Assembly (NCBI RefSeq): GCF_000179595.2
Contig: NZ_JH556657.1
Span: forward strand, 478,946-542,945
DNA: 64,000 nt
Direction of reading: 5' to 3'
Origin: Acetivibrio cellulolyticus CD2
GTDB taxonomy: Bacteria > Bacillota > Clostridia > Acetivibrionales > Acetivibrionaceae
Program-made: the position numbers and the translations under genes
The notes under the pieces: generated by a model
What the model saw: only the letters and a program-made list of their open reading frames with translations
What the model was told of the DNA's origin: nothing
The model's database searches: none
In this document: one piece after another, positions 1-64,000 of the stretch
Layout: each line of letters starts with the position of its first letter
Position numbering within the stretch: position 1 is the stretch's first letter

Positions 1-31
1 TTTTTATTATTTAATCTAGGAGGTCAAAGGG

Positions 32-745
32 ATGTTTAAAAAGCTAGTAGCAGCCATATTTGTTCTATGCTTTGTGTTTTTGCAATTTGGGGCCGCTTAT
101 GCAGAAGGAGTCAACGAGGTTTTGAATCCGGGATTTGAAGAAAGTAGTTCTGAAGCTACTTTTTGGGAAAACAGGATTTATAACACATCACCAGGTGCCG
201 GAGAAATAAGTGTGCAAACTGCACAAGCGCATTCAGGAAACAATTGCGTCAGAATTACAAACAGTGTAGGAAACGATTCAAGGGTTGTTCAGGTTGTGCC
301 GGTAAAGCCAAGTACACTGTATAAAATTTCAGGCTGGGTAAAGACTGAAAATGTGGGCAATGAAGGAAAGGGTGCAATCCTTTCAGTGTACATGATGATG
401 ATTTCTACAAAAGAACTTAAAGGTACAAATGATTGGACCTATGTGGAATTCTATGGACGAACAGGACCGGACCAACAGGCTCTGGAATTTACTGCAGGAG
501 TAGGCGGTCATAGTGGTGAGAGTACAGGAACTGCATATTTTGACGACTTATCAGTTGAGGAAACATTGAACGTTCCTGAGGGTGCAGCTATAGAGAACCT
601 TTATACACCACAGCAAGGCAATCAGGGGACGGGCAACACAGAACAATCAGACAACAAGGGTTGGATAACTGCTTTGATAGTTGCATTGGCAGTTGCTATA
701 GGTGCAATTATATTTTTTTGTGTTCAGAATGTCAGGAAAAGCTGA
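32..745 (+). CDS. Secreted carbohydrate-binding-like protein with C-terminal membrane anchor
   Basis: A 237-aa protein. Residues 1-24 form a typical signal peptide (cleavage likely after AYA). Residues about 29-178 look like a beta-sandwich of the CBM4/9 (CenC-like) type: it opens with NPGFEE, has the pattern of Trp/Tyr-rich strands (YKISGWVKTENVG) and ends with AYFDDLSVEE, the usual close of such domains. A Gln/Asn/Gly-rich linker follows, then one hydrophobic helix (about 211-231) and a basic tail, so the protein is probably anchored with the domain outside. An AGGAGG at 18-23 supports the ATG. The stop overlaps the start of the downstream GT39 gene by one base (TGATG), so the two are probably translationally coupled. 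The ligand is unknown; the family assignment is by fold pattern only. Confidence 0.75.
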   Translation: MFKKLVAAIFVLCFVFLQFGAAYAEGVNEVLNPGFEESSSEATFWENRIYNTSPGAGEISVQTAQAHSGNNCVRITNSVGNDSRVVQVVPVKPSTLYKISGWVKTENVGNEGKGAILSVYMMMISTKELKGTNDWTYVEFYGRTGPDQQALEFTAGVGGHSGESTGTAYFDDLSVEETLNVPEGAAIENLYTPQQGNQGTGNTEQSDNKGWITALIVALAVAIGAIIFFCVQNVRKS

Positions 746-2628
746 TGACAAGAATACTGAAGCAGCCAAATAATCAACAAAATGGTACTGACAAGAGTAA
801 TTTTGAAGGTATTTCAAATACAAAGCCGTTTAAGATAGACAAAAAAGATATGATTATTATGTCAGTTATGACGCTTGTATATGCAGTAATTGCAATTTAT
901 AACCTAGGCTCTACAAATGTACCGGAGACTTACTGGAAACCGTCTGCATTGGGTACTACTTTTAGTGTAAATTTTGACCGTGAATATGACATTTCAAAAA
1001 TAGCCTTCTATAATGGAGTTGCAGACCTAAATTTAAGGATCGAATATCTTAGGCCGGATGGTAATTACGAACCTGTTGCTACAATAAAGCAGGATGTGTA
1101 TAAAGCATTTATGTGGGATTCCGTAGTTACACAGTTTAAGGCTAAGACACTTAGATTTAAGGTGCAGAAAATCGGAGGCACTTTAAATGAAATAGTCTTC
1201 TTTGAGCAGGGCAGCAAAGAACCTATAAAGAATTTCACTGTGGAAACTGAAAAAGTGAGCCAGAACGATAAGGGTACAGTGCAAAACCTTTTTGATGAAC
1301 TGGATGTTGGGGATTATGAAAACAACTACATGAATTCAACCTATTTTGATGAAATATATTTTCCAAGGACAGCATTCGAGAACATAAACCGTATGGAACC
1401 ATACGAGACTACACATCCGCCTCTTGGAAAGGATATTATGGCTTTGGGCTTGCTTATTTTTGGTGTAAACCCATTTGGATGGCGTATAATGGGAACTTTG
1501 TTTGGAGTTGCTATGATTCCGCTTATGTATCTTTTTGGCAAGAAGATATTCCGCAAGAGGATATACGGATTTATCAGTGCATTCCTAATTATGTTTGAGT
1601 GTATGCATTTTGCTCAGACAAGAATTGGTACAATTGATTCATATGCAGGGTTCTTTGTAATTCTGGCGTATTATTTTATGTATGATAGCTTTATGAACAA
1701 GTCATATGAAGTGGGATTCAAAAAGAGTTTATTGCCGCTGATGCTTGCCGGAATATGCTGGGGGCTTGGCTCTGCAAGTAAATGGACTGCGGTATATGCA
1801 GGTGGCGGTCTTGCAGTTCTTTACTTCACTTCGAAGTTCCTCGAATATAAGAGTTATGAAAAGTCGTTGAGGAAAAAAGCATTATCAGGGGGTGCAAGGC
1901 AATCTAAAATACGTGAGTGGTTTTCTAATAACTTTGTGCGCACATCCTTGGCCTGTGTAATATTTTTTGTAGTGATACCGGTAATACTATACACTGCTTC
2001 ATACCTGCCCATCATAACGCTTCCGGGCGAGGGACATAACCTTGGAGAAGTTTGGAGATACCAGGTTAATATGTTTGATTACCATTCGAAATTAACAGAT
2101 ACGCATGCATGGGCATCGCCGGCTTACTCATGGCCTTTGATCCAGAAGCCTTTGCTTGAATACAGGAATATGAGTCTTCCTGGAGATAGAACGTCATTGA
2201 TGTATGTTATGGGAAATCCGGCAGTCTTTTGGTTTGGAATTGTTTGTGTATTTGCTGCAATATTAATAGGTATAATGAAGAAGGATAAGAGAGTGTTCCC
2301 TATTTTAGTGGCGTTTGCATTTCAATACCTCCCATGGTTCAGGGTAAGCCGCTGCATATTTATATATCACTTCTTCACATCAGTGCCATTTATGATACTG
2401 TGCACTGTGTATGTATTAAATTTCCTGAGGGAAGATTTTCCAAAAATTGTGGGAAGGGATTTTGGCAGCAAGGCAGCAGGGGAAACTACCTATAAAGTTT
2501 CAACAGCATTTATATACAGTTATCTTGTAATAACACTTGCGTTGTTTATATTCCTTTACCCTGCGATTTCGGGAATGGAAGTTCCGACAACTTATCTAAA
2601 CTGGGTTAAATGGATCCACATAGCGTAA
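745..2628 (+). CDS. GT39 family (PMT-type) protein O-mannosyltransferase-like membrane enzyme
   Basis: A 627-aa polytopic membrane protein. The start is set at the ATG at 745, which overlaps the preceding stop; an upstream in-frame TTG at 661 would lie inside the preceding gene. After a first membrane helix comes an extracytoplasmic discoidin-like segment (about residues 45-165). Then comes the PMT signature: an acidic DE pair (FDEIYFPRTAF) and YETTHPPLGK near residue 219, followed by many hydrophobic helices. This family moves a sugar from a polyprenyl-phosphate carrier to Ser/Thr of secreted proteins (established for PMTs). In cellulolytic clostridia the Thr/Pro linkers of cellulases are O-glycosylated, so those enzymes are plausible acceptors (inference). 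The discoidin-like insert is unusual. Operon with the membrane-anchored CBM-like protein upstream. Confidence 0.85.
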   Translation: MTRILKQPNNQQNGTDKSNFEGISNTKPFKIDKKDMIIMSVMTLVYAVIAIYNLGSTNVPETYWKPSALGTTFSVNFDREYDISKIAFYNGVADLNLRIEYLRPDGNYEPVATIKQDVYKAFMWDSVVTQFKAKTLRFKVQKIGGTLNEIVFFEQGSKEPIKNFTVETEKVSQNDKGTVQNLFDELDVGDYENNYMNSTYFDEIYFPRTAFENINRMEPYETTHPPLGKDIMALGLLIFGVNPFGWRIMGTLFGVAMIPLMYLFGKKIFRKRIYGFISAFLIMFECMHFAQTRIGTIDSYAGFFVILAYYFMYDSFMNKSYEVGFKKSLLPLMLAGICWGLGSASKWTAVYAGGGLAVLYFTSKFLEYKSYEKSLRKKALSGGARQSKIREWFSNNFVRTSLACVIFFVVIPVILYTASYLPIITLPGEGHNLGEVWRYQVNMFDYHSKLTDTHAWASPAYSWPLIQKPLLEYRNMSLPGDRTSLMYVMGNPAVFWFGIVCVFAAILIGIMKKDKRVFPILVAFAFQYLPWFRVSRCIFIYHFFTSVPFMILCTVYVLNFLREDFPKIVGRDFGSKAAGETTYKVSTAFIYSYLVITLALFIFLYPAISGMEVPTTYLNWVKWIHIA

Positions 2629-2722
2629 TAGATTTGAGATATCAAAATAGGCTGATTTAAGAATGATTTTAGAGCATTTAATACTAATATACACCTATTA
2701 TCATTTCGTAAAGCAGAATAAG

Positions 2723-2758
2723 AGGTGGCATTGACCGTTAGGTCCATGCCACCTTAAA
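2723..2758 (+). terminator. Stem-loop terminator after the GT39 gene
   Basis: AGGTGGCAT at 2723-2731 pairs with ATGCCACCT at 2746-2754, with a further GACC/GGTC pairing in the loop. The T-run after it is short and broken (TAAATTTTA), so termination may be weak. Confidence 0.55.
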
Positions 2759-2796
2759 TTTTAGCTGCATGGCAATAAAAAGGATATAAAAACAGA

Positions 2797-2826
2797 GGAT
2801 GACTAAAGCGTCATCCCATGTTTTTG
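2797..2826. terminator. Bidirectional terminator between the GT39 gene and the GH48-GH9 gene
   Basis: GGATGAC (2797-2803) pairs with GTCATCC (2810-2816). It is followed by a T-run on the plus strand (2821-2825) and on the minus strand by TCTGTTTTTATA, so it can end both convergent transcripts. Confidence 0.75.
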
Positions 2827-2907
2827 TGTATATATAAAATTATCATTTAGGGCATTTAAGATTTGGGTAGACTATACACCCGTAAAATTAATCCTTAAAG
2901 ACCACTT

Positions 2908-5900
2908 TTATGGTTCTGTTCCAAATACAAGCTTTCCTGAAATATATACTGGAATCTTGCTATTTTGTGCATAATCGGAGGCTGTTGAACTAAAAGAGTA
3001 GTCATTAGACTGACTATAGTTGCTCCAGTCATTTTTAGAAAACCTTGCCTGCACATCTACGCTTTTACCCGGTTCAATAGACCCTGCTCCGCTTGAAAAA
3101 CTAATTTCAAGGTAGTAGTCTGCTCCACTTTTTGAAGAAGAAAGTTTGTTAAAGGAGCCAGTGACGTTGGAATTACCTGCAGAGCTCCAGTCACACCAGA
3201 AGGTTTGAGGTTTGTCGCCATCGATGGTATAGTAATATCTCAATTTTACAGTAGATAGGTTTATACTTGAACCACTGTTGTTTACAAGCCTTAATCTTGG
3301 GGTTATGCCGTTTGTAGAGTCTGTTCCATTTCCATTTGCACATTGAACTACGATCTTACCGCTGCTGCTTGAAATATTATTATTTGTATTATTATTGTTA
3401 TTGGAGCTAAAGCCGCTTGATGTTGAAGGGCTTGGAACAGCTAAAGTAGTATTGTTTGATGACGGCGGAGTATTTAAATTCTGGGAAACGCCAGAAGAGA
3501 CTTGTTTTCCGTCTGGTTCCGTTCCAAAGGCAAGAATACCGTTATCATAAACAGGAATATATTTGGTTTTTACTGTGGAATTTGCTGCAAGATCCTTATA
3601 CGAGTAATCATTTTTTGGATCGAAGTATGAAGTACCTTCGGGTGCGGCTATTCTGAACTGCACTTCCTTTTTGTAGTCTGACTGTCCTCCGGGGAATATC
3701 TTTGTTCCACTAAAGTCAACAGTTACATAATAAATATTGCCATTATAAGGTTTGAGTTCAGATATTTTTGACCCTTGATTATAATTTGCACTTGCCTTAA
3801 TGTCGGCAGCAGAATGGCCGGAACTTATTACTTCACTTAAATCAACGAAGTAGTTGAAAGTCAGGTTCTCACATACTCTTGCCGGCCATGCAGATTTATT
3901 ATTTACAACTGCCTTTATTTCAATAAAATTACTTCCTGATGCGTTAATACCGGCTTCTACATAGACTTCATCAGCAGTTTTTTCTTCTATTCCGTTAAAG
4001 GTTTCAGAAGGACTACCTGCATATGATTGGTACATCCTTGCCAAAAGACCTACAAATCCTGCATTGTAATCGCAGGCTACCTCATTGCATACATAATCAT
4101 TTATTTCATCTTTGTAGCTGTCTGCTGCATCAGGTCCTCCAACAAGTGCCCCATATAATGTATGCATGTGCTTATCAGGGATTGTCTGGCTATTGGCCCA
4201 GGATCCGTGAGATGTTCTGTGGTGAGGATGCTGTGGAGAGGTTTTTCCGAAACCTACAACAAAACTTCGGCCACTGCTGCCTAAAGCATAGTTTGCCTGG
4301 TTTTCTGCAAATTTTATATAGTTTTTTGCTTTTGTTTTATCTGATCCTGACCAGTCTGAATATACGCATGCAAGAAAAGCTGTTGTAGTTGCATATCTCA
4401 AAGAACCCCATTGATCAAGCCATGCAAGGCCTTTTGGAGTGTATTTAATATGGTCTCCACCAGAGCTGTTTGCCCACCAGTCAAGATGCCTTTCTATGTT
4501 TTGCTTATGCTTACTGTTGCTACCTGAAATTTTGGCAAGCAGAAGTGATGCTCCGTAGTGTACATCATCCCAGCATTGACTCCATTTGTATTTTATAGTT
4601 GTAGATTGAGGTTCTGTTCCCCACTTAGACACATATCCTTCTGCCTTATTAAGGTAAGAATTATCATTTGTTGCAAGATAAAGCCAGGCGCCTGCCCATG
4701 ATAGCTCATCATAAAAGCCGCTCCAAGATTTGTAGAAGCTGTTGGCAGCAGTATAGCCTGCATCACTTTTTGTACTGTCGGCAAACTCAAATAGTTCCTT
4801 AGCATGTTTCAAGCATTCTTTAGAATAGGCAGCATCTATATCCTTAAAGATAATAGCGGCAGAAGCTAATGCGGCAGCTGTTTCAGCAGAAACTGCAGAG
4901 CCGGGAGCTGATTTATCCAGTTTGTATGAGGGCCTATCCATCGGCAAGGCTTCAGCCGGTCCCCACCAGGCGTGGTCAGCATCTCCGCTGCCAACCTGGT
5001 AATAGTAGACATCTGCTTTGGGGTGACACTTAATGAAGTAGTCGGTTGCCCATTTTATATTTTCAAGTATAGGATCAAGCTGCCCGCTTTTTTTGAAGGC
5101 ATCTTTGTATTCATAAACCGACCAGCTTAGCATTGCAGATGAATATGCCATCGGAAGGTTGAATTTGACATGGTCACCGGCATCATACCAACCCCCTGTA
5201 AGGTCAATACCCGCGTCTTTTCCGTCATTGAGCCCGGAATCTCCGCGCCAGTTAAGGCGAAGTACAGTTGAACTAAGTTTTCCGGAGCGCTGGCATTCAT
5301 AAAAGAATATGGCTTTCTGAAGCGCTTCACCATAGTTGTATGGTCCTGTAGCAGGTGGCTGTGCAGGGATATCATTTTTATATTTGTATTTATACTTACC
5401 ATTGTTCTCAATATTTCCAGAAGAAGTTGCAGAAGAACCATTTTCTTCAGAAGAGTTTGTTTCAGCAGCACTTTCTGTTTTTGAGGCGTGTTCAATAACA
5501 AGACCATTTTTTTTCTCTATATATATGTGATACATTGCATTAGCCATTGCAATATCAGCCTGTGCCCAATAACGGTGATAGGTCATAACGGGGTCTTTTC
5601 CGTTTTTAACTGTTTCACTCACCTTCTTGAAATCTGGATCGTTTTTATAGTCAGGGCGCATATCTACAAAGGATATACCGTTCTTTAGCTGTGCTCCCTG
5701 GCCATTTGTTCCGCTAAAGCCTTCCGGTATATAAACTTCATCAAAAAAGCGCTTATAGTCTTCTCTTTTTTCGGATACTGCAATACCTTTGTCATCTCGA
5801 TAATTCTTCCACATTCTGTCTAAAAGCTCTTTAGCTGTATCCTTGGATTTTGCATCCATTGTACTTCCGTACTTTTCAGTTGCAGCTGCATAGTATATAA

Positions 5901-7563
5901 GTGTTTTTGAATAAGCTGCAGCTACACCTACGTCATTTGTGTAATCCTTAACCTTACAGTGAAGGTTAGGATTTTCGGTCGATTTACCGGTCCATGTGTC
6001 AGGCTCTCCTGACCATTCAAGTGTTGAAGGTATTTCATATGTACCGTCACTTTTTAATTTTGTATTTGATAAAGCCCATTTAACCCATTTTTCACAGACA
6101 GGCCTTATATTTTCATCTCCTGAAAGGTAATAATATTCCATTACTCTTTCCATAGACCATGCCTGGAATCCAAACCAATTGTTGCTGGAAGGATCATGAT
6201 ATACAGGCTGGTAATCATATGCCATATCATAGAATGTGCTTTTATTCGCGGGATATTTGGAGTATTTGCCTTCCCAGCTGTTTGTTACCCCTCCTGCAAT
6301 TGCTCCTTCAGAACTTTGCAGGTATTGGTAAAGTTCAATTTGGCGACTGAGACTTTTTTTCCAATCTTCCTGTGATCCCTGTGATTTAGGCTTTAATGCA
6401 GCTTCCTGTGATAAAGCGTATGCTGCAACTGGATTTTGATAACCCTGGTGGCAATGAGAGCTTCCAATTCTCCAGCTCCATGCCCCGTTAATATCACCGC
6501 CCCAGGAGGCATACCATGATAGCAGGTAATGACAGCTGTCATAGCCTGTTCCTGCTGTTGACTTATCCTGGACTCCAATTGGTCTGAAGTATTTGTCGAA
6601 GAATGTATATCTTAAATAATCTCCCATTTTGGCAGCTTTATTGGAATAGTCGACAATTTCTCCATCCACACCCTGTTCTTTTGCCCATATATAGGCCCAG
6701 TAAGAAGCTTGAACCTGCCTTGCATCAGCATCAGAAGCAGATGTGTAACGCCATTGCTTGGAAGGCTGACCGAAACTCCCAAAGAGGCCTAAAAATCCGC
6801 CTTTTTCACCTGCACCCCATTTAAAGTCCTCCCATGCTGGATGGGGAACTGTTTCCCAAACTGATTCCTCAGCACCGCGCTGATAAGTATTAATGTAAGA
6901 GCACCTGCTTGTACCGTCACCATGGTTTCCGTATTTATAAAAATTGTCAACATCAAGCAGCCAATGCATTTGGTATATAGATTTGGAACCATATGCTGAA
7001 GCCAAGCTATCTGCTATTGGGTCGGTTCCTGTTGGAGCATTTTCACTGCCCGAAGTAGGATATTCATTGGGAGTATTTGCTTCGGGAGCAAATTGCGCAG
7101 GCTTTGCAGGCGGATATTTATCAGTTCCTGGTTGGTCACTTTGTGCATTTGGAATTATGTATTTTTCTGTTTTGTCCCAGGCATCCTTATAATATGACCA
7201 GTCCCCGGTAAGTTTAGCGTAAGTGGCACCTAGCCAGGTCATAAAGCTGAATGATTCACTTGTTGTAAGATGGCCATAGTCAGGAGCTTCCACTAATAAT
7301 GTCTCAATTGAATGATAAGGTACACCTTCTTCACTAAGGTAGCCTTTTGATTGAATGTCATTAAACAATTCCAGAAATCTGTCAGAGTATACTGTTGCAT
7401 TTGAGGATCTTGAGGATGATGCAGGAATCTTACCATTCGGAGTATTGAGGGTAGCTTTTGTACCTCTATTTTGTGCTATTAATATCGTGCATGCTACAAC
7501 TAGAGCTACCCCTAAAATAGCGGCTATCTTTTTTCTTTCTTTTAATATTCGATAAATTTTCAT
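2908..7563 (-). CDS. Bifunctional GH48-GH9-CBM3-CBM3 cellulase, non-cellulosomal
   Basis: A 1,551-aa enzyme. The start is the ATG at 7563, with GGAGGTGA nine bases upstream; a longer reading to 7638 lacks a ribosome binding site. Order: signal peptide or N-terminal anchor (about 13-31); GH48 processive cellulase (about 55-680, with the TTSESF region that carries the proposed proton donor in this family); Ser/Asn/Lys linker; GH9 (about 739-1180) with nucleophile/base region [23 protein letters not shown] and the acid in [10 protein letters not shown]; a CBM3c-like module (about 1192-1347) fused directly to GH9, as in processive endoglucanases; an Asn/Ser linker; and a C-terminal CBM3 (about 1401-1551). 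There is no dockerin, so it is secreted free. GH48 and GH9 are the classic synergistic pair: Cel9Z/Cel48Y in C. stercorarium are separate enzymes, and Caldicellulosiruptor CelA has the reverse order. A terminator lies downstream and a divergent dockerin gene upstream. Confidence 0.95.
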
Positions 7564-7663
7564 AGAATCGTCACCTCCAAACAATAATTCGCCGGAAGGG
7601 GTAGTTTTTGTATACATAAATATATATGGAGCGTGCATTTTTTAGTTTAAGGCTGATTTATTG

Positions 7664-7712
7664 TAAATAGGCCATGGAGCAGCCTATTTATAAAACTGTG
7701 ATTTTTACAGTT
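7664..7712. promoter_or_regulatory. Two adjacent palindromes in the divergent cellulase/CotH control region
   Basis: TAAATAGGC/GCCTATTTA (7664-7672 and 7682-7690) and AACTGT/ACAGTT (7694-7699 and 7707-7712) lie side by side between the divergent GH48-GH9 and CotH genes. Neither is followed by a strong T-run, so they look more like operators or leader hairpins than terminators. No regulator is identified. Confidence 0.4.
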
Positions 7713-7869
7713 GAACTGAAATTTTTCCACTATTCAATATAAAACACAAAGTATATTATAAAAATGATTATAGCTTATTCTAATCAACAAATTCTGATTT
7801 TAAAATCTATAGAGCATAACAATGCTGTAGCCCGATTCAAAAGGAAAATATTAATAGGGAGGTTATACT

Positions 7870-9870
7870 ATGAAAAGAAAATTACCAGCTATAACGGTAT
7901 CATTAATAGTTACTGTTGTAGCAACATGTACCTTGGGGGGGAATTGCAAAGAAAAAGTGTATGCATCAGAAATAGGAAATGCAGCAGAAGTGGCTTCTTC
8001 AAATGTTGAATTCAATCAACTTGAAATGCCAATAATTTCAATCAATACTGTTTCTGGAAGTGAAATCAGTTCTGAAGAAGAATATGTTGGCGCACAAATC
8101 AGTATAATTAATGATGAAGGCAATTATGAAATGACTGATATGAATACGTCAATAAAACTTCGCGGCAGCAGTTCCATGTATGCAGAAAAGAAAAGTTACA
8201 AAATGAAATTTGAAGAAAAACAGAATTTGCTTAATGTTGGTGGTGGCGCAGGAAAGCCATGGCTTTTGATAGCGAATTATTCTGATCATTCCCTTTTAAG
8301 AAATTTTACTGCCTATCATTTTGCTGATAAACTAACCGGTATGTCTTATTCACCAAACTGCCGTTCTGTAGAAGTATATCTTAACGGTGAATATCAAGGT
8401 GTTTGTTTACTTTGTGAGGATAATAATGTTAATAAAAATCGCGTAGCGATTGAAGAAGCACAGGATGAAGTCGAAGACAATGGATATTTAGTTGAAATGT
8501 CCAGATATGCTGGAGAAAATGTGTTTGCTGTTGATACAGCGAGTTATGTAATACAAAGCAATTTATCTGAAACAGCGTCAATAAAAGAACAGCAGATTAC
8601 TTACATATCCAAATACATTGAAGAATCCTATAATGCCTTGAAAAATGGTAATAAAGACGATGTAAAAAAACTCATTGATATTGATTCATTAGTTGATATA
8701 TACATCGGCAATGAAATTGTAAAAAATGTTGATGCCGGCTGGGATAGCTTCTATATGTACAAAGATGTTAATGGAAAACTCTGCTTTGGTCCTATGTGGG
8801 ACTTTGACCTTTCTATGGGAAATGCAAACTGTGTAAAAGGATTTGACTCATGGGCAGGATTTAACCCATATCATGTTTTAAATGTCAATGCAAATGCAAA
8901 TCCATGGTTCTGCCATGCACTTTCATATGAATGGTTCCGTGAATTGGTAAAAGAGCGTTGGAATGAACTTCAGAATGATCTTAATGATATACCAAACATA
9001 GTTATTAACGAAGCTGAATCAAATTATCAGTCTTATTGCAGAAATTTTGAGAAGTGGGATATATTGGGTAAACAGACGAATATATCACCAGCTGAAATAG
9101 TTGCACTTCCAACATATAAAGACCATTATACTTATCTTAGCAATTGGTTATCCAAGCGTATAAACTGGTTAACAGAATACTATAATAGTGAAGATTTTAC
9201 AAATGGAGTTTTTGTTAAAGAGGATGGCAAAAAACTATCTTCTGATTCTAATTTAGTGGAATTAAGTTCAGTCCTGGCATTTGGATGCTCAGGCTATGAA
9301 ATGTTACCAAATACAGGAATAGCTGTGTCATTTGAAGAAGGTGGTTCAGCTTGGGCACAGGCTTGTGCTACTGGTTTTATGCTGGAAGAAGGAGCAGAAT
9401 ATGTACTGTCTTTCGATTACAAATGCAGTAATGAACTCACTGTTCCATTAGCTGTTCAAAAAAACTATAAACCTTGGTCACCATATTATTCGGAAGAAAT
9501 AAATATGACTAATGAATTTCAACATTTCGAAGGTACTTTTAAAGCCACTGAAAATGACTCAAACTGTGCTCTTGCTTTAAGCCTTGGCGGAAGTACCAAG
9601 GGTACAGTTGTTACTTTTGATAATATGAGTCTTGTAAAGAAATCTACTTCAACTTTTGTATACGGCGATATAAACGGCAACGGTTCCGTAGATTCTATTG
9701 ACTTTGGCTTGTTAAGAGAATACATTTTAGGTATGCGCAAAAGCTTCGAATATGAGTATGGAGCAAAAGCAGCAGACGTATACCCAGATGGAAAAATCAA
9801 TGCTTTAGACTTTGCATATATGAGAAAGCATATCTTAGGAATAATATCTACTTTCCCTGCTGAAGAATAA
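7870..9870 (+). CDS. Cellulosomal CotH-like protein with type I dockerin
   Basis: A 666-aa secreted protein with AGGGAGG before its ATG. Residues 1-32 are a signal peptide (cleavage likely after VYA). A CotH kinase-like domain spans about 90-400: it has IKLRGSSSMY, KPWLLIANYSDHSLLRN and the acidic metal-binding motif PMWDFDLSMGN near residue 307. CotH proteins are atypical secreted protein kinases first described on spore coats. A CenC-like carbohydrate-binding region (about 450-590) follows. The C-terminus (597-660) is a type I dockerin with two duplicated calcium-binding/helix repeats, GDINGNGSVD and DVYPDGKIN, each ending in a YILG/HILG helix. The dockerin implies docking on a CipA-type scaffoldin (established); phosphorylation of cellulosome parts is inference. 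A strong terminator follows. Confidence 0.93.
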   Translation: MKRKLPAITVSLIVTVVATCTLGGNCKEKVYASEIGNAAEVASSNVEFNQLEMPIISINTVSGSEISSEEEYVGAQISIINDEGNYEMTDMNTSIKLRGSSSMYAEKKSYKMKFEEKQNLLNVGGGAGKPWLLIANYSDHSLLRNFTAYHFADKLTGMSYSPNCRSVEVYLNGEYQGVCLLCEDNNVNKNRVAIEEAQDEVEDNGYLVEMSRYAGENVFAVDTASYVIQSNLSETASIKEQQITYISKYIEESYNALKNGNKDDVKKLIDIDSLVDIYIGNEIVKNVDAGWDSFYMYKDVNGKLCFGPMWDFDLSMGNANCVKGFDSWAGFNPYHVLNVNANANPWFCHALSYEWFRELVKERWNELQNDLNDIPNIVINEAESNYQSYCRNFEKWDILGKQTNISPAEIVALPTYKDHYTYLSNWLSKRINWLTEYYNSEDFTNGVFVKEDGKKLSSDSNLVELSSVLAFGCSGYEMLPNTGIAVSFEEGGSAWAQACATGFMLEEGAEYVLSFDYKCSNELTVPLAVQKNYKPWSPYYSEEINMTNEFQHFEGTFKATENDSNCALALSLGGSTKGTVVTFDNMSLVKKSTSTFVYGDINGNGSVDSIDFGLLREYILGMRKSFEYEYGAKAADVYPDGKINALDFAYMRKHILGIISTFPAEE

Positions 9871-9882
9871 TAGGAATTTTTC

Positions 9883-9914
9883 AAAAAGGCAGCTCTTTAC
9901 GAGTTGCCTTTTTT
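9883..9914 (+). terminator. Rho-independent terminator after the CotH-dockerin gene
   Basis: AAAAAGGCAxCTC and GAGxTGCCTTTTTT form a long stem around TTTAC, followed directly by a T6 run. Confidence 0.9.
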
Positions 9915-9951
9915 GTATGCAGGCGGTGATATTTGGTTGCAAGACAAAACT

Positions 9952-9983
9952 CTACATAATATGAAGATTAGCAACATAATATG
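9952..9983 (+). promoter_or_regulatory. Paired direct repeat upstream of agrB
   Basis: CTACATAATATG (9952-9963) is repeated as CAACATAATATG (9972-9983), 20 bases apart start to start, about two helical turns. A third copy, CTACATAATGTG, lies at 12412-12423 upstream of the sensor kinase gene. The spacing resembles response-regulator direct repeats, but the sequence is not the AgrA consensus. Confidence 0.4.
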
Positions 9984-10122
9984 CAGGATTTCCTAAAAAT
10001 GTGTAGAATATAATTATATATATAATCATTAGTTGCAAAGTATTGGATTATGTTAATTACAATTTAGGTGTCAAAATGCTTCAAAGCCAGGTGAGAAACA
10101 CTTGTACAATAGGGGTGAAAGT

Positions 10123-10713
10123 ATGATAGATACCTTTAGCAGAAAAATTACTGATTTGATTAAAGATAGTATTGATGGTATTACTCCTGAAAAAGAAGAG
10201 ATTATTGATTATGGCTTAAAGATAGCTGTTTACGAAAGTTTGATTTTAATTTTTGAATTTTCTGTTGCCATATTTTTGGGGGTTTTTAAATACTTTTTAG
10301 TTGCCTTTACAATATATGGTTTATTAAGAATAGTAGAAGGCGGAGCACATATGAACTCTCGTATAAAGTGCTTCATATCATACTGTATAACTATATTTGG
10401 GATCATATTCCTGTCAAAGCATGTACGGATAGGTAGTTTCTACTGCTCCATACCACTATTTATTATAAACTTTTGCATGGCATATATATATGCACCAGGG
10501 GATACATTGGAAAAACCTATACTAAGAAAAAAGGATAGGTTTCGTTTAAAAGTCCTTTCTTTGATTTTTATTACCGTATTATTTGTTGCAGCATGTATTA
10601 TCTGGCATTTTGATGAAGTTTTTTTCAATATCATTATACTGGTATCAATATTTGTAACATTTCTTCTGTCTCCAATAGGCTACAAACTTACAGGATCTAA
10701 ACGAAGCAGTTGA
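10123..10713 (+). CDS. agrB: AgrB: membrane peptidase/cyclase for autoinducing peptide
   Basis: A 196-aa polytopic membrane protein. The ATG at 10123 has AGGGGTGA five bases ahead; an upstream TTG at 10102 lacks a site. The catalytic pair of AgrB is visible in GGAHMNSRIKC: His and Cys seven residues apart, as in Staphylococcus His77/Cys84. Positively charged loops and several hydrophobic helices match the family. AgrB cuts the C-terminal tail from AgrD and forms the thiolactone ring (established). The precursor gene lies 47 bases downstream and the likely sensor kinase is convergent beyond it. Confidence 0.93.
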   Translation: MIDTFSRKITDLIKDSIDGITPEKEEIIDYGLKIAVYESLILIFEFSVAIFLGVFKYFLVAFTIYGLLRIVEGGAHMNSRIKCFISYCITIFGIIFLSKHVRIGSFYCSIPLFIINFCMAYIYAPGDTLEKPILRKKDRFRLKVLSLIFITVLFVAACIIWHFDEVFFNIIILVSIFVTFLLSPIGYKLTGSKRSS

Positions 10714-10760
10714 TTTTAGAAGGTTGGGGGAAAACATAGAAAGGAGGTGAGTTGATAGTT

Positions 10761-10898
10761 ATGGGCAAATTTCGTCATAGCATTCTTTCGATTATCGCCG
10801 TTTTTGCTACGTACATTGCAATGGTATCAGCAGACAGATGTTTTCCATTTTCGATCTACCAGCCAAAAGTGCCTAAATCCTTAATTAAGTCCGAATAA
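10761..10898 (+). CDS. agrD: AgrD: autoinducing-peptide precursor
   Basis: A 45-aa ORF with AAGGAGGTGAG upstream. It has the three-part AgrD layout. Residues 1-24 form an amphipathic/hydrophobic leader. The core carries a single Cys27 in DRCFPFSIY. The tail, QPKVPKSLIKSE, carries the VPKSL motif found in staphylococcal (VPKEL) and clostridial (PKSL) precursors. The signal is therefore predicted to be a thiolactone closed on Cys27, with a ring of five or six residues ending at Ser31 or Ile32. The exact cleavage points cannot be read from the sequence. Confidence 0.9.
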   Translation: MGKFRHSILSIIAVFATYIAMVSADRCFPFSIYQPKVPKSLIKSE

Positions 10899-10910
10899 AA
10901 CTACGCTAAT

Positions 10911-10942
10911 AAAAAGGCAGGATGATTTGCATCCTGCCTTTC
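10911..10942. terminator. Bidirectional terminator between agrD and the sensor kinase gene
   Basis: AAAGGCAGGATG (10913-10924) pairs with CATCCTGCCTTT (10930-10941). The 12-bp stem is flanked by A- and T-runs and separates two convergent genes. Confidence 0.85.
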
Positions 10943-10958
10943 AATAAGAAAGAAATTA

Positions 10959-12260
10959 TCAATATATAATTTCAAGTTTCTGTGAAAATACATTGTATTT
11001 TACTTGTGTATGAAGTTTGCAATTCTTTTTATATTTGTCTACTATATTTCGAATTTCCCATAAACCGAATCCGGTATGCTCTTTTTTGGTAGTGTATCCA
11101 TCTTTGAATATGGTCTCAATATCTATATCTCCCGCACAGGAATTATTTACTTCAATAAACAGGCGGTTTTTATCAGCATTTTCTCGTATAGCCAGCTCAA
11201 CAAATCTTTTCTCAGTTTCTACAGCTGCTTCAATTGCATTATCGAGCAAGACGCCTAATATTTTACATAAATCATATGTTTTTATATTATTTAGCTTGAT
11301 TTCGCAAATAACATTAATGGTAAGGTTTACATTTTTTACTTCGGCATAAGATATCTTTGATAATAATAGCCCATATATAGCTGGATTATCTTTTATATAA
11401 GAATTTAGAGGAATAAGATTATTTATTTTCCTTGTTTCTGACATCATCTGACTGTAAAACTTCCGAAGTCCATCCATATCATTTACTGAAATATACCCGC
11501 CTATTACTTGCAGCATATTATTGTGATCATGTTTAAATCCACGTAAGCTGTTAACCATTTCATTCAGATTCTGAGTATATAGTTCCTGGAACTCCAAATT
11601 TTGCTTTAGAAGTTCCATTTTACCTAACCTTATACTATTAAAGGCGTTAGTTATAACAATAATTGCAAGAGAAATTGAATTATATACATATAAAGGTGTT
11701 GAACTGAAGCCTATTGAATTATCAATGTAAAAAAGATTTGGAAATAAAAGAAGAACAGACAATATTATATTAATTACAATTGAAAGAGTTCTTTTTTTGT
11801 TCAAATCTTTAGGAATTTGTATTTTTATCTTAAAAGACATTATTACCATTACTATAAGAAAAAGAAATATTGCACCAAATATCTGGCCTATAAGCTGTTC
11901 TCCCAAAGAACTGAATGTCCAGTTAGAACTCAGTTTAAGAATAGTTAAGGAAGTAAGAGATACGACAGCTTTAAGAAAATAAATCATACACGTAACAGCA
12001 ATACTTTTTAACATACTGAATCTAAATATAAATATAAGGCTAAGAAGCATCATAATTATATAAATGGCAAAATAAACAGTTGAAGGAGACTGAGCTAAAA
12101 AGGTATATGAAATACTGCTGGAAAGTCCCATAATTAAGGCGTATGGAAATACCTTTTTCCAATCAATTTTCAAATTAAAAATTACAAATAAAAAGACTCC
12201 GATAATAAGTTCCTGTGTAACACCGGTCAAAGTTAATGATATAAATTTTAGTGCTAACAA
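10959..12260 (-). CDS. AgrC-like GHKL sensor histidine kinase
   Basis: A 433-aa protein. The start is the TTG at 12260, preceded by AGGGGAGGA at seven bases. The N-terminal half (about 1-205) holds six or seven hydrophobic helices, as in peptide-pheromone receptors. The C-terminal half is a GHKL kinase of the HPK10 type: phospho-His in FKHDHNN (about 245), N-box LDNAIEAA (about 340) and G-box HTGFGLWEI (about 393). It is convergent to agrBD, and a terminator lies between them. AgrC kinases bind the cyclic peptide made by AgrB/AgrD (established). The pairing here rests on adjacency, and no LytTR response regulator is in the window. Confidence 0.88.
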   Translation of the reverse strand: MLALKFISLTLTGVTQELIIGVFLFVIFNLKIDWKKVFPYALIMGLSSSISYTFLAQSPSTVYFAIYIIMMLLSLIFIFRFSMLKSIAVTCMIYFLKAVVSLTSLTILKLSSNWTFSSLGEQLIGQIFGAIFLFLIVMVIMSFKIKIQIPKDLNKKRTLSIVINIILSVLLLFPNLFYIDNSIGFSSTPLYVYNSISLAIIVITNAFNSIRLGKMELLKQNLEFQELYTQNLNEMVNSLRGFKHDHNNMLQVIGGYISVNDMDGLRKFYSQMMSETRKINNLIPLNSYIKDNPAIYGLLLSKISYAEVKNVNLTINVICEIKLNNIKTYDLCKILGVLLDNAIEAAVETEKRFVELAIRENADKNRLFIEVNNSCAGDIDIETIFKDGYTTKKEHTGFGLWEIRNIVDKYKKNCKLHTQVKYNVFSQKLEIIY

Positions 12261-12307
12261 TATTTTTCCTCCCCTTACTTTTAAAGTTTTGAGTGTACAA
12301 AGGAATG

Positions 12308-12343
12308 GCTGAAATTATAGCCGAAGTTATAGCCGAAGTTATA
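12308..12343. repeat. Three 12-bp tandem repeats upstream of the sensor kinase gene
   Basis: GCTGAAATTATA, GCCGAAGTTATA and GCCGAAGTTATA run head to tail 48 bases upstream of the kinase start. They lie in its probable 5' leader or promoter region. Confidence 0.7.
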
Positions 12344-12578
12344 TTGTCAGCATTCCTAAATGATTGTGTTGCCAACAAACATCCATATTTAAACAATCAT
12401 ATGCCATATTTCTACATAATGTGACAAAAAGTATTGTATCATAATTATGAAAATCATGAAAGAATTTTTTGGGAAATTAAAAGTTTGATTTTTACAGAAT
12501 TATATGGAAGGTTAACTTTCTGTCGGATATGCCTCTATTTAGAAGCATTTACAGATTAGAAAATATATTAATACTACG

Positions 12579-12607
12579 TTGACAATAAAAGTTCAAATAT
12601 ATATAAT
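12579..12607 (+). promoter_or_regulatory. Sigma-A promoter of thrS
   Basis: A perfect TTGACA (12579-12584) and a perfect TATAAT (12602-12607) are separated by 17 bases, just upstream of the T-box leader. The start of transcription should lie near 12614. Confidence 0.9.
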
Positions 12608-12613
12608 TTATAT

Positions 12614-12827
12614 TATATTGAAAATTCGGCTGTGATGAGAAGAGTAAATTGAGGATATCCCAAAAGAGAGAAGGTACCAAGGCTGAGAGTACTTTCTGGG
12701 AAAGTCAATCGAAGACCACCTCTGAGCTGAAACGTTGATTACGTTATAATCGCAATGAGTGCAAACTAGGGTGGAACCACGGGAATTGACTCTCGTCCCT
12801 TTATCAGGGATGGGAGTTTTTTATTTA
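12614..12827 (+). promoter_or_regulatory. T-box riboswitch (tRNA-Thr sensing) of thrS
   Basis: The conserved T-box AGGGTGGAACCACG is at 12768-12781, before a terminator formed by GACTCTCGTCCC and GGGATGGGAG with a T-run at 12817-12822. The 5' part folds as a stem I-type arm. An ACC triplet at 12676-12678 (GGTACCAAGG) is a plausible threonine specifier codon. Uncharged tRNA-Thr would favour the antiterminator and expression of thrS (established T-box mechanism). Confidence 0.93.
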
Positions 12828-12849
12828 TTTTTAGGAGGGATTGATCGAT

Positions 12850-14757
12850 ATGATTAAAATCACTTTAAAGGACGGAAGCGTAAAGGAATATAATAAAGGA
12901 ATTACCATCAAGGAAGTTGCTGAAAGTATAAGTGCAGGGCTAGCGAGAGTTGCGCTTGCTGGTGAAGTTGACGGAAAGGTGAAGGATTTGAGCTATGAGC
13001 TTAATGAGGATTGTAAGTTAAGCCTCATGACTTTCGATGATGAAGGTGGAAGACATGCATATAGGCATACAACATCTCATATTATGGCGCAGGCTGTCAA
13101 GAACCTTTATCCAAATGTTAAACTTGCGATAGGACCGGCGATAGATAACGGTTACTACTATGATTTTGATGTGGAGAAGCCATTTTCTGTTGAAGAACTT
13201 GCTCAGATTGAAGAAGAGATGAAGAAAATAGTGAAAGAGGACTTAAAGCTTGAAAGATTTACTCTTCCAAGGGATGAAGCAATAAAATTCATGGAGGAAA
13301 AGGGTGAACCCTACAAAGTTGAACTTATCCGTGATCTGCCTGAAGGAGAGATAATATCATTTTATAAGCAGGGAGATTTTGTTGATCTTTGTGCAGGTCC
13401 TCACTTGGAATCAACAGGTAAAATAAAGGCATTCAAACTTTTGTCTGTTGCAGGCGCATACTGGAGAGGAAATGAAAAAAATAAAATGCTCCAGAGAATT
13501 TATGGTACAGCATTCTCCAAAAAGAGCGATCTGGATGATTATCTGTTCAGGTTGGAAGAAGCAAAAAAGAGGGATCACAGAAAGCTTGGAAAAGAACTTG
13601 ATTTGTTTGATATATATGAAGAAGGTCCAGGTTTTCCATTCTTTATGCCTAAAGGAATGATGCTCCGCAACCTCCTTGAGAATTACTGGAGAGAAGAACA
13701 CAAGGCAAGAGGCTATCAGGAGATCAGAACGCCTATAATTTTGAATGAAGACTTGTGGCACCGTTCAGGTCACTGGGATCACTATAAGGAAAACATGTAT
13801 TTTACAAAGATAGATGAAGGCGATTATGCTATAAAGCCAATGAACTGTCCAGGTGGAATGCTTGTATATAAGAGAAAACTTCACTCGTACAGGGATCTGC
13901 CCCAGAGAATGGCAGAGTTAGGTTTGGTTCACAGGCATGAGCTTTCAGGTGCTCTTCACGGATTGATGAGGGTAAGGTGTTTTACTCAGGATGATGCGCA
14001 TATATTTATGACTCCAGAGCAGATAAAGGATGAGGTGTTGGGTGTTATTAATCTGATAGATGATTTCTACAATGTGTTCGGATTCAAGTATCACGTTGAG
14101 CTATCTACAAGGCCGGAGGATTCAATGGGTTCTGACGAACAGTGGGAGATGGCAACAAATGCTCTTAGGGATGCCTTGGATGCAAGAAAAATGAACTATA
14201 AGGTAAATGAAGGTGACGGAGCATTCTATGGTCCAAAAATTGACTTCCACCTTGAGGATTCAATAGGCCGTACATGGCAGTGCGGTACAATACAACTTGA
14301 CTTCCAGATGCCTCAGAGATTTGATCTAAACTATGTAGGTGCAGATGGTGAAAAGCATAGACCTGTCATGATTCATAGGGTTGTATTTGGAAGTATTGAG
14401 AGGTTTATAGCAATACTGACAGAGCACTTTGCAGGTGCATTCCCTACATGGCTTTCACCTGTTCAGGTTAAGATACTTCCTTTAATAGATAAGCATCATC
14501 AGTTTGCCGGTGAGGTAAAAGCGGCATTAGAGGCAAAAGGTGTAAGGGTTGAAGTGGATTTGAGAAATGAGAAGATTGGCTATAAAATCAGGGAAGCTCA
14601 GCTTGAAAAGACACCATATATGCTGGTAATCGGTGACAAGGAACTTGAAAACGGAGCAGTTGCAGTAAGATCTAGAAAAGATGGTGATCTAGGTTCAATG
14701 GCTTTAAATGATTTTGTTAACAAGATTGTAGAAGAAGTAGAGTCTAAAGCTAAATAA
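12850..14757 (+). CDS. thrS: Threonyl-tRNA synthetase
   Basis: A 635-aa cytoplasmic enzyme that charges tRNA-Thr. The ATG at 12850 is chosen because AGGAGGG lies ten bases upstream; a TTG at 12841 would sit directly on the ribosome binding site. Domains in order: TGS (1-62), the editing/SAD domain with HTTSHIMAQA (about 73-82), the class II catalytic core with MNCPGGM and HRHELSGALHGLMRVR (motif 2) and HRVVFGSIERF (motif 3), and the C-terminal anticodon-binding domain. The length is normal for the family. It is controlled by the upstream T-box leader and followed by a hairpin terminator. Confidence 0.98.
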   Translation: MIKITLKDGSVKEYNKGITIKEVAESISAGLARVALAGEVDGKVKDLSYELNEDCKLSLMTFDDEGGRHAYRHTTSHIMAQAVKNLYPNVKLAIGPAIDNGYYYDFDVEKPFSVEELAQIEEEMKKIVKEDLKLERFTLPRDEAIKFMEEKGEPYKVELIRDLPEGEIISFYKQGDFVDLCAGPHLESTGKIKAFKLLSVAGAYWRGNEKNKMLQRIYGTAFSKKSDLDDYLFRLEEAKKRDHRKLGKELDLFDIYEEGPGFPFFMPKGMMLRNLLENYWREEHKARGYQEIRTPIILNEDLWHRSGHWDHYKENMYFTKIDEGDYAIKPMNCPGGMLVYKRKLHSYRDLPQRMAELGLVHRHELSGALHGLMRVRCFTQDDAHIFMTPEQIKDEVLGVINLIDDFYNVFGFKYHVELSTRPEDSMGSDEQWEMATNALRDALDARKMNYKVNEGDGAFYGPKIDFHLEDSIGRTWQCGTIQLDFQMPQRFDLNYVGADGEKHRPVMIHRVVFGSIERFIAILTEHFAGAFPTWLSPVQVKILPLIDKHHQFAGEVKAALEAKGVRVEVDLRNEKIGYKIREAQLEKTPYMLVIGDKELENGAVAVRSRKDGDLGSMALNDFVNKIVEEVESKAK

Positions 14758-14775
14758 GGATGGTATTAAACTATA

Positions 14776-14812
14776 GAAGAAGGTGAATTAGTTTTTGCCT
14801 TCTTTTTATTTT
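14776..14812 (+). terminator. Terminator after thrS
   Basis: AGAAGG and CCTTCT pair across a 14-base loop, followed by TTTTATTTTT. The stem is short. Confidence 0.55.
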
Positions 14813-14971
14813 TGTTGTTTTTAAAGTAATATCCTAAAATCTAAGGGGTTAAATGTCCATGAGGTTTTTCTAGTTTTTAACTTTATATTGCCTCTGTTTT
14901 TTATAAAAAATCTATGATAAAATTCTAGATAAGTTTTGCAAATCGAAAAAAAAGAAGTGGGGTAGAGATTA

Positions 14972-15607
14972 GTGATCGTAATTAAGCCATATTTTGTTAT
15001 TGAATCTGATATTAATGGTGATGAAATTTTAAAGCATATTGAAAAGGCGGGAAGGGTATGCTATAAAAGTGAAGATAAAGCTACAGAAGTATCTGCTGCT
15101 GATTTTGTAAGAAAGATTATCAAAAATGGGCATGAGGCTGTTATTGAACACTATTCCATTACAGTGAAAGTAATATGTGACAGGGGAGTTACACATGAGA
15201 TTGTGAGACATAGAATTGCTTCATATTCACAGGAAAGTACAAGATATTGTAATTACAGCAAGGATAAGTTCTCAAATCAAATTACATATATTGAGCCATG
15301 TTTCTGGGATACGGCAACTGAAGAAGGAAAGAAGAAGTATGAAATATGGAAAAGTGTAATGGAATATACTGAGCAAAAGTATATGGAATTGCTTGAAGCA
15401 GGTGCAACACCTCAGGAAGCAAGAAGTATTCTTCCGAATTCACTTAAGACAGAACTGGTTATGACTATGAATCTTAGAGAATGGAGACATTTTTTCAAAT
15501 TGAGGGTAGCTACGGCAGCGCATCCTCAAATGAGAGAAATAGCCATCCCTTTGTTAAATAAGTTTAAGGAGTTAATACCGGTTATATTTGACGATTTGAG
15601 CTGTTAA
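14972..15607 (+). CDS. thyX: FAD-dependent thymidylate synthase ThyX
   Basis: A 211-aa enzyme making dTMP from dUMP with methylene-THF and reduced FAD. The ThyX signature RHRxxSxxxxSxR is seen as RHRIASYSQESTR at about residues 79-91, and the C-terminal region EWRHFFKLR also matches. The start is GTG with a G-rich site (GTGGGG) about 11 bases upstream. No thyA is visible in the window. It stands alone, with a new promoter for infC behind it. Confidence 0.95.
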   Translation: MIVIKPYFVIESDINGDEILKHIEKAGRVCYKSEDKATEVSAADFVRKIIKNGHEAVIEHYSITVKVICDRGVTHEIVRHRIASYSQESTRYCNYSKDKFSNQITYIEPCFWDTATEEGKKKYEIWKSVMEYTEQKYMELLEAGATPQEARSILPNSLKTELVMTMNLREWRHFFKLRVATAAHPQMREIAIPLLNKFKELIPVIFDDLSC

Positions 15608-15657
15608 GAGATAAGTGTATAATATTAAAATAATTAAAATTATTTCGTAAAAAATAA

Positions 15658-15686
15658 TTGACATGAAATGAATTATCTGATAATAT
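15658..15686 (+). promoter_or_regulatory. Promoter of the infC-rpmI-rplT operon
   Basis: TTGACA at 15658-15663, then TAATAT at 15681-15686 with 17-base spacing (or GATAAT at 15679-15684 with 15). It lies 183 bases upstream of the infC start, leaving a long leader. Confidence 0.7.
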
Positions 15687-15692
15687 GTAACG

Positions 15693-15868
15693 GTGTAATA
15701 AAGAAGAAGTCATCCACTTCTCACCTTACAGATTGGTTCTGATAGGGTTAATAGTTTGAAGTTAAGTTTATTAACTTTGCTTATTAAGAGATAAGTGGAT
15801 CGGTTCTTTGATCCACTTTTTTGCGTTTGTTAACACAAGACTGTAAAATCTGCCCGGAGGTGTTTTTT
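15693..15868 (+). promoter_or_regulatory. infC leader with mutually exclusive terminator and antiterminator
   Basis: A terminator is formed by AAGTGGATC (15793-15801) and GATCCACTT (15810-15818) with a T6 run. An earlier ATCCACTT at 15712-15719 is complementary to the same left arm (15793-15800) and would act as the antiterminator. This layout matches the L20-responsive infC leaders of Firmicutes, where free L20 promotes termination. L20 binding here is inferred from gene order. Confidence 0.75.
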
Positions 15869-16381
15869 ATTAACAAAAACGAATTGATGATTAATGAGCA
15901 AATAAGAGATAAAGAAGTTAGATTAATTGATGCTGATGGTACTATGCTTGGAATTGTGAGTTCAAAAGATGCTCAGGTGCTTGCAAATTCAAAGTCTTTG
16001 GATTTAGTAAAAATAGCTCCTCAGGCAGCGCCGCCAGTATGTAGGATAATGGACTATGGTAAGTATATATTTGAACTAAACAAAAAGGAAAAAGAGGCAA
16101 GAAAGAACCAAAAGGTAGTTAGTATAAAGGAAGTAAGACTATCTGCTTCTATTGAAGAACATGACTTTGAGTTTAAGGTGAAAAATGCTGTTAAGTTTTT
16201 GAAAGATGGCGACAAGGTAAAAGTCAGCGTGAAGTTCAGGGGTAGAGAGATGAACTATACAGCTTTAGGCGAACAGGTACTTCAAAAATTTGCAGAATCT
16301 GTACAAGAAGTTGGAACAGTGGAAAAGAAACCTAAGCTTGAAGGTAGAAATATGTTAATGATACTTAATCCAAAGCAGTAA
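15869..16381 (+). CDS. infC: Translation initiation factor IF-3
   Basis: A 170-aa factor that binds the 30S subunit and checks start-codon pairing. The chosen start is the non-canonical ATT at 15869: GGAGGTG lies six bases upstream, the product then begins (M)NKNELMINEQIRDKEVRLI as in other IF-3s, and an ATT/ATN start is the known autoregulatory feature of infC. No in-frame ATG has a site. The N-domain carries AAPPVCRIMDYGKYIFE and the C-domain DGDKVKVSVKFRGREM. First gene of the infC-rpmI-rplT operon. Confidence 0.95.
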   Translation: MNKNELMINEQIRDKEVRLIDADGTMLGIVSSKDAQVLANSKSLDLVKIAPQAAPPVCRIMDYGKYIFELNKKEKEARKNQKVVSIKEVRLSASIEEHDFEFKVKNAVKFLKDGDKVKVSVKFRGREMNYTALGEQVLQKFAESVQEVGTVEKKPKLEGRNMLMILNPKQ

Positions 16382-16409
16382 TAGTGAATAAATAAGGAGG
16401 GAACATACA

Positions 16410-16607
16410 ATGCCTAAGATTAAAACTCATAGTGCATCAAAAAAGAGATTTAGTTTAACCGGTACAGGTAAAGTAAAAAGAGCAAAAGCTTTTAAGAGGC
16501 ATATTTTGACAAAGAAAACTACTAAAAGAACAAGAAACTTGAGGAAATCAACAATAGTGTCAGATGTGAATGCAGCTACAGTTAAAATGTTGATTCCATA
16601 CAAGTAA
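16410..16607 (+). CDS. rpmI: 50S ribosomal protein L35
   Basis: A 65-aa, very basic ribosomal protein with AAGGAGGG ahead of its [17 protein letters not shown] and the [18 protein letters not shown] stretch are typical of L35. It lies between infC and rplT, the standard order. Confidence 0.97.
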
Positions 16608-16624
16608 GAAGGAGGGTAAGGTTT

Positions 16625-16978
16625 ATGTCAAGAGTAAAAGGTGCAATGAGAACCCGTGCAAGACACAAGAAGATCTTAAAGCTTGCTAAAGGTTATTTTG
16701 GAATGAAGAGTAAGAACTACAGACTTGCAAACCAGGCCGTTATGAAGTCATTGGTTTATGCATATAGAGACAGGAAAGCTAAGAAAAGAAGTTTCAGACA
16801 ATTGTGGATAGCTAGAATAAATGCTGCTGCAAGAATAAATGGACTTTCTTACAGTAAGTTTATGAGTGGGCTCAAAAAGTCCGGAATTACATTGAATAGA
16901 AAAATGTTAGCTGAGATGGCAGTTAATGATGCAAGTTCATTTGCTCAACTTGCAGAAAAGGTTAAATCAGTAAAATAA
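16625..16978 (+). CDS. rplT: 50S ribosomal protein L20
   Basis: A 117-aa basic protein that binds 23S rRNA early in assembly. [20 protein letters not shown] and the [13 protein letters not shown] segment identify it. AGGAGGG is upstream. In related bacteria L20 represses its own operon through the leader, and the leader upstream of infC has the expected form. A strong terminator follows. Confidence 0.98.
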
Positions 16979-16987
16979 GTTTAAATA

Positions 16988-17018
16988 TAAAAAGGGGGCC
17001 TTAAGGGTCCCTTTTTAG
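16988..17018 (+). terminator. Terminator of the infC operon
   Basis: AAAAAGGGxxCC pairs with GGxxCCCTTTTT around TTAA, ending in a T5 run. Confidence 0.85.
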
Positions 17019-17118
17019 TTGAACCATTTTTTTAATGCCTAAGAAAGTGAATTACTTTCTGGCATCAAAAAAGTTTACCTAAAGGCTGTTTTCTGCAGAG
17101 AAATACCCTAGCTATAAA

Positions 17119-17138
17119 TCGGCGAAGCCGACTTTTTT
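17119..17138 (+). terminator. Compact hairpin with T-run before the rRNA methylase gene
   Basis: TCGGC-GAA-GCCGA followed by C and T6. It lies 24 bases ahead of the methylase ATG, so it either closes upstream transcription or attenuates this gene. Confidence 0.65.
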
Positions 17139-17161
17139 ATATACTGACCTGAGGTGATAAG

Positions 17162-17965
17162 ATGAATTTTATCAGTAGTAGCCAAAATCCTGTCATTAAG
17201 GAGATAAAAGCTTTAAAGGAAAAGAAGTATAGAGACCAGACAGGTTTATTTTTTATTGAAGGTATACGATTTGTTGAAGAAGCATTAAAGGAAAAGATAG
17301 AAATATCAAAAATTCTTGTATCCGACAAGCTGGCAGATGTGCATGGAGGAAAAGAAATATTGGAGCAATTGGAGAATTCTAATTGCTGTAATGTTTACAC
17401 GCTTACAAATAAACTATATATGGAAGTTACTGACACGGAGAATCCTCAGGGGATACTTGCGATTTTGAACAAAAAGTCAATTAGCCTTGAATCGGTATAT
17501 GATAATAAAAACTTCTTTTTAGTTTTAGATTCTTTACAGGATCCCGGGAATATGGGAACAATAATAAGAACAGCCGATGCAGCAGGGGTTACTGGTGTAA
17601 TAGTATCTAAAGGCTGTGTGGATGTATACAATCCAAAGGTATTGAGGTCAACCATGGGATCATTGTTTCATATACCGATTTGTTACAGTGAAAATATATT
17701 GCAGACCCTTGAGGAAATGAAGAATAAAGGAATAAGGCTTTGTGCGGCACATCTTAGCGGCAGCAAAAATTATTTTGAGTTGGATTATAAAGACAATATT
17801 GCTATAATTGTCGGAAACGAGGCTAATGGGATAAGCGATAGTGTTGCAGGTATTTCAAATGAGTTGGTAAGGATACCTATGGCAGGGAAAAGTGAATCGC
17901 TGAATGCTTCGGTAGCGGCAGGTCTTTTGATGTACGAGGTATTGAGGCTTAGAATGAAAGGATAA
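17162..17965 (+). CDS. SpoU/TrmH-family 2'-O-ribose RNA methyltransferase
   Basis: A 267-aa SPOUT enzyme that uses SAM to methylate a ribose in rRNA or tRNA. It has an N-terminal L30e-like substrate domain (about 1-100). The catalytic trefoil fold shows motif 1 (LDSLQDPGNMGTIIRTADAA, about residues 121-140), motif 2 (IIVGNEANGIS, about 218) and motif 3 (IPMAGKSESLNASVAAGLLM, about 238). The ribosome binding site GAGGTGA lies close to the ATG. It resembles the RlmB/YsgA group often found next to ribosomal protein operons; the exact target nucleotide cannot be read. Confidence 0.93.
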   Translation: MNFISSSQNPVIKEIKALKEKKYRDQTGLFFIEGIRFVEEALKEKIEISKILVSDKLADVHGGKEILEQLENSNCCNVYTLTNKLYMEVTDTENPQGILAILNKKSISLESVYDNKNFFLVLDSLQDPGNMGTIIRTADAAGVTGVIVSKGCVDVYNPKVLRSTMGSLFHIPICYSENILQTLEEMKNKGIRLCAAHLSGSKNYFELDYKDNIAIIVGNEANGISDSVAGISNELVRIPMAGKSESLNASVAAGLLMYEVLRLRMKG

Positions 17966-18143
17966 GAGTGCAGAAAAAGTACACTTATTTTTAAGGAAAA
18001 ATACAGATTTAAAAAATATTCCTGAAAGTTGAGACAGTACGTCTATTTAGGATTTGCAAATATTTGAATGTATATCTTGAGTAGGATTAATAAATTCCTT
18101 ATTGAGCTCGATGTGTTATAAAAATGGATAAATATAGCATCAC

Positions 18144-18180
18144 AAGGAAATCTTCGGTTAAGAAGGTTTTCTTTTTTTTA
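18144..18180 (+). terminator. Hairpin with T-run in the 380-base gap before the glucan synthase gene
   Basis: AAATCTTC and GAAGGTTT pair (one G-U) around GGTTAA, then TCTTTTTTTTA. The rest of the gap 17966-18345 is AT-rich. It holds a small GTACT-AAA-AGTAC palindrome at 18265-18277 and no gene that I can support. Confidence 0.6.
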
Positions 18181-18345
18181 TATAAATGTTTGAATATTTC
18201 TATTTCGCATATAATAAAATTACTGCTAAAAAAAGTATGAATTTTTTTGGTGACAATACTTTTTGTACTAAAAGTACTGGTGCTTCGTATAAGAATTTAC
18301 AAGTTGCACATTATTAAATTATCGAACAGGAGTTGGTAAGCTGCA

Positions 18346-21300
18346 ATGCAAGATTACATAAATCTATATTTGATTGCTGTTCTGATTTTATTAGTTTTTA
18401 CCTTTTGGCTAATTTTTTCAAAATCTAAAGATGAAAAGATTAAAATACGTGATGCTTCACTTACAAGTGATGAACTTGAGGCACATGCAAGAGAAATGGC
18501 ATATGATCATGCTGTTTCAAAGAAACTTAATCTGTTTAATTGGCCTGTACCAAGAATGAATGAAAATTATAGATATATTTTATCTGTTTATAAAGCTTTA
18601 AATGAAGATATGCAAAAGGGGATTGGAACAACACCTGCAGCAGAGTGGCTTCTTGATAATTTTTATATTATTGAGGAGCAGGTAAAGGGTGTAAGGAAGG
18701 ATCTGACAAAGGAATATTATTCACGGCTGCCTATGCTGAGATCGGGGCAATTAAAAGGTTATGCAAGAATATATACTGTTGCCCTCGAACTTGTATCACA
18801 TACGGATGGAAGGATTGACGAAAAAGTACTTCTGAACTATATAAATGCATATCAATCCCACAATGTCCTTGCAAATAGGGAATTGTGGGCACTTGCTATA
18901 ATGATTAAGCTTGCATTGATTGAGAATATAAGATATATATGTCAAACAATAGAAGAATCTCAGAATCAAAGGCGTAAGGTTGAAGAGATTCTCTCTGCAG
19001 CAAAATGTGAAGAGGGCATAGATATTAAGAAGCTTATTCAAAACATTGAGGTTGAACTTAAGGGACAGTATCAGGTCAACTCAGCTTTTATTGAGCATTT
19101 GGCTTATAAGCTCAGGAAGATGGGAAGAGCATATTCACACGTTTTACGTCATATTGATGATATTCTTGATATAAACGGAACAAATGTGGATTCTATTACT
19201 CATAAGGAGCATAGTGAGCAGACAGTAAGGAAGGGATCAATAGGAAACTGTATAATTAGCTTGAAATTTATTTCTTCCAGTAATTGGGTGGACATTTTTG
19301 AGGCATTGAGCAAGGTAGAGGATGTTCTTAGGTCTGATCCAAATGGGACATACAATCTAATGGACCTCTCATCAAAGAACTACTATAGAAAGAGAATAGA
19401 AGAGTTAGCTCTTGATTTTGATGTTTCAGAAAAACATGTTGCAAACAAGGTTGTTGATCTGGCAACAAGGGTGTTGGAAAGTATTGAAGATAAAAACAAT
19501 GTAAAATGTAAGAGGGGTTGTCATGTAGGCTACTACATTATTGGAGAGGGATTAAAGGAACTTGAGAAGGAAATTGGCAGTAAAAAAACTTTTGCTAAAA
19601 GAATGGCAGGATTAATAAAAAGAAGTCCATTGACTCTATACATTGGATCAGTAAGTATATTGACTATTTTAATAAGTGCGCTGTTTTCCAGCTATATATT
19701 TAATGGAGTTCCTAAGTTCAAAGGTGTTCTTGCTGCAATCGGTGTTCTGGCTGTATTGGTACCTGCAACTGAAGTTTCAATAAATTTTATTAACTGGATA
19801 TTAAACCATGTATTCAAACCTTCGTTTTTTCCAAGGATTGAACTCAAGGACAGTATACCTAATGAGTATAGTACTATGGTAGTTATTCCTGCATTACTCC
19901 CGGACGAGAAGAGAGCAGTAGAACTGATTAATAATCTTGAGGTATATTATTTGTCAAACCGGGAAAATAACCTGTATTTTGCGCTTGCAGGGGACTATAA
20001 GGATTCTGCCAAAAAGGATATGGAGAATGACGGGAAGATAATTAGTGCAGCTTTAGATAGGATAAAGGAACTAAACAAGAAGTATTGCAAGGATAGTAAT
20101 GATATATTTTACTTCTTTCATAGACATAGGCAGTATAATGACAGGCAAAAAAAATGGATGGGATGGGAGAGAAAAAGAGGTGCTCTTGTTGAGTTTAACG
20201 ATATGCTTTTAGGTTCAAAGAAGACAAGCTATAGCGTAACTTCAACCAATATCTCATTGATCCCTAAGGTAAAATACGTTATTACCCTGGATGCAGACAC
20301 TATTTTACCTTTAGGTACAGCTAAAAAATTAGTAGGAACTATGGTGCATCCATTAAATTTGCCTGAAATAGATGAAGAAAAAGGGATAGTAATCAGTGGC
20401 TATGGACTTATGCAGCCGAGAATAGGTTTTGATATTGAAAGTGTTAATAAATCTCTCTTTTCCAGAATTTTTGCAGGTGAGGAGGGACGGGACCCTTATG
20501 CCAGTGCTGTGTCTGATGTTTACCAGGACTTGTTTGGTGAGGGAATCTTTACAGGTAAAGGTATTTATGATATTGACGTATTTCAAAAATTGTTGGCTAA
20601 TGCAATACCTGAAAACACAGTACTTAGCCATGACCTGCTTGAGGGGTCATACATAAGGGCTGGATTGGTAACCGATTTAGAGCTTATCGACGGATACCCG
20701 TCAAAATATAATTCCTACGCTATGAGACTTCATCGGTGGGTAAGAGGTGATTGGCAGCTTTTGCCATGGCTTAGGAATAATATTAGAAATAGGTCAGGTA
20801 AACTTGTAAAAAATCCATTATCTATGGTATCTAGATGGAAGATAATTGATAACCTCAGAAGAAGCTTGATTGCGCCTTCTCTTATATTGCTTGTTGCCCT
20901 CGGCTTTAGTATATTTCCGGGAAATACAGACTTATGGATTGGAATTTTGCTGTTTATTAACTATTTCCCGTTCATTTTGTCGGGTATAGACTATCTGGTA
21001 TATAAACCGCTTAGAGTTATACTTTCCAGAAGATATACACCGGTTATTTGCGGGTTGAAAGCGGCCTTTTTGCAGATAACATTGCAGTTTTTATTTTTGC
21101 CGTATCAGGCGTATCTTATGGTGAATGCAATAACAATTACTCTAGCTAGAGTGCTTATTACCAAAAGGAATATGCTAGAGTGGGTAACTGCCTTAGATGC
21201 TGAAAAAACCTTAAAGAACTCACTGAAAAGTTATGTAATAAAGATGAGAACAGGTGTAATTGAAGCTATTGTATTGTTGGGAATTGCATTATTGTTTAAG

Positions 21301-24300
21301 CAGCAGTCAGTTATTCCAGCTTTCATAATTTCTGTTGCATGGCTTTTGTCCCCGTTTGTTGCTTACAAGGTAAGCCGTGAAGAGATAAAAACAGTTTATC
21401 CAATAAGCAATGAAGATTTGCTCGAACTTAGAGCAGTTGCCAGAAAGACATGGAGGTACTATGAAGAGTTTGTAAACAATAAGAATAATTATCTTGCACC
21501 GGATAACTACCAGGAAGACCCGCCAAATGGTATTGCATACAGAACATCTCCAACAAATATTGGGCTTGGAATGCTGGCTGCCTTATGTGCAAGGGACTTT
21601 GGTTATATTGGTACCGATGAGATGTATAAGATTGTTAAGAGAACAGTGAGTACCATTGAGAAAATGGACAAGTGGAATGGTCATCTATACAACTGGTATG
21701 ATACACGTACGCTTAATACATTGAGACCAAGGTACATCTCCACTGTTGACAGCGGAAACTTTGTATGCTACCTCATTACTCTAAAAGAGGGGCTTATAGA
21801 GTATTTAAACAGACCTCTTATCGAAAAGGTACTTGTTAATGGAATAAAGGATACAGTCAATCTTAGCGGCAAGGAAACAGATGGAGTGTTCCTGGAAACA
21901 GATGAGCTTGACGACTTTGCTAAAAGCTTTGATGAAACAGGAAGATTTGACTTGGCCTTGTGGAGCAAAGCTTTAGACAGAATTGTACAGAACCAGAGAG
22001 ATAAGGCTAGAAAGATTAATGCCTGGAGCCGTAAAGTTGATTATATGGTGTCAAACTTTAAGGAGGAGTTAAGAAATTACTATTCCTGGAGCTATTTGCT
22101 GTTTGAAGTTCCTGAAGAATTAAAAAATGGATCCCATAAGAATGAAATTGAAAAACCGATAAAAGCTATATTTGACCTGCTGAAGGTTAATGTTGCTCTG
22201 GTAAAATTGCCGGAGCACTACAGGGTGATAAATATCGAGATAGATAAACTTAACAAGAACATTGCAAAAAATAAGGAGAGTAGTTTTGTAAATATAAAAA
22301 ATTGGCTGGACAGATTAAAGCATGAATTGGAAAAGTCGGCTCAAAATGTGGAACAGATTATTTCTAATTATCGATATTTAATTGACAGGATTGATAAAAT
22401 ATCCTGCGAAACAGAGTTTATTCATTTATATGACAATAAGAAGCAGCTTTTTTCAATAGGTTACAATATCGAAGAAAACAGTCTCACCAATTCATACTAT
22501 GATTTGCTTGCATCCGAAGCTAGACAGACGAGTTATATCGCTATTGCAAGAGGCGAAGTAGACGCACAGCATTGGTTCAAATTAGGGAGGACTCTTACCC
22601 GCATAGACCGCTATAAAGGTATGATTTCATGGAGTGGAACAATGTTTGAATATCTGATGCCTTTGCTTATAATGAAAAGTGTAAAAAACACTTTATTGGA
22701 TGAGACCTATTCGTTTGTTTTAAGGAGTCAGAAAAAATATGCAAAGCAGAGAAATGTTCCGTGGGGAACATCCGAGTCGGGATTTTATTCTTTTGATATA
22801 AAGCTTGATTATCAGTATAAGGCATTTGGAGTTCCGTGGCTTGGACTAAAAAGAGGATTGGCAGAAGATATGGTGGTAGCACCGTACTCTACTATGCTTG
22901 CTTTGCCGGTTGACCCGCATGATTCCGTCAGAAATCTAAAGAAATTGGCGGCAGAGGGAGCAAATGGACCCTATGGATACTATGAAGCGATTGATTATAC
23001 ACCTGAAAGGCTGCCAATCGGCTCTAAATACGGTATTGTAAAGAGTTATATGGCTCACCATCAGGGAATGAGCATACTGGCTCTAAATAACTATTTAAAT
23101 GGAAATATAATGCAGAGGCGTTTCCATAATGACCCCGTAGTCGATGCAGCTAAACTGCTTCTTCAGGAAAAGGTACCGACGAATATTCTCTTTACAAAGG
23201 AGAATAAGGAGAGAATACTGCCATTTACTGATGTAACCTTTGATGTAGAAGATTCCTACAGAGAATACGATATGCCGGACTATGTTTTACCTAAGGCCCA
23301 TATTTTATCAAATGGAAGCTACTCTGTAATGCTTACCGATAGGGGAACTGGATACAGCAGGAGTAATTTGTTTGATGTTACAAGGTGGAGAGAAGATATT
23401 ACCCTTGATAATTACGGAGTATTTTTTTATGTAAGGAATACCAACACTAATGAAGTCTGGTCTTCTGCCTATGCTCCTGTAAGCAAGCGACCTGATAAGT
23501 ATAAGGTGACATTTACTTCAGGGATGGCAAAATACCATAGAAAGGACGGAGACATTGACACAGTTACCGAAGTAGTTGTTAGTTCCGGTGACAATGCAGA
23601 AATAAGGCGAGTAACTTTTGTAAACCATGGAAGTGAAGCTTGTGTGCTGGAGGTCAGCAGTTATTTTGAACTTGTTTTGACACAGCATGGAGCGGATGTT
23701 GCTCATCCTGCATTCAGTAATCTTTTTATAAGAACGCAGTTTATTCCAGAATTAAACTGTCTTATAGCCAGCAGAAGACCGAGGTCAGAAAATGATAAAA
23801 CAATGTGGGCAGTAAATGTACTGACTTTGGAAGGAGAGGCTTTAGGAGGGATACAATATGAAACAGACAGGTTCAAGTTTATTGGAAGAGGTCGGGATGT
23901 ATCAGATCCTCAGGCCCTAGAACCAAGTAAACCTCTTTCAAACTCGGTTGGTGCTGTTTTAGACCCTATAATGGGGATACGCTATATGATAAGAATAGAT
24001 CCGGGAAAGACTGCAAAACTAAATTTCATAGTTGCTTTAGCTGAAAGTCGTGAAGCAGTATTGGAAATAGCATCCAAATACTCAAATCATGACATAATCC
24101 CAGAGGAATTTAATCTTGCAGCAACAAGAAGCCGTGTGGAAGCCAGGTATTTGAATCTTAAGACTTCAGAGATTGAGTTTTATCAGGAATTGATTTCTCA
24201 TATTTTGTTTATAAGTCCTGCGCAAAGGCTCAGGCAGGAGTGCATTATCAATAATACCAAAGGCCAGCCAGCATTGTGGCCGTATGGTATATCCGGAGAT

Positions 24301-27114
24301 ATACCAATAGTTTTGGTGAAATTGGAAAAGACCGATGAAATTGATATAATTTACGAAATATTAAAGGCTCATGAATACTGGAAATATAAAAACCTGAAAG
24401 TAGACCTGGTAATACTTAATGAGGAGGAAAACAGCTATACAAATCCGCTGAATGGTCTTATAGCAGATATCCTCTCTGCAAGCCATGCCCATGATATGAT
24501 AAATAAACCTGGGGGAGTATTTGTCTTAAGAGAGAGTAATCTTCCTAAGGAAGATGTTAATCTGATTTGTGCGGCAGCAAGGATAGTACTCAGCGGTAAT
24601 GCCGGGGATTTGAAGGAGCAGCTAAACGTTAAGTTAGACAATAAATTGCCTGAATTAAAGGTATATAAGGAAGTGCCTAAAGAATATGATCACAAGTCAG
24701 GTGAGGAGGTGGACCTGCAATTTTATAATGGTATTGGAGGTTTTAATAAAGATGGAAAGGAATATGAGATTTTTTTGAAAAATGGTGCTAGTACTCCTTT
24801 ACCATGGTCAAACGTAATATCTAATCCCAAATTTGGATTTCTGGTTACAGAGTCAGGTTCAGGATATACATGGCATGAAAACAGCAGGGAGAACAAGCTG
24901 ACTCCATGGTCAAACGATCCTGTATCTGATACACCGGGTGAGATAATCTATCTTTCTGACGATGCGACCGGAGAAATATGGAACATTACTCCGCTTCCTA
25001 TACGTGAAAACGGCACGTATACAGTTATACATGGATTTGGATATAGTATATTCAGGCATTCGGCGCATGGATTCGAGCAGGAATTAACTCAGTTTGTACC
25101 TGTAAATGAAAATATAAAGCTTAGTCTGGTAAAATTAAAAAATGTATCTGATTCTTCGAGAGTAATCAGTTTATACTATTATATCAGACCGGTACTTGGT
25201 GTGAATGATCAAGTGACAGCTTCACATATAAGTACCCAAAAGCATGAATCCGGCGCAATACTTATAAGAAACACATATAATGAGGAGTTTTATGGAAGAG
25301 TGGCTTTTGTTGATACTTCTGCAAAGGAAAGAACTTTTACCTGTGACAGGAAGGAATTTTTCGGAGGAAGTACTCTCTCAGATCCACCCGGAATAAGGAG
25401 GGCTAAACTAACTGAAACAGCAGGGGCTGGGTTTGACCCCTGTACAGTTATATGCTCTGTTCTTAGTTTTAAGCCTGGGGAGGAAAAAGAGATTGTTTTT
25501 ACGTTAGGTGAAGAAAAGAGTATTAAGACTGCGGAAGCATTGATTTTTAAATATAGAAAAAAAGATGAGGTAAAAAAGGCTCTTAAAGAAGTGGAGAAGT
25601 TTTGGAAGGAAAAGCTGGAAAGTCTCCAGTTTTCTACTCCAGATAGAGCCATGGATTATATGCTCAACGGATGGCTGTTATATCAAGCCCTATCATGTAG
25701 AATGTGGACCAGGACAGGATTTTATCAATCCGGTGGAGCATATGGATTCAGAGATCAATTGCAGGATTGTCTTTCAATTGCTCATATAATGCCGGAAATT
25801 ACCAGGGAGCAGATCCTTCTGCATTCAAAGCACCAGTTCGTTGAAGGTGATGTGCAGCACTGGTGGCACGAAGAAAAGTACAAAGGCACAAGGACAAGAT
25901 TTTCAGATGACCTCTTATGGATGCCGTATGTTGCTGCTGAGTATATAAGAATTACCGGTGATACAGATATACTAAAGGTAGAGACGCCATTTCTGGAAGA
26001 TGAGCCGCTGAAGGATTTTGAAGATGAGAGCTACAGGGTTCCTAGAATTTCGAACCAGATATCATCAATATATGACCACTGCATAAGAGCTATTGAAAGG
26101 TCTTTAAAATTCGGGGACCACGGCATTCCGTTAATTGGCTCGGGAGACTGGAATGATGGTATGAATACGGTTGGAAACAAGGGCAGGGGAGAAAGTGTAT
26201 GGTTGGGATGGTTTTTGTACTCAATACTTATGAAATTTGCACCTATATGCAGGGATATGGGAGAAGAAGACCGTGCCGAGAGGTATATATCAATTGCAAA
26301 AGATATCGCTAGATCTATTGAAGAGAATGCATGGGATGGCAACTGGTATAGAAGAGCATACTTTGACAATGGACATCCACTTGGTTCCATTCAAAATAGT
26401 GAATGTCAGATTGATTCTCTTGCACAATCATGGGCAGTTATATCGGGTGCAGGCGACAGGGATAGAATAAACACAGCAATGAATGCTCTGGAAAATTACC
26501 TTATCAAGAGGGATGAAGGACTTATAAAATTGCTTACTCCACCCTTTGACGAAGGTGATTTGGAACCGGGGTATATAAAAAGTTATGTTCCTGGAGTACG
26601 TGAAAATGGAGGTCAGTATACCCATGCAGCCTCCTGGGTTGTTATGGCAGTTGCTCTTTTGGGAGATGGGGATAAAGCTTCAGAATTATTTGGACTGCTA
26701 AATCCTATAAATCATGCAAAAACCTACATGGAATACTCCAAATACAAGGTAGAACCATATGTGTTGGCCGCTGATGTCTACTCGGTAGAACCTCATACCG
26801 GCAGAGGCGGTTGGACCTGGTATACCGGAGCTGCTGGCTGGATGTACAGGGTAGGCATGGAATACATTCTGGGATTTAAAAAGAACGGAGATGGTCTGTC
26901 AATTGACCCATGCATTCCAAAAGGGTGGACCGGATTTGATATTAAATACAAGTATAAGGACACTTTCTACCGTATTGCAGTAAAAAACCCTGATGGGGTA
27001 AACAAAGGCATCAGAAAGATTATTGTAGATGAAAAGGAACTTAATAGAAGCATCATTGAGCTTATTGATGATAAAAAGGAGCATAGTGTGGAAGTGATTA
27101 TGGGAAGGGAGTAA
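18346..27114 (+). CDS. Giant cyclic-glucan-synthase-like protein (GT84 + glycoamylase-like + GH94)
   Basis: A 2,922-aa membrane protein, close in length to the NdvB/ChvB/Cgs cyclic beta-1,2-glucan synthases. An N-terminal helix (about 7-25) and helices near 440-500, 855-920 and 975-1010 flank a GT84 domain. That domain has DADTILPLG (about 648-656), HDLLEGSYIRAG (about 761) and HRWVRGDWQLLPW (about 795). A glycoamylase-like domain follows (about 1400-1580; GTSESGFYSFD, SYMAHHQGMS). Then come two beta-sandwich units and a C-terminal GH94 phosphorylase-type catalytic region with GSGDWNDGMN near 2600, where the family's catalytic Asp sits. By homology it makes, cyclises and trims a beta-glucan. 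The product in a Gram-positive cellulolytic host is unknown. AGGAG precedes the ATG. Confidence 0.92.
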   Translation: MQDYINLYLIAVLILLVFTFWLIFSKSKDEKIKIRDASLTSDELEAHAREMAYDHAVSKKLNLFNWPVPRMNENYRYILSVYKALNEDMQKGIGTTPAAEWLLDNFYIIEEQVKGVRKDLTKEYYSRLPMLRSGQLKGYARIYTVALELVSHTDGRIDEKVLLNYINAYQSHNVLANRELWALAIMIKLALIENIRYICQTIEESQNQRRKVEEILSAAKCEEGIDIKKLIQNIEVELKGQYQVNSAFIEHLAYKLRKMGRAYSHVLRHIDDILDINGTNVDSITHKEHSEQTVRKGSIGNCIISLKFISSSNWVDIFEALSKVEDVLRSDPNGTYNLMDLSSKNYYRKRIEELALDFDVSEKHVANKVVDLATRVLESIEDKNNVKCKRGCHVGYYIIGEGLKELEKEIGSKKTFAKRMAGLIKRSPLTLYIGSVSILTILISALFSSYIFNGVPKFKGVLAAIGVLAVLVPATEVSINFINWILNHVFKPSFFPRIELKDSIPNEYSTMVVIPALLPDEKRAVELINNLEVYYLSNRENNLYFALAGDYKDSAKKDMENDGKIISAALDRIKELNKKYCKDSNDIFYFFHRHRQYNDRQKKWMGWERKRGALVEFNDMLLGSKKTSYSVTSTNISLIPKVKYVITLDADTILPLGTAKKLVGTMVHPLNLPEIDEEKGIVISGYGLMQPRIGFDIESVNKSLFSRIFAGEEGRDPYASAVSDVYQDLFGEGIFTGKGIYDIDVFQKLLANAIPENTVLSHDLLEGSYIRAGLVTDLELIDGYPSKYNSYAMRLHRWVRGDWQLLPWLRNNIRNRSGKLVKNPLSMVSRWKIIDNLRRSLIAPSLILLVALGFSIFPGNTDLWIGILLFINYFPFILSGIDYLVYKPLRVILSRRYTPVICGLKAAFLQITLQFLFLPYQAYLMVNAITITLARVLITKRNMLEWVTALDAEKTLKNSLKSYVIKMRTGVIEAIVLLGIALLFKQQSVIPAFIISVAWLLSPFVAYKVSREEIKTVYPISNEDLLELRAVARKTWRYYEEFVNNKNNYLAPDNYQEDPPNGIAYRTSPTNIGLGMLAALCARDFGYIGTDEMYKIVKRTVSTIEKMDKWNGHLYNWYDTRTLNTLRPRYISTVDSGNFVCYLITLKEGLIEYLNRPLIEKVLVNGIKDTVNLSGKETDGVFLETDELDDFAKSFDETGRFDLALWSKALDRIVQNQRDKARKINAWSRKVDYMVSNFKEELRNYYSWSYLLFEVPEELKNGSHKNEIEKPIKAIFDLLKVNVALVKLPEHYRVINIEIDKLNKNIAKNKESSFVNIKNWLDRLKHELEKSAQNVEQIISNYRYLIDRIDKISCETEFIHLYDNKKQLFSIGYNIEENSLTNSYYDLLASEARQTSYIAIARGEVDAQHWFKLGRTLTRIDRYKGMISWSGTMFEYLMPLLIMKSVKNTLLDETYSFVLRSQKKYAKQRNVPWGTSESGFYSFDIKLDYQYKAFGVPWLGLKRGLAEDMVVAPYSTMLALPVDPHDSVRNLKKLAAEGANGPYGYYEAIDYTPERLPIGSKYGIVKSYMAHHQGMSILALNNYLNGNIMQRRFHNDPVVDAAKLLLQEKVPTNILFTKENKERILPFTDVTFDVEDSYREYDMPDYVLPKAHILSNGSYSVMLTDRGTGYSRSNLFDVTRWREDITLDNYGVFFYVRNTNTNEVWSSAYAPVSKRPDKYKVTFTSGMAKYHRKDGDIDTVTEVVVSSGDNAEIRRVTFVNHGSEACVLEVSSYFELVLTQHGADVAHPAFSNLFIRTQFIPELNCLIASRRPRSENDKTMWAVNVLTLEGEALGGIQYETDRFKFIGRGRDVSDPQALEPSKPLSNSVGAVLDPIMGIRYMIRIDPGKTAKLNFIVALAESREAVLEIASKYSNHDIIPEEFNLAATRSRVEARYLNLKTSEIEFYQELISHILFISPAQRLRQECIINNTKGQPALWPYGISGDIPIVLVKLEKTDEIDIIYEILKAHEYWKYKNLKVDLVILNEEENSYTNPLNGLIADILSASHAHDMINKPGGVFVLRESNLPKEDVNLICAAARIVLSGNAGDLKEQLNVKLDNKLPELKVYKEVPKEYDHKSGEEVDLQFYNGIGGFNKDGKEYEIFLKNGASTPLPWSNVISNPKFGFLVTESGSGYTWHENSRENKLTPWSNDPVSDTPGEIIYLSDDATGEIWNITPLPIRENGTYTVIHGFGYSIFRHSAHGFEQELTQFVPVNENIKLSLVKLKNVSDSSRVISLYYYIRPVLGVNDQVTASHISTQKHESGAILIRNTYNEEFYGRVAFVDTSAKERTFTCDRKEFFGGSTLSDPPGIRRAKLTETAGAGFDPCTVICSVLSFKPGEEKEIVFTLGEEKSIKTAEALIFKYRKKDEVKKALKEVEKFWKEKLESLQFSTPDRAMDYMLNGWLLYQALSCRMWTRTGFYQSGGAYGFRDQLQDCLSIAHIMPEITREQILLHSKHQFVEGDVQHWWHEEKYKGTRTRFSDDLLWMPYVAAEYIRITGDTDILKVETPFLEDEPLKDFEDESYRVPRISNQISSIYDHCIRAIERSLKFGDHGIPLIGSGDWNDGMNTVGNKGRGESVWLGWFLYSILMKFAPICRDMGEEDRAERYISIAKDIARSIEENAWDGNWYRRAYFDNGHPLGSIQNSECQIDSLAQSWAVISGAGDRDRINTAMNALENYLIKRDEGLIKLLTPPFDEGDLEPGYIKSYVPGVRENGGQYTHAASWVVMAVALLGDGDKASELFGLLNPINHAKTYMEYSKYKVEPYVLAADVYSVEPHTGRGGWTWYTGAAGWMYRVGMEYILGFKKNGDGLSIDPCIPKGWTGFDIKYKYKDTFYRIAVKNPDGVNKGIRKIIVDEKELNRSIIELIDDKKEHSVEVIMGRE

Positions 27115-27218
27115 TAGGCGAAAGTATAGTGTTAGGTACTTTCTTGTGGACATCATGAATAAATTTAATTATAATGAAAATGGTATTTTCTATAATATTA
27201 TCAGTCAAGGGGGTTAAT

Positions 27219-28082
27219 ATGAAATATTTAGAGAAAGCATTTAATTTTTTTGGTAAGTATTATTTATTAGCGATACCGCTATTTATTGCAATTGTTATAC
27301 CATCTATTATAGGCGTTGCTTTAGGTTTGCCGCAGAAAACGAAGGAGTTAAGCGATTTAATAACACAAAACCCTGCAATGTTCCAGAGTAATCCTTGGGA
27401 ATATATGGGGGTGTCCCAATCGTTGTTTCCTATATATGGCATTATGAGTGTTGCATCCTTTATTCTAATGATAATTGCTTACCCATCAACTTATGGTATG
27501 GTAAGCAAAGCATTGTCCACTGGCAATGCAGATTTGGGTGACTTTTTACCGGAATTGAAAAAAAACATCGGAAAGTATATCCTATATGGATTAAGCTTAC
27601 TGGCGATATATTTTGGTATAGGGATTGCTGCAACGATATTATTCGTAATTCTTGGAGTTGTTACAGTAGCATCAAGAGTTATTGGAATTCTTTTAATAGT
27701 TTTGTTTGTTTTAGCATTTATTGCATTTCTTTTAGCTTTTGCATTTTTAACTGCTTTGTGGTTCGCATCTATGGTTGATGATGGACTAGGTGTTGTTGAT
27801 GGTTTTAAAAAGTCATTTTCAGTGGCGAAATCATATTTTTGGTCTATAGTAGGAATATCGTTATTGGTTTGGATAGGAAGTGCATTTGGAGGCGGTATTT
27901 TATCAGGAATTTTTTCTTTCATTCCGGTTATCTCATATACTTTTTCATCAGGTGTGTCAGCTTTGGCTCAATTTATACTTATAGTGTTTTATTTTGAAGT
28001 TTACAGAGACAAGACAGGTAAGAATGATTATATGGTTGAAAACCAAAACCCTATTTCTGAAACTCCAGGTGATTACCTCTAA
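27219..28082 (+). CDS. Multi-pass membrane protein of unknown function
   Basis: A 287-aa protein with about six hydrophobic helices. The ATG at 27219 has AAGGGGG six bases upstream; an in-frame ATG at 27174-27179 lacks a site. N-terminus MKYLEKAFNFFGKYYLLAIPLF; a hydrophilic loop near residues 40-70; then paired helices and a conserved-looking VDGFKKSFSVAKSYFWSIVG segment typical of stress- or envelope-associated integral membrane families. No catalytic motif is visible. It follows the glucan synthase by about 100 bases and could be cotranscribed. Confidence 0.7.
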   Translation: MKYLEKAFNFFGKYYLLAIPLFIAIVIPSIIGVALGLPQKTKELSDLITQNPAMFQSNPWEYMGVSQSLFPIYGIMSVASFILMIIAYPSTYGMVSKALSTGNADLGDFLPELKKNIGKYILYGLSLLAIYFGIGIAATILFVILGVVTVASRVIGILLIVLFVLAFIAFLLAFAFLTALWFASMVDDGLGVVDGFKKSFSVAKSYFWSIVGISLLVWIGSAFGGGILSGIFSFIPVISYTFSSGVSALAQFILIVFYFEVYRDKTGKNDYMVENQNPISETPGDYL

Positions 28083-28096
28083 TTTATTTATATAAA

Positions 28097-28125
28097 AATC
28101 ACGGTGGTATCTACCACTATGATTT
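28097..28125 (+). terminator. Imperfect hairpin after the membrane protein gene
   Basis: AAATCA-GTGGTA pairs with TACCAC-TGATTT, with a two-base internal loop on each side. No long T-run follows. Confidence 0.45.
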
Positions 28126-28161
28126 CAGGACACTTGCTTCAAAAAATTCTTCGAAATTGTG

Positions 28162-28195
28162 AATCGGCTAATCACTATTGGTTAGCCGATTTTCT
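28162..28195. terminator. Bidirectional terminator overlapping the end of the gluzincin gene
   Basis: AATCGGCTAA (28162-28171) pairs with TTAGCCGATT (28182-28191), with TTTCT after it on the plus strand. The stop codon of the minus-strand gene lies in the loop. Confidence 0.7.
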
Positions 28196-29278
28196 ATACT
28201 CAGCAATTAACAGGTCAACCATTCTTCCGTAACTTTTTACTCCATCCTCTTGCCTGTTTGCTTTAAGATAAGTATCATTTACTGATGAGGAGAAATCCTG
28301 TACAGGTGTTTCATATTTTCGCCAGTATTGATTTATTGCATTAAGGTCTCTTATTATTCCTTCTGAGTAGTTGCTTCTGAGTTCAGAATAGCTAGTGGCA
28401 TCATTTTCATAGAGGGCATTGGAGGTGTAGATTAAAGCATATAACATTCCTGAATATTGAAAATCCTTATCGGGATGATATCTACAGGCAATATAAGATA
28501 TGTAATTTGCTTCGTCTTCTCTTGAAAAGCCTCTCTGATGTGCCATTTCATGGCAAGCTGTAAAAGGGAATGGAGCGTCAAGTATAGATGTATTTACATT
28601 TGCTTCTCCGGTAAAGGGCGAATATATGCCTTCTATGCCTAGATAGGACATAACTTCAGATAAAAGAACGCCTTTAGGTCTGGCATAAATTCCTTTAAAC
28701 TCAGGATACGCTTTAGCAGCGTTTTCATACCCCTTATATGCGCGTTTTAATGCGTCTTGTTTACCTGCTGGAAGTGTCATTACACCATTCTCATCTTCGC
28801 TTACGTATTTTCTGAGCTCATTAGCCTGGGTTGCTAGTCTTTTACATACACTTGCAAGTTCCTCAACTGATGCCGGTTGAATGTCCAGTCCTGCTATTTG
28901 AGAAAAAGGGACCCTTTGGTAGTTTAATCCCCATATGACAACGAAGGAAAAATATAATATACTGATAAAGGCCACAATATTGATAAGCGAATCAAGAAAA
29001 AGCTGTTTTGCTTGGCGGGGTGTTTTGAAAAGTTTGATTATTAGATGAATAAATTTTGATATTACTAGTACAATTAAGCCAATTAGAAGTATTTCAGCCA
29101 GGGAAAAGGGAAAAAGTCCTGAAATAAGGTTCAGTGGAGCGGCAATAATTCTGTAAATTCCTGAGGAATATACTCTTTCAACCAATGCTAAAGATAATGT
29201 TGAAAGGTAAACCAGTATAATGCCTAATGGTATAAGAAGTACGAAACACAATTTTTTAAAGCTCTTTTTTAGTCCCAT
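28175..29278 (-). CDS. DUF3810-type membrane zinc metallopeptidase-like protein
   Basis: A 367-aa protein with about three N-terminal membrane helices (about 10-30, 58-78, 90-115) and an extracytoplasmic C-terminal domain. That domain carries a gluzincin-type motif, CHEMAHQRGFSREDEANY at about residues 239-256: HExxH plus a downstream Glu in EDEAN, as expected for a zinc peptidase. The pattern matches the DUF3810 family; its substrate is not known. It lies downstream of aat with a 28-base gap on the same strand, so it may be the last gene of the clpS-clpA-aat transcript. Confidence 0.85.
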   Translation of the reverse strand: MGLKKSFKKLCFVLLIPLGIILVYLSTLSLALVERVYSSGIYRIIAAPLNLISGLFPFSLAEILLIGLIVLVISKFIHLIIKLFKTPRQAKQLFLDSLINIVAFISILYFSFVVIWGLNYQRVPFSQIAGLDIQPASVEELASVCKRLATQANELRKYVSEDENGVMTLPAGKQDALKRAYKGYENAAKAYPEFKGIYARPKGVLLSEVMSYLGIEGIYSPFTGEANVNTSILDAPFPFTACHEMAHQRGFSREDEANYISYIACRYHPDKDFQYSGMLYALIYTSNALYENDATSYSELRSNYSEGIIRDLNAINQYWRKYETPVQDFSSSVNDTYLKANRQEDGVKSYGRMVDLLIAEYRKSANQ

Positions 29279-29306
29279 TATACACCATCCTTACTCAATT
29301 TGAATT

Positions 29307-29990
29307 TTACTTATCTTGTGTTCTATGCCAAATGCCTCTTAGAGTGTCATGAGTGAGACCTTCTTCGAGTTCCTGTAGAAAAGTATCCCGGGATACACTT
29401 ACTGCACCAAGGGATTCAAGGTGTTTAGTATAGACCTGACAGTCAATAAAGTGAAATCCCAGTTGACTAAGTTCTCTTGTAAGGGTTATAAGTGCTGTTT
29501 TAGAAGCGTTATCCATGGTTGAAAACATGGACTCACCAAAAAAGCACTTTCCAAGTGAAACTCCATAGAGTCCTCCAACAAGTTCATCACCAAACCATGC
29601 TTCAATGGAATGAGCAAATCCAAGCTGATGCAAATCACAGTAACTTTCTATCATATCTTCAGTTATCCACGTATTACCACTTCTAAGTTTGCCGCACATG
29701 GTTATTACATTGCGAAAACATGTGTCAAAGGTGACTTTGTATATAGTTTTCCTAAGCACCTTTTCCATTGATTTTGATACCTTTAGATTTTTTGGATATA
29801 GAATAAACCTTGGATTGGGTGACCACCATAGTATCGGCTGATCTTCCTCATACCATGGGAAAATTCCATTCTCATAAGCAAGAAGAAGACGCTCAATCGA
29901 GAGGTCTCCTCCTACAGCTAGCAACCCATCCTTATTTGATAGTGAGGGATGGGGAAATATCAAATCTTTACTAAGTCCATATACTGGCAT
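29307..29990 (-). CDS. aat: Leucyl/phenylalanyl-tRNA-protein transferase
   Basis: A 227-aa enzyme that adds Leu or Phe from charged tRNA to proteins with N-terminal Lys or Arg, creating an N-degron. [43 protein letters not shown] and the [17 protein letters not shown] stretch are diagnostic. Its ATG overlaps the clpA stop by one base (TGATG), implying translational coupling. Together with clpS and clpA it completes the recognition and unfolding side of the bacterial N-degron pathway. Well known in Proteobacteria and uncommon in Firmicutes. Confidence 0.96.
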
Positions 29991-32263
29991 CAGTTTTTCA
30001 CCTTGTTCTTTCTGCTGATTTTTACTTCATCATTGACGATATCAATAACAGCTGTTCCACCCGATGAAAGATTTCCAAACAGTACCTCATCAACAAAATA
30101 GGTCTTAATTCTTTCCTGAACAATCCGCAGGATTTCACGGGCTCCATAGTTAGATGACAGACCTTTTTGCGCAAGCCATTTATAAAATTTGCCCGTCACT
30201 GTGAGTTTGATGTTTTTAGTTTTAAGTTTTTCTTCAAAAATCTTCATTGCTTTTTTAGCAATAAGCATTGCCATATCCTCGTTTATATGGTTGAATACTG
30301 CAATTTCGTCAAGTCTGTTTCTAAATTCAGGAGAGAATATTCTTTCAACTTCTTTAAGGATTGCACTTCTTTCAACACTTCGGCTGTCAAAGCCTATCAT
30401 TGCCTTGCCAACTTCCCTTGCACCAGCATTGGAAGTCATTATTAATATTACATTCCTGAAATCAGCTTTCTTCCCGTTGTTATCCGTTAGGGTAGCATAG
30501 TCCATGATCTGAAGCAGGATATTATATATATCGGGATGGGCTTTTTCAATTTCATCAAGCAACAGAATGCAATAAGGTGTTTTCCTTATAGCATCTGTAA
30601 GAAGCCCGCCTTCTTCATATCCCACATATCCGGGGGGAGCTCCAATAAGTCTTGCAACGGTATGTTTTTCCTGATACTCGCTCATATCAAATCTGATAAG
30701 AGGAATTCCAAGTATTGAAGATAGTTGCTTACATAATTCGGTTTTTCCTACACCTGTTGGTCCCACAAAAAAGAGGGATGCTACAGGTTTTTCAGGTTCG
30801 TTAAATCCTGCTCTGGATCTTTTTATGGCACCTGTAACTGTGTCTATTGCTTTGTCCTGCCCAAATATCTCTTTCTTAAGCTTCTTATCAAGATTCTTAA
30901 GCTGCGAAATTTCGTTGCTTGAAACTGATTTTTGAGGTATTTTTGCTATAGAGGAAACTGTAAGTTCAATGTCTTTCTCTGTAATTGTAATGACTTTTTT
31001 ATCATTTTCACAGTGAAGCCTCACATATGCTCCTGTTTCATCAATAACGTCTATAGCCTTGTCAGGCAGATGCCTGTCCTGAATATACTTAGCCGACAGT
31101 TCTGCTGCAAGTCTTAAGGATTCGTCAGTATATTTAACCTTGTGATAATCTTCATACTTGTCTTTAAGGCCTATGAGTATTTTATAGGTATCTTCAACAT
31201 CAGGCTCAGGAACATCTATTTTTTGGAATCTTCTTGACAGTGCCCTGTCTTTTTCAAAGTATTTTTTGTATTCTTCATAGGTGGTTGAACCTATAAAACG
31301 CAAAGATCCCTGTGTCAGAAAAGGCTTAATTATGTTTGAAGCGTCCATTGCACCATCCGATACAGATCCAGCTCCTACAATGGTATGAATTTCATCTATA
31401 TATACAATAGCTTTTTCCTGACTTTGTATCTCATTTAGCACCTTCTTCATACGTTCCTCAAAGTCCCCGCGATACTTTGTTCCCGCTAACATGCTGCCCA
31501 TATCCAGATAGTAGATCTTGCTGTCCTTTAAGGATTTTGGTACCTTGTTTTCTACAATAAGCCTGGCAAGTCCTTCAGTGATAGCTGTTTTGCCGACTCC
31601 GGGGTCGCCAACATGAATAGGATTGTTTTTTAGTCTTCTTGATAGTACCTGTATTGTACGTTCGAGGATATCTTCTCTTCCGATAAGGGGATCTATCTTG
31701 CCTTTTTTAGCCTTTTCAACAAGATCTATTGTAAAGTTACTCAAGAATTCACTTTGTTCGGAGCTTGATTCCACTTCTTCATCATCGGTATATATGGAAG
31801 ACTCCATACTATCTAGGAATGATTCATTTGTCTTAGGAACTAGAGAAACTCCATGTGAGATATATTTGAGGACATCTATTCTCTTTACACCATTTTTTTG
31901 AAGTATATAGCTTGCAAAGGACTCTTTCTCACTAAAAAGAGCAACTATAATGTCACCAAGCCTAATTATATCCTTACCTGAGGACATACAGTGATAAGCT
32001 GTTGATTGCATAATGCTGTTTACGCCTACAGATTCTATTGGATCAGTACCTTCAACTACAGGAATGTTTTCTCCAAAGAATTTAACCAGCTCATTTTTGA
32101 TGATTTCAACGCTTGCTCCACAGCTTTCTATAATGGCTGCGCCTTCATTGAAAAAGAGTGAGGCATAAAGAATATGTTCAGGTGTAAAGTATTCATGTCC
32201 ATTGTATTTAGCCTCATTGTATGCAGCCATTAAAACTCTGTTTGTTATATCATCTAATTTCAT
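29990..32263 (-). CDS. clpA: ATP-dependent Clp protease ATP-binding subunit ClpA
   Basis: A 757-aa AAA+ unfoldase, the same length as E. coli ClpA. The ATG at 32263 has GGTGGGG seven bases upstream; TTG at 32278 lacks one. It has an N-domain for adaptor binding (1-145). D1 carries Walker [10 protein letters not shown] and an [11 protein letters not shown] Walker B region; D2 carries [10 protein letters not shown] and [12 protein letters not shown] ClpP-docking loop with IGF (MIGFDSR, about 610) shows it works with ClpP. It lacks the long ClpB/ClpC middle coiled coil, which separates it from ClpC. Downstream of clpS and overlapping aat. Confidence 0.95.
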
Positions 32264-32425
32264 ATAAAACCCCACCAATTCTAAGTATTAGGTATCATAA
32301 AACATACAGTTACACAATTTTGCAGAATAATGTTAAGCATATAGTTACTCCATATGTGCTTCAGAAACTCTAGAAACGAGTTCTGTTATGGGCACTTAAA
32401 TAGCAACCTATATAGTTTTAACAAT

Positions 32426-32725
32426 TTAATCTGGTTCCATAACTGTTACAAGTGGAAAATCTCTTTTTATAGCCATCTCTTCTACCTGAGCAATTTTGGT
32501 ACATGCAATATCATAGGTATATGCACCTACAATACCTTTTCCCTTCTCATGAACATCAAGCATAATTTGCGTTGCGTCAGTAGGATTTTTGTGAAATACT
32601 GCAATAAGTACTTCTATAACAAATTCCATTGTAGTGTAATCATCATTTAAAAGTATTACTTTATACATTTTAGGTTTTTTAAACTCAATTATTGTATCAT
32701 CTTTATAAACAACTTTTTCAGACAT
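32426..32725 (-). CDS. clpS: ClpS adaptor (N-recognin)
   Basis: A 99-aa adaptor. The core KMYKVILLNDDYTTMEFVIE contains the DD and Met positions that line the N-degron pocket in ClpS. The C-terminal part, with AYTYDIACTKIAQVEEMA, forms the ClpA-binding face. GGGAGA precedes the ATG. The gap to clpA (32264-32425) holds an imperfect hairpin (CAGAAACTC/GAGTTCTG) but no gene. It delivers proteins with N-terminal Leu, Phe, Trp or Tyr to ClpAP (established). Confidence 0.96.
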   Translation of the reverse strand: MSEKVVYKDDTIIEFKKPKMYKVILLNDDYTTMEFVIEVLIAVFHKNPTDATQIMLDVHEKGKGIVGAYTYDIACTKIAQVEEMAIKRDFPLVTVMEPD

Positions 32726-32934
32726 ATTATTTCTCCCATAGCTAATAAATTCTTTGCCATATTCAATTTAAATTATAACAAATTGAGCTCAAAAAGTGCA
32801 ACCAATAAACAAGGTATAATTATACAGGTAAATACCTCAAAATTTTAATGAATATAATTGATAAATTTAATAAGAATAAGAAAGGTGATTGTAAAGTGCA
32901 TATAAATACTTGAAGTGTATATGGAGGAAAGCTT

Positions 32935-33288
32935 TTGAAAAAATATATCAAGTATATACTTATAGGGTTGGCGACAGGCCTAGCTAACGGCCTTTTTGGC
33001 TCGGGAGGGGGAACTATAGCTGTTCCAGCCATGGTTCTCCTTTTAAATGAGGAAGAGCATAAGGCCCATGCTACTGCCATTTCAATTATATTGCCGCTGA
33101 CCGTTGTAAGTGCAATACTTTACATGTCCAATAATTTTATCAATTGGAATCTAACAGCTAAAGTTATGATTGGAGGGATTATAGGAGGCTATATAGGAGC
33201 TAAACTTCTTAATATATGCCCTTCAAACATATTAAGAAAAATCTTTGCAGTATTTATGATTGCTGCTGCTATAAGAATGATATTGTGA
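32935..33288 (+). CDS. TSUP/TauE-SafE permease, N-terminal half-size subunit
   Basis: A 117-aa membrane protein starting at a TTG with GGAGG seven bases upstream. It has four hydrophobic helices and the TSUP pattern GLATGLANGLFGSGGGTIAVP, then HKAHATAISIILP and GGIIGGYIGAKL. Normal TauE/SafE sulfite/organosulfonate exporters have about 250 residues made of two such halves. Here the halves are separate genes 15 bases apart, so they probably form a heterodimer. Substrate unknown. Confidence 0.82.
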   Translation: MKKYIKYILIGLATGLANGLFGSGGGTIAVPAMVLLLNEEEHKAHATAISIILPLTVVSAILYMSNNFINWNLTAKVMIGGIIGGYIGAKLLNICPSNILRKIFAVFMIAAAIRMIL

Positions 33289-33303
33289 TAAAGCGGAGGA
33301 TTT

Positions 33304-33699
33304 ATGATACTTTTTCTTATTGGTCTTATCTCGGGAATAATCAGTGGAATGGGAATTGGAGGTGGAACAATCCTAATTCCAGCATTGGTTATATTTGCAA
33401 ATCCCGATCAACATATTGCCCAAAGTGTTAATCTTATATTCTTTATTCCTACAGCAGTTATAGCACTGATAGTACATATAAGAAACAAGCGCGTTGATTT
33501 CAAGGTGGCAATTCCTATAATTATTTTTGGTCTATTAGGTGCATATCTTGGTTCCCGACTTGCAATCAGGTTGCCTGGAATAGTCCTAAAAAAGTATTTT
33601 GGATTTTTTCTATTGGTACTTGGTGTCTGTGAGATAATCAGAAAGGATAAACAAAAGGTCTCGGAGAAAAAACTGAGGCAAGCTGGGCAAAGGTCGTAG
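33304..33699 (+). CDS. TSUP/TauE-SafE permease, C-terminal half-size subunit
   Basis: A 131-aa membrane protein with GGAGG just upstream of its ATG. LISGIISGMGIGGGTILIP and HIAQSVNLIFFIPTA are the second-half counterparts of the TSUP repeat, followed by LLGAYLGSRLA and a Lys-rich tail. It follows the other half-size gene directly. The stop between them (TGA at 33286-33288), the reading-frame change and the new ribosome binding site make this a true two-gene arrangement rather than one sequencing error. Confidence 0.82.
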   Translation: MILFLIGLISGIISGMGIGGGTILIPALVIFANPDQHIAQSVNLIFFIPTAVIALIVHIRNKRVDFKVAIPIIIFGLLGAYLGSRLAIRLPGIVLKKYFGFFLLVLGVCEIIRKDKQKVSEKKLRQAGQRS

Positions 33700-33855
33700 G
33701 TGTATGATACGCTCTCTTCTAAGTAGACAATAAATAATAATGTTTGCTTGGAAGGGAGCATTTTCTATGCCAAATAAAAATAAGTCCAGCATATCGCGCG
33801 CTATATAGACAACGGTCCAATGGAATATAGCGTCTTTTTACAGAATAAAGTATCA

Positions 33856-33896
33856 TAAAAATATCTCCAACCAAAAATCTTGGCTGGAGATATTTA
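33856..33896 (-). terminator. Terminator of the GH5 cellulase gene
   Basis: On the minus strand AATATCTCCAGCCAA and TTGGTTGGAGATATT form a 14-15-bp stem followed by TTTTTAT. The rest of 33700-33944 has no gene I can support. Confidence 0.85.
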
Positions 33897-33944
33897 CCTG
33901 TCTACTTGACAGGGAGCGGTTCAGTACGACAGTCCATTATGCTT

Positions 33945-36299
33945 TTATGGCTCTGTACCACTTACTTTAGTACCGGATAAATATACTGTTACCTTAGTCC
34001 AGTCAACAAAATTTGTTGCTGACGAGTTGAAAGAATAATCGTTTGTCTGAGAGTAGTTTGACCAGTCGGATTTATTAAACCTTGAATGTATCTCTGTGCT
34101 TGCACCAGCGGCAAGACTACCTGCCCCTGAAGAGAAGCCGATTTCAAGGTAACAGTCTGCGGTTGTAGTTGGAGAACTCATACTTATGAATGACGAAGTT
34201 ATGTTTGAATTTCCAGCCATAGCATAGTCAACAGTAAATTGTTGTGAAACTGAACTGTCAGCAGTATAGTAATATCTTATTTTTACAGTTGACAGATTAA
34301 TTGGTGTTGACCCTGTATTTGTTAACTTGAACTTAGGAGTTATGCCGTTTAATGAAGAAGCTGTATTACCATTGAACATCTGTATGTTCAAGCTAGCACT
34401 GGATGAATTTGTAGATGTGGCAGCAACTGTAGGTGTAGGTGTAGCTACAGGTGTAGCTGTACGTGTAGGTGTAACTACAGGCGTAGCTGTACGTGTAGGT
34501 GTAACTACAGGTGTAGCTGTAGGTGTAGGTGTAACTACAGGTGTAGCTGTACGTGTAGGTGTAACTACAGGTGTAGCTGTACGTGTAGGTGTAGCAGTGA
34601 CGGTTGTGCCACTACCTGATGGAGGAGTACCACTATTTAAGGTTCCTGAAAGATATACTGTTACTTTATCCGTATCAGCATAGGCCGTAGCTGTTGGATT
34701 GAAGGAGTAATCGTTTGATTGATTATAATTTGACCAGTCGGATTTATTGTACCTTGCCTGTATTTCAGTACTTGAACCAGCTGCCAAAGTGCCGGCACTC
34801 GATGAGAACCCGACTTCAAAGTAACAGTCTGTTCCAGTAACTGAAGGACTAACAGTTGTAAATGTTCCAGTTATGTTCGAGCTGCCAACTGAAGCAAAGT
34901 CAACACTAAATGATTGTGAAGCTGAACTGTCCATAGTATAGTAATATCTTATTTTTACAGTTGACAGATCAATTGCAGATGAACCTATATTTGTTAATTT
35001 GAACTTAGGAGTTATTCCATTTGTTGAAGATGATGTAGTACCATTGTACATTTGAATGTTCAAGATTTTATTAGATGATTGTGAAGTAGAAGTAGCAGCA
35101 ACTGTTGAAGTAGGTGTAGCAGTTTTAGTAGGTGTAGCAGTTACTGTTGCAGTTTTAGTTGGGGTAGCAGCGGCGGTTGCGGTTACCGCAGCGGTTGCGG
35201 CACTGCCGGAAGGAATATTGCTATTCCTCTTTTCGTACAGCCAGTCTTTTACAAATTGGCCCATATGATCATTATAAGTTGAATCTCCGCTGGCATTGTT
35301 GGTCGAACCTGCAAGATCCCATGAGGAAACACGTGTTGAGAACATAACAGGTTTATAATCGTTGTCAAAAGTCCATGCGGTCCAGCTTATACCCTTGGTT
35401 TCCAAATAGTCCTTATATGCCTGACCGTAACTACTTACAGTACCTGTGGTAATTGAATCACCATCATGCTGGAATCCCCATTCAGTATTAAGGAAAGGAA
35501 CTGAATTTGCTGCATTACCGAAGTTTGCATCCCATGCACTTGACCCACCATGAGTTGGATAATAGTGAGCGTTATAAACAATGTTACCACCTGTTACAGG
35601 ACTGGTAGCAGCCTGGCCGAGGTTTTGTGACCATCTTGGTCCGCCTACGATAATGAGGTTATTAGGTGCGATCGTACGTATCATGTCTACCCAGCCCTGT
35701 GCAGTAGTTCGCCATGTGCTCCAACTATCAGGGTAAGTTGGTTCATTGAATAATTCGAATATTACATTAGGAGTATCCTTATATTTGTTTGCTATAAAAG
35801 TCCAGAATTCTCTTGTTTGTGTATCTTTATCCGTATAAGTATCAATGTAGTGCCAGTCAATTATACAGTACACTCCTTTGGCAATACATGCCTCGACAGC
35901 AGCTTTAAGATGATCGTCATAATATGAGTTGCTTGATTTACCATTATACCAGCAGTTTGTCCATCCGGCTTCACCATCAATAGCTGCTGGATAAACAGGT
36001 AGTCTGACTACTCTCGAATACCATCCGCTAGATTCATTAGTAGCCATGTTAATAAGGTCAACGGCTGTTTTGCCGCCCCTAAATGATCCCTGATGTTCAA
36101 TAGCACCGATGTCAATTAGTGATACACCTCTTAAGACTACTGTATTGCCGCCGGGGTCTTTAATGTACTTTCCGTCTACATGAAGCCAAGGAGTTGGAAT
36201 TGAAGCATTACTTGGAGATGGTGAGATAAAAATGAATCCAAAAGTGAAAAGAAAAACAAAAATGGCTAGTGCTGCAAAAATTCTTTTTGCATTTTTCAT
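33945..36299 (-). CDS. Secreted GH5 endoglucanase with two CBM3 modules
   Basis: A 784-aa enzyme. The ATG at 36299 is preferred over the one at 36305 because of its spacing from AAGGGAG. Signal peptide (about 1-32, ending SNA); GH5 catalytic domain (about 35-345) with proton donor Glu in FELFNEP (about 183) and nucleophile Glu in LNTEWGF (about 273); Ala/Thr/Pro linker; CBM3 (about 412-554); a long Thr/Pro linker with ten-residue repeats (TPVVTPTRTA type); second CBM3 (about 634-784). No dockerin is present, so it is a free cellulase that binds crystalline cellulose. The two CBM3s are clearly similar, also at DNA level, suggesting internal duplication. A c-di-GMP-I riboswitch lies in its 5' leader. 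Confidence 0.95.
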   Translation of the reverse strand: MKNAKRIFAALAIFVFLFTFGFIFISPSPSNASIPTPWLHVDGKYIKDPGGNTVVLRGVSLIDIGAIEHQGSFRGGKTAVDLINMATNESSGWYSRVVRLPVYPAAIDGEAGWTNCWYNGKSSNSYYDDHLKAAVEACIAKGVYCIIDWHYIDTYTDKDTQTREFWTFIANKYKDTPNVIFELFNEPTYPDSWSTWRTTAQGWVDMIRTIAPNNLIIVGGPRWSQNLGQAATSPVTGGNIVYNAHYYPTHGGSSAWDANFGNAANSVPFLNTEWGFQHDGDSITTGTVSSYGQAYKDYLETKGISWTAWTFDNDYKPVMFSTRVSSWDLAGSTNNASGDSTYNDHMGQFVKDWLYEKRNSNIPSGSAATAAVTATAAATPTKTATVTATPTKTATPTSTVAATSTSQSSNKILNIQMYNGTTSSSTNGITPKFKLTNIGSSAIDLSTVKIRYYYTMDSSASQSFSVDFASVGSSNITGTFTTVSPSVTGTDCYFEVGFSSSAGTLAAGSSTEIQARYNKSDWSNYNQSNDYSFNPTATAYADTDKVTVYLSGTLNSGTPPSGSGTTVTATPTRTATPVVTPTRTATPVVTPTPTATPVVTPTRTATPVVTPTRTATPVATPTPTVAATSTNSSSASLNIQMFNGNTASSLNGITPKFKLTNTGSTPINLSTVKIRYYYTADSSVSQQFTVDYAMAGNSNITSSFISMSSPTTTADCYLEIGFSSGAGSLAAGASTEIHSRFNKSDWSNYSQTNDYSFNSSATNFVDWTKVTVYLSGTKVSGTEP
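34433..34590. repeat. Five 30-bp tandem repeats coding the Thr/Pro linker of the GH5 cellulase
   Basis: Each unit codes for about ten residues of the TPVVTPTRTA type. The units are nearly identical at DNA level, including synonymous sites, pointing to recent expansion. Copy number can be expected to vary between strains. Confidence 0.9.
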
Positions 36300-36310
36300 A
36301 AACATTCTCT

Positions 36311-36352
36311 CCCTTCAAATTTCCTATACTAACAAATACTCATTTAGAAGGG
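36311..36352 (-). promoter_or_regulatory. Possible ribosome-binding-site-sequestering hairpin of the GH5 mRNA
   Basis: On the minus strand CCCTTCTAAAT (36342-36352) can pair with ATTTGAAGGG (36311-36320), leaving one bulged base. The second arm contains the AAGGG of the cellulase ribosome binding site. It lies between the c-di-GMP aptamer and the start codon, so it is a candidate expression platform working on translation. Confidence 0.5.
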
Positions 36353-36399
36353 GCAATGAAGCTTTGGAGATCATTGGAGAAAACCCAAAAAATAAAACT

Positions 36400-36491
36400 A
36401 TCATTTTCGGCAACTCGGCTGTCTTAGTCAAAGACCTTAGACCCGTAGCTTTGTGTCACTGGTTTTCACCAGGTTTACCATTTCAAATGAT
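36400..36491 (-). promoter_or_regulatory. Class I cyclic-di-GMP riboswitch (GEMM-I) upstream of the GH5 cellulase
   Basis: Read on the minus strand: P1 is ATCATTT (36485-36491) with AAATGAT (36400-36406). Then come GGTAAACC, a hairpin CTGGTGAAAACCAG with a GAAA tetraloop, TGACACAAAGCTACGGG, TCTAAGG, a second arm, and GACAGCCGAGTTGCCGAA. These are the GEMM-I landmarks: the tetraloop of one arm, its receptor in the other, the CAAAGC core, and the final GTTGCC closing P1. One base differs from the usual GACGCAAAGC (here GACACAAAGC). It starts about 14 bases after a likely transcription start and ends 101 bases before the ATG. Confidence 0.9.
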
Positions 36492-36511
36492 GTTTTGTTA
36501 ATATAGATTTC

Positions 36512-36540
36512 ATTATAGCATATTATGGAATCGATTTTAA
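36512..36540 (-). promoter_or_regulatory. Likely promoter of the GH5 cellulase transcript
   Basis: On the minus strand a perfect TATAAT (36517-36512) lies 17 bases after TTAAAA (36540-36535), a weak -35. Transcription would begin just before the riboswitch P1 stem. Confidence 0.6.
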
Positions 36541-36551
36541 TAGGCTATTAG

Positions 36552-36589
36552 TACTAGATTAGGACTCAAATACTAGATTAGGACTCAAA
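36552..36589. repeat. Two perfect 19-bp tandem repeats upstream of the GH5 promoter
   Basis: TACTAGATTAGGACTCAAA occurs twice head to tail (36552-36570 and 36571-36589), followed by TACTA. It sits just upstream of the predicted -35 of the cellulase and could be an activator or alternative sigma factor site. The rest of 36590-36910, up to the next plus-strand gene, is AT-rich with nothing recognisable. Confidence 0.75.
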
Positions 36590-36910
36590 TACTATATATG
36601 ACAAACGCTAAAGTTAAATCTATATAGCACTTAAACGTTATCTACTATATATAAAAAACATCCTTTAAATTTAGTTGGAATCATCATAAAAAAGTGTTGC
36701 TTTATTATCAAAAATGGCATATAATTACAAGTACAAAATTCAAACTATACATATTATTGTCACACCGCTCTAAGAAATTCTTTTATAAAGGTATTGGCAT
36801 TTTTTATGTTATAAGTTATAATTATTATGTAGTATGACATAAGTATAATATGAATTTACAATTAATCATATCTATGTTGTTTCGTTTGTTTAAATTTAAG
36901 GGGTGGTTTC

Positions 36911-37954
36911 ATGGATAATAAAAAAGACATTTTGAGGGTGACCATGAAAGATATTAATTTACTTCCAGAAGACATTTTAGCTGCGTCGTCAAATTCTATG
37001 GAGAAAAGAAGAACTCAAAGCGAAGTTAATGAAAGTGAGAAAGTTACTAACGAGTCTGACTCTAAAGTTCCGCCTGCACAATCGGAAAAGAGTAAGGAAG
37101 GCGTAGTAACACTTTCTAAAACCTTAAAAGATAATCTGATAGATAGTATACATCAGAATTCTGACAGGGCTACTAGTTTTTTGAATTCATTAAAGAAGGA
37201 TAAAATTAGAAATCTTGAAAGGATTTTAGGTGTTGACAAAAAGGATTTATCTTTTTCAAACAAAAAGAATTATATTTACAGTACAGGTTCTGGAAGGATG
37301 GTTATAATAGACCGTGATATCTGGGGAGAACCATGCACCGTTACCGTTAAAGAAGCTAATGACGTTGCAATAAGACGTGTCAAGTTTTTTGAGGATGAAC
37401 CATTCTTGTTCCCGGTATTTAATGAAAAGAATTTGACTGGCGATGTTATACATATGGATGATAATGAAATTTGGTATTTGTATAAAGATGAAGCAACTAT
37501 CGTTTTATTTAAAAATGATAAACCAGATTTCCTTAAAGTATCCCTTAAAAATTTTAAGAATATAAATAACAAAAAAGCTTTACATACCTATTTGGATAGC
37601 TCTAAGATGCTTTATCTTGATAAGAAACTACATGCGCTATTAATTGAAGATAGAAATATTCAAGTTGAGGATATAATTAAAATAAGAGCTGGGTATGCAG
37701 TGTATAAAAATACCAGCAGGACATATAAAGTGTTGTTGTTTGATGAGTTCAGACAATTGTATGATGAGTTTACATTCAGTAAGCTTCCTTCAGTTAGGGA
37801 AGATGGTTGGGATGTGTTGTTTTCTAAGGATATAGTTGATTATGTAAAAGCAAACAATTATTCCTTTGAGAATTTCAGACAGGATGACGGGCACATAGAG
37901 TATTGGCAAAATATTGGGGCAAAAAGAGTTTGTGTTTTAAGATGTAAAATTTAA
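36911..37954 (+). CDS. Unrecognised 347-aa protein
   Basis: I do not recognise this protein. AAGGGGTGG lies upstream of the ATG. Residues about 1-75 are hydrophilic and Ser/Glu/Lys-rich and probably disordered. From about residue 115 it looks like a folded beta-rich cytoplasmic domain with repeated strand-turn elements (IYSTGSGRMVIIDRDIW, GDVIHMDDNEIWYLYKDEA). It ends in a Trp-containing region (EYWQNIGAKRVCVLRC). No signal peptide, membrane segment or catalytic motif is seen. It stands alone between the divergent cellulase gene and a terminator. Confidence 0.6.
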   Translation: MDNKKDILRVTMKDINLLPEDILAASSNSMEKRRTQSEVNESEKVTNESDSKVPPAQSEKSKEGVVTLSKTLKDNLIDSIHQNSDRATSFLNSLKKDKIRNLERILGVDKKDLSFSNKKNYIYSTGSGRMVIIDRDIWGEPCTVTVKEANDVAIRRVKFFEDEPFLFPVFNEKNLTGDVIHMDDNEIWYLYKDEATIVLFKNDKPDFLKVSLKNFKNINNKKALHTYLDSSKMLYLDKKLHALLIEDRNIQVEDIIKIRAGYAVYKNTSRTYKVLLFDEFRQLYDEFTFSKLPSVREDGWDVLFSKDIVDYVKANNYSFENFRQDDGHIEYWQNIGAKRVCVLRCKI

Positions 37955-37977
37955 GTATAGTTTATAATTTATTAGTT

Positions 37978-38012
37978 TAGAGAATGTGATTCTTATCGCA
38001 TTCTCTTTTTAA
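37978..38012 (+). terminator. Terminator after the unrecognised 347-aa gene
   Basis: AGAGAATG-GAT pairs with ATC-GCATTCTCT around TTCTT, then TTTTAATT. Confidence 0.85.
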
Positions 38013-38036
38013 TTATAGGCCCTTGGAGTGAAATGA

Positions 38037-38189
38037 AGATGCGAAATCGAGAAAGAGTTTAATTTGAGTGGACATGGATATTTTGACATGACTGCTTAAG
38101 ATAATTACCATGCAGGAAATCTTAGTGATATAGATTATTCTAAGGATTCAGTAAAAGAGAGTATGAAGAATCTTCCTAAATTAGGTTAA
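38037..38189 (+). pseudogene. trpB: Relic of the 3' end of a trpB (tryptophan synthase beta, TrpB2-like) gene
   Basis: Reading 38037-38189 in one frame gives about 50 residues that match the extreme C-terminus of TrpB: FNLSGHGYFDMTA, an in-frame TAA at 38097, then DNYHAGNLSDIDYSKDSV and KESMKNLPKLG before the stop. SGHGxFDMxAYDxY...G is the conserved tail of the TrpB2 group; the stop replaces the Tyr of AYD. Nothing upstream resembles the rest of the gene, so the body was deleted. No function is expected. Confidence 0.75.
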
Positions 38190-38243
38190 GCCTTAGCCTC
38201 TGTAAAAAACTAATTTGTGAAAAAATTCTTCTTATATTAATGA

Positions 38244-38279
38244 ATTAGCTACGGCAAGTTGCCGTAGCTAATTTTATTT
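38244..38279. terminator. Strong bidirectional terminator
   Basis: ATTAGCTACGGCA and TGCCGTAGCTAAT form a 13-bp perfect stem, followed by TTTATTTAATTTTTTT on the plus strand. It lies downstream of the minus-strand 229-aa gene and may be the original trpB terminator. Confidence 0.85.
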
Positions 38280-38306
38280 AATTTTTTTGAGCTTTTTATC
38301 AAGCAG

Positions 38307-38996
38307 TTATCTTTGAACAAACCTTAATTCCATCCAGTCAAAAGCTATCCAGTCATTAGGGCCTGCATTTGAAGTATTCTCAATTACTACTCTGTTGTTT
38401 CGTCTCAAGTTTGAAATATTGAAGGTCAAATTTCTCCAGTTGTCAAACCTTTGTCCTGCTGGACGCCCGTGTTCAAGTTGAAGTCTTCCTGTATGGACTA
38501 TTGTTCCGTTTATGGTTATACGTGCAGAGTAGTTGTTAACCGGTACGTTTTGATGATCGTCAAGTACTGCGCGAATTATAAGTTGTGCTCTTAGGTTTCC
38601 CGGGACAAATAGGAACGGTGGAACTGAGAAATTCCATGTGCCTCTGTTACCTGTGTACAATATGTCCGCATTACCACTTGGATTGCCATAATTGGGGTAA
38701 CCGGTAAGCTCCTTAAACAATGTTATATTTGTTTGCGCAGGTGGGTCACTTAATACTGGGTTTGGTTGACGCTCCTGTGAGTTGGGAAAATTTATCTCAT
38801 TAGTACCTTCGTTTTCGAGCTCTTCAAACATAGGGCTTCCTTCATTATATAAAGGCATTGTCTGAGGTGTATAGTTAGGATTTTGATAAGGTGCAATAGG
38901 ATTAACTACCGTAGGCATATAAGGTGAATATGTTGACGGTTGGTTAAAACTGCCGGTATTTTGCGAGACAAAGGGACAACTATAATAAGGTAACAT
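38307..38996 (-). CDS. Unrecognised protein with Pro/Asn/Tyr-rich N-terminus and beta-sandwich C-terminus
   Basis: A 229-aa protein without signal peptide or membrane segment. Residues 1-95 are rich in Pro, Asn, Tyr and Gln, as in many spore-coat or exosporium proteins. Residues about 98-229 look like a galactose-binding-type jelly roll: ILYTGNRGTWNFSVPPF, RITINGTIVHTGRLQLEHG, FDNWRNLTFNISNLRRNN, and a closing WIAFDWMELRF. This pattern occurs in carbohydrate-binding domains. GGAGG lies 12 bases upstream of the ATG. A spore-surface role is a guess from composition only. Confidence 0.6.
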   Translation of the reverse strand: MLPYYSCPFVSQNTGSFNQPSTYSPYMPTVVNPIAPYQNPNYTPQTMPLYNEGSPMFEELENEGTNEINFPNSQERQPNPVLSDPPAQTNITLFKELTGYPNYGNPSGNADILYTGNRGTWNFSVPPFLFVPGNLRAQLIIRAVLDDHQNVPVNNYSARITINGTIVHTGRLQLEHGRPAGQRFDNWRNLTFNISNLRRNNRVVIENTSNAGPNDWIAFDWMELRFVQR

Positions 38997-39160
38997 AAAT
39001 ATGATTCCTCCTTCTGGTACACTGTTTACATAAGTACATTACCTTATATATTATTCAAACTTTGGCTATTTTGTTACTGAGCCTTCTATAATTATGTATT
39101 TTTAATATTTGCAGCATGATTTTTTGGAAAAGTATATAATATAGTATTGTCATCAAGCTG

Positions 39161-40930
39161 TTAATTGGTTAGTTCTTTGTTTTTCTGTGGAACCCTTATT
39201 GTATATCTGGTAACATAATCTGATGAAATGCTCATTTCAAATACTTGGGGAAGTACATAGCTTGCGGGAAATTTCGATTCGGAGAATCCGGTCTTGTAAG
39301 TGCCTTGGGGCAGTTTAAACACTGCAATCCCATTTTCGTTTGTTACTGAATAATATTTTACAGCTTTTGAATCTGAAGAAACGAGGGAATTGTCATTCGG
39401 TTCCGAGTCTTGGTCCGTTTCGATATTTATTTTTTCTTCCAAATATAATTCTACATTTTTAACAGGCATGTTATCCTCATCTAGTACTTCTACTTCTCCA
39501 ATGCCATTAGAGGGTTCTTCTTTTGCTTTCTTATCCATATTGACAGTTAGGATTGTGGTTCCTGCTGTTTTTAACTCGTAAAAGAAAGGTGATGGCAAAT
39601 TGTACTCGTCAAGAGGGGTGAGAGAAGAAAAGCTAAGATGGAACGTTCCCTGACCGAGGGTAAATTTTGTAGAACCATCTTTGTCAGTTATTCCTGCAAT
39701 GTTAAAATGCTTTTCAGGTACTTTCGATTTTCCGATTGCATTAATTTGTATATCAGGTATTGGTTGACCTGTTGAGGTGTCTACCAGTTTTACTTGAAGA
39801 GTGTAAAGTGTATCATTTTTTGCTGATATAACTTGTATGACTGTATTCTTATTAGTAAGCTTTGATACAACATTTGAAAAACTGTTGGAGTCATAACCGC
39901 TTTTGAAAGCGTACAAATTATAGCCCATTCCTGATACAATTGAAACTGTTACAACAGTCATAACACCGTACTTCAGAATGTTTTTGGATTTTGCCGGAAG
40001 TCTTGAAGCGAGAGCTTTAATAACTTTAACTATCTTTGCAAACTTAGCATAGAAGGAATGAATTACTATGGACAATAAGGGGAAAAGTATGCCGAGTATA
40101 AAGCAAAAAAATGACACCGGAAATAATAAATCGTTAATATATGATAGAATAAGCTCAGACTTTAATGGTATGGACATAGTAAACAGATATATGTTATCAG
40201 GTAATATCTTATTCAAATAGACAAATAGGACTATTGCAAGTGCCAGATTAAAAATTCCGCAAAAGAACAGTGCCAAAGTAAGCCATCTGATAACTATCTT
40301 AGACTTTCTGAATACAAGAAAGATTAATAGTAACATTAATGCGGCAGATAGTATTGATAAAGTGGTAAGATGTGAAATCACAAAGTAGATAAATTTGACC
40401 AGAGTTAACTGATCCAATATATCTGTTCTGTTTAGTGTTAACAGTATGGCATGCAGGTTTATTTTTCTTATTTGACCGGATACCTGTGAAGTATCAATAG
40501 AATCGGTAGCGGTGTTTTGCACGGATTTTTCATTTGTTAACGGTGTATCCAAATCAATATAAAGGTCGGGGAGATATTTTCTTTCTCCTCTGAAGTATTG
40601 GAAAATTTGTTCGGTTACTGAGTCTATGTTCATTTTGATCATTTCAGAAGAAGTTGAATTTTCAAGAATTTTATAAATTTCTTTATGCTGACTGCTCGGC
40701 TCAGATGATTGAGTTTTTAAGTTGCCAAAGGCATCGCTTATATAGGTAGTAATAAGATCGTCAACGTATGAGTAAACATTGTTTTTGCTAAGCAGTTTTT
40801 GATGGTATTGGGATGACATGAGGGTACTATTTAAGTCTATTGACAAAATAAAAGTAAATAGACAAAGGCTGGTAAGAAATATAGTAAATACAAATAAAAT
40901 GTTTTTTAGAACTTTTGCAAGAACTTTCAT
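39161..40930 (-). CDS. Polytopic membrane protein with extracellular Cna-B/carboxypeptidase-regulatory-like domains
   Basis: A 589-aa protein with a clear AGGAGG before its ATG. It has an N-terminal helix (about 9-30) and an extracytoplasmic region to about 170. A cluster of helices follows (about 180-205, 215-240, 255-290), with one more near 322-340. The C-terminal half is outside, with two beta-sandwich repeats of the Cna-B/carboxypeptidase-regulatory type: KLVDTSTGQPIPDIQINAIG and VEVLDEDNMPVKNVELYLEE, each followed by a DKDG/NENG turn and a G-T-F/Y strand. Such domains act as stalks or ligand binders. No enzyme motif is seen; function unknown. Confidence 0.65.
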   Translation of the reverse strand: MKVLAKVLKNILFVFTIFLTSLCLFTFILSIDLNSTLMSSQYHQKLLSKNNVYSYVDDLITTYISDAFGNLKTQSSEPSSQHKEIYKILENSTSSEMIKMNIDSVTEQIFQYFRGERKYLPDLYIDLDTPLTNEKSVQNTATDSIDTSQVSGQIRKINLHAILLTLNRTDILDQLTLVKFIYFVISHLTTLSILSAALMLLLIFLVFRKSKIVIRWLTLALFFCGIFNLALAIVLFVYLNKILPDNIYLFTMSIPLKSELILSYINDLLFPVSFFCFILGILFPLLSIVIHSFYAKFAKIVKVIKALASRLPAKSKNILKYGVMTVVTVSIVSGMGYNLYAFKSGYDSNSFSNVVSKLTNKNTVIQVISAKNDTLYTLQVKLVDTSTGQPIPDIQINAIGKSKVPEKHFNIAGITDKDGSTKFTLGQGTFHLSFSSLTPLDEYNLPSPFFYELKTAGTTILTVNMDKKAKEEPSNGIGEVEVLDEDNMPVKNVELYLEEKINIETDQDSEPNDNSLVSSDSKAVKYYSVTNENGIAVFKLPQGTYKTGFSESKFPASYVLPQVFEMSISSDYVTRYTIRVPQKNKELTN

Positions 40931-41516
40931 TTAATCCTCCAAATATAAAATGTTAGTTGTCAATATATTCATATAAAAAATTCAAAAATTTTAAGAATTT
41001 TTAGGAAAATATTTATTTGAATTATATTATATCACTAAATTATAATATGAACTTAAGTAAAATGTGGCAAATAAAAATTATAGATATTTAAATTTAGGTA
41101 TGTTATAATTTAATTAGCAATTCTGTAAAATTTCATGTAATGCATTTTCAAATGCTTTTTAAAATTATTTGAAGATTAGCAATATCTAAGCCAAGAAACA
41201 ATCTGCAAAAATAACAATGAGGTTAAAAATTAATATTTGGAAGTATTTTATATTTGTTTTAGTAATATTATGAAATAAAGATATTATAATACAATAGCAA
41301 AACTAAAGTAATCACCAATGAAAATTCTTTTGTGTAACATATATAATAAACTAAGTTTAATAGAATTTCAATCGGGATCTGAATTAATGATAGTTTATAT
41401 TTAAGTAAGGTAAATATACTTTGGAAAATTTAAAATATAGCTATTTAAGAGCATTTTCACGAAGTATGTGACTTGGATCAAACAAATACTAACTGGAAAG
41501 AAAAGGGGGCATAATT
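40931..41516. other. 586-base AT-rich gap upstream of prkA
   Basis: No coding region or RNA gene can be supported. It must hold the divergent promoters of the membrane protein gene and of the prkA-yhbH-spoVR operon. In Bacillus such genes use sporulation sigma factors, but I cannot point to a convincing sigma-E/F box here. Confidence 0.5.
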
Positions 41517-43445
41517 ATGGAAAAAGGTGATTTGTCAAGTATTATTCGTAGGGATAGAGAAGAGCATAAAATAAAACATTTTGAAGGAACGTTCCTTGAA
41601 TACCTTGATATCCTTAAAGAAAACCCTGAAATTCCAATGTTGGCTCATCAGAGAATGTTTAAAGTGATAACAGAGCCGGGAGTAGAGGTAATAAAAACAG
41701 ATGAAAATCCCAGATTGCGCAGAATATATGGCAATGACAGCATAAAAAAGTACAAATTCTTTGAAGATGATTTTTTCGGAATAGATAAAACCATAATGAA
41801 GATAGTGAGATATTTTCATTCAGCAGCAATGGCAGGAGAAGAAGCAAGGCAGGTTTTGTATCTTGTTGGCCCGGTCGGAGCAGGTAAGTCTTCGTTAATG
41901 GAAGCTCTAAAAAAGGCGCTTGAAATGAGTTCTTCCATTTATGCTTTGAAAGGCTGTCCTATGAGGGAAGAACCTTTACATCTTATACCCAAGCACTTGA
42001 GAAAGCAATTTGAAGATATACTCAACGTAAGAATTGAAGGGGACTTGTGTCCAGTATGTCGTTACAGGTTAAAAAACGAATTTGGGGGAGAATATGAGAA
42101 GTTCCCTGTAGAAAGTATTGGTTTTTCCATAAGGTCAAGAAAGGGAATTGGTGTTGTGCCTCCAGTCGATCCAAATAATCAAGATACATCTGTTCTTATT
42201 GGTAGCGTAGATATTTCTAAAATAGATATGTATGCGGAAGATGATCCTAGAGTATTATCACTAAATGGAGCTTTTAATGTCGGTAACAGAGGTATTGTAG
42301 AATTTATAGAAGTTTTTAAAAATGAGACTGAGTATCTCCATACAATGATTACTGCAACTCAGGAAAAGTCTATTCCATCTCCCGGTAAAGGATCAATGAT
42401 ATATTTTGACGGGATAATTCTTGCTCACTCCAATGAGGCTGAGTGGAACAAGTTTAAATCAGACCACACCAACGAAGCTATCCTGGATAGAATTGTAAAA
42501 GTAGAGGTGCCTTACTGTCTGGAACTCAATGAAGAAATTAAAATATACGAAAAGATACTGAAAAAGAGCAAGTTTAGCGCTCATATTGCACCTCATACCA
42601 TTGAGATTGCATCAATGTTCGCAATACTTTCAAGAATTTCGCCGTCAAATAAAGTAGATCCCATTACAAAACTTAAAATATATAATGGTGAAGAAATTGT
42701 AGAGAAGGGTATGACTAGAAAAATAGATATATTTGAATTAATGGAAGAAGCTCAAAGAGAGGGTATGACAGGCATTTCAACCAGGTTTATTATGAAAGCT
42801 TTAGATACCACACTTTCGGAGTCGGAACATGACTGTATTAACCCTATATCAGTTATGGAATCACTGGTTAAAGCTGTAAAGGAACTGGCAATTGGTGAAG
42901 AAGATAAGGAAAAATATTTAAGATTCATACAGGACAGTATTAGAAAAGAGTACAACAAGATTCTTGAAAAAGAGATAACGAAAGCATTTATTCATGGATA
43001 CAGAGAGCAGGCAGAAAGTCTGTTCAACAACTACCTTGACCACGCAGAGTCGTTTGTGAATAAGACAAAGATAAAGGACAGGAACACAGGTGAAGAACTT
43101 GAGCCCGATGAAAAATTCTTAAGGTCTATAGAAGAACAAATAGGGATTACTGATACAGCAGCAAAAGGATTTAGAGCTGATGTAACTGCCTATATGTTTT
43201 ATATTTTAAGAAGTGGGGGCAAACTTGACTTCGACAGCTATGAACCTTTGAAAGAGGCTATTGAGAAAAAGCTGACAGCTTCAGTTAGGGAACTGAGCAG
43301 GGTTATTACATTAGCAAAGGTAAGAGATAGGGAACAGGGCGAAAAATATGATGCTATGGTTGAAGAAATGAAGAAAAATGGCTATTGTGACCACTGCTGC
43401 AACGTAGTTTTAAAATATGCTGCAAATAATCTTTGGAAAGATTAA
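41517..43445 (+). CDS. prkA: PrkA family serine protein kinase / AAA+ protein
   Basis: A 642-aa protein of the PrkA/YeaG family. An N-terminal AAA domain has Walker A GPVGAGKSS (about 117-125) and the PrkA-specific zinc-like CPVCRYRLKNEFGG segment. The C-terminal kinase-like domain contains the family helices (HDCINPISVMESLVKAVKEL, GISTRFIMKALD). AAGGGGG precedes the ATG. It is followed by yhbH and spoVR, the conserved three-gene set linked to sporulation or stationary phase. In B. subtilis PrkA is a spore-formation factor (established); whether it acts as kinase or protease is debated. Confidence 0.95.
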   Translation: MEKGDLSSIIRRDREEHKIKHFEGTFLEYLDILKENPEIPMLAHQRMFKVITEPGVEVIKTDENPRLRRIYGNDSIKKYKFFEDDFFGIDKTIMKIVRYFHSAAMAGEEARQVLYLVGPVGAGKSSLMEALKKALEMSSSIYALKGCPMREEPLHLIPKHLRKQFEDILNVRIEGDLCPVCRYRLKNEFGGEYEKFPVESIGFSIRSRKGIGVVPPVDPNNQDTSVLIGSVDISKIDMYAEDDPRVLSLNGAFNVGNRGIVEFIEVFKNETEYLHTMITATQEKSIPSPGKGSMIYFDGIILAHSNEAEWNKFKSDHTNEAILDRIVKVEVPYCLELNEEIKIYEKILKKSKFSAHIAPHTIEIASMFAILSRISPSNKVDPITKLKIYNGEEIVEKGMTRKIDIFELMEEAQREGMTGISTRFIMKALDTTLSESEHDCINPISVMESLVKAVKELAIGEEDKEKYLRFIQDSIRKEYNKILEKEITKAFIHGYREQAESLFNNYLDHAESFVNKTKIKDRNTGEELEPDEKFLRSIEEQIGITDTAAKGFRADVTAYMFYILRSGGKLDFDSYEPLKEAIEKKLTASVRELSRVITLAKVRDREQGEKYDAMVEEMKKNGYCDHCCNVVLKYAANNLWKD

Positions 43446-43488
43446 ACCCCTTTTGAAAGGGCAACAAATAATAGCGGGGGGTGGTTAA

Positions 43489-44697
43489 ATGGCTATTTTC
43501 AGGGAGTATGTCAATAACGGCAAGGACCGTTCAGCCGAGGACAAAAGGCGGCATAGGGAACTGGTAGAAGAGTCTATTAAAAAGAATATTGGCAATATAA
43601 TTGCTGAAGAAAGTATAATAGGTCAGAGTAAGGATAAGAAGATCAAAATACCTATAAAGGGAATCAAGGAGTACCAGTTTGTATATGGAAATAATGGTAC
43701 TTCAGCCGGTTCGGGTGATGGCAGTGAAAAGAGAGGAGACAGGATCGGCGAGGACAAAGCAGGAAAAAGTGGGAAAGGTGATGGCCAGGCTGGTAATCAG
43801 GAAGGTGAGGATATTTATGAGACAGAGGTTACAATTGAAGAGTTGATTAATTATCTTTTTGATGATTTAAACCTTCCTGACATAGATAAGAAGAAAATGG
43901 CTGAAATCGAGTCTATTCGAAGTTTTAAGAATCTGGGATATCAGCGCAAGGGTATTCCTCCAAGGCTTGCGAAAAAGCGTTCTGTTATAGAGAAGATTAA
44001 GAGGAAGCAAGGTTTTAAGCGTAATCACGAAGAGAATGATGATATTGAAAACCCTGAAGATGATGTTTTGGAAACTGAAAACGATCCGCAAAATAAGAGA
44101 TTTCCTTTTATGGAGGATGATTTAAGGTACAGAAGAGTGAGGGAAGACCATAAGAAGGACTTTAATGCAGTTGTTATCTGTATTATGGACGTTTCTGGCT
44201 CTATGGACCAGACTAAGAAGTATATGGCAAGAAGTTTTTATTTCCTTCTATACCAGTTTATCAGGCTGAAGTATTCAAATGTGGAAGTTGTATTTGTAGC
44301 TCATACTACTACCGCAAAGGAAGTAAACGAGAATGAATTCTTCCATAAGGGAGAATCTGGTGGAACCTATATCAGCAGCGGTTATGAAAAAGCCCTTGAA
44401 ATAGTTGAGCAAAGGTATAATCCTGCAAGTTGGAATATATATGCTTTTCACTGCAGTGATGGGGACAATTGGTTCGAGGATAATAAACGAGCTGTGGAGT
44501 TAGCCCAAAAGCTATGTGAGGTTTGCAACCTGTTTGGATATGGGGAAATTGTACCGGGCTACTATTCTTCAGCAAGTACTATTAAAAGCGAATATCAAAA
44601 AAACATTAATAAGGAGAATTTCTCCATTATTACGATGACAAGGAAAGAAGACATCTTTACCGGTTTAAAGAAACTTCTCGACAAAGAGGGAGAATAA
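43489..44697 (+). CDS. yhbH: YhbH/YeaH family protein (DUF444, VWA-like)
   Basis: A 402-aa protein with the hallmark N-terminus [24 protein letters not shown] (shortened here: [17 protein letters not shown]). A Gly/Lys-rich linker (about 77-105) follows. The C-terminal von Willebrand A-type domain has the MIDAS-like DVSGSMDQ (about 233-240), then a [14 protein letters not shown] region and SDGDNW. In B. subtilis it is a sporulation protein made under sigma-E. GGGGGGTGG precedes the ATG. Second gene of the prkA operon. Confidence 0.93.
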
Positions 44698-44717
44698 CCG
44701 GAGCCGGGGGTGATAAT

Positions 44718-46106
44718 ATGACTGATTACAGCATTAGTGAGCTGCATGAATGGAATAAGAAAATCGAAGAGATCGCCGGAAAGTTTGGACTTAACTATTA
44801 TGAGCAGGAATTTGAAATATGCAGTTTCGAAGATATGATTGGGTATGAAACTTACGTAGGTATGCCATCTCATTATCCCCACTGGAGTTATGGGAAGCAC
44901 TACGAGAGAACCAAAACATTGCACAAATATAATATGTCAGGGCTTCCTTATGAGATGGTCATTAATTCCAACCCATGTCTTGCTTACCTGATGAAAGATA
45001 ATACGTTGCTTTTGCAGATATTGACAATAGCACACGTTTATGGACATAACGATTTTTTTAAGAATAACAGGCTCTTTAAGCTTGGAACCCGGGCAGAAAA
45101 TACAGTGGAGATGTTCAAAAACCATGCAAACAGGATCAGGGAATACATTCAGGACCCGGGCATTGGATATGCCAGGGTTGAGAAGATTCTAAATGCTGCT
45201 CATGCAATAAAATATCAAATATCAAGGACAATCGGTGAAAAGAGGCTAACTGAAGAGCAGAAAAAGAAAGATGCCCTCCAAAGGATGGCGAAACCTAAGA
45301 GTGAATACCGATTATTAGAGCCTAAGGGTAAAGAAGAGGAGCCAATGCCGGATTTCAGGAAAATTCCTTTCGAACCCGATGAGGATATGCTTTTATTCAT
45401 TATGAACTACGGAAAGCTGACAAGCTGGGAACGAGACATTATAAATATTGTCAGGGAAGAAACACTATATTTTATACCACAAATTGAGACAAAGATAATG
45501 AACGAAGGTTGGGCTAGCTTCTGGCATTACACAATTCTTAACGAATTGCACCTTCCACAGGGTCTGCATATGGAATTTTTAAAGAGACACAATCAGGTTA
45601 TAAGACCTCATTTGGGTCAGCTAAATCCTTATTATGTGGGTTTCAAGATATTTGAGGATCTTAAGAATAAACATAGCGACAATCCCAAGAAGATATTTGA
45701 AGTCAGAGAGGTTGAAAGAGACCAGTCCTTTATAAGAAGGTATCTGACTCGGGAACTTTGTGAAGAGATGAACCTTTTTGAATATGTGAAGCTTGGGAAC
45801 AATTATGTAATAACTAATGTTTCGGACGAAGACGGATGGAAAGAGGTGCGGGATACAATAGCCAACAGTGCTGGCACATCAGGTATTCCTGTAATTAAAG
45901 TTCTCGAATGGGTACAAAGTGATAATATGCTTATTTTAGAACATGAATATGATGGAAGAGATTTAGATCTTGGCTATGCTTATGAGACTTTAAAACATGT
46001 AGTTGATTTATGGGATGGAAAAGTAATGTTAGTAACAAAGCTTGATAATAAAAGAAAAGTAATAGCGTGCGATGAGCACAAGAAGGTAACGTTAGCAGAT
46101 GCTTAA
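44718..46106 (+). CDS. spoVR: SpoVR family protein
   Basis: A 462-aa cytoplasmic protein of the SpoVR family, needed for normal spore cortex in B. subtilis. Diagnostic stretches: GMPSHYPHWSYGKHYER, NSNPCLAYLMKDN, HVYGHNDFFKNN and EGWASFWHYTIL, all conserved His/Asn-rich segments. The length is normal. It lies 20 bases after yhbH with GGGGGTG before the ATG, and is the last gene of the operon. Confidence 0.96.
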   Translation: MTDYSISELHEWNKKIEEIAGKFGLNYYEQEFEICSFEDMIGYETYVGMPSHYPHWSYGKHYERTKTLHKYNMSGLPYEMVINSNPCLAYLMKDNTLLLQILTIAHVYGHNDFFKNNRLFKLGTRAENTVEMFKNHANRIREYIQDPGIGYARVEKILNAAHAIKYQISRTIGEKRLTEEQKKKDALQRMAKPKSEYRLLEPKGKEEEPMPDFRKIPFEPDEDMLLFIMNYGKLTSWERDIINIVREETLYFIPQIETKIMNEGWASFWHYTILNELHLPQGLHMEFLKRHNQVIRPHLGQLNPYYVGFKIFEDLKNKHSDNPKKIFEVREVERDQSFIRRYLTRELCEEMNLFEYVKLGNNYVITNVSDEDGWKEVRDTIANSAGTSGIPVIKVLEWVQSDNMLILEHEYDGRDLDLGYAYETLKHVVDLWDGKVMLVTKLDNKRKVIACDEHKKVTLADA

Positions 46107-46155
46107 GAAATTTTTAGCTACGCTTCAATATATTTAATGGTGGGATGTGGAAGGT

Positions 46156-46187
46156 TTAGCTATGGCTTGATGTCATAGCTAATTCTA
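46156..46187 (+). terminator. Hairpin after spoVR
   Basis: TTAGCTATG (46156-46164) pairs with CATAGCTAA (46174-46182). The following T-run is weak (TTCTATGT). The remainder of 46107-46389 shows no gene. Confidence 0.55.
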
Positions 46188-46389
46188 TGTAGACAATAGG
46201 TTTAGGTAAGTGTAAAATACTCTTGTAAATATGTTTTTTAATTTTATAAGAGTTGTTTAATTAATGAGTGCAATATTACATTAACTTTACCTAAAGACCA
46301 TTTGGCAGAAAATAAGCCTAATGTATAAATGGTAACGGAAATTATTTCTAAAAGTTTATTAGATAATCTTTTTAAAGGAGAAAGGCTAT

Positions 46390-47550
46390 TTGTTTAATCA
46401 TAAAAATTCTGATAGGTATCCTTATTGCTTTTTGATATATTACGCTTTAAACTTTATGGCTACGGCAGTATTTGGGGTATTTATGCCTGTCTACCTGAAG
46501 AGCCTTAATTATAATAATGGACAGATAGGAGTTTTGTTGGCATTAGGATCTTTTGTTGCGCTATTCGCGCAACCTGTTTGGGGCGTTGCAAGTGATAGGG
46601 CAAAAACAAAGAACAGCATTTTAATGTTCTTATTGTTTAGCAGTAATGCAATCATCATTCTCTTTAGGCTTTCAACCAACTATTACTATATCTTTTGCTT
46701 ATTGATAATATTGGCGTTTTTTCAGACACCAATTAATGCTATAAGTGATGCCATTACATTGGAACATATGGCTGGAACAAGGTGGAAGTTTGGGCCGATA
46801 AGATTTGCGGGAACTATGGGGTATGCATGTATTGCAGTTATCGCAGGTATCATGGTTAAAAAGAATATAAACGGGATCTTTTTTCTTTCGTTTATTATAG
46901 GATTAGTTGTATTTATTGTGTCTTTTTCAATGCCCAGGGTTCAAGGCCACCAGTCAAAGGCCAATAAGATTTCCATTATGCAACTTTTTAAAAACCGTGA
47001 GCTGATGATACTTATATTTTTTACAGTTACAGTACATATTACGCTGTCATTTTATAATGCGTTTTTTTCAATTTACTATAAAGATATGGGTGCTGACAGT
47101 ACCCTTCTAGGATGGGCAATATTTATCGCTTCAGTTAGTGAAGTATTTTTCCTGTTTAAGGGTGACAAAATAATAGAAAAGCTTGGGATAAGGAATACTC
47201 TGCTTGGAGCGGCAATTATAGCTGTAATAAGATGGCTTCTGCTTGGAGTTGTAAGCAATATATATATAATTCTAGTAATGCAGGTGCTGCACGGATTTAT
47301 TTATATAGTACTTTCATATTCAATGGCTAATTATATAAACAAGGAAGTACCTAAAGAACTAAAAGCATCTGGTCAGACTTTAAATTCTGTAATAACTGCG
47401 GGGTTTTCGAAGTTAATAGGGAACATCGGAGGCGGAATGCTTAGCGATGTTATTGGAATAAGGCAGGTATTTCTGTTAGGATCTTTAATTATTTTGTTTT
47501 CAATAGCTATTTTTTATGGTATATTTATAAAAAATGTCAAACAAACCTAG
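46390..47550 (+). CDS. MFS transporter (MFS_1-like/HcaT-LacY type)
   Basis: A 386-aa permease with about 12 hydrophobic helices. The start is TTG with AAAGGAG nine bases upstream. Between helices 2 and 3 the MFS loop motif is seen as GVASDRAKTKNS. The sequence RWKFGPIRFAGTMGYACIAV is typical of the MFS_1-like group, which includes the 3-phenylpropionate transporter HcaT and nucleoside/sugar symporters. It precedes a purine salvage set, so a nucleoside substrate is possible, but this is inference from position. Confidence 0.85.
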   Translation: MFNHKNSDRYPYCFLIYYALNFMATAVFGVFMPVYLKSLNYNNGQIGVLLALGSFVALFAQPVWGVASDRAKTKNSILMFLLFSSNAIIILFRLSTNYYYIFCLLIILAFFQTPINAISDAITLEHMAGTRWKFGPIRFAGTMGYACIAVIAGIMVKKNINGIFFLSFIIGLVVFIVSFSMPRVQGHQSKANKISIMQLFKNRELMILIFFTVTVHITLSFYNAFFSIYYKDMGADSTLLGWAIFIASVSEVFFLFKGDKIIEKLGIRNTLLGAAIIAVIRWLLLGVVSNIYIILVMQVLHGFIYIVLSYSMANYINKEVPKELKASGQTLNSVITAGFSKLIGNIGGGMLSDVIGIRQVFLLGSLIILFSIAIFYGIFIKNVKQT

Positions 47551-47648
47551 TCAATTGATAGAGTTGTTATAGAAGTTTATATTAAGTAAGCAATAGCGGA
47601 AATAGAAAAATGAAAAAGAAGTATACTAATAACGACAGGAGGCATCTT

Positions 47649-48473
47649 ATGTACAGCTATGAAGATTTAAACCAAACTGCACAGTATATTCAAGGTAAGA
47701 TAGGTTCTATACCGAAGGTGGCAATTATTTTAGGTTCAGGGTTAGGGCCGCTTGTAGATGATATTAAAAATTGTATTGAAATAGATTATAAGGATATTCC
47801 TGGTTTCCCGTTATCAACTGTTGAAGGACATGCTGGCAAGCTTGTCTGCGGAGAAATTGGAAACAAGCCTGTAATTGCTATGAAAGGCCGATTTCATTAC
47901 TATGAAGGATATGACGTTTCGCAAGTGGTTATTGCAATAAGAATTTTTAAACTGCTGGGCATTAATAATCTGCTTGTTACAAATGCAGCAGGGGGGATTA
48001 ATAAGTCTTTCAGCCCGGGTGACCTAATGATAATTAAAGACCATATAAGTTTTTTTGCACCATCTCCGCTACGAGGAAAGAATTTTAACGAATTTGGACC
48101 AAGGTTTCCTGATATGAGTGAGGCTTATAGCAAAAAACTTAGAGAGGTATTGAAAAAAGCTTCTGAAGAAGTAGGGGTAAAAATGCAGGAAGGTGTTTAT
48201 GCTTTTACACAGGGACCAATGTATGAAACTCCGGCGGAAATTAGAGCTTTAGGTATTTTAGGAGCGGATGCAGTTGGAATGTCAACAGTGCCTGAGGTTA
48301 TAACTGCAAGGCATGCTGGAATGAATGTTATGGGTATATCATGCATTACAAATATGGCTGCAGGTATATTAAATCAACCGCTAAATCATGAAGAGGTAAT
48401 GCAAACAGCTAAACAGGCAGAAAGGAATTTTACCTGCGTAGTGAAAAGAGTTATAGATAGTTGGCCTGAATAA
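47649..48473 (+). CDS. punA: Purine nucleoside phosphorylase
   Basis: A 274-aa enzyme that phosphorolyses inosine and guanosine to base plus ribose-1-phosphate. The ATG at 47649 has AGGAGG seven bases upstream; the ATG at 47610 is less likely. The trimeric-PNP pattern is clear: ILGSGLGPLVDDI with the phosphate-binding loop, GRFHYYEGY, VTNAAGGINKSFSPGDLMII, GVYAFTQGPMYETPAEIR with the substrate Glu, and GMSTVPEVI. It is followed by S-adenosylhomocysteinase and MTA/SAH deaminase, suggesting a shared role in recycling nucleosides from methylation products. Confidence 0.96.
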   Translation: MYSYEDLNQTAQYIQGKIGSIPKVAIILGSGLGPLVDDIKNCIEIDYKDIPGFPLSTVEGHAGKLVCGEIGNKPVIAMKGRFHYYEGYDVSQVVIAIRIFKLLGINNLLVTNAAGGINKSFSPGDLMIIKDHISFFAPSPLRGKNFNEFGPRFPDMSEAYSKKLREVLKKASEEVGVKMQEGVYAFTQGPMYETPAEIRALGILGADAVGMSTVPEVITARHAGMNVMGISCITNMAAGILNQPLNHEEVMQTAKQAERNFTCVVKRVIDSWPE

Positions 48474-48510
48474 TTGAAGATTTTAATTTTAAATATGGAG
48501 GTATTGTTGA

Positions 48511-49755
48511 ATGAAGAGTATGATTCGTGATATTAACTTGGCTGAATCAGGAAAGCAAAAAATTGAATGGGTAAGAAAAAATATGCCTATATTAAGGAGT
48601 CTTGAGGAGGAATTTTCCAAGACTAAACCTTTCTTTGGTGTAAGAGTTACAGTGTCCGTGCATCTTGAAGCAAAAACAGCATACATGGCAAAAGTTTTTG
48701 CCGCTGGTGGCGCCGAAGTATCGGTTACGGGAAGCAACCCGTTATCTACCCAGGATGATATTGCTGCAGCTTTAGCAAGTGATGGACTCGATGTATATGC
48801 ATGGTACGGAGCAACTAATGAGGAGTATGAAAAGCATTTAAACCAAGCACTCGGATATAAGCCTAATATTATTATAGATGACGGAGGGGACCTGATTCAT
48901 CTTCTACATACATCAAGAAGCGAATTGCAGCCGCATATAATGGGAGGCTGCGAAGAGACAACAACCGGGATTATAAGGTTAAAAGCTATGGAAAAAGAAG
49001 GAGTTCTGAAGTTTCCGATGGTAGCTGTAAATAATGCTTATTGCAAATACCTTTTTGATAATAGATATGGTACCGGCCAATCTGTGTGGGACGGAATCAA
49101 TAGAACAACCAACCTTATTGTAGCTGGAAAAGATGTTGTAGTTGTAGGTTATGGATGGTGTGGAAAAGGAATAGCTATGAGAGCGAAGGGTATGGGAGCA
49201 AACGTAATTGTTTGTGAAATTGACCCAATTAAAGCCGCTGAAGCAATTATGGACGGTTTTAAAGTAATGCCGATGAACGATGCAGCAAGTCGTGGAGATA
49301 TTTTTGTTACAGTTACAGGATGTAAACGAGTTATTCATGGTGAGCACTTCAAGGTAATGAAGGATGGCGCTATTTTGTGTAATGCAGGCCATTTTGATGT
49401 GGAAATTTGCTTGCCTGAGTTAGAGGAAATGACCGAAGAGAAAAAGGAACAGAGGAAAAATATAATGGGCTACAGGCAAAAAGACGGAAGGTGGATTAAT
49501 ATACTGGCTGAAGGTAGGTTGGTTAATCTGGCGGCTGGAGATGGTCATCCGGCTGAGATTATGGACATGAGTTTTGCCCTTCAAACTCTATCGGCAGAGT
49601 ATATGGTTAAGAATTACAATAAGCTTGGATGCAGAGTTGTTGATGTTCCTGATGAGATTGATAAGAGAGTGGCAAATATGAAACTTAAGTCCTGGGGCGT
49701 TAAAATAGACGAGCTTACAGAAGATCAAATAAAATATATTGGAAGTTGGGCGTAA
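48511..49755 (+). CDS. ahcY: S-adenosylhomocysteine hydrolase
   Basis: A 414-aa NAD-dependent enzyme splitting SAH into homocysteine and adenosine. The substrate domain has [14 protein letters not shown] and [15 protein letters not shown]. The NAD domain has the GxGxxG fingerprint as [19 protein letters not shown] (about 210), and later NAGHFDVEI and [25 protein letters not shown] lies nine bases before the ATG. It is of the shorter bacterial/archaeal type, lacking the ~40-residue insert of eukaryotic enzymes. It removes the product inhibitor of SAM methylases. Confidence 0.97.
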
Positions 49756-49770
49756 GAATTATTTTTAGAA

Positions 49771-49860
49771 GGGCTGTTGAAAAAATATTTTACTTTTCAT
49801 ATATTCTGGGTTTGAAAATTCAGACATTATGAAGGAATAGGATGTATTTTGCAACAGCCC
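49771..49860. mobile_element. MITE-like 90-bp inverted-repeat element between ahcY and mtaD
   Basis: GGGCTGTTG at 49771-49779 is matched by CAACAGCCC at 49852-49860. The arms stay complementary for about 16 bases with one mismatch (next bases AAAAATA and TATTTTG). The interior is AT-rich and noncoding. Terminal GGGCTGTTG with T/A-rich continuation looks like the ends of a transposon, so a non-autonomous MITE is the best reading. A long terminator-like RNA hairpin is the alternative. No clear target-site duplication is seen. Confidence 0.55.
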
Positions 49861-49883
49861 GCTAATTAGAAAAGAGGAAAAAA

Positions 49884-51194
49884 GTGAACATATTAATCAA
49901 ACATATAGATGTATTAACCTGTGATGAAGAAAACAAGGTTATTAAGGATACCAATATAGGTATAAAAGAGAATTACATAGATTTTATTGGTGGAAATGAA
50001 GAAAAGCTTAGGGAATTTAAAGCAGATAAAGTCATTGATGGAAGGAATAAGCTTGCAATGCCAGGGCTTATCAATACGCATACTCATTGTGGAATGACTA
50101 TATTGAGAAATTATGCCAATGACCTTCCATTGGAGGATTGGCTGTTTAATAATATCATTCCTACAGAGGCTAAGTTAACCGAAGAAGACATATACTGGGG
50201 AACAATGCTTGGAATGGCTGAAATGATAAAGTCGGGTACAACTACATTTACTGATATGTATTACCATATGGATACTGTTGCAAAAGCGGTTGAAGAAACA
50301 GGCATGAGAGCTAATTTATCGAGGAATGCTTTTAAGTTTATAGGCAGTGAAAGTGAAATGGTAAGAAATCAGGTTCCGGTATGTGTCGAATACTTTAAGA
50401 ATTGGCATAACAAGGCCAATGGGAGAATGAAGGTTTATGTTGAGATTCATTCGGTTTATCTGTGTGATGAGGATGGTTTAACTGAATCAGCACAGCTTGC
50501 AAAGGAACTTGGAACCGGTATTCACATACATTTGCTTGAGACTCTTCATGAGCGGGAGGAAGGTATCAAACGCTATGGTGCAGATCCTATAGAAGTATGT
50601 TCTAGGGCGGGTGTATTTGATGTTCCTGTAATTGCAGCTCACTGTGTTCATTTGTCTGATGATAATTATGATGTATTGAAAAGTAAAGGGGTTAGCGTAG
50701 CGCATAACCCGACAAGTAATTTAAAACTTGGAAGCGGAATTGCAAATGTGCCTTTAATGATGAAGAAAGGAATAAATGTTGCGTTAGGCACGGATGGTGC
50801 TGCAAGCAATAATAACCTTAACATGTTTGAAGAGATGCATATAGCTGCTCTAATACATAAAGGTGTTCAAATGCAGCCTACACTAGTAACTGCAGAGGAA
50901 GTACTGAAAATGGCTACTGTAAACGGTGCAAAGGCTACGGGATTTGGAGGAGAAATCGGGCAAATAAGGGAAGGGCTTAAGGCGGACATTTTATTGATTG
51001 ATATGGATAAAGCACATATAGCACCGGTAAATGACTATATACCGGCTCTGGTTTATTGTGTGCAAGGTTCGGATGTTGACACGGTAATTATAGATGGTAA
51101 TATTTTAATGGAGAATAGAGTTCTTAAAACAATTGATGAAGAAAAGGCAAAAAACAAAGTAAAAGAGATTTCCAAAAGAGTGTTAAACAAGTGA
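49884..51194 (+). CDS. mtaD: 5-methylthioadenosine/S-adenosylhomocysteine deaminase
   Basis: A 436-aa metal-dependent amidohydrolase starting at GTG with AGAGGAAA upstream. Metal ligands are visible: HTHCGM (about 65-70), the His in GTGIHIHLLET, AAHCVHLS and the Asp in GTDGAASNN. The LEDWLFNNIIPTEAKL segment and the overall pattern fit MtaD, which deaminates MTA, SAH and adenosine to the inosine forms. The adjacent purine nucleoside phosphorylase could cleave such products. It may be used in place of an MTA nucleosidase. Confidence 0.9.
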   Translation: MNILIKHIDVLTCDEENKVIKDTNIGIKENYIDFIGGNEEKLREFKADKVIDGRNKLAMPGLINTHTHCGMTILRNYANDLPLEDWLFNNIIPTEAKLTEEDIYWGTMLGMAEMIKSGTTTFTDMYYHMDTVAKAVEETGMRANLSRNAFKFIGSESEMVRNQVPVCVEYFKNWHNKANGRMKVYVEIHSVYLCDEDGLTESAQLAKELGTGIHIHLLETLHEREEGIKRYGADPIEVCSRAGVFDVPVIAAHCVHLSDDNYDVLKSKGVSVAHNPTSNLKLGSGIANVPLMMKKGINVALGTDGAASNNNLNMFEEMHIAALIHKGVQMQPTLVTAEEVLKMATVNGAKATGFGGEIGQIREGLKADILLIDMDKAHIAPVNDYIPALVYCVQGSDVDTVIIDGNILMENRVLKTIDEEKAKNKVKEISKRVLNK

Positions 51195-51236
51195 TAAAAT
51201 CTCATTTTGCTGCGGCTACTGAGAGTAGGTGTTTAT

Positions 51237-52196
51237 TTGATAAGAATTATTGCTGTTACAAAGGATCTAAAACTGAGAAAAGGTCTAAAAATCGCAGATC
51301 TCAAGGATAGCAATATTCAATGGTATTGGGTGGATTTTGAAGCTCCTGATGAAAAAGAAATCAAGTATTTGAGCGATTATTTTCACTTCCATCATCTATC
51401 AATTGAAGATTGTCTCCAGTTTTTGGAGAGACCAAAGCTTGACTATTGCGGTACATATAACTTTCTGGTTTTACATGCTTTAAATCAAGATACATTGGCA
51501 GCGGAAGAGGTTGATGTATTTATCGGGAAAAATTATGTTGTCTCATTTCATAAGCAACCATCGGATGAAATCCAATCTGCATGGAATCAGGTGGAAGAAG
51601 ACAAGGAACTATGGGCTAAAGGCCATAACTACATAATATACTTAATTTTGGATAAGATTATTGATGAATATTTTCCGGCCATTTATAGGATAGAAGATTA
51701 TTTGTCCGAGATAGATGACAATGCACGGCGAAACTCAGTTAAAGAGTTGATTAACGAGGTGTTTGAGGTTCGAGGTGAGTTACTAAAGTTAAGAAGAATA
51801 GTTAACTCCATGAGAGATTTATTATATAGGATTATAAATTCGGACCATGCAGAAGGGTTCAAGGAAGGTAAACTGTATTTTACAGATATCTATGATCACC
51901 TAATCAAGCTGTCTGAAATGATAGAATCAAACAGAGATGTAACTTCTGACCTTAGAGATAGTTACCTTTCGGTTATGTCCAACAGGATGAATACAATAAT
52001 GATGATACTTACTGTAATTACGACTATATTTATTCCACTTACATTTATAGCAGGTATATATGGGATGAATTTTGAATATATGCCTGAATTAAAATGGCGT
52101 TATGGGTATTTTGTTGTAATGGGATTTATGGCTTTGATTGCATTGGTTATGACTCTGTGGTTTAAGGTGAAGGGTTGGTTTAATATTTACAAATAA
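51237..52196 (+). CDS. corA: CorA family magnesium/cobalt channel
   Basis: A 319-aa protein with the TTG at 51237 chosen as start (GTAGGTG upstream); an in-frame TTG at 51207 is possible. The cytoplasmic funnel domain (about 1-250) ends in a long helix. Two C-terminal membrane helices follow, with the signature YGMNFEYMPE between them (GMN loop, about 275). The C-terminal basic tail is typical. It carries Mg2+ inward. No Mg-sensing leader is apparent. Confidence 0.93.
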   Translation: MIRIIAVTKDLKLRKGLKIADLKDSNIQWYWVDFEAPDEKEIKYLSDYFHFHHLSIEDCLQFLERPKLDYCGTYNFLVLHALNQDTLAAEEVDVFIGKNYVVSFHKQPSDEIQSAWNQVEEDKELWAKGHNYIIYLILDKIIDEYFPAIYRIEDYLSEIDDNARRNSVKELINEVFEVRGELLKLRRIVNSMRDLLYRIINSDHAEGFKEGKLYFTDIYDHLIKLSEMIESNRDVTSDLRDSYLSVMSNRMNTIMMILTVITTIFIPLTFIAGIYGMNFEYMPELKWRYGYFVVMGFMALIALVMTLWFKVKGWFNIYK

Positions 52197-52244
52197 GATG
52201 CTGATAAACTTTTGTTTAAAAAACTACCAATTTCATTATCGAAC

Positions 52245-52273
52245 TTGACAAAATTCAATTTTAGAATTACCAT
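52245..52273 (+). promoter_or_regulatory. Promoter of the tRNA-Thr gene
   Basis: A perfect TTGACA (52245-52250), 17 bases, then TACCAT (52268-52273). It lies 22 bases before the mature tRNA 5' end. Confidence 0.65.
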
Positions 52274-52294
52274 TATTGTATGAAAAGCATATAA

Positions 52295-52369
52295 GCCACT
52301 GTGGCTCAGGGGTAGAGCAATTCACTCGTAATGAATAGGTCGAGGGTTCGATTCCCTCCAGTGGCTCCA
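52295..52369 (+). tRNA. tRNA-Thr (anticodon CGT)
   Basis: A 75-base tRNA with CCA encoded. The acceptor GCCACTG pairs with CAGTGGC. Anticodon stem ATTCA/TGAAT closes the loop CTCGTAA, giving anticodon CGT (codon ACG, Thr). T-arm is GAGGGTTCGATTCCCTC. It is the insertion target of the genomic island: its 3' part from 52312 is also present as the right att site. Confidence 0.95.
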
Positions 52370-52390
52370 CACTAAAAGTCTGAAACTTAA
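52312..52390 (+). repeat. attL: left copy of the 79-bp att repeat
   Basis: It starts in the D-arm of the tRNA (GTAGAGCAATTC) and runs through the CCA end to TCTGAAACTTAA. It is identical to 62458-62536. Confidence 0.92.
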
Positions 52391-52408
52391 ATGGGTTTCG
52401 GACTTTTT
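52375..52408 (+). terminator. Terminator of the tRNA-Thr gene at the left junction
   Basis: AAAGTC-GAAAC pairs with GTTTC-GACTTT, followed by TTTTG. A near-identical hairpin occurs at the right junction, so both island and chromosome carry this terminator. Confidence 0.8.
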
Positions 52409-52443
52409 TGTTTAAAATGAGTTTGTTGACATAAATACAATGT

Positions 52444-52485
52444 GGGGAACAAATGGGGAACGGAGATATTAAAAGTTATTAAAAG
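52444..52485 (+). other. Putative integrase arm-type site block, left
   Basis: GGGGAACAAATGGGGAAC (two GGGGAAC in tandem) followed by ATTAAAAGTTATTAAA. A matching block in the same orientation lies at 62336-62386 inside the right end. Such paired direct repeats near att sites are typical arm-binding sites of tyrosine integrases. Confidence 0.5.
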
Positions 52486-52498
52486 ATACAAAAGGAAA

Positions 52499-53752
52499 TT
52501 AAGCCTTTTTACTCATTTTCTTCTTCGGGGTCAATATACTTTCCATCATATCAGTTGCTTGTTTATCGGCTGTCTGAAGAGCGTGAGCGTAAATATTCAT
52601 AGTGGTTGATGTGTTTGCATGTCCTAATCGGCTTGATACTGCTCTAACATTAAGACCTTTGTGAATCAACAATGTGGCTGCAGTATGGCGTAAGCAATGA
52701 AATTTTATTACCGGCAGCAAGTACTTTTCTTTTTGATTTTTTGGTATGTTTTTGTCTGAGTGCACTTTTTCATTATAGTCCTCAAGGAACTTCTTAAACC
52801 ACTTTGTGGGGGTGTCTGGATGCATTATTTCGCCATTCAATTGTGTAAATACCCAGTCATCACCTTTCCATTGATCGCCCGACTCCAATCTCTCCTGGGA
52901 CTGGAATTGCTTATACGATTTAAGCAGATCTTTTACTGATGAAGGAATTGCAATTTTTCTCAATGAACTTTTAGTCTTTGGCTCTTTTATAGATACGCCT
53001 TTTCCAGGGACATACTGAGCCGAGTATCTAACGTCAATAATACAGTTCTTTAGATCAACATTTTCCCATTTTAGTGCGACTAATTCGCCACGCCTTAAAC
53101 CTGTGACAGTTCCTAGTAAAACAAGGACCTTATATTTTAACTGTTCACTTTCTAATGTCTCTAATAATAAGGCTGTTTTTTCTTCATCAAAAGTTCCAGC
53201 TTCCTTTTTTCTTACCTTTGGAGGTTTAACCCTGGAGGCAGGATTTGAGATAATAAGTTGCCATTGCATTGCATCCTGAAGGATACTTGAAATTATCCTG
53301 TGATATTTCTGTATTGTGGGTTCAGATAAAGTATCTCCCTTACCATCTTGCCTTATGCCAGGCTCTGCTAAGTTGTTATAAAATTCTATTAAGTGGTTCG
53401 GCTGAATTCTATCAAGCTTTAGATGACCTAAAGTCGGTATGATTCGGTTATTCAACATGATTTTATAACAGTGTAGTTTTTTGGGTTCAAGTTGCTTTTC
53501 TGCATAATCAATAACCCAGCGATCAATGAACTCTTTAAAGGTTATCTTACCAGTGTCTAAGTATGTACCGTTTTTAACTTCATCTTCAAAAAGTGTTGCT
53601 TGTCGCTGCAGTTCCTTCTCAATTTGTTTGGGCGTCATTCCTGGATCCAATGTGATTGACTTACGTTTTTTATCTTTCTTTCCAGTATAGTCGGTTCCGT
53701 TGGTTACTGTTATACGGTAGCTGTTATTACCGCGTTTTTCAATACTTGCCAT
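52499..53752 (-). CDS. int: Tyrosine recombinase, integrase of the tRNA-Thr island
   Basis: A 417-aa phage/ICE-type integrase. It has an N-terminal AP2-like arm-binding domain (about 1-60), a SAM-like core-binding domain (about 65-180) and a catalytic domain (about 195-400). The catalytic residues are visible: Arg in TGLRRGE, HxxR as HCLRHTA, a GHANTSTT segment with the second His, and nucleophile Tyr in MNIYAHA. AGGAGG precedes its ATG. It sits right beside attL, as is usual. It appears intact and is preceded by a small Cys-rich protein gene. Confidence 0.95.
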   Translation of the reverse strand: MASIEKRGNNSYRITVTNGTDYTGKKDKKRKSITLDPGMTPKQIEKELQRQATLFEDEVKNGTYLDTGKITFKEFIDRWVIDYAEKQLEPKKLHCYKIMLNNRIIPTLGHLKLDRIQPNHLIEFYNNLAEPGIRQDGKGDTLSEPTIQKYHRIISSILQDAMQWQLIISNPASRVKPPKVRKKEAGTFDEEKTALLLETLESEQLKYKVLVLLGTVTGLRRGELVALKWENVDLKNCIIDVRYSAQYVPGKGVSIKEPKTKSSLRKIAIPSSVKDLLKSYKQFQSQERLESGDQWKGDDWVFTQLNGEIMHPDTPTKWFKKFLEDYNEKVHSDKNIPKNQKEKYLLPVIKFHCLRHTAATLLIHKGLNVRAVSSRLGHANTSTTMNIYAHALQTADKQATDMMESILTPKKKMSKKA

Positions 53753-53772
53753 TGTATTTTTACCTCCTATAA

Positions 53773-53931
53773 TTACTTTTTAGTTTTCTTTTTTTGCCTA
53801 CATTCTTGTGTTTTAGTGCGATGGTACTCCCTTTTACAGTTATTACATATCTTTGTACTTGCGTGTCCAATTTCAAAGAGGTCTTTACACATGTCACAGA
53901 ATCTGACACCCTTAAAACCTTTGGTTGTCAT
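53773..53931 (-). CDS. Small Cys-rich (zinc-ribbon-like) protein upstream of the integrase
   Basis: A 52-aa ORF, 20 bases before the integrase start on the same strand. It contains CDMC and CNNC about 13 residues apart, a likely zinc ribbon, and a very basic C-terminus (QKKKTKK). No good ribosome binding site precedes the ATG at 53931, possibly because the upstream region was replaced at a junction near 53940. It could be a recombination-directionality or DNA-binding factor. Function not known. Confidence 0.55.
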   Translation of the reverse strand: MTTKGFKGVRFCDMCKDLFEIGHASTKICNNCKREYHRTKTQECRQKKKTKK

Positions 53932-53953
53932 TAATATAGCCAATTGAAAATAA

Positions 53954-54277
53954 GCTACAGAAAAAGAAAATGAGCAGAAAGAAATTGAACAGGTGCTATC
54001 TCAAAAAGAGTTTAAAGTGGATATGAAGAAGACACAAATGCTAAGAAGTTATTCAAATGATAGCAAATTAAATGAAAAAGCCATATATCAAATTTTATCT
54101 GGTGAGATAAATAAAAAGCCAAAATCAACAAATCCACCAATTAAAATAAAACATAAGGTTTATTCGAAGTTTTTTTCTCCAGATGCTAAATCGAATGAAA
54201 TTGAAAAGGTGGTGGAAGAAGCACTTGAACTGTATTTTGAAATGCATCCTGAAAGGAAGGAGGTTAATTCATTTTGA
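53954..54277 (+). pseudogene. 3' fragment of an ICE-type parB gene
   Basis: An open frame from 53954 gives a Glu/Lys-rich coiled segment, then KVDMKKTQMLRSYSNDSKLN and EKAIYQILSGEI. This resembles the C-terminal region of ParB-like partition proteins of clostridial integrative conjugative elements. The ParB nuclease/HTH part is missing and a stop (51-53) lies directly upstream, so the 5' end was lost. It overlaps the next fragment by four bases, as in intact ICEs. Confidence 0.6.
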
Positions 54278-54527
54278 GAAAAGATGAAAAGTTAAAGACG
54301 ATCTATGAAACTATTGCTCTACATATCACAAGAAATGAAAACAGTTGGCGAGATTATCTAAGGTTTGCAGCAACATTATATAAATATAGTTTTGATAACA
54401 CGCTGCTTATATTTGCTCAGAATCCAAATGTAACAATGCTTGCACCAACAGCTATATGGAATAGAGTTGGAAGATATGTTAATAAAGGTTCTACAGGGAT
54501 TGCAGTATGTGAATATGAGAATGCAAG
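54274..54527 (+). pseudogene. 5' fragment of an ArdC/LtrC-like ICE protein
   Basis: About the first 85 residues of a protein beginning MRKDEKLKTIYETIALHIT, with RDYLRFAATLYKYSFDNTLLIFAQNP and the ArdC-N-like GRYVNKGSTGIAVCEY. These are large ICE proteins, often fused to helicase or methylase parts. After about 54527 the frame runs into the antisense of the recombinase fragment and the homology ends, so the gene is cut at that junction. Confidence 0.6.
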
Positions 54528-54976
54528 AATTTTGTTGCTAACTGAAGATATGATTTTATCGTATCATTCCTTTTTTCTTGCTCTCCAAGATGCTGTTCAT
54601 AGGAATGTAGATTTTCCCGAAGAGACTTAATTTGGATATTATCTGCTTCATTTTTGATTACGAAAATATGGGCAGTATTAGCTGCTGATGCAATCAAATT
54701 AAGAAGCGCTTTTCTTTGGACACAGTTACAAGTGAGCTTTGGACTCTTTTGCTTTCCTTCTTTAATATATTGAGCAATAAACTCTTCTGAGAGTTTTTCT
54801 ATGTCAAATAGCGCTGCTTCATGTTGCAGATCGCGGAACCTTTCATTGTAATGCCATATTGTAGACTGAGAGTAACCTTTTGCTTTGACCAGCAATTTTC
54901 CTTTCTTAATTAGTTCTGAAATAGGGATACTTTTCAGCTCTTTCGATAGATTTATATGGTCAGATATTTGATGCAT
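54491..54976 (-). pseudogene. N-terminal fragment of a tyrosine recombinase
   Basis: A 161-aa reading with GGAAGTGA before its ATG. Residues about 18-75 (LLVKAKGYSQSTIWHYNERF) and a second stretch ending NDTIKSYLQLATKFL look like the core-binding helices of transposon-type tyrosine recombinases. The catalytic R-HxxR-Y domain is absent, because the gene is truncated near 54527 where it meets the ArdC-like fragment. Non-functional for recombination. Confidence 0.55.
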
Positions 54977-55104
54977 ATTATCACTTCCGTTTTAGCATCA
55001 TATACGAAAGTATCGCCAAGCTTTAGTCAAATTATTCCGTACTTTTTAAAAAGTGTGCAGATTTCAGGCGGCTTTGCTGTATGCATCACCGATAATCATT
55101 TCTA

Positions 55105-55127
55105 CGGCATAATCCGAAATTATGCCG
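55105..55127. repeat. 9-bp palindrome near the IS21 junction
   Basis: CGGCATAAT-CCGAA-ATTATGCCG. It lies between the divergent recombinase fragment and the truncated istA and may be an end of the transposon that carried the recombinase. Confidence 0.45.
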
Positions 55128-55143
55128 AATACAGTATAATTAT

Positions 55144-56085
55144 GATAATCTTAAAACAGGTGTGGTTAAAGCATCATGGTTTTCACCAACAATTAATAAA
55201 ACATATCATGAAATGGCTGAACATTACGGAACTGCAGTAATTCCTGCTAGAGTAAGGAAGCCAAAAGATAAGCCAAATGCCGAAGGTGCTGTTGGAGTTA
55301 TTTCCACTTGGATAATTGCAGCTTTGAGGAATCATAAATTCTTTTCATTAAAAGAACTGAATGAAGCCATCAGAGAAAAACTGGAAGAGTTCAACAGCAA
55401 GCCTTTCCAGAAAAAACCGGGATGCAGGCTAAGTGTCTTTATCGAAGAAGAAAAAAACGCACTGCTGCCACTGCCCGCAACCCCATACGAATTAGCATAT
55501 TGGAAAACAGCTACCGTACAGTTCAATTATCACATAACTACGGATAAAATGCACTATTCAGTTCCATATGAATATTTAAAGCATGAAGTGGATATCAGGA
55601 TTACAAGAAAAATAATTAAGGTCTTTTACAATAACCTTCGTATTGCTTCTCATGTCAGGCTTTACGGAATTCCTGGACAATACAGCACTTTCCCAGAGCA
55701 TATGCCGCCGAACCAGCAGAATTATGTTGCATGGAATTCTGAAAGATTTATTTCTTGGGCAGAAAGTATAGGAATAAATACTGTCACAGTAGTTAAATCA
55801 ATACTTTTGTCGCATAAAATCGAACAGCAAGGATATAAGTCCTGCGTTGCGCTCTTGAAGCTTGCTGACAAATATTCGGTAATCCGAGTGGAGGAAGCCT
55901 GTAAGAAAGTTTTATCCTACACCCCCAATCCAAGCTACAAAAGTGTTCAAACCATTTTACTGACAGGCCAGGATAAAATAAAGCAGGAAAAGGAAGATCT
56001 AAAATCTAAGAACGAAAATCTAAGAACGAAAATGCCGCACAGTATGGATTTACAAGGGGAGCAGGATATTACTGAGGTAAGGCGA
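55144..56085 (+). pseudogene. istA: IS21 transposase IstA, C-terminal part
   Basis: The reading begins YDNLKTGVVKASW, a point inside the DDE domain, and continues with the final catalytic Glu region KDKPNAEGAVG and the beta-rich C-terminal domain. The N-terminal helix-turn-helix and the first catalytic Asp are missing. The frame continues without a stop into istB (ATG at 56086), so any product would be an IstA-IstB fusion. Not functional. Confidence 0.85.
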
Positions 56086-56838
56086 ATGACAAATAACACA
56101 ACGGTTTCAAAATTATATGAAATGAGTCTTACTGGGATGGCTGATTCCTTCAGAGATCAGTTCAAAGACACATCTATCCATGAGTTAAGTTTTGAAGAAA
56201 GGTTCGGCCTTATCGTTGACCTAGAATGGTCAAGAAGAAAAAGCAACCGACTTATAAAGCTGATAAAGAGTTCAAGCTTCAGATTTAACAATGCCTCGAT
56301 AGAAGATATTGAATATCATGCTGATAGAAAGCTTGATAAGGCACTGATAACAAAACTTTCAACCTGCAACTACATTCAGGAAAAACACAATGTAATAATC
56401 ATGGGAGCTTCAGGAAACGGAAAGTCATACATAGGCTGAGCTTTGGGTATAGCCGCTTGTCGAAATTATTATACAGTCAAATATGTAAGACTGTCGGAAC
56501 TCTTGGACGAACTTGCTATAGCTAGAGGGGAAGGAATTTTCAAGAAGGCTATTCAACAGTATAAAAGCGTAAGCCTTTTAATTCTCGATGAATGGCTGCT
56601 TGTGCCGTTAAGAGGCGTTGAAGCCAGAGACTTGCTGGAAATAATAGAGGCACGACATCAAGTTGGTTCGACAATTTTCTGTTCCCAGTTTGCTCCGGGT
56701 GGTTGGCATGAAAAGATTGGCGAAGATACTCTTGCTGATGCAATATTGGATAGAATTGTACATGATTCATATACAATCCATATTGATGGTAAGGTATCCA
56801 TGCGGGAAAAGAAGGGCTTGCAGGATAAAAACAAGTGA
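56086..56838 (+). pseudogene. istB: IS21 helper ATPase IstB with internal stop
   Basis: 250 codons from MTNNTTVSKLYEM to the stop, the normal IstB length. Walker A is GASGNGKSYIG, but a TGA at 56437-56439 (codon 118) falls directly after it, where ALG follows. The downstream part holds LLILDEWLLVPL (Walker B) and FCSQFAPGGWHEKIG. One nonsense change splits the gene, so the element is inactive unless the TGA is read through. Confidence 0.9.
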
Positions 56839-56990
56839 TATCCTGATAAAAGACTACCGGTCAAGACAATTACAATCCTCACGATACAAAATTCGACAAT
56901 ATTTTACACCATATAACGTAAATTACAAGAAAAATAATGTAAAATATGGTTGATTATGAACAACAAATATGGTAACATAGCTAATAAATA

Positions 56991-57092
56991 ATCCCACGAG
57001 ACAGATTGTTTTTGGCAGGACACCTGTCTCATGGGAATCCCAAGCCCCTACACAAATGGTAGGATGTATTGATTATACTCCTCCGTGGGATG
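56991..57092 (+). ncRNA. Structured RNA candidate upstream of the metzincin gene
   Basis: CCCACGAGACAG (56993-57004) pairs with CTGTCTCATGGG (57024-57035), one mismatch. CCTAC (57047-57051) pairs with GTAGG (57059-57063). ATCCCACG (56991-56998) can instead pair with CGTGGGAT (57084-57091). The GGGAATCCCAAGCCCCTAC stretch resembles the 3' RNA (omega RNA/HEARO-like) of IS200/IS605 elements, but no tnpB is present. It could equally be the leader of the downstream genes. Confidence 0.45.
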
Positions 57093-57186
57093 TTTGTGAA
57101 GGGAGAACTGAAAAAGGAGGAAAAGATAATTAATACTATTCATCCCCTGAGATCAAGAAAGTTTGAAAATTTTAGGAGGGCATATT

Positions 57187-57732
57187 ATGAGCGTAAGATT
57201 AAAACATAATAAAAAAGTAGTTAGTAGTATAATTGCTCTAGTAATAGCTTGTTGTTCTAGTTTTATGGCGTTTGCGGCAACTTATATTTACTATTCCAAT
57301 GGTTATATAAGTTCGACAATTCCAATTGAAAATCGTGTTTCGTATAGCGAATTTGATACTGCAATTAGTGCGTGGAATGGAACTTCGACACCCGCATATA
57401 TTTATACCGTTCCTGGTTCTGGTAATAACTGGATGATTGACAATCTTTATGCTACAACTTGGCAGGCTCTATATACACCTGTAAATTTACAGTATATAGT
57501 ATTTGGCAGAGCTACAAAATTTAAAATTGAATTGAACCGTAAATATTTGGTGAGTTGTACCTCAAACGAAAAGACATGGACAATGGTTCATGAACTAGGA
57601 CATGCACTTACTTTAGGGGATAATCCTTCAAATACGACTACTCCAGATGCTTCAATAATGAATTATGGATCTAATAGACAAAATTATACTCCGCGCGCAG
57701 ATGATATAACGGGAGTAAATGCTACTTATTAA
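57187..57732 (+). CDS. Secreted metzincin-like zinc metalloprotease
   Basis: A 181-aa protein with a strong TAGGAGGG before the ATG at 57187. Signal peptide is about 1-31 (ending AFA). The zinc motif HELGHALTLGD (about residues 136-146) follows HExxHxxxxxD, with Asp as a possible third ligand. SIMNYG downstream is a plausible Met-turn. This is the short matrixin-like layout without a pro-domain cysteine switch. It is 23 bases upstream of a lipoprotein gene, probably one operon. It is cargo of the island; the substrate is unknown. Confidence 0.85.
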   Translation: MSVRLKHNKKVVSSIIALVIACCSSFMAFAATYIYYSNGYISSTIPIENRVSYSEFDTAISAWNGTSTPAYIYTVPGSGNNWMIDNLYATTWQALYTPVNLQYIVFGRATKFKIELNRKYLVSCTSNEKTWTMVHELGHALTLGDNPSNTTTPDASIMNYGSNRQNYTPRADDITGVNATY

Positions 57733-57755
57733 ATTTTAGAAGGAGGATTTTTAAT

Positions 57756-58343
57756 ATGAAATACAGGATATATATAGTTTTCGCAATACTCTGCAGTTTT
57801 GTTCTTGCATTGCAGTTAACAGGTTGTTCTATGGAGCAATCAAGCGCAAGTTATCCTATGTATGCAGATGAAGATGCGATAATTAATACGGCTGATATAA
57901 TCGTTTTGGGAGAAGTAGTTAAAGAGAATAAGGCCCAAAAAATAAACATTAACCCAAATAAGAATCGAACTGAGAAAGAAAAAGAAGATGACCTTGTAAT
58001 ATATACTGTATCTGATGTAAAAGTAAGCGAAGTAATCAAGGGTAATGTTAAAGTTGGAGATGTTATCCAGATTAAGCAACTTGGTGATAAAGATGGTATA
58101 GGCAATAGAGAAGTTTTAAATAATGGTGGATATTATAAAAAAGGAAGCCAATTTTTATTTTTCCTAGCAAGTTTTGAAGATATTTTACCTGGTACACCAT
58201 ATGAAACACTAACTCCAGCTCTTGGGCAAATAGAAATTAATGGCAATAAGTCAAAAGTAAATAAAGAAAATAATATTTTCAAAGACGGAATAGATAAAGA
58301 TGAATTAGTAAACCATATAAAGGCAAAAACGAACAAAAAGTAG
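57756..58343 (+). CDS. Lipoprotein paired with the metzincin
   Basis: A 195-aa protein with GAAGGAGG upstream. The lipobox LTGC puts the lipidated Cys at residue 24. The mature part has a beta-barrel-like domain: ADIIVLGEVVKEN, VSEVIKGNVKVGDVIQIKQL, a Gly-rich turn, YYKKGSQFLFFLASFE, ALGQIEING. Family not named with certainty. In this two-gene arrangement it could be an inhibitor, a substrate or a surface partner of the protease. Confidence 0.75.
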   Translation: MKYRIYIVFAILCSFVLALQLTGCSMEQSSASYPMYADEDAIINTADIIVLGEVVKENKAQKININPNKNRTEKEKEDDLVIYTVSDVKVSEVIKGNVKVGDVIQIKQLGDKDGIGNREVLNNGGYYKKGSQFLFFLASFEDILPGTPYETLTPALGQIEINGNKSKVNKENNIFKDGIDKDELVNHIKAKTNKK

Positions 58344-58441
58344 CAACATTATGAATTCATAATGTAAATATTTTTACTTTGGTTCATCTCTTTATAATAG
58401 TTTCTGATATGGGTATTTATTCTATTCTACTTTGAACAGAA

Positions 58442-58484
58442 ACATCGCTTTACAAGTTAAATAATTTGTAGAGCGGTGTTTTTT
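58442..58484 (+). terminator. Terminator after the metzincin-lipoprotein pair
   Basis: ACA-CGCT-ACAA pairs with TTGT-AGCG-TGT around an AT-rich loop, then T6. Confidence 0.75.
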
Positions 58485-58599
58485 GAGTATCTAAAACTTG
58501 TAAGTAGAACATTAAGTGCCCTTACTCAGCACTATTTGAATTCTGCATAGGTATGATTTTTGAGATCATGGATTTATAAGGCAACGCTTTCAAAGTTTT

Positions 58600-59511
58600 T
58601 TGTTTTGGGGGGTCGACTCGTTCTGGAGGATGACAGTTGGAGCAAGTATTGTACTTCATTGCATATTCATGTTTTCATTCACCTTTGCAAGTTATATTAG
58701 TTTGGAGCGGTTTGCAGGTAGTGATATTAGTTTTTTTACCAACTTCGAGGCTTACTGGGGTCCGACAGAACGTTCACTCATTGAAACAACATACCGTCTT
58801 CCCCGCAGCATCGTCGATGTTAGCAGTACCTTTGTTTTGAAGAACACTGCACAGGTCGAAAAGAAGCTTCGTACTGTAAGTAGCAATGATAGCTTCTGTT
58901 TTGCCATCATCCAAAGCAACAGTGACCGCTTTGTTGGAACAGATCTTAAAGCAAAACTGGGCGTACTTCCCCCCGGAAGCAGTGTATTTCTCATAGGTCG
59001 GTATAATCAGGATATCACCCCGTTCTTATCTGACGATCTTCAGATTCGCAACGACATACATACAGAAAGAAGAATCATAACATATTCACAGCGTAAAGAC
59101 CTGCAGATCGAGTTCATGTCTGCACACAAATCGAAAGGACTTCAAGCCGACTATGTCTTTATTATCAACAATCGGAATGAACGTCTTGGATTTCCCAGTA
59201 ACATACAGGATGATAGACTGCTCGAATTGGTTCTGGAGAAGAAGGAAGAATACTCCCACGCGGAAGAACGCCGCTTGTTCTATGTTGCTATGATACGCGC
59301 AAGGAAATTTGTTTGGTTTGTAGCCATTAAGGATAAGAAGTCAATATTTTTGTCCGAAATCGAAAGAACGTACGGCGAAAAGATTAAGGATGAAGCACGA
59401 AAATGCCCATCATGCAATAGCGGCAGATTGGTGTATCGCAAGGGGCAATACGGTACATTTTGGGGTTGCTCAAACTATCCAGACTGTAAACATACCCAAA
59501 AAGCAGTTTGA
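58600..59511 (+). pseudogene. C-terminal remnant of a UvrD-like helicase with topoisomerase zinc finger
   Basis: A 303-aa open reading without a ribosome binding site. It matches the second half of a superfamily 1 helicase: FAGSDISFFTNFEAYWGPTE, YRLPRSIVDVSS, FMSAHKSKGLQADYVFI, RRLFYVAMIRARKFVWF (motif VI), and a C-terminal four-Cys finger CPSCNSGRLVYRKG...GCSNYPDC. Walker A and the N-terminal half are missing. The stretch before FAGSD (VDSFWRMTVG) looks like a degraded VDEFQD Walker B. Its base use is less AT-rich than its neighbours, pointing to a different origin. Confidence 0.8.
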
Positions 59512-59696
59512 TCATTATTAACGAAAACCACCTATTAATTTAGAGGGTAAAGAAGTAAATTTAATTGAAAGAGTGCATTTAGGAGACGGAACAGGGATCC
59601 TTTGGAAACAAACAAAGAATTAATATCTAGGTATCATAATTATTGAAGCGCCAAAACATTTAAGAAATTAGTAATTAAGTGGTGGTGGGTGTCAAA

Positions 59697-60122
59697 ATGA
59701 GCCAATATTCAAATTTTGAAAAATTCTCTGGAGGTATTTCGTACTTTTGCATATCAGTAGGGTGCGGAACTATTTTTAAGTTTGTTTTTAATCATATAGG
59801 CACTATAACAAAATCACAAGGATTAGGTTCAATTGCTGGAATTACTGTAGTTGTATTAATCTTTGCTTCTATTATTCGAATTCAAAGATCCGATAATAAG
59901 CAATTCCAAATCAAAATTAAAGAACTCCAAAAAGAGAGAGATGCTTATGCTAAAGTAACATTTCAACTTATAAAGAAGGAATATAACGAAAAGTTTTATA
60001 TAGCAATAGAAGAAGACGATTTTGAAGCATTAGAGAAACTTATACCTCCTGAAGAATTTTTGGATGGTTTAAAGGATGGCTTTGTAGAATTCAAAAAAGT
60101 CCATAATAATGCTAAGACCTAG
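59697..60122 (+). CDS. Small membrane protein with cytoplasmic coiled coil
   Basis: A 141-aa protein. The ATG at 59697 follows GGTGGTGGGTG; an upstream GTG at 59679 is possible. Two hydrophobic helices (about 14-35 and 46-65) are followed by a Lys/Glu-rich heptad-like region (FQIKIKELQKERDAYAKV) and an acidic C-terminus. I do not recognise the family. Cargo of the island, apparently intact. Confidence 0.6.
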   Translation: MSQYSNFEKFSGGISYFCISVGCGTIFKFVFNHIGTITKSQGLGSIAGITVVVLIFASIIRIQRSDNKQFQIKIKELQKERDAYAKVTFQLIKKEYNEKFYIAIEEDDFEALEKLIPPEEFLDGLKDGFVEFKKVHNNAKT

Positions 60123-60430
60123 ATTCACGCTGTGAATAGAACTTATTTAATATTAGTATTTAGGACGATAAAGGAAATTGTTATAGAGCTAACATGTATA
60201 AAAGTGCATTTTGAGTAGTTGAATGTTAAGTTAAAATCGTCCAGTAAGCATAGACTTTCATGTCAATAGACTGATTAATACATTAGCGTTGCATTAAATC
60301 TATAATAAAAAGTCAATGTAAATAATTTGCTGGCATAGCCTTCACATAGAAGGGAATTCTGCCACATGCTAGAGAAAAGGGGAGTGACCACCTAAGCCCA
60401 AGCAATAAAAAATCAAAAAACTTAATACGA
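60123..60430. other. 308-base gap left of the IS4 transposase
   Basis: No gene is supported. GGACGAT (60162-60168) and ATCGTCC (60236-60242) form a spaced inverted repeat. The left terminus of the IS4 element must lie here, but I cannot match it to a right-end inverted repeat by eye. Confidence 0.4.
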
Positions 60431-61612
60431 TTAACTGACTTTATATCTGCGTAGCACAGCTTCAAATTCTTGTTTCCAATTGAACCTCTTTTGCTTAACT
60501 TTAGGCGGTGGCCTTTTAGGGCTCAAGTCCTCTTGAAGCTGTATAAGAGTATTCCAAGGTCCTTTGGCAATAAGCCTTACTGTCTTTAGAAAGTCATGTT
60601 TAGTACCTACTAGGATATGCATTAGTAGCAATAAGCAATAAAGTGTAAGTGCTGAGTAAACCTGGTTAAGTACAGCATTAAAGCTGCTTCCAAAGAACTT
60701 CTTGATTTTAAGGTGCTGTTTGATCCACTTGAAGAAGGTTTCTATAGTCCACCTTAAACGGTATATCTGGGCGATTTCTTCCGCAGTGAGATCAAAACGG
60801 TTTGTAATTATATAAAATAATTCACCGTTTGATGAGTCAATTACTTGGATAGCCCTGATAGGATGATGCATTTGAGTACTTTGACCCCCAAGGATAACTT
60901 CTTTGTCAGATAAAATAGACCCACCTTTAAGAACAGCGTTCTCATTCATAACCTTCATGATGGCGTTTTTCTTAAGCCTTGATACAAAGAAGATTCCTTC
61001 CCTGCAGTACCTATCAAATTCTTTGTAGTCAAGGTATGCTCGGTCAAAAAGGTATGTTATGCCTGGTTCTTTGACAAAGTTTTTCATTTTCTCTTTGTCA
61101 TGAATAATACCTTCAGTCATAACAATACTTTCGGGGCATCCAAGAAGTATATCGTAGAGAGTATGAATCTTAACTGCCGCAGTTTTATCTCGATATTCTG
61201 CCCAGGGAAATAAAGATATGCAAAGACTTACAGTAGTTGAGTCAAGTGCCTTAAGCATTCCCCAACTTCCTGGGATGATTCGTATTCCGTTATGCTTCTT
61301 CAGCTTAGCAAGAGAAGCCTCAAATATCTGTTTAAAAATTACTGTGTCACGTGCTCTATTTGCACGAGATATTTGTGAAGCGCTGATAGTTCCTGTGTAC
61401 TCCTGAAGTCTTTTGTCTGCTACTATGCCTGCTTCAATATCCCTAAGACAGGTAGTTCCAGTCAGATGAGCATACATCATCGTATTAAGTTGCCGAAGAA
61501 CAGTGAACTTTTTGGTACCATGTTCAGCACCTGTTTCAGTAATAGCCTTTTCCAAAATGTTCTTTGGTAAAAAGCCTGTTAATGTTTCAAAAATTGTAGT
61601 ACAATCAGCCAT
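60431..61612 (-). CDS. IS4-family transposase
   Basis: A 393-aa DDE transposase. The ATG at 61612 has AAAGGAGC upstream; a longer frame to 61687 lacks a site. An N-terminal DUF4372-like part is followed by the catalytic triad of IS4 type: Asp in LKALDSTTVSL, Asp in YLFDRAYLDY and Glu in the YREK-like signature YRLRWTIETFFKWIKQHLKI. The gene is uninterrupted, so this element may be active or recently inserted. It interrupts or abuts the methylase remnant to its right. Confidence 0.92.
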   Translation of the reverse strand: MADCTTIFETLTGFLPKNILEKAITETGAEHGTKKFTVLRQLNTMMYAHLTGTTCLRDIEAGIVADKRLQEYTGTISASQISRANRARDTVIFKQIFEASLAKLKKHNGIRIIPGSWGMLKALDSTTVSLCISLFPWAEYRDKTAAVKIHTLYDILLGCPESIVMTEGIIHDKEKMKNFVKEPGITYLFDRAYLDYKEFDRYCREGIFFVSRLKKNAIMKVMNENAVLKGGSILSDKEVILGGQSTQMHHPIRAIQVIDSSNGELFYIITNRFDLTAEEIAQIYRLRWTIETFFKWIKQHLKIKKFFGSSFNAVLNQVYSALTLYCLLLLMHILVGTKHDFLKTVRLIAKGPWNTLIQLQEDLSPKRPPPKVKQKRFNWKQEFEAVLRRYKVS

Positions 61613-61689
61613 GTTTGTTAGCTCCTTTGTTAATGGATGTGGTTGCTTGGTCGCGAACCCACTTGATATTAACAGAGGGGCTTTCATAT

Positions 61690-62097
61690 TTTCTACAGGT
61701 AAATATTATTACTTCAACCAGAAAGTATGGGTTGAAATTTTTAAAAAAACTTTATGCAACATTAATGATGAAGGCTAATTTAAAATATAAAAGAAATAAA
61801 AGTATATTTGCATATATTGATCCACCTTATTACAAAGAAGGTCCAGGACTTTACCGATTCTACTTTACTCACAAACAACATGTTGAGCTAGCAAAATTTA
61901 TAAAGCCCAAATTATTTCCATGGCTGATTAGTTATGATGATGTTGATGAAATCAGAAATATATATGAAAGAAGTTCTTGTATCAATTTATATATGGACTA
62001 TTCTGTAAAAACATCAAAAAAGGGAAAGGAATTGCTAATCTCTAATCTTACCATACCTCCAATAGCTCAAGATAATGAAATAGAGACTGTAATGTAA
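61690..62097 (+). pseudogene. C-terminal fragment of a D12-class (Dam-like) DNA adenine methylase
   Basis: The frame shows the catalytic motif in IFAYIDPPYYKEGPGLYR (DPPYY), then FTHKQHVELAKFI and PWLISYDDVDEIRNIYE, the usual end of D12 adenine methylases, to a stop at 62097. The SAM-binding N-terminal half is absent, and the IS4-type transposase lies directly upstream. It cannot work as an enzyme. Confidence 0.8.
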
Positions 62098-62271
62098 ATA
62101 TTATAAATGCCGCTTTCTCGAGGAAATTTATATGGTTAGTTGAAATTTACAAAGGTATACATTTTTGGTTGATTTTAAAAGTGACGAAAGAGTATTTATT
62201 TTGTGTTCAGAAAGATTTTAAATGATATGTGAATATATTCAGAAATAGATATGCCTTTTTGAATACAGAAT

Positions 62272-62334
62272 ACCCTTACAAAGGAAAACGGATTTATTGT
62301 TGCTGACTTCAGTGCCATTGAGGCTCGTTTTTAG
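62272..62334 (+). pseudogene. Snippet of a phage family A DNA polymerase gene
   Basis: About 20 codons read TLTKENGFIVADFSAIEARF and then TAG. IVADFSAIEAR is motif A of phage-type family A polymerases. Only this fragment remains. It abuts the arm-site block near attR. Confidence 0.6.
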
Positions 62335-62335
62335 T

Positions 62336-62386
62336 GCGGAACGAATGCGGAACTTAGTAGCAAAAAATCAGTAAAAGTTACTAAAT
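62336..62386 (+). other. Putative integrase arm-type site block, right
   Basis: GCGGAACGAATGCGGAAC followed by CAGTAAAAGTTACTAAA, in the same orientation as the left block at 52444-52485. Confidence 0.5.
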
Positions 62387-62457
62387 AATAAAAATGGGCA
62401 AAAGTTGCAGATGTAGTAATATGAACGAGTGCAACACTTTACCCAAGTTTACAATAA

Positions 62458-62536
62458 GTAGAGCAATTCACTCGTAATGAATAGGTCGAGGGTTCGATTC
62501 CCTCCAGTGGCTCCACACTAAAAGTCTGAAACTTAA
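62458..62536 (+). repeat. attR: right copy of the 79-bp att repeat
   Basis: It carries the tRNA-Thr 3' part without its 5' half, so it is not a working tRNA. It is identical to 52312-52390 and marks the right end of the island. Confidence 0.92.
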
Positions 62537-62555
62537 CGGGTTTCGGGCTTTTTTG
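62521..62555 (+). terminator. Original tRNA-Thr terminator at the right junction
   Basis: AAAGTC-GAAAC pairs with GTTTC-GGCTTT, then T-run. It differs from the left copy by an indel and a substitution just outside the att identity. Confidence 0.75.
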
Positions 62556-62741
62556 TTTGTAGTAGTATTTTGATTTAAAGCCCTGTTTCATTTAGCTCAT
62601 TTCTGTTGTATAATCATTATATAAGAATTTGCATTGTACTTATAATCAGTTTTCAAAAGCTGTTATTGATGAATTTGTGCCCATTTGAGTAAATGCAGCC
62701 AATTCTTAAAATACATAAGATTTTTTAGAGGAGATTTTAAT

Positions 62742-64000
62742 ATGGGTTTTATGGATAAGTTGTTTGGTTCAAAAAAAGATCAAGAAGAATTGAAAGAAGT
62801 ACAGACTGAAGAGAGAAAAGAAGAGGGAAAAGAAGAGGAAGTTAAAATAACAGATGAGAATGAATTAGTTATAAAGCTTTTGAAGAAAAAGCTTTCACAA
62901 ATAAGTTTTCAGGTAGACGACAATAAAGAAATGGCTGTAATTCCTGCAATTGGCACATCAATCAAGGCTGCAATAAGAGGCAAAAATCAACAGGAAAATG
63001 GTATTATAATTCATATAGATTTTAGCATTTCCAATAATGAATTTGGAGACGAAGGAATATTTGAGTCTCTAGCAGGCATTGGAAAGGGAAATAATTTAGA
63101 ATCGGCTATAGGCAATTGCTTGGATGCCTTTATGGTTAGCGTTTTTAAAGCTGTTTCCGAATCTTTGCAAGACAACCATAACCCAAACCTGGATATAGAA
63201 ACTACTTCAAACGGCCTTGAAAGAATATGGCATCCGCATGTGGGGCCTATATTGGCACAGGGCTTTGAAGATTTAACAGGTCAAAGTAATGATCGTATTT
63301 ATAACCTTTTGAAGGATTTAATAATAAAGCGCTTGAATAATAAGAGGTATTATTGGATAAAGGTCTTTGCGTCAAAACAAGTGAATGGAAAGCTGGCTTA
63401 TCAATGTCTTTTGAACAACAAGCCTTTTTTGGAGGCAGAAAGAATTATTGAAGAATACATAAAAGGTTGGCCTGCAAGTAATAGTTATATGGCAGAAATG
63501 CAATATATAGTAATCCGGCAGTCGGACAAATCATGGAATGAGAGCAGAGAAAAGGATATAGAAAAGGAAAACTTTGATAAAAAGTGTGCTGAATATGCAA
63601 TTAGTGTATTTGAGGACTACAGCCCGGATGATAATGTTGAGGGGCTTATAAATAAAATTGCAGAGTTTACAAAGGACATTAACATGGCATGGGAATTTTA
63701 TTGGTTTATCCCGGCTATATATTGCCGTGTTTTATTAGGAGGGCCAAAATACTCAGATACGGTCGTATTGGTGTTGCCTGACGATAGGAAAATATATAAG
63801 AAGCTCTATGATTTTGAGTCTTATGTAATTGGGGTTGACGTCGTACTTCAAAGAATTCAGACGAATCAAAATCAAGAAAAATTTCAAAAGGTATTATTCC
63901 TATCAGACGAATTTAAGGCGTTACAACAGGCGTTAGCGGGTGGAAGCAGGCCTCAGGACCTTCAGGCGGTTCCAATGGTTTTGATGGCACCTTTGAGTTA
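62742..64000 (+). CDS. Unrecognised cytoplasmic protein, runs off the window (partial)
   Basis: An open frame of more than 419 codons without a stop before the window end. TAGAGGAG lies upstream of the ATG. Residues about 10-40 are highly charged (Glu/Lys-rich), as in proteins starting MGFMDKLFGSKK. Then comes a mixed alpha/beta domain with FSISNNEFGDEGIFESLAGIG (cut here), GLERIWHPHVGPILAQGF and a C-terminal part with FYWFIPAIYCRVLLGGP. The middle pattern resembles DUF6348-type proteins, but I am not sure. It is the first chromosomal gene after the island. Confidence 0.65.
   Translation, partial: MGFMDKLFGSKKDQEELKEVQTEERKEEGKEEEVKITDENELVIKLLKKKLSQISFQVDDNKEMAVIPAIGTSIKAAIRGKNQQENGIIIHIDFSISNNEFGDEGIFESLAGIGKGNNLESAIGNCLDAFMVSVFKAVSESLQDNHNPNLDIETTSNGLERIWHPHVGPILAQGFEDLTGQSNDRIYNLLKDLIIKRLNNKRYYWIKVFASKQVNGKLAYQCLLNNKPFLEAERIIEEYIKGWPASNSYMAEMQYIVIRQSDKSWNESREKDIEKENFDKKCAEYAISVFEDYSPDDNVEGLINKIAEFTKDINMAWEFYWFIPAIYCRVLLGGPKYSDTVVLVLPDDRKIYKKLYDFESYVIGVDVVLQRIQTNQNQEKFQKVLFLSDEFKALQQALAGGSRPQDLQAVPMVLMAPLS

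What the first reader, a model, noticed from the sequence alone, without database searches (positions are those of the whole stretch)
36400..36491. c-di-GMP-I riboswitch controls a secreted cellulase
The minus strand upstream of the GH5-CBM3-CBM3 gene shows the GEMM-I landmarks: GAAA tetraloop arm, CAAAGC core, receptor arm, GTTGCC and a closing P1. It lies just after a likely start site. Direct second-messenger control of a cellulase would link cellulose breakdown to the attached lifestyle. The core has GACACAAAGC instead of the usual GACGCAAAGC, which may alter ligand preference.
Basis: partly seen in the sequence, partly recalled or inferred. Interest (0 to 1): 0.8.

Follow-up and report, generated by a model that had tools for sequence, protein, structure and literature searches.

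The report
c-di-GMP riboswitch before a cellulase gene
A genuine RNA sensor for the bacterial signal c-di-GMP sits in front of a secreted cellulose-degrading enzyme gene, and its predicted folding suggests the signal switches enzyme production off rather than on.

Summary
In detail: Rfam's c-di-GMP-I model matches 36489-36406 (-) full length at 80.5 bits, cut-off 35, about 100 nt before a secreted GH5-CBM3-CBM3 gene, in a genome with 22 GGDEF matches over the cut-off. The 'GACAC' core is a compensated base pair (C-G to U-A), shared by 8 other aptamers of 125 parsed; none of the 125 is mismatched there, and position G20 is kept. No terminator-like site was found. The transcript's 5' end can pair with the stretch just before the ribosome-binding site, excluding P1 (-17.3 kcal/mol; 0 of 2000 shuffles of either strand as good). 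Modelled ligand lowers ribosome-site accessibility from 0.75 to 0.12; 0 of 400 linker shuffles match this. The prediction is sensitive to the unknown start site: weak at 36504, gone at 36502, weak from a second candidate promoter. In the 14 family genomes held, no other aptamer precedes a cellulase. In passing: stand-alone c-di-GMP RNAs of three subtypes, in 13 of 14 family genomes.

The parts
36512..36540 (-). candidate promoter: -35 TTAAAA (36540-36535), 17-nt spacer, -10 TATAAT (36517-36512) with TG before it
   Evidence: 10 of 12 consensus matches; a second minus-strand site with 10 of 12 lies at 36711-36683
36481..36505 (-). leader strand (anti-P1) that can pair with 36350-36324 and contains the 5' strand of P1; transcription start inferred at about 36505-36504
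   Evidence: RNAduplex -17.3 kcal/mol; 0 of 2000 linker shuffles and 0 of 2000 leader shuffles as good; start site inferred from -10 spacing
36400..36491 (-). c-di-GMP-I (GEMM-I) aptamer with 7-bp P1; Rfam match 36489-36406
   Evidence: 80.5 bits, gathering score 35
36394..36406 (-). 3' strand of the extended P1 (AAAUGAUAGUUUU)
   Evidence: folds
36324..36350 (-). linker strand complementary to the leader; mostly in the loop of the SD-sequestering hairpin
36347..36352 (-). anti-SD CCCUUC, pairs with GAAGGG 36316-36311 in the P1-formed fold
   Evidence: anti-SD pairing with the linker is not better than shuffles (736 of 2000 as good)
36307..36316 (-). Shine-Dalgarno region GAAGGGAGAG
   Evidence: read directly; spacing favours the ATG at 36299 over the one at 36305
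33945..36305 (-). secreted GH5-CBM3-CBM3 enzyme, 786 aa, N-terminal signal peptide by eye, no dockerin or SLH domain reported

Best explanation
A canonical c-di-GMP-I aptamer in the 5' leader of a free secreted GH5-CBM3-CBM3 cellulase works as a translational OFF switch. Shown by calculation: aptamer, gene, G20, compensated U-A pair, a candidate promoter, no terminator-like site, and a statistically unusual leader-linker complementarity that excludes P1. Inferred: without ligand the leader pairs with 36350-36324, which opens the ribosome-binding site; with c-di-GMP the aptamer holds P1, the linker is released and the CCCUUC/GAAGGG hairpin hides the ribosome-binding site. The cell would then make this dockerin-less cellulase mainly when c-di-GMP is low, as a foraging or detachment enzyme, much as C. 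difficile makes the protease PPEP-1.
For: Aptamer. Gene. Candidate promoter and no terminator-like site. Ligand is probably made: 22 GGDEF matches over the cut-off. G20 kept, U-A pair compensated. Leader-linker duplex -17.3 kcal/mol; 0 of 2000 linker shuffles (best -17.0) and 0 of 2000 leader shuffles (best -14.8) as good. At 234 nt a P1 bonus of -2 kcal/mol gives about half switching and -4 gives P1 0.95. Accessibility falls from 0.75 to 0.12 at lengths 215 and 234; 0 of 400 linker shuffles reach this at either length (3 and 1 of 400 exceed a drop of 0.5), and 0 of 400 give an ON switch of 0.5 or more. Starts from 36560 to 36505 keep the switch at most 3' ends tried. Passages of two reviews: the seven functional class I switches of C. 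difficile are uniformly OFF (PMC6366702), and PPEP-1 is a secreted enzyme under one (PMC11477304).
Against: The start site is unmapped and matters: at 36504, the likeliest purine, the drop is 0.45 to 0.12; at 36503 it is 0.21 to 0.12; at 36502 and later there is none. From the second candidate promoter (start near 36676) it is only about 0.35 to 0.18, or absent at one 3' end. Some 3' ends favour P1 without ligand (225 nt: P1 0.71 from 36505, 0.91 from 36504). The whole leader does not fold unusually well (z -0.91; 38 of 200 shuffles as good), and the anti-SD pairing alone is ordinary (736 of 2000). I found no relative with this gene and leader, so there is no covariation test of the platform. 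B. thuringiensis has a class I ON switch, and the two V. cholerae class I switches respond in opposite directions (passage).
Confidence: 0.53

Rival explanations
1. ON switch: c-di-GMP turns the cellulase on, coupling cellulose breakdown to attachment.
For: Class I ON switches exist (B. thuringiensis Bc2, passage); attachment to cellulose would fit enzyme production.
Against: In the modelled states with P1 held, the ribosome-binding site is mostly hidden (0.09-0.31 unpaired), and no modelled start or length gave a clear rise with ligand. No terminator-like site was found.
Confidence: 0.16
2. The aptamer binds c-di-GMP but hardly controls the gene (start elsewhere, or a decayed platform), with control at the promoter instead.
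For: With starts at 36502 or later the ribosome-binding site is hidden with and without ligand, and from the upstream candidate promoter the effect is small. Perfect 19-bp direct repeats lie just upstream of the -35.
Against: Leader-linker complementarity is far beyond shuffles, and the aptamer itself is intact at 80.5 bits.
Confidence: 0.25
3. The variant core makes it a cGAMP or relaxed cyclic-dinucleotide sensor.
For: The core reads GACACAAAGC rather than GACGCAAAGC; 3 of the 8 other aptamers with the U-A pair have A at position 20.
Against: The change is a compensated pair, and position 20 is G here.
Confidence: 0.06

Closest known systems
c-di-GMP-I (GEMM-I) riboswitch, Rfam RF01051
   Same: Whole aptamer at 80.5 bits, P1/P2/P3, GAAA loop, G20, upstream of a secreted-protein gene
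   Different: One core pair is U-A in place of C-G; the gene is a cellulase; no terminator-like site in the platform
V. cholerae Vc2 (translational OFF class I switch, passage of PMC9262584)
   Same: Class I aptamer, proposed control of translation by P1
   Different: Here the competing strand is the transcript's own 5' end pairing with the stretch before the ribosome-binding site (model)
C. difficile class I switch of PPEP-1 (passages of PMC6366702 and PMC11477304)
   Same: Secreted enzyme predicted to be made at low c-di-GMP
   Different: Protease acting on own adhesins; the C. difficile class I switches work by transcription termination
Class I switch before a GH18-CBM5/12 gene in a genome of another family of the order (L168)
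   Same: c-di-GMP-I aptamer before a secreted polysaccharide hydrolase
   Different: Probable chitinase, with an intrinsic-terminator-like site
Vibrio gbpA and tfoX class I switches (recalled, no call)
   Same: Link to insoluble polysaccharide (chitin)
   Different: Binding protein and regulator, not a hydrolase

Membership tests
c-di-GMP-I riboswitch RF01051 | covariance-model score above Rfam's gathering score | tested here: met
   80.5 bits against 35, full length, the one kept of its clan
c-di-GMP-I riboswitch RF01051 | P1, GAAA-capped P2 and P3 around the junction | tested here: met
   alignment; 7-bp P1 read; folds
c-di-GMP-I riboswitch RF01051 | G at the position equivalent to Vc2 G20 | tested here: met
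   importance from passages; mapping to Rfam column 11 partly recalled
c-di-GMP-I riboswitch RF01051 | core pair C22-G45 or an equivalent standard pair | tested here: met
   U-A here; 116 C-G and 9 U-A (window included) among 125 parsed of 127; Vc2 numbering recalled
c-di-GMP-I riboswitch RF01051 | binds c-di-GMP | not testable with these tools
   needs in-line probing
c-di-GMP-I riboswitch RF01051 | ligand-dependent control of the downstream gene | tested here: inconclusive
   fold model gives OFF for some start sites and little or nothing for others
GEMM-Ib / cGAMP-sensing variant | A at position 20 | tested here: not met
   G here
transcription-terminating platform | intrinsic terminator between aptamer and start codon | tested here: not met
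   0 terminator-like sites in 36250-36950
GH5 cellulase | GH5 profile and the two catalytic glutamates (NEP, TE) | tested here: met
   PF00150 138.9 bits; FNEPT and NTEWG align with FNEPT and ATEIG of Cel5C 8bn7; that these are the catalytic motifs is recalled
GH5 cellulase | activity on cellulose | not testable with these tools
   inferred from GH5 plus two CBM3

The most novel reading that the evidence does not exclude
A free cellulase whose GH5 domain has no close relative in the class sample is translated only when c-di-GMP is low, by a leader in which the transcript's own 5' end competes with P1. It would belong to a c-di-GMP RNA regulon that also includes three subtypes of family-conserved stand-alone c-di-GMP RNAs with C-rich 5' ends that could pair with ribosome-binding sites, that is, second-messenger-gated small RNAs. 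The link between the stand-alone RNAs and the cellulase is speculation.
Probability: 0.28. Interest if true: 0.78.

Novelty: new member of a known kind. Interest (0 to 1): 0.5.

Why it matters
None of the papers listed by my searches, judged by title and opening of the abstract, reports c-di-GMP riboswitch control of a cellulase. Those lists were often capped (20 of 22, 15 of 196, 12 of 156, 12 of 17, 12 of 5,186) and the library lacks most subscription journals, so this is no proof of novelty. If true, a cellulose degrader sets one of its free cellulases directly by its lifestyle signal, and the predicted sign (repression by c-di-GMP) is the reverse of the simple 'attach and digest' idea and can be tested with one reporter.

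Tried and rejected
Ligand change through GACAC: not supported, with the reservation that 3 of the 8 other U-A aptamers carry A20. Transcription terminator: none found. c-di-GMP-II in the genome: no match, but nothing rang in the controls either, so absence is not proven. Orthologues: the GH5 domain has no match at E up to 1e-30 in 390 other genomes of the class (a weaker match, E 1.1e-28, 34% identity, exists in G005); the nearest relatives in one scan of species genomes are Chloroflexota, cyanobacterial and Burkholderiales contigs, 38-59% identity over the best segment, and none of those seven loci has an Rfam match at the gathering score. In the 40-genome search the listed matches (a capped list) were mainly to the CBM3 part. 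A leader peptide in the stand-alone RNAs: frames from the aptamer ATG run 9-47 codons, 24 of 32 are 9 or 10, with GGAG-ATG spacing of 12-16 nt; not favoured, not excluded.

Analysis errors replaced: one search failed (file name) and was redone; the 'P1 forbidden' folds left the leader unpaired by mistake and are superseded; the pair tally used a faulty pattern and is superseded (2 of 127 rows unparsed and left out). The 127 aptamers are all 69 of the family search plus 58 from other families; not all hits, itself a capped list, were fetched. Alignment A1 holds 30 of the 32 stand-alone RNAs; I left out G002:C1:1652143 and G001:C55:37231, which carry longer 3' inserts.

Full report
The site. cmscan against Rfam 15 gives four matches in the window at the gathering scores. 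The strongest is c-di-GMP-I at 36489-36406 on the minus strand, 80.5 bits against a gathering score of 35, all 87 model positions.

The gene. The ORF 36305-33945 (-) codes 786 residues: an N-terminal signal sequence (by eye), a GH5 domain (PF00150, 138.9 bits) and two CBM3 stretches (165.1 bits); no dockerin, cohesin or SLH domain was reported. The best match of its catalytic part among solved structures is Cel5C (8bn7), with the FNEPT and TE motifs aligned. The spacing of the GAAGGGAGAG ribosome-binding site favours the second ATG at 36299. The GH5 domain looks like a stranger in its class: 1 of 391 genomes, the own one, matches at E up to 1e-30 (a weaker match in G005, E 1.1e-28), while the relatives found in one scan are Chloroflexota, cyanobacterial and Burkholderiales contigs, none with an Rfam match. 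The CBM3 modules do resemble modules common in the own genome and family. A gene of foreign origin that gained local modules and a riboswitch leader is therefore plausible, but this is inference.

In the Rfam alignment the C of GGCAAA pairs with the first G of GCAAAG. Here both changed: GGUAAA and ACAAAG. Among 127 aptamers from the order (all 69 family hits plus 58 of other families), 125 could be parsed: 116 C-G and 9 U-A at this pair (the window's and 8 others), none mismatched. The position equivalent to Vc2 G20, reported as a selectivity factor between cyclic dinucleotides (passage of PMC9262584; a G20A mutant is studied with cGAMP in passages of PMC6274999), is G here. It is A in 14 of the 125, including 3 of the 8 other U-A aptamers and 11 of the 116 C-G ones. 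For this aptamer there is no sign of a changed ligand. The ligand should be available: 22 GGDEF matches over the cut-off and one below it.

How it may work. A sigma-70-type promoter-like site ends at 36512, which puts the start at about 36505-36504. No terminator-like site lies between aptamer and gene. The 5' end of such a transcript (36505-36481), which contains the 5' strand of P1, is complementary to 36350-36324, just before the ribosome-binding site: RNAduplex -17.3 kcal/mol; linker shuffles mean -6.3, best -17.0; leader shuffles mean -6.4, best -14.8; 0 of 2000 and 0 of 2000 as good. That duplex and P1 exclude each other. In the free RNA of 234 nt P1 has probability 0.03 and the ribosome-binding site is 0.75 unpaired; a bonus on P1 standing for ligand shifts this to 0.12, with half switching near -2 kcal/mol. 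Of 400 RNAs with a shuffled linker, 0 reached the observed drop at either of two lengths (3 and 1 exceeded a drop of 0.5), and 0 showed an ON switch of 0.5 or more. Hence a translational OFF switch is the best-supported prediction.

Limits of that model. It depends on the start site: starts at 36511-36505 give the switch, 36504 a weaker one (0.45 to 0.12), 36503 little (0.21 to 0.12), 36502 and later none. Longer leaders starting at 36560 or 36530 keep it (0.74-0.85 to 0.16-0.31), but from 36600 and from the start expected of the second candidate promoter (about 36676) the drop is small or absent. At a 3' end of 225 nt the free RNA from 36505 prefers P1 (0.71). The whole leader is not unusually stable (z -0.91; 38 of 200 shuffles as good), and the anti-SD pairing alone is matched by 736 of 2000 shuffles. 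I found no relative with this gene and leader, so covariation cannot test it. The steps 'binds c-di-GMP', 'changes fold' and 'changes cellulase amount' are all inferred.

Biological reading. The review passages seen say that the seven functional class I switches of C. difficile are uniformly OFF (PMC6366702) and that PPEP-1, a secreted protease that frees cells when c-di-GMP falls, is under one of them (PMC11477304). A free, dockerin-less cellulase made at low c-di-GMP fits the same pattern: an enzyme for roaming or leaving, not for the attached state.

Surroundings in the genome and family. The own genome has six c-di-GMP-I matches. In the 14 family genomes held there are 69 (one, G002:C1:4285042, is below the cut-off). 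I sort them by flanks and downstream sequence, mostly by eye, into 32 stand-alone RNAs, 28 in tandem pairs before one kind of small secreted protein gene (14 of 14 genomes, judged by similar N-termini; Pfam-tested within the family only in the own genome, where it is transglutaminase-like), and nine others, of which the window's is the only one before a cellulase. Outside the family I looked at the genes behind 47 further aptamers: 43 had a sense ORF of at least 70 codons starting within 700 nt, and BLASTP with the window's GH5 and CBM3 parts found none among those at E 0.01. Pfam on 18 of the 43 found one GH18-CBM5/12 protein, one carbohydrate-esterase-like protein, a subtilase, a papain-like protease, three proteins with transglutaminase cores, five with HD, EAL or GGDEF domains, a chemotaxis-type, a FapA-type and a copper-amine-oxidase-N protein and one with fn3 and GLUG repeats; two had no match. 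Control of secreted hydrolases by this aptamer thus recurs but is not common.

A second result, outside the window. The 32 stand-alone RNAs share about 215 nt: a C-rich 5' tract, GGUAUAAGGAG, the aptamer, CCAUUAAAAGUUCUGUUUAU, and UUUCCUUAUACC followed by U residues. GGUAUAAGGAG and its complement are invariant in the 30 aligned copies, so pairing is suggested by complementarity only. All 32 have a TATAAT or TACAAT within the stretch upstream (position not restricted, so some may be chance). The 5' tract comes in three forms, A (11 copies), B (8) and C (13), never more than one of each per genome; G011, a 55% complete genome, had none. In the own genome all three lie convergent to the next gene. 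A covariance model finds the same RNA in five genomes of a second family (11 copies, 145-201 bits), one more at 125.4 bits in a third, then a gap; the 88.7-bit match in G008 is a type A copy whose aptamer is missing while promoter side, C-rich tract and outer strands remain. I read these as c-di-GMP-gated small RNAs that may pair with ribosome-binding sites; nothing here tests that. Precedents seen in passages: in C. difficile two class I switches control antitoxin RNAs, and one is listed as an orphan (PMC11477304); RCd5 is listed with the GEMM motif (PMC3649979).

Verdict. A real riboswitch and a new member of a known kind, with an unusual target gene and a testable, counter-intuitive sign. 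Organism: the genome size of 6.16 Mb and family members with the genome lengths of C. thermocellum ATCC 27405 and C. clariflavum (lengths recalled) suggest an Acetivibrio close to A. cellulolyticus; this is inference from recall.

Noticed in passing
own genome: L015:4654-4870 (+), L016:13832-14053 (-), L017:13978-14199 (-); 32 copies in 13 of 14 family genomes: Stand-alone RNAs of about 215 nt built around a c-di-GMP-I aptamer, with a -10-like box, C-rich 5' tract, invariant complementary outer strands and U tract, and no sense gene directly behind them in the own genome; three 5' subtypes, at most one of each per genome.
   Followed up: partly
L187-L197: The same RNA class in five genomes of a second family of the order, 11 copies, 145-201 bits with model R1.
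   Followed up: partly
L186 (G008:C1:1394667-1394791): A type A copy in which the aptamer is cleanly missing while the C-rich tract and outer strands remain: a natural aptamer-free version.
   Followed up: no
L014:5931-6189 (+) and 26 further family aptamers: Tandem c-di-GMP-I pairs before a small secreted gene in 14 of 14 family genomes (28 aptamers); in the own genome the product is transglutaminase-like, the second aptamer's 3' end runs into the ribosome-binding site, and the gene lies beside two cohesin-SLH genes on the other strand.
   Followed up: partly
L089, L106, L148, L178, L154, L158, L160, L163, L200, L201 and the second tandem aptamers of G001, G003, G009, G011: 14 of 125 parsed aptamers have A at the G20 position, the change linked to cGAMP recognition; those of L089 and L106 lie about 2.3 kb upstream of serine-recombinase-like genes (by eye).
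   Followed up: no
L168: c-di-GMP-I aptamer plus terminator-like hairpin before a GH18-CBM5/12 gene in another family.
   Followed up: partly
window 36552-36589: Two perfect 19-bp direct repeats just upstream of the -35 of the cellulase's candidate promoter, and an 84% inverted repeat (36501-36519 with 36607-36625) over the -10 region: possible regulator sites.
   Followed up: no
window 52295-52369 and 62446-62504: tRNA-Thr (CGT) followed by a phage-type integrase gene (52499-53752, -) and, 10 kb on, a partial copy of the tRNA: looks like an integrated element with transposase-like genes inside.
   Followed up: no
window 2908-7638 (-): One 1576-aa protein with GH48, GH9 and CBM3 domains.
   Followed up: no
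window 18346-27114 (+): 2922-aa protein with GH94 supersandwich, GH94 catalytic and glucoamylase-like domains; resembles a cyclic beta-glucan synthase (name recalled).
   Followed up: no
window 15695-15830 (+): L20 ribosomal protein leader, 63.0 bits, only just above its cut-off of 58.7.
   Followed up: no
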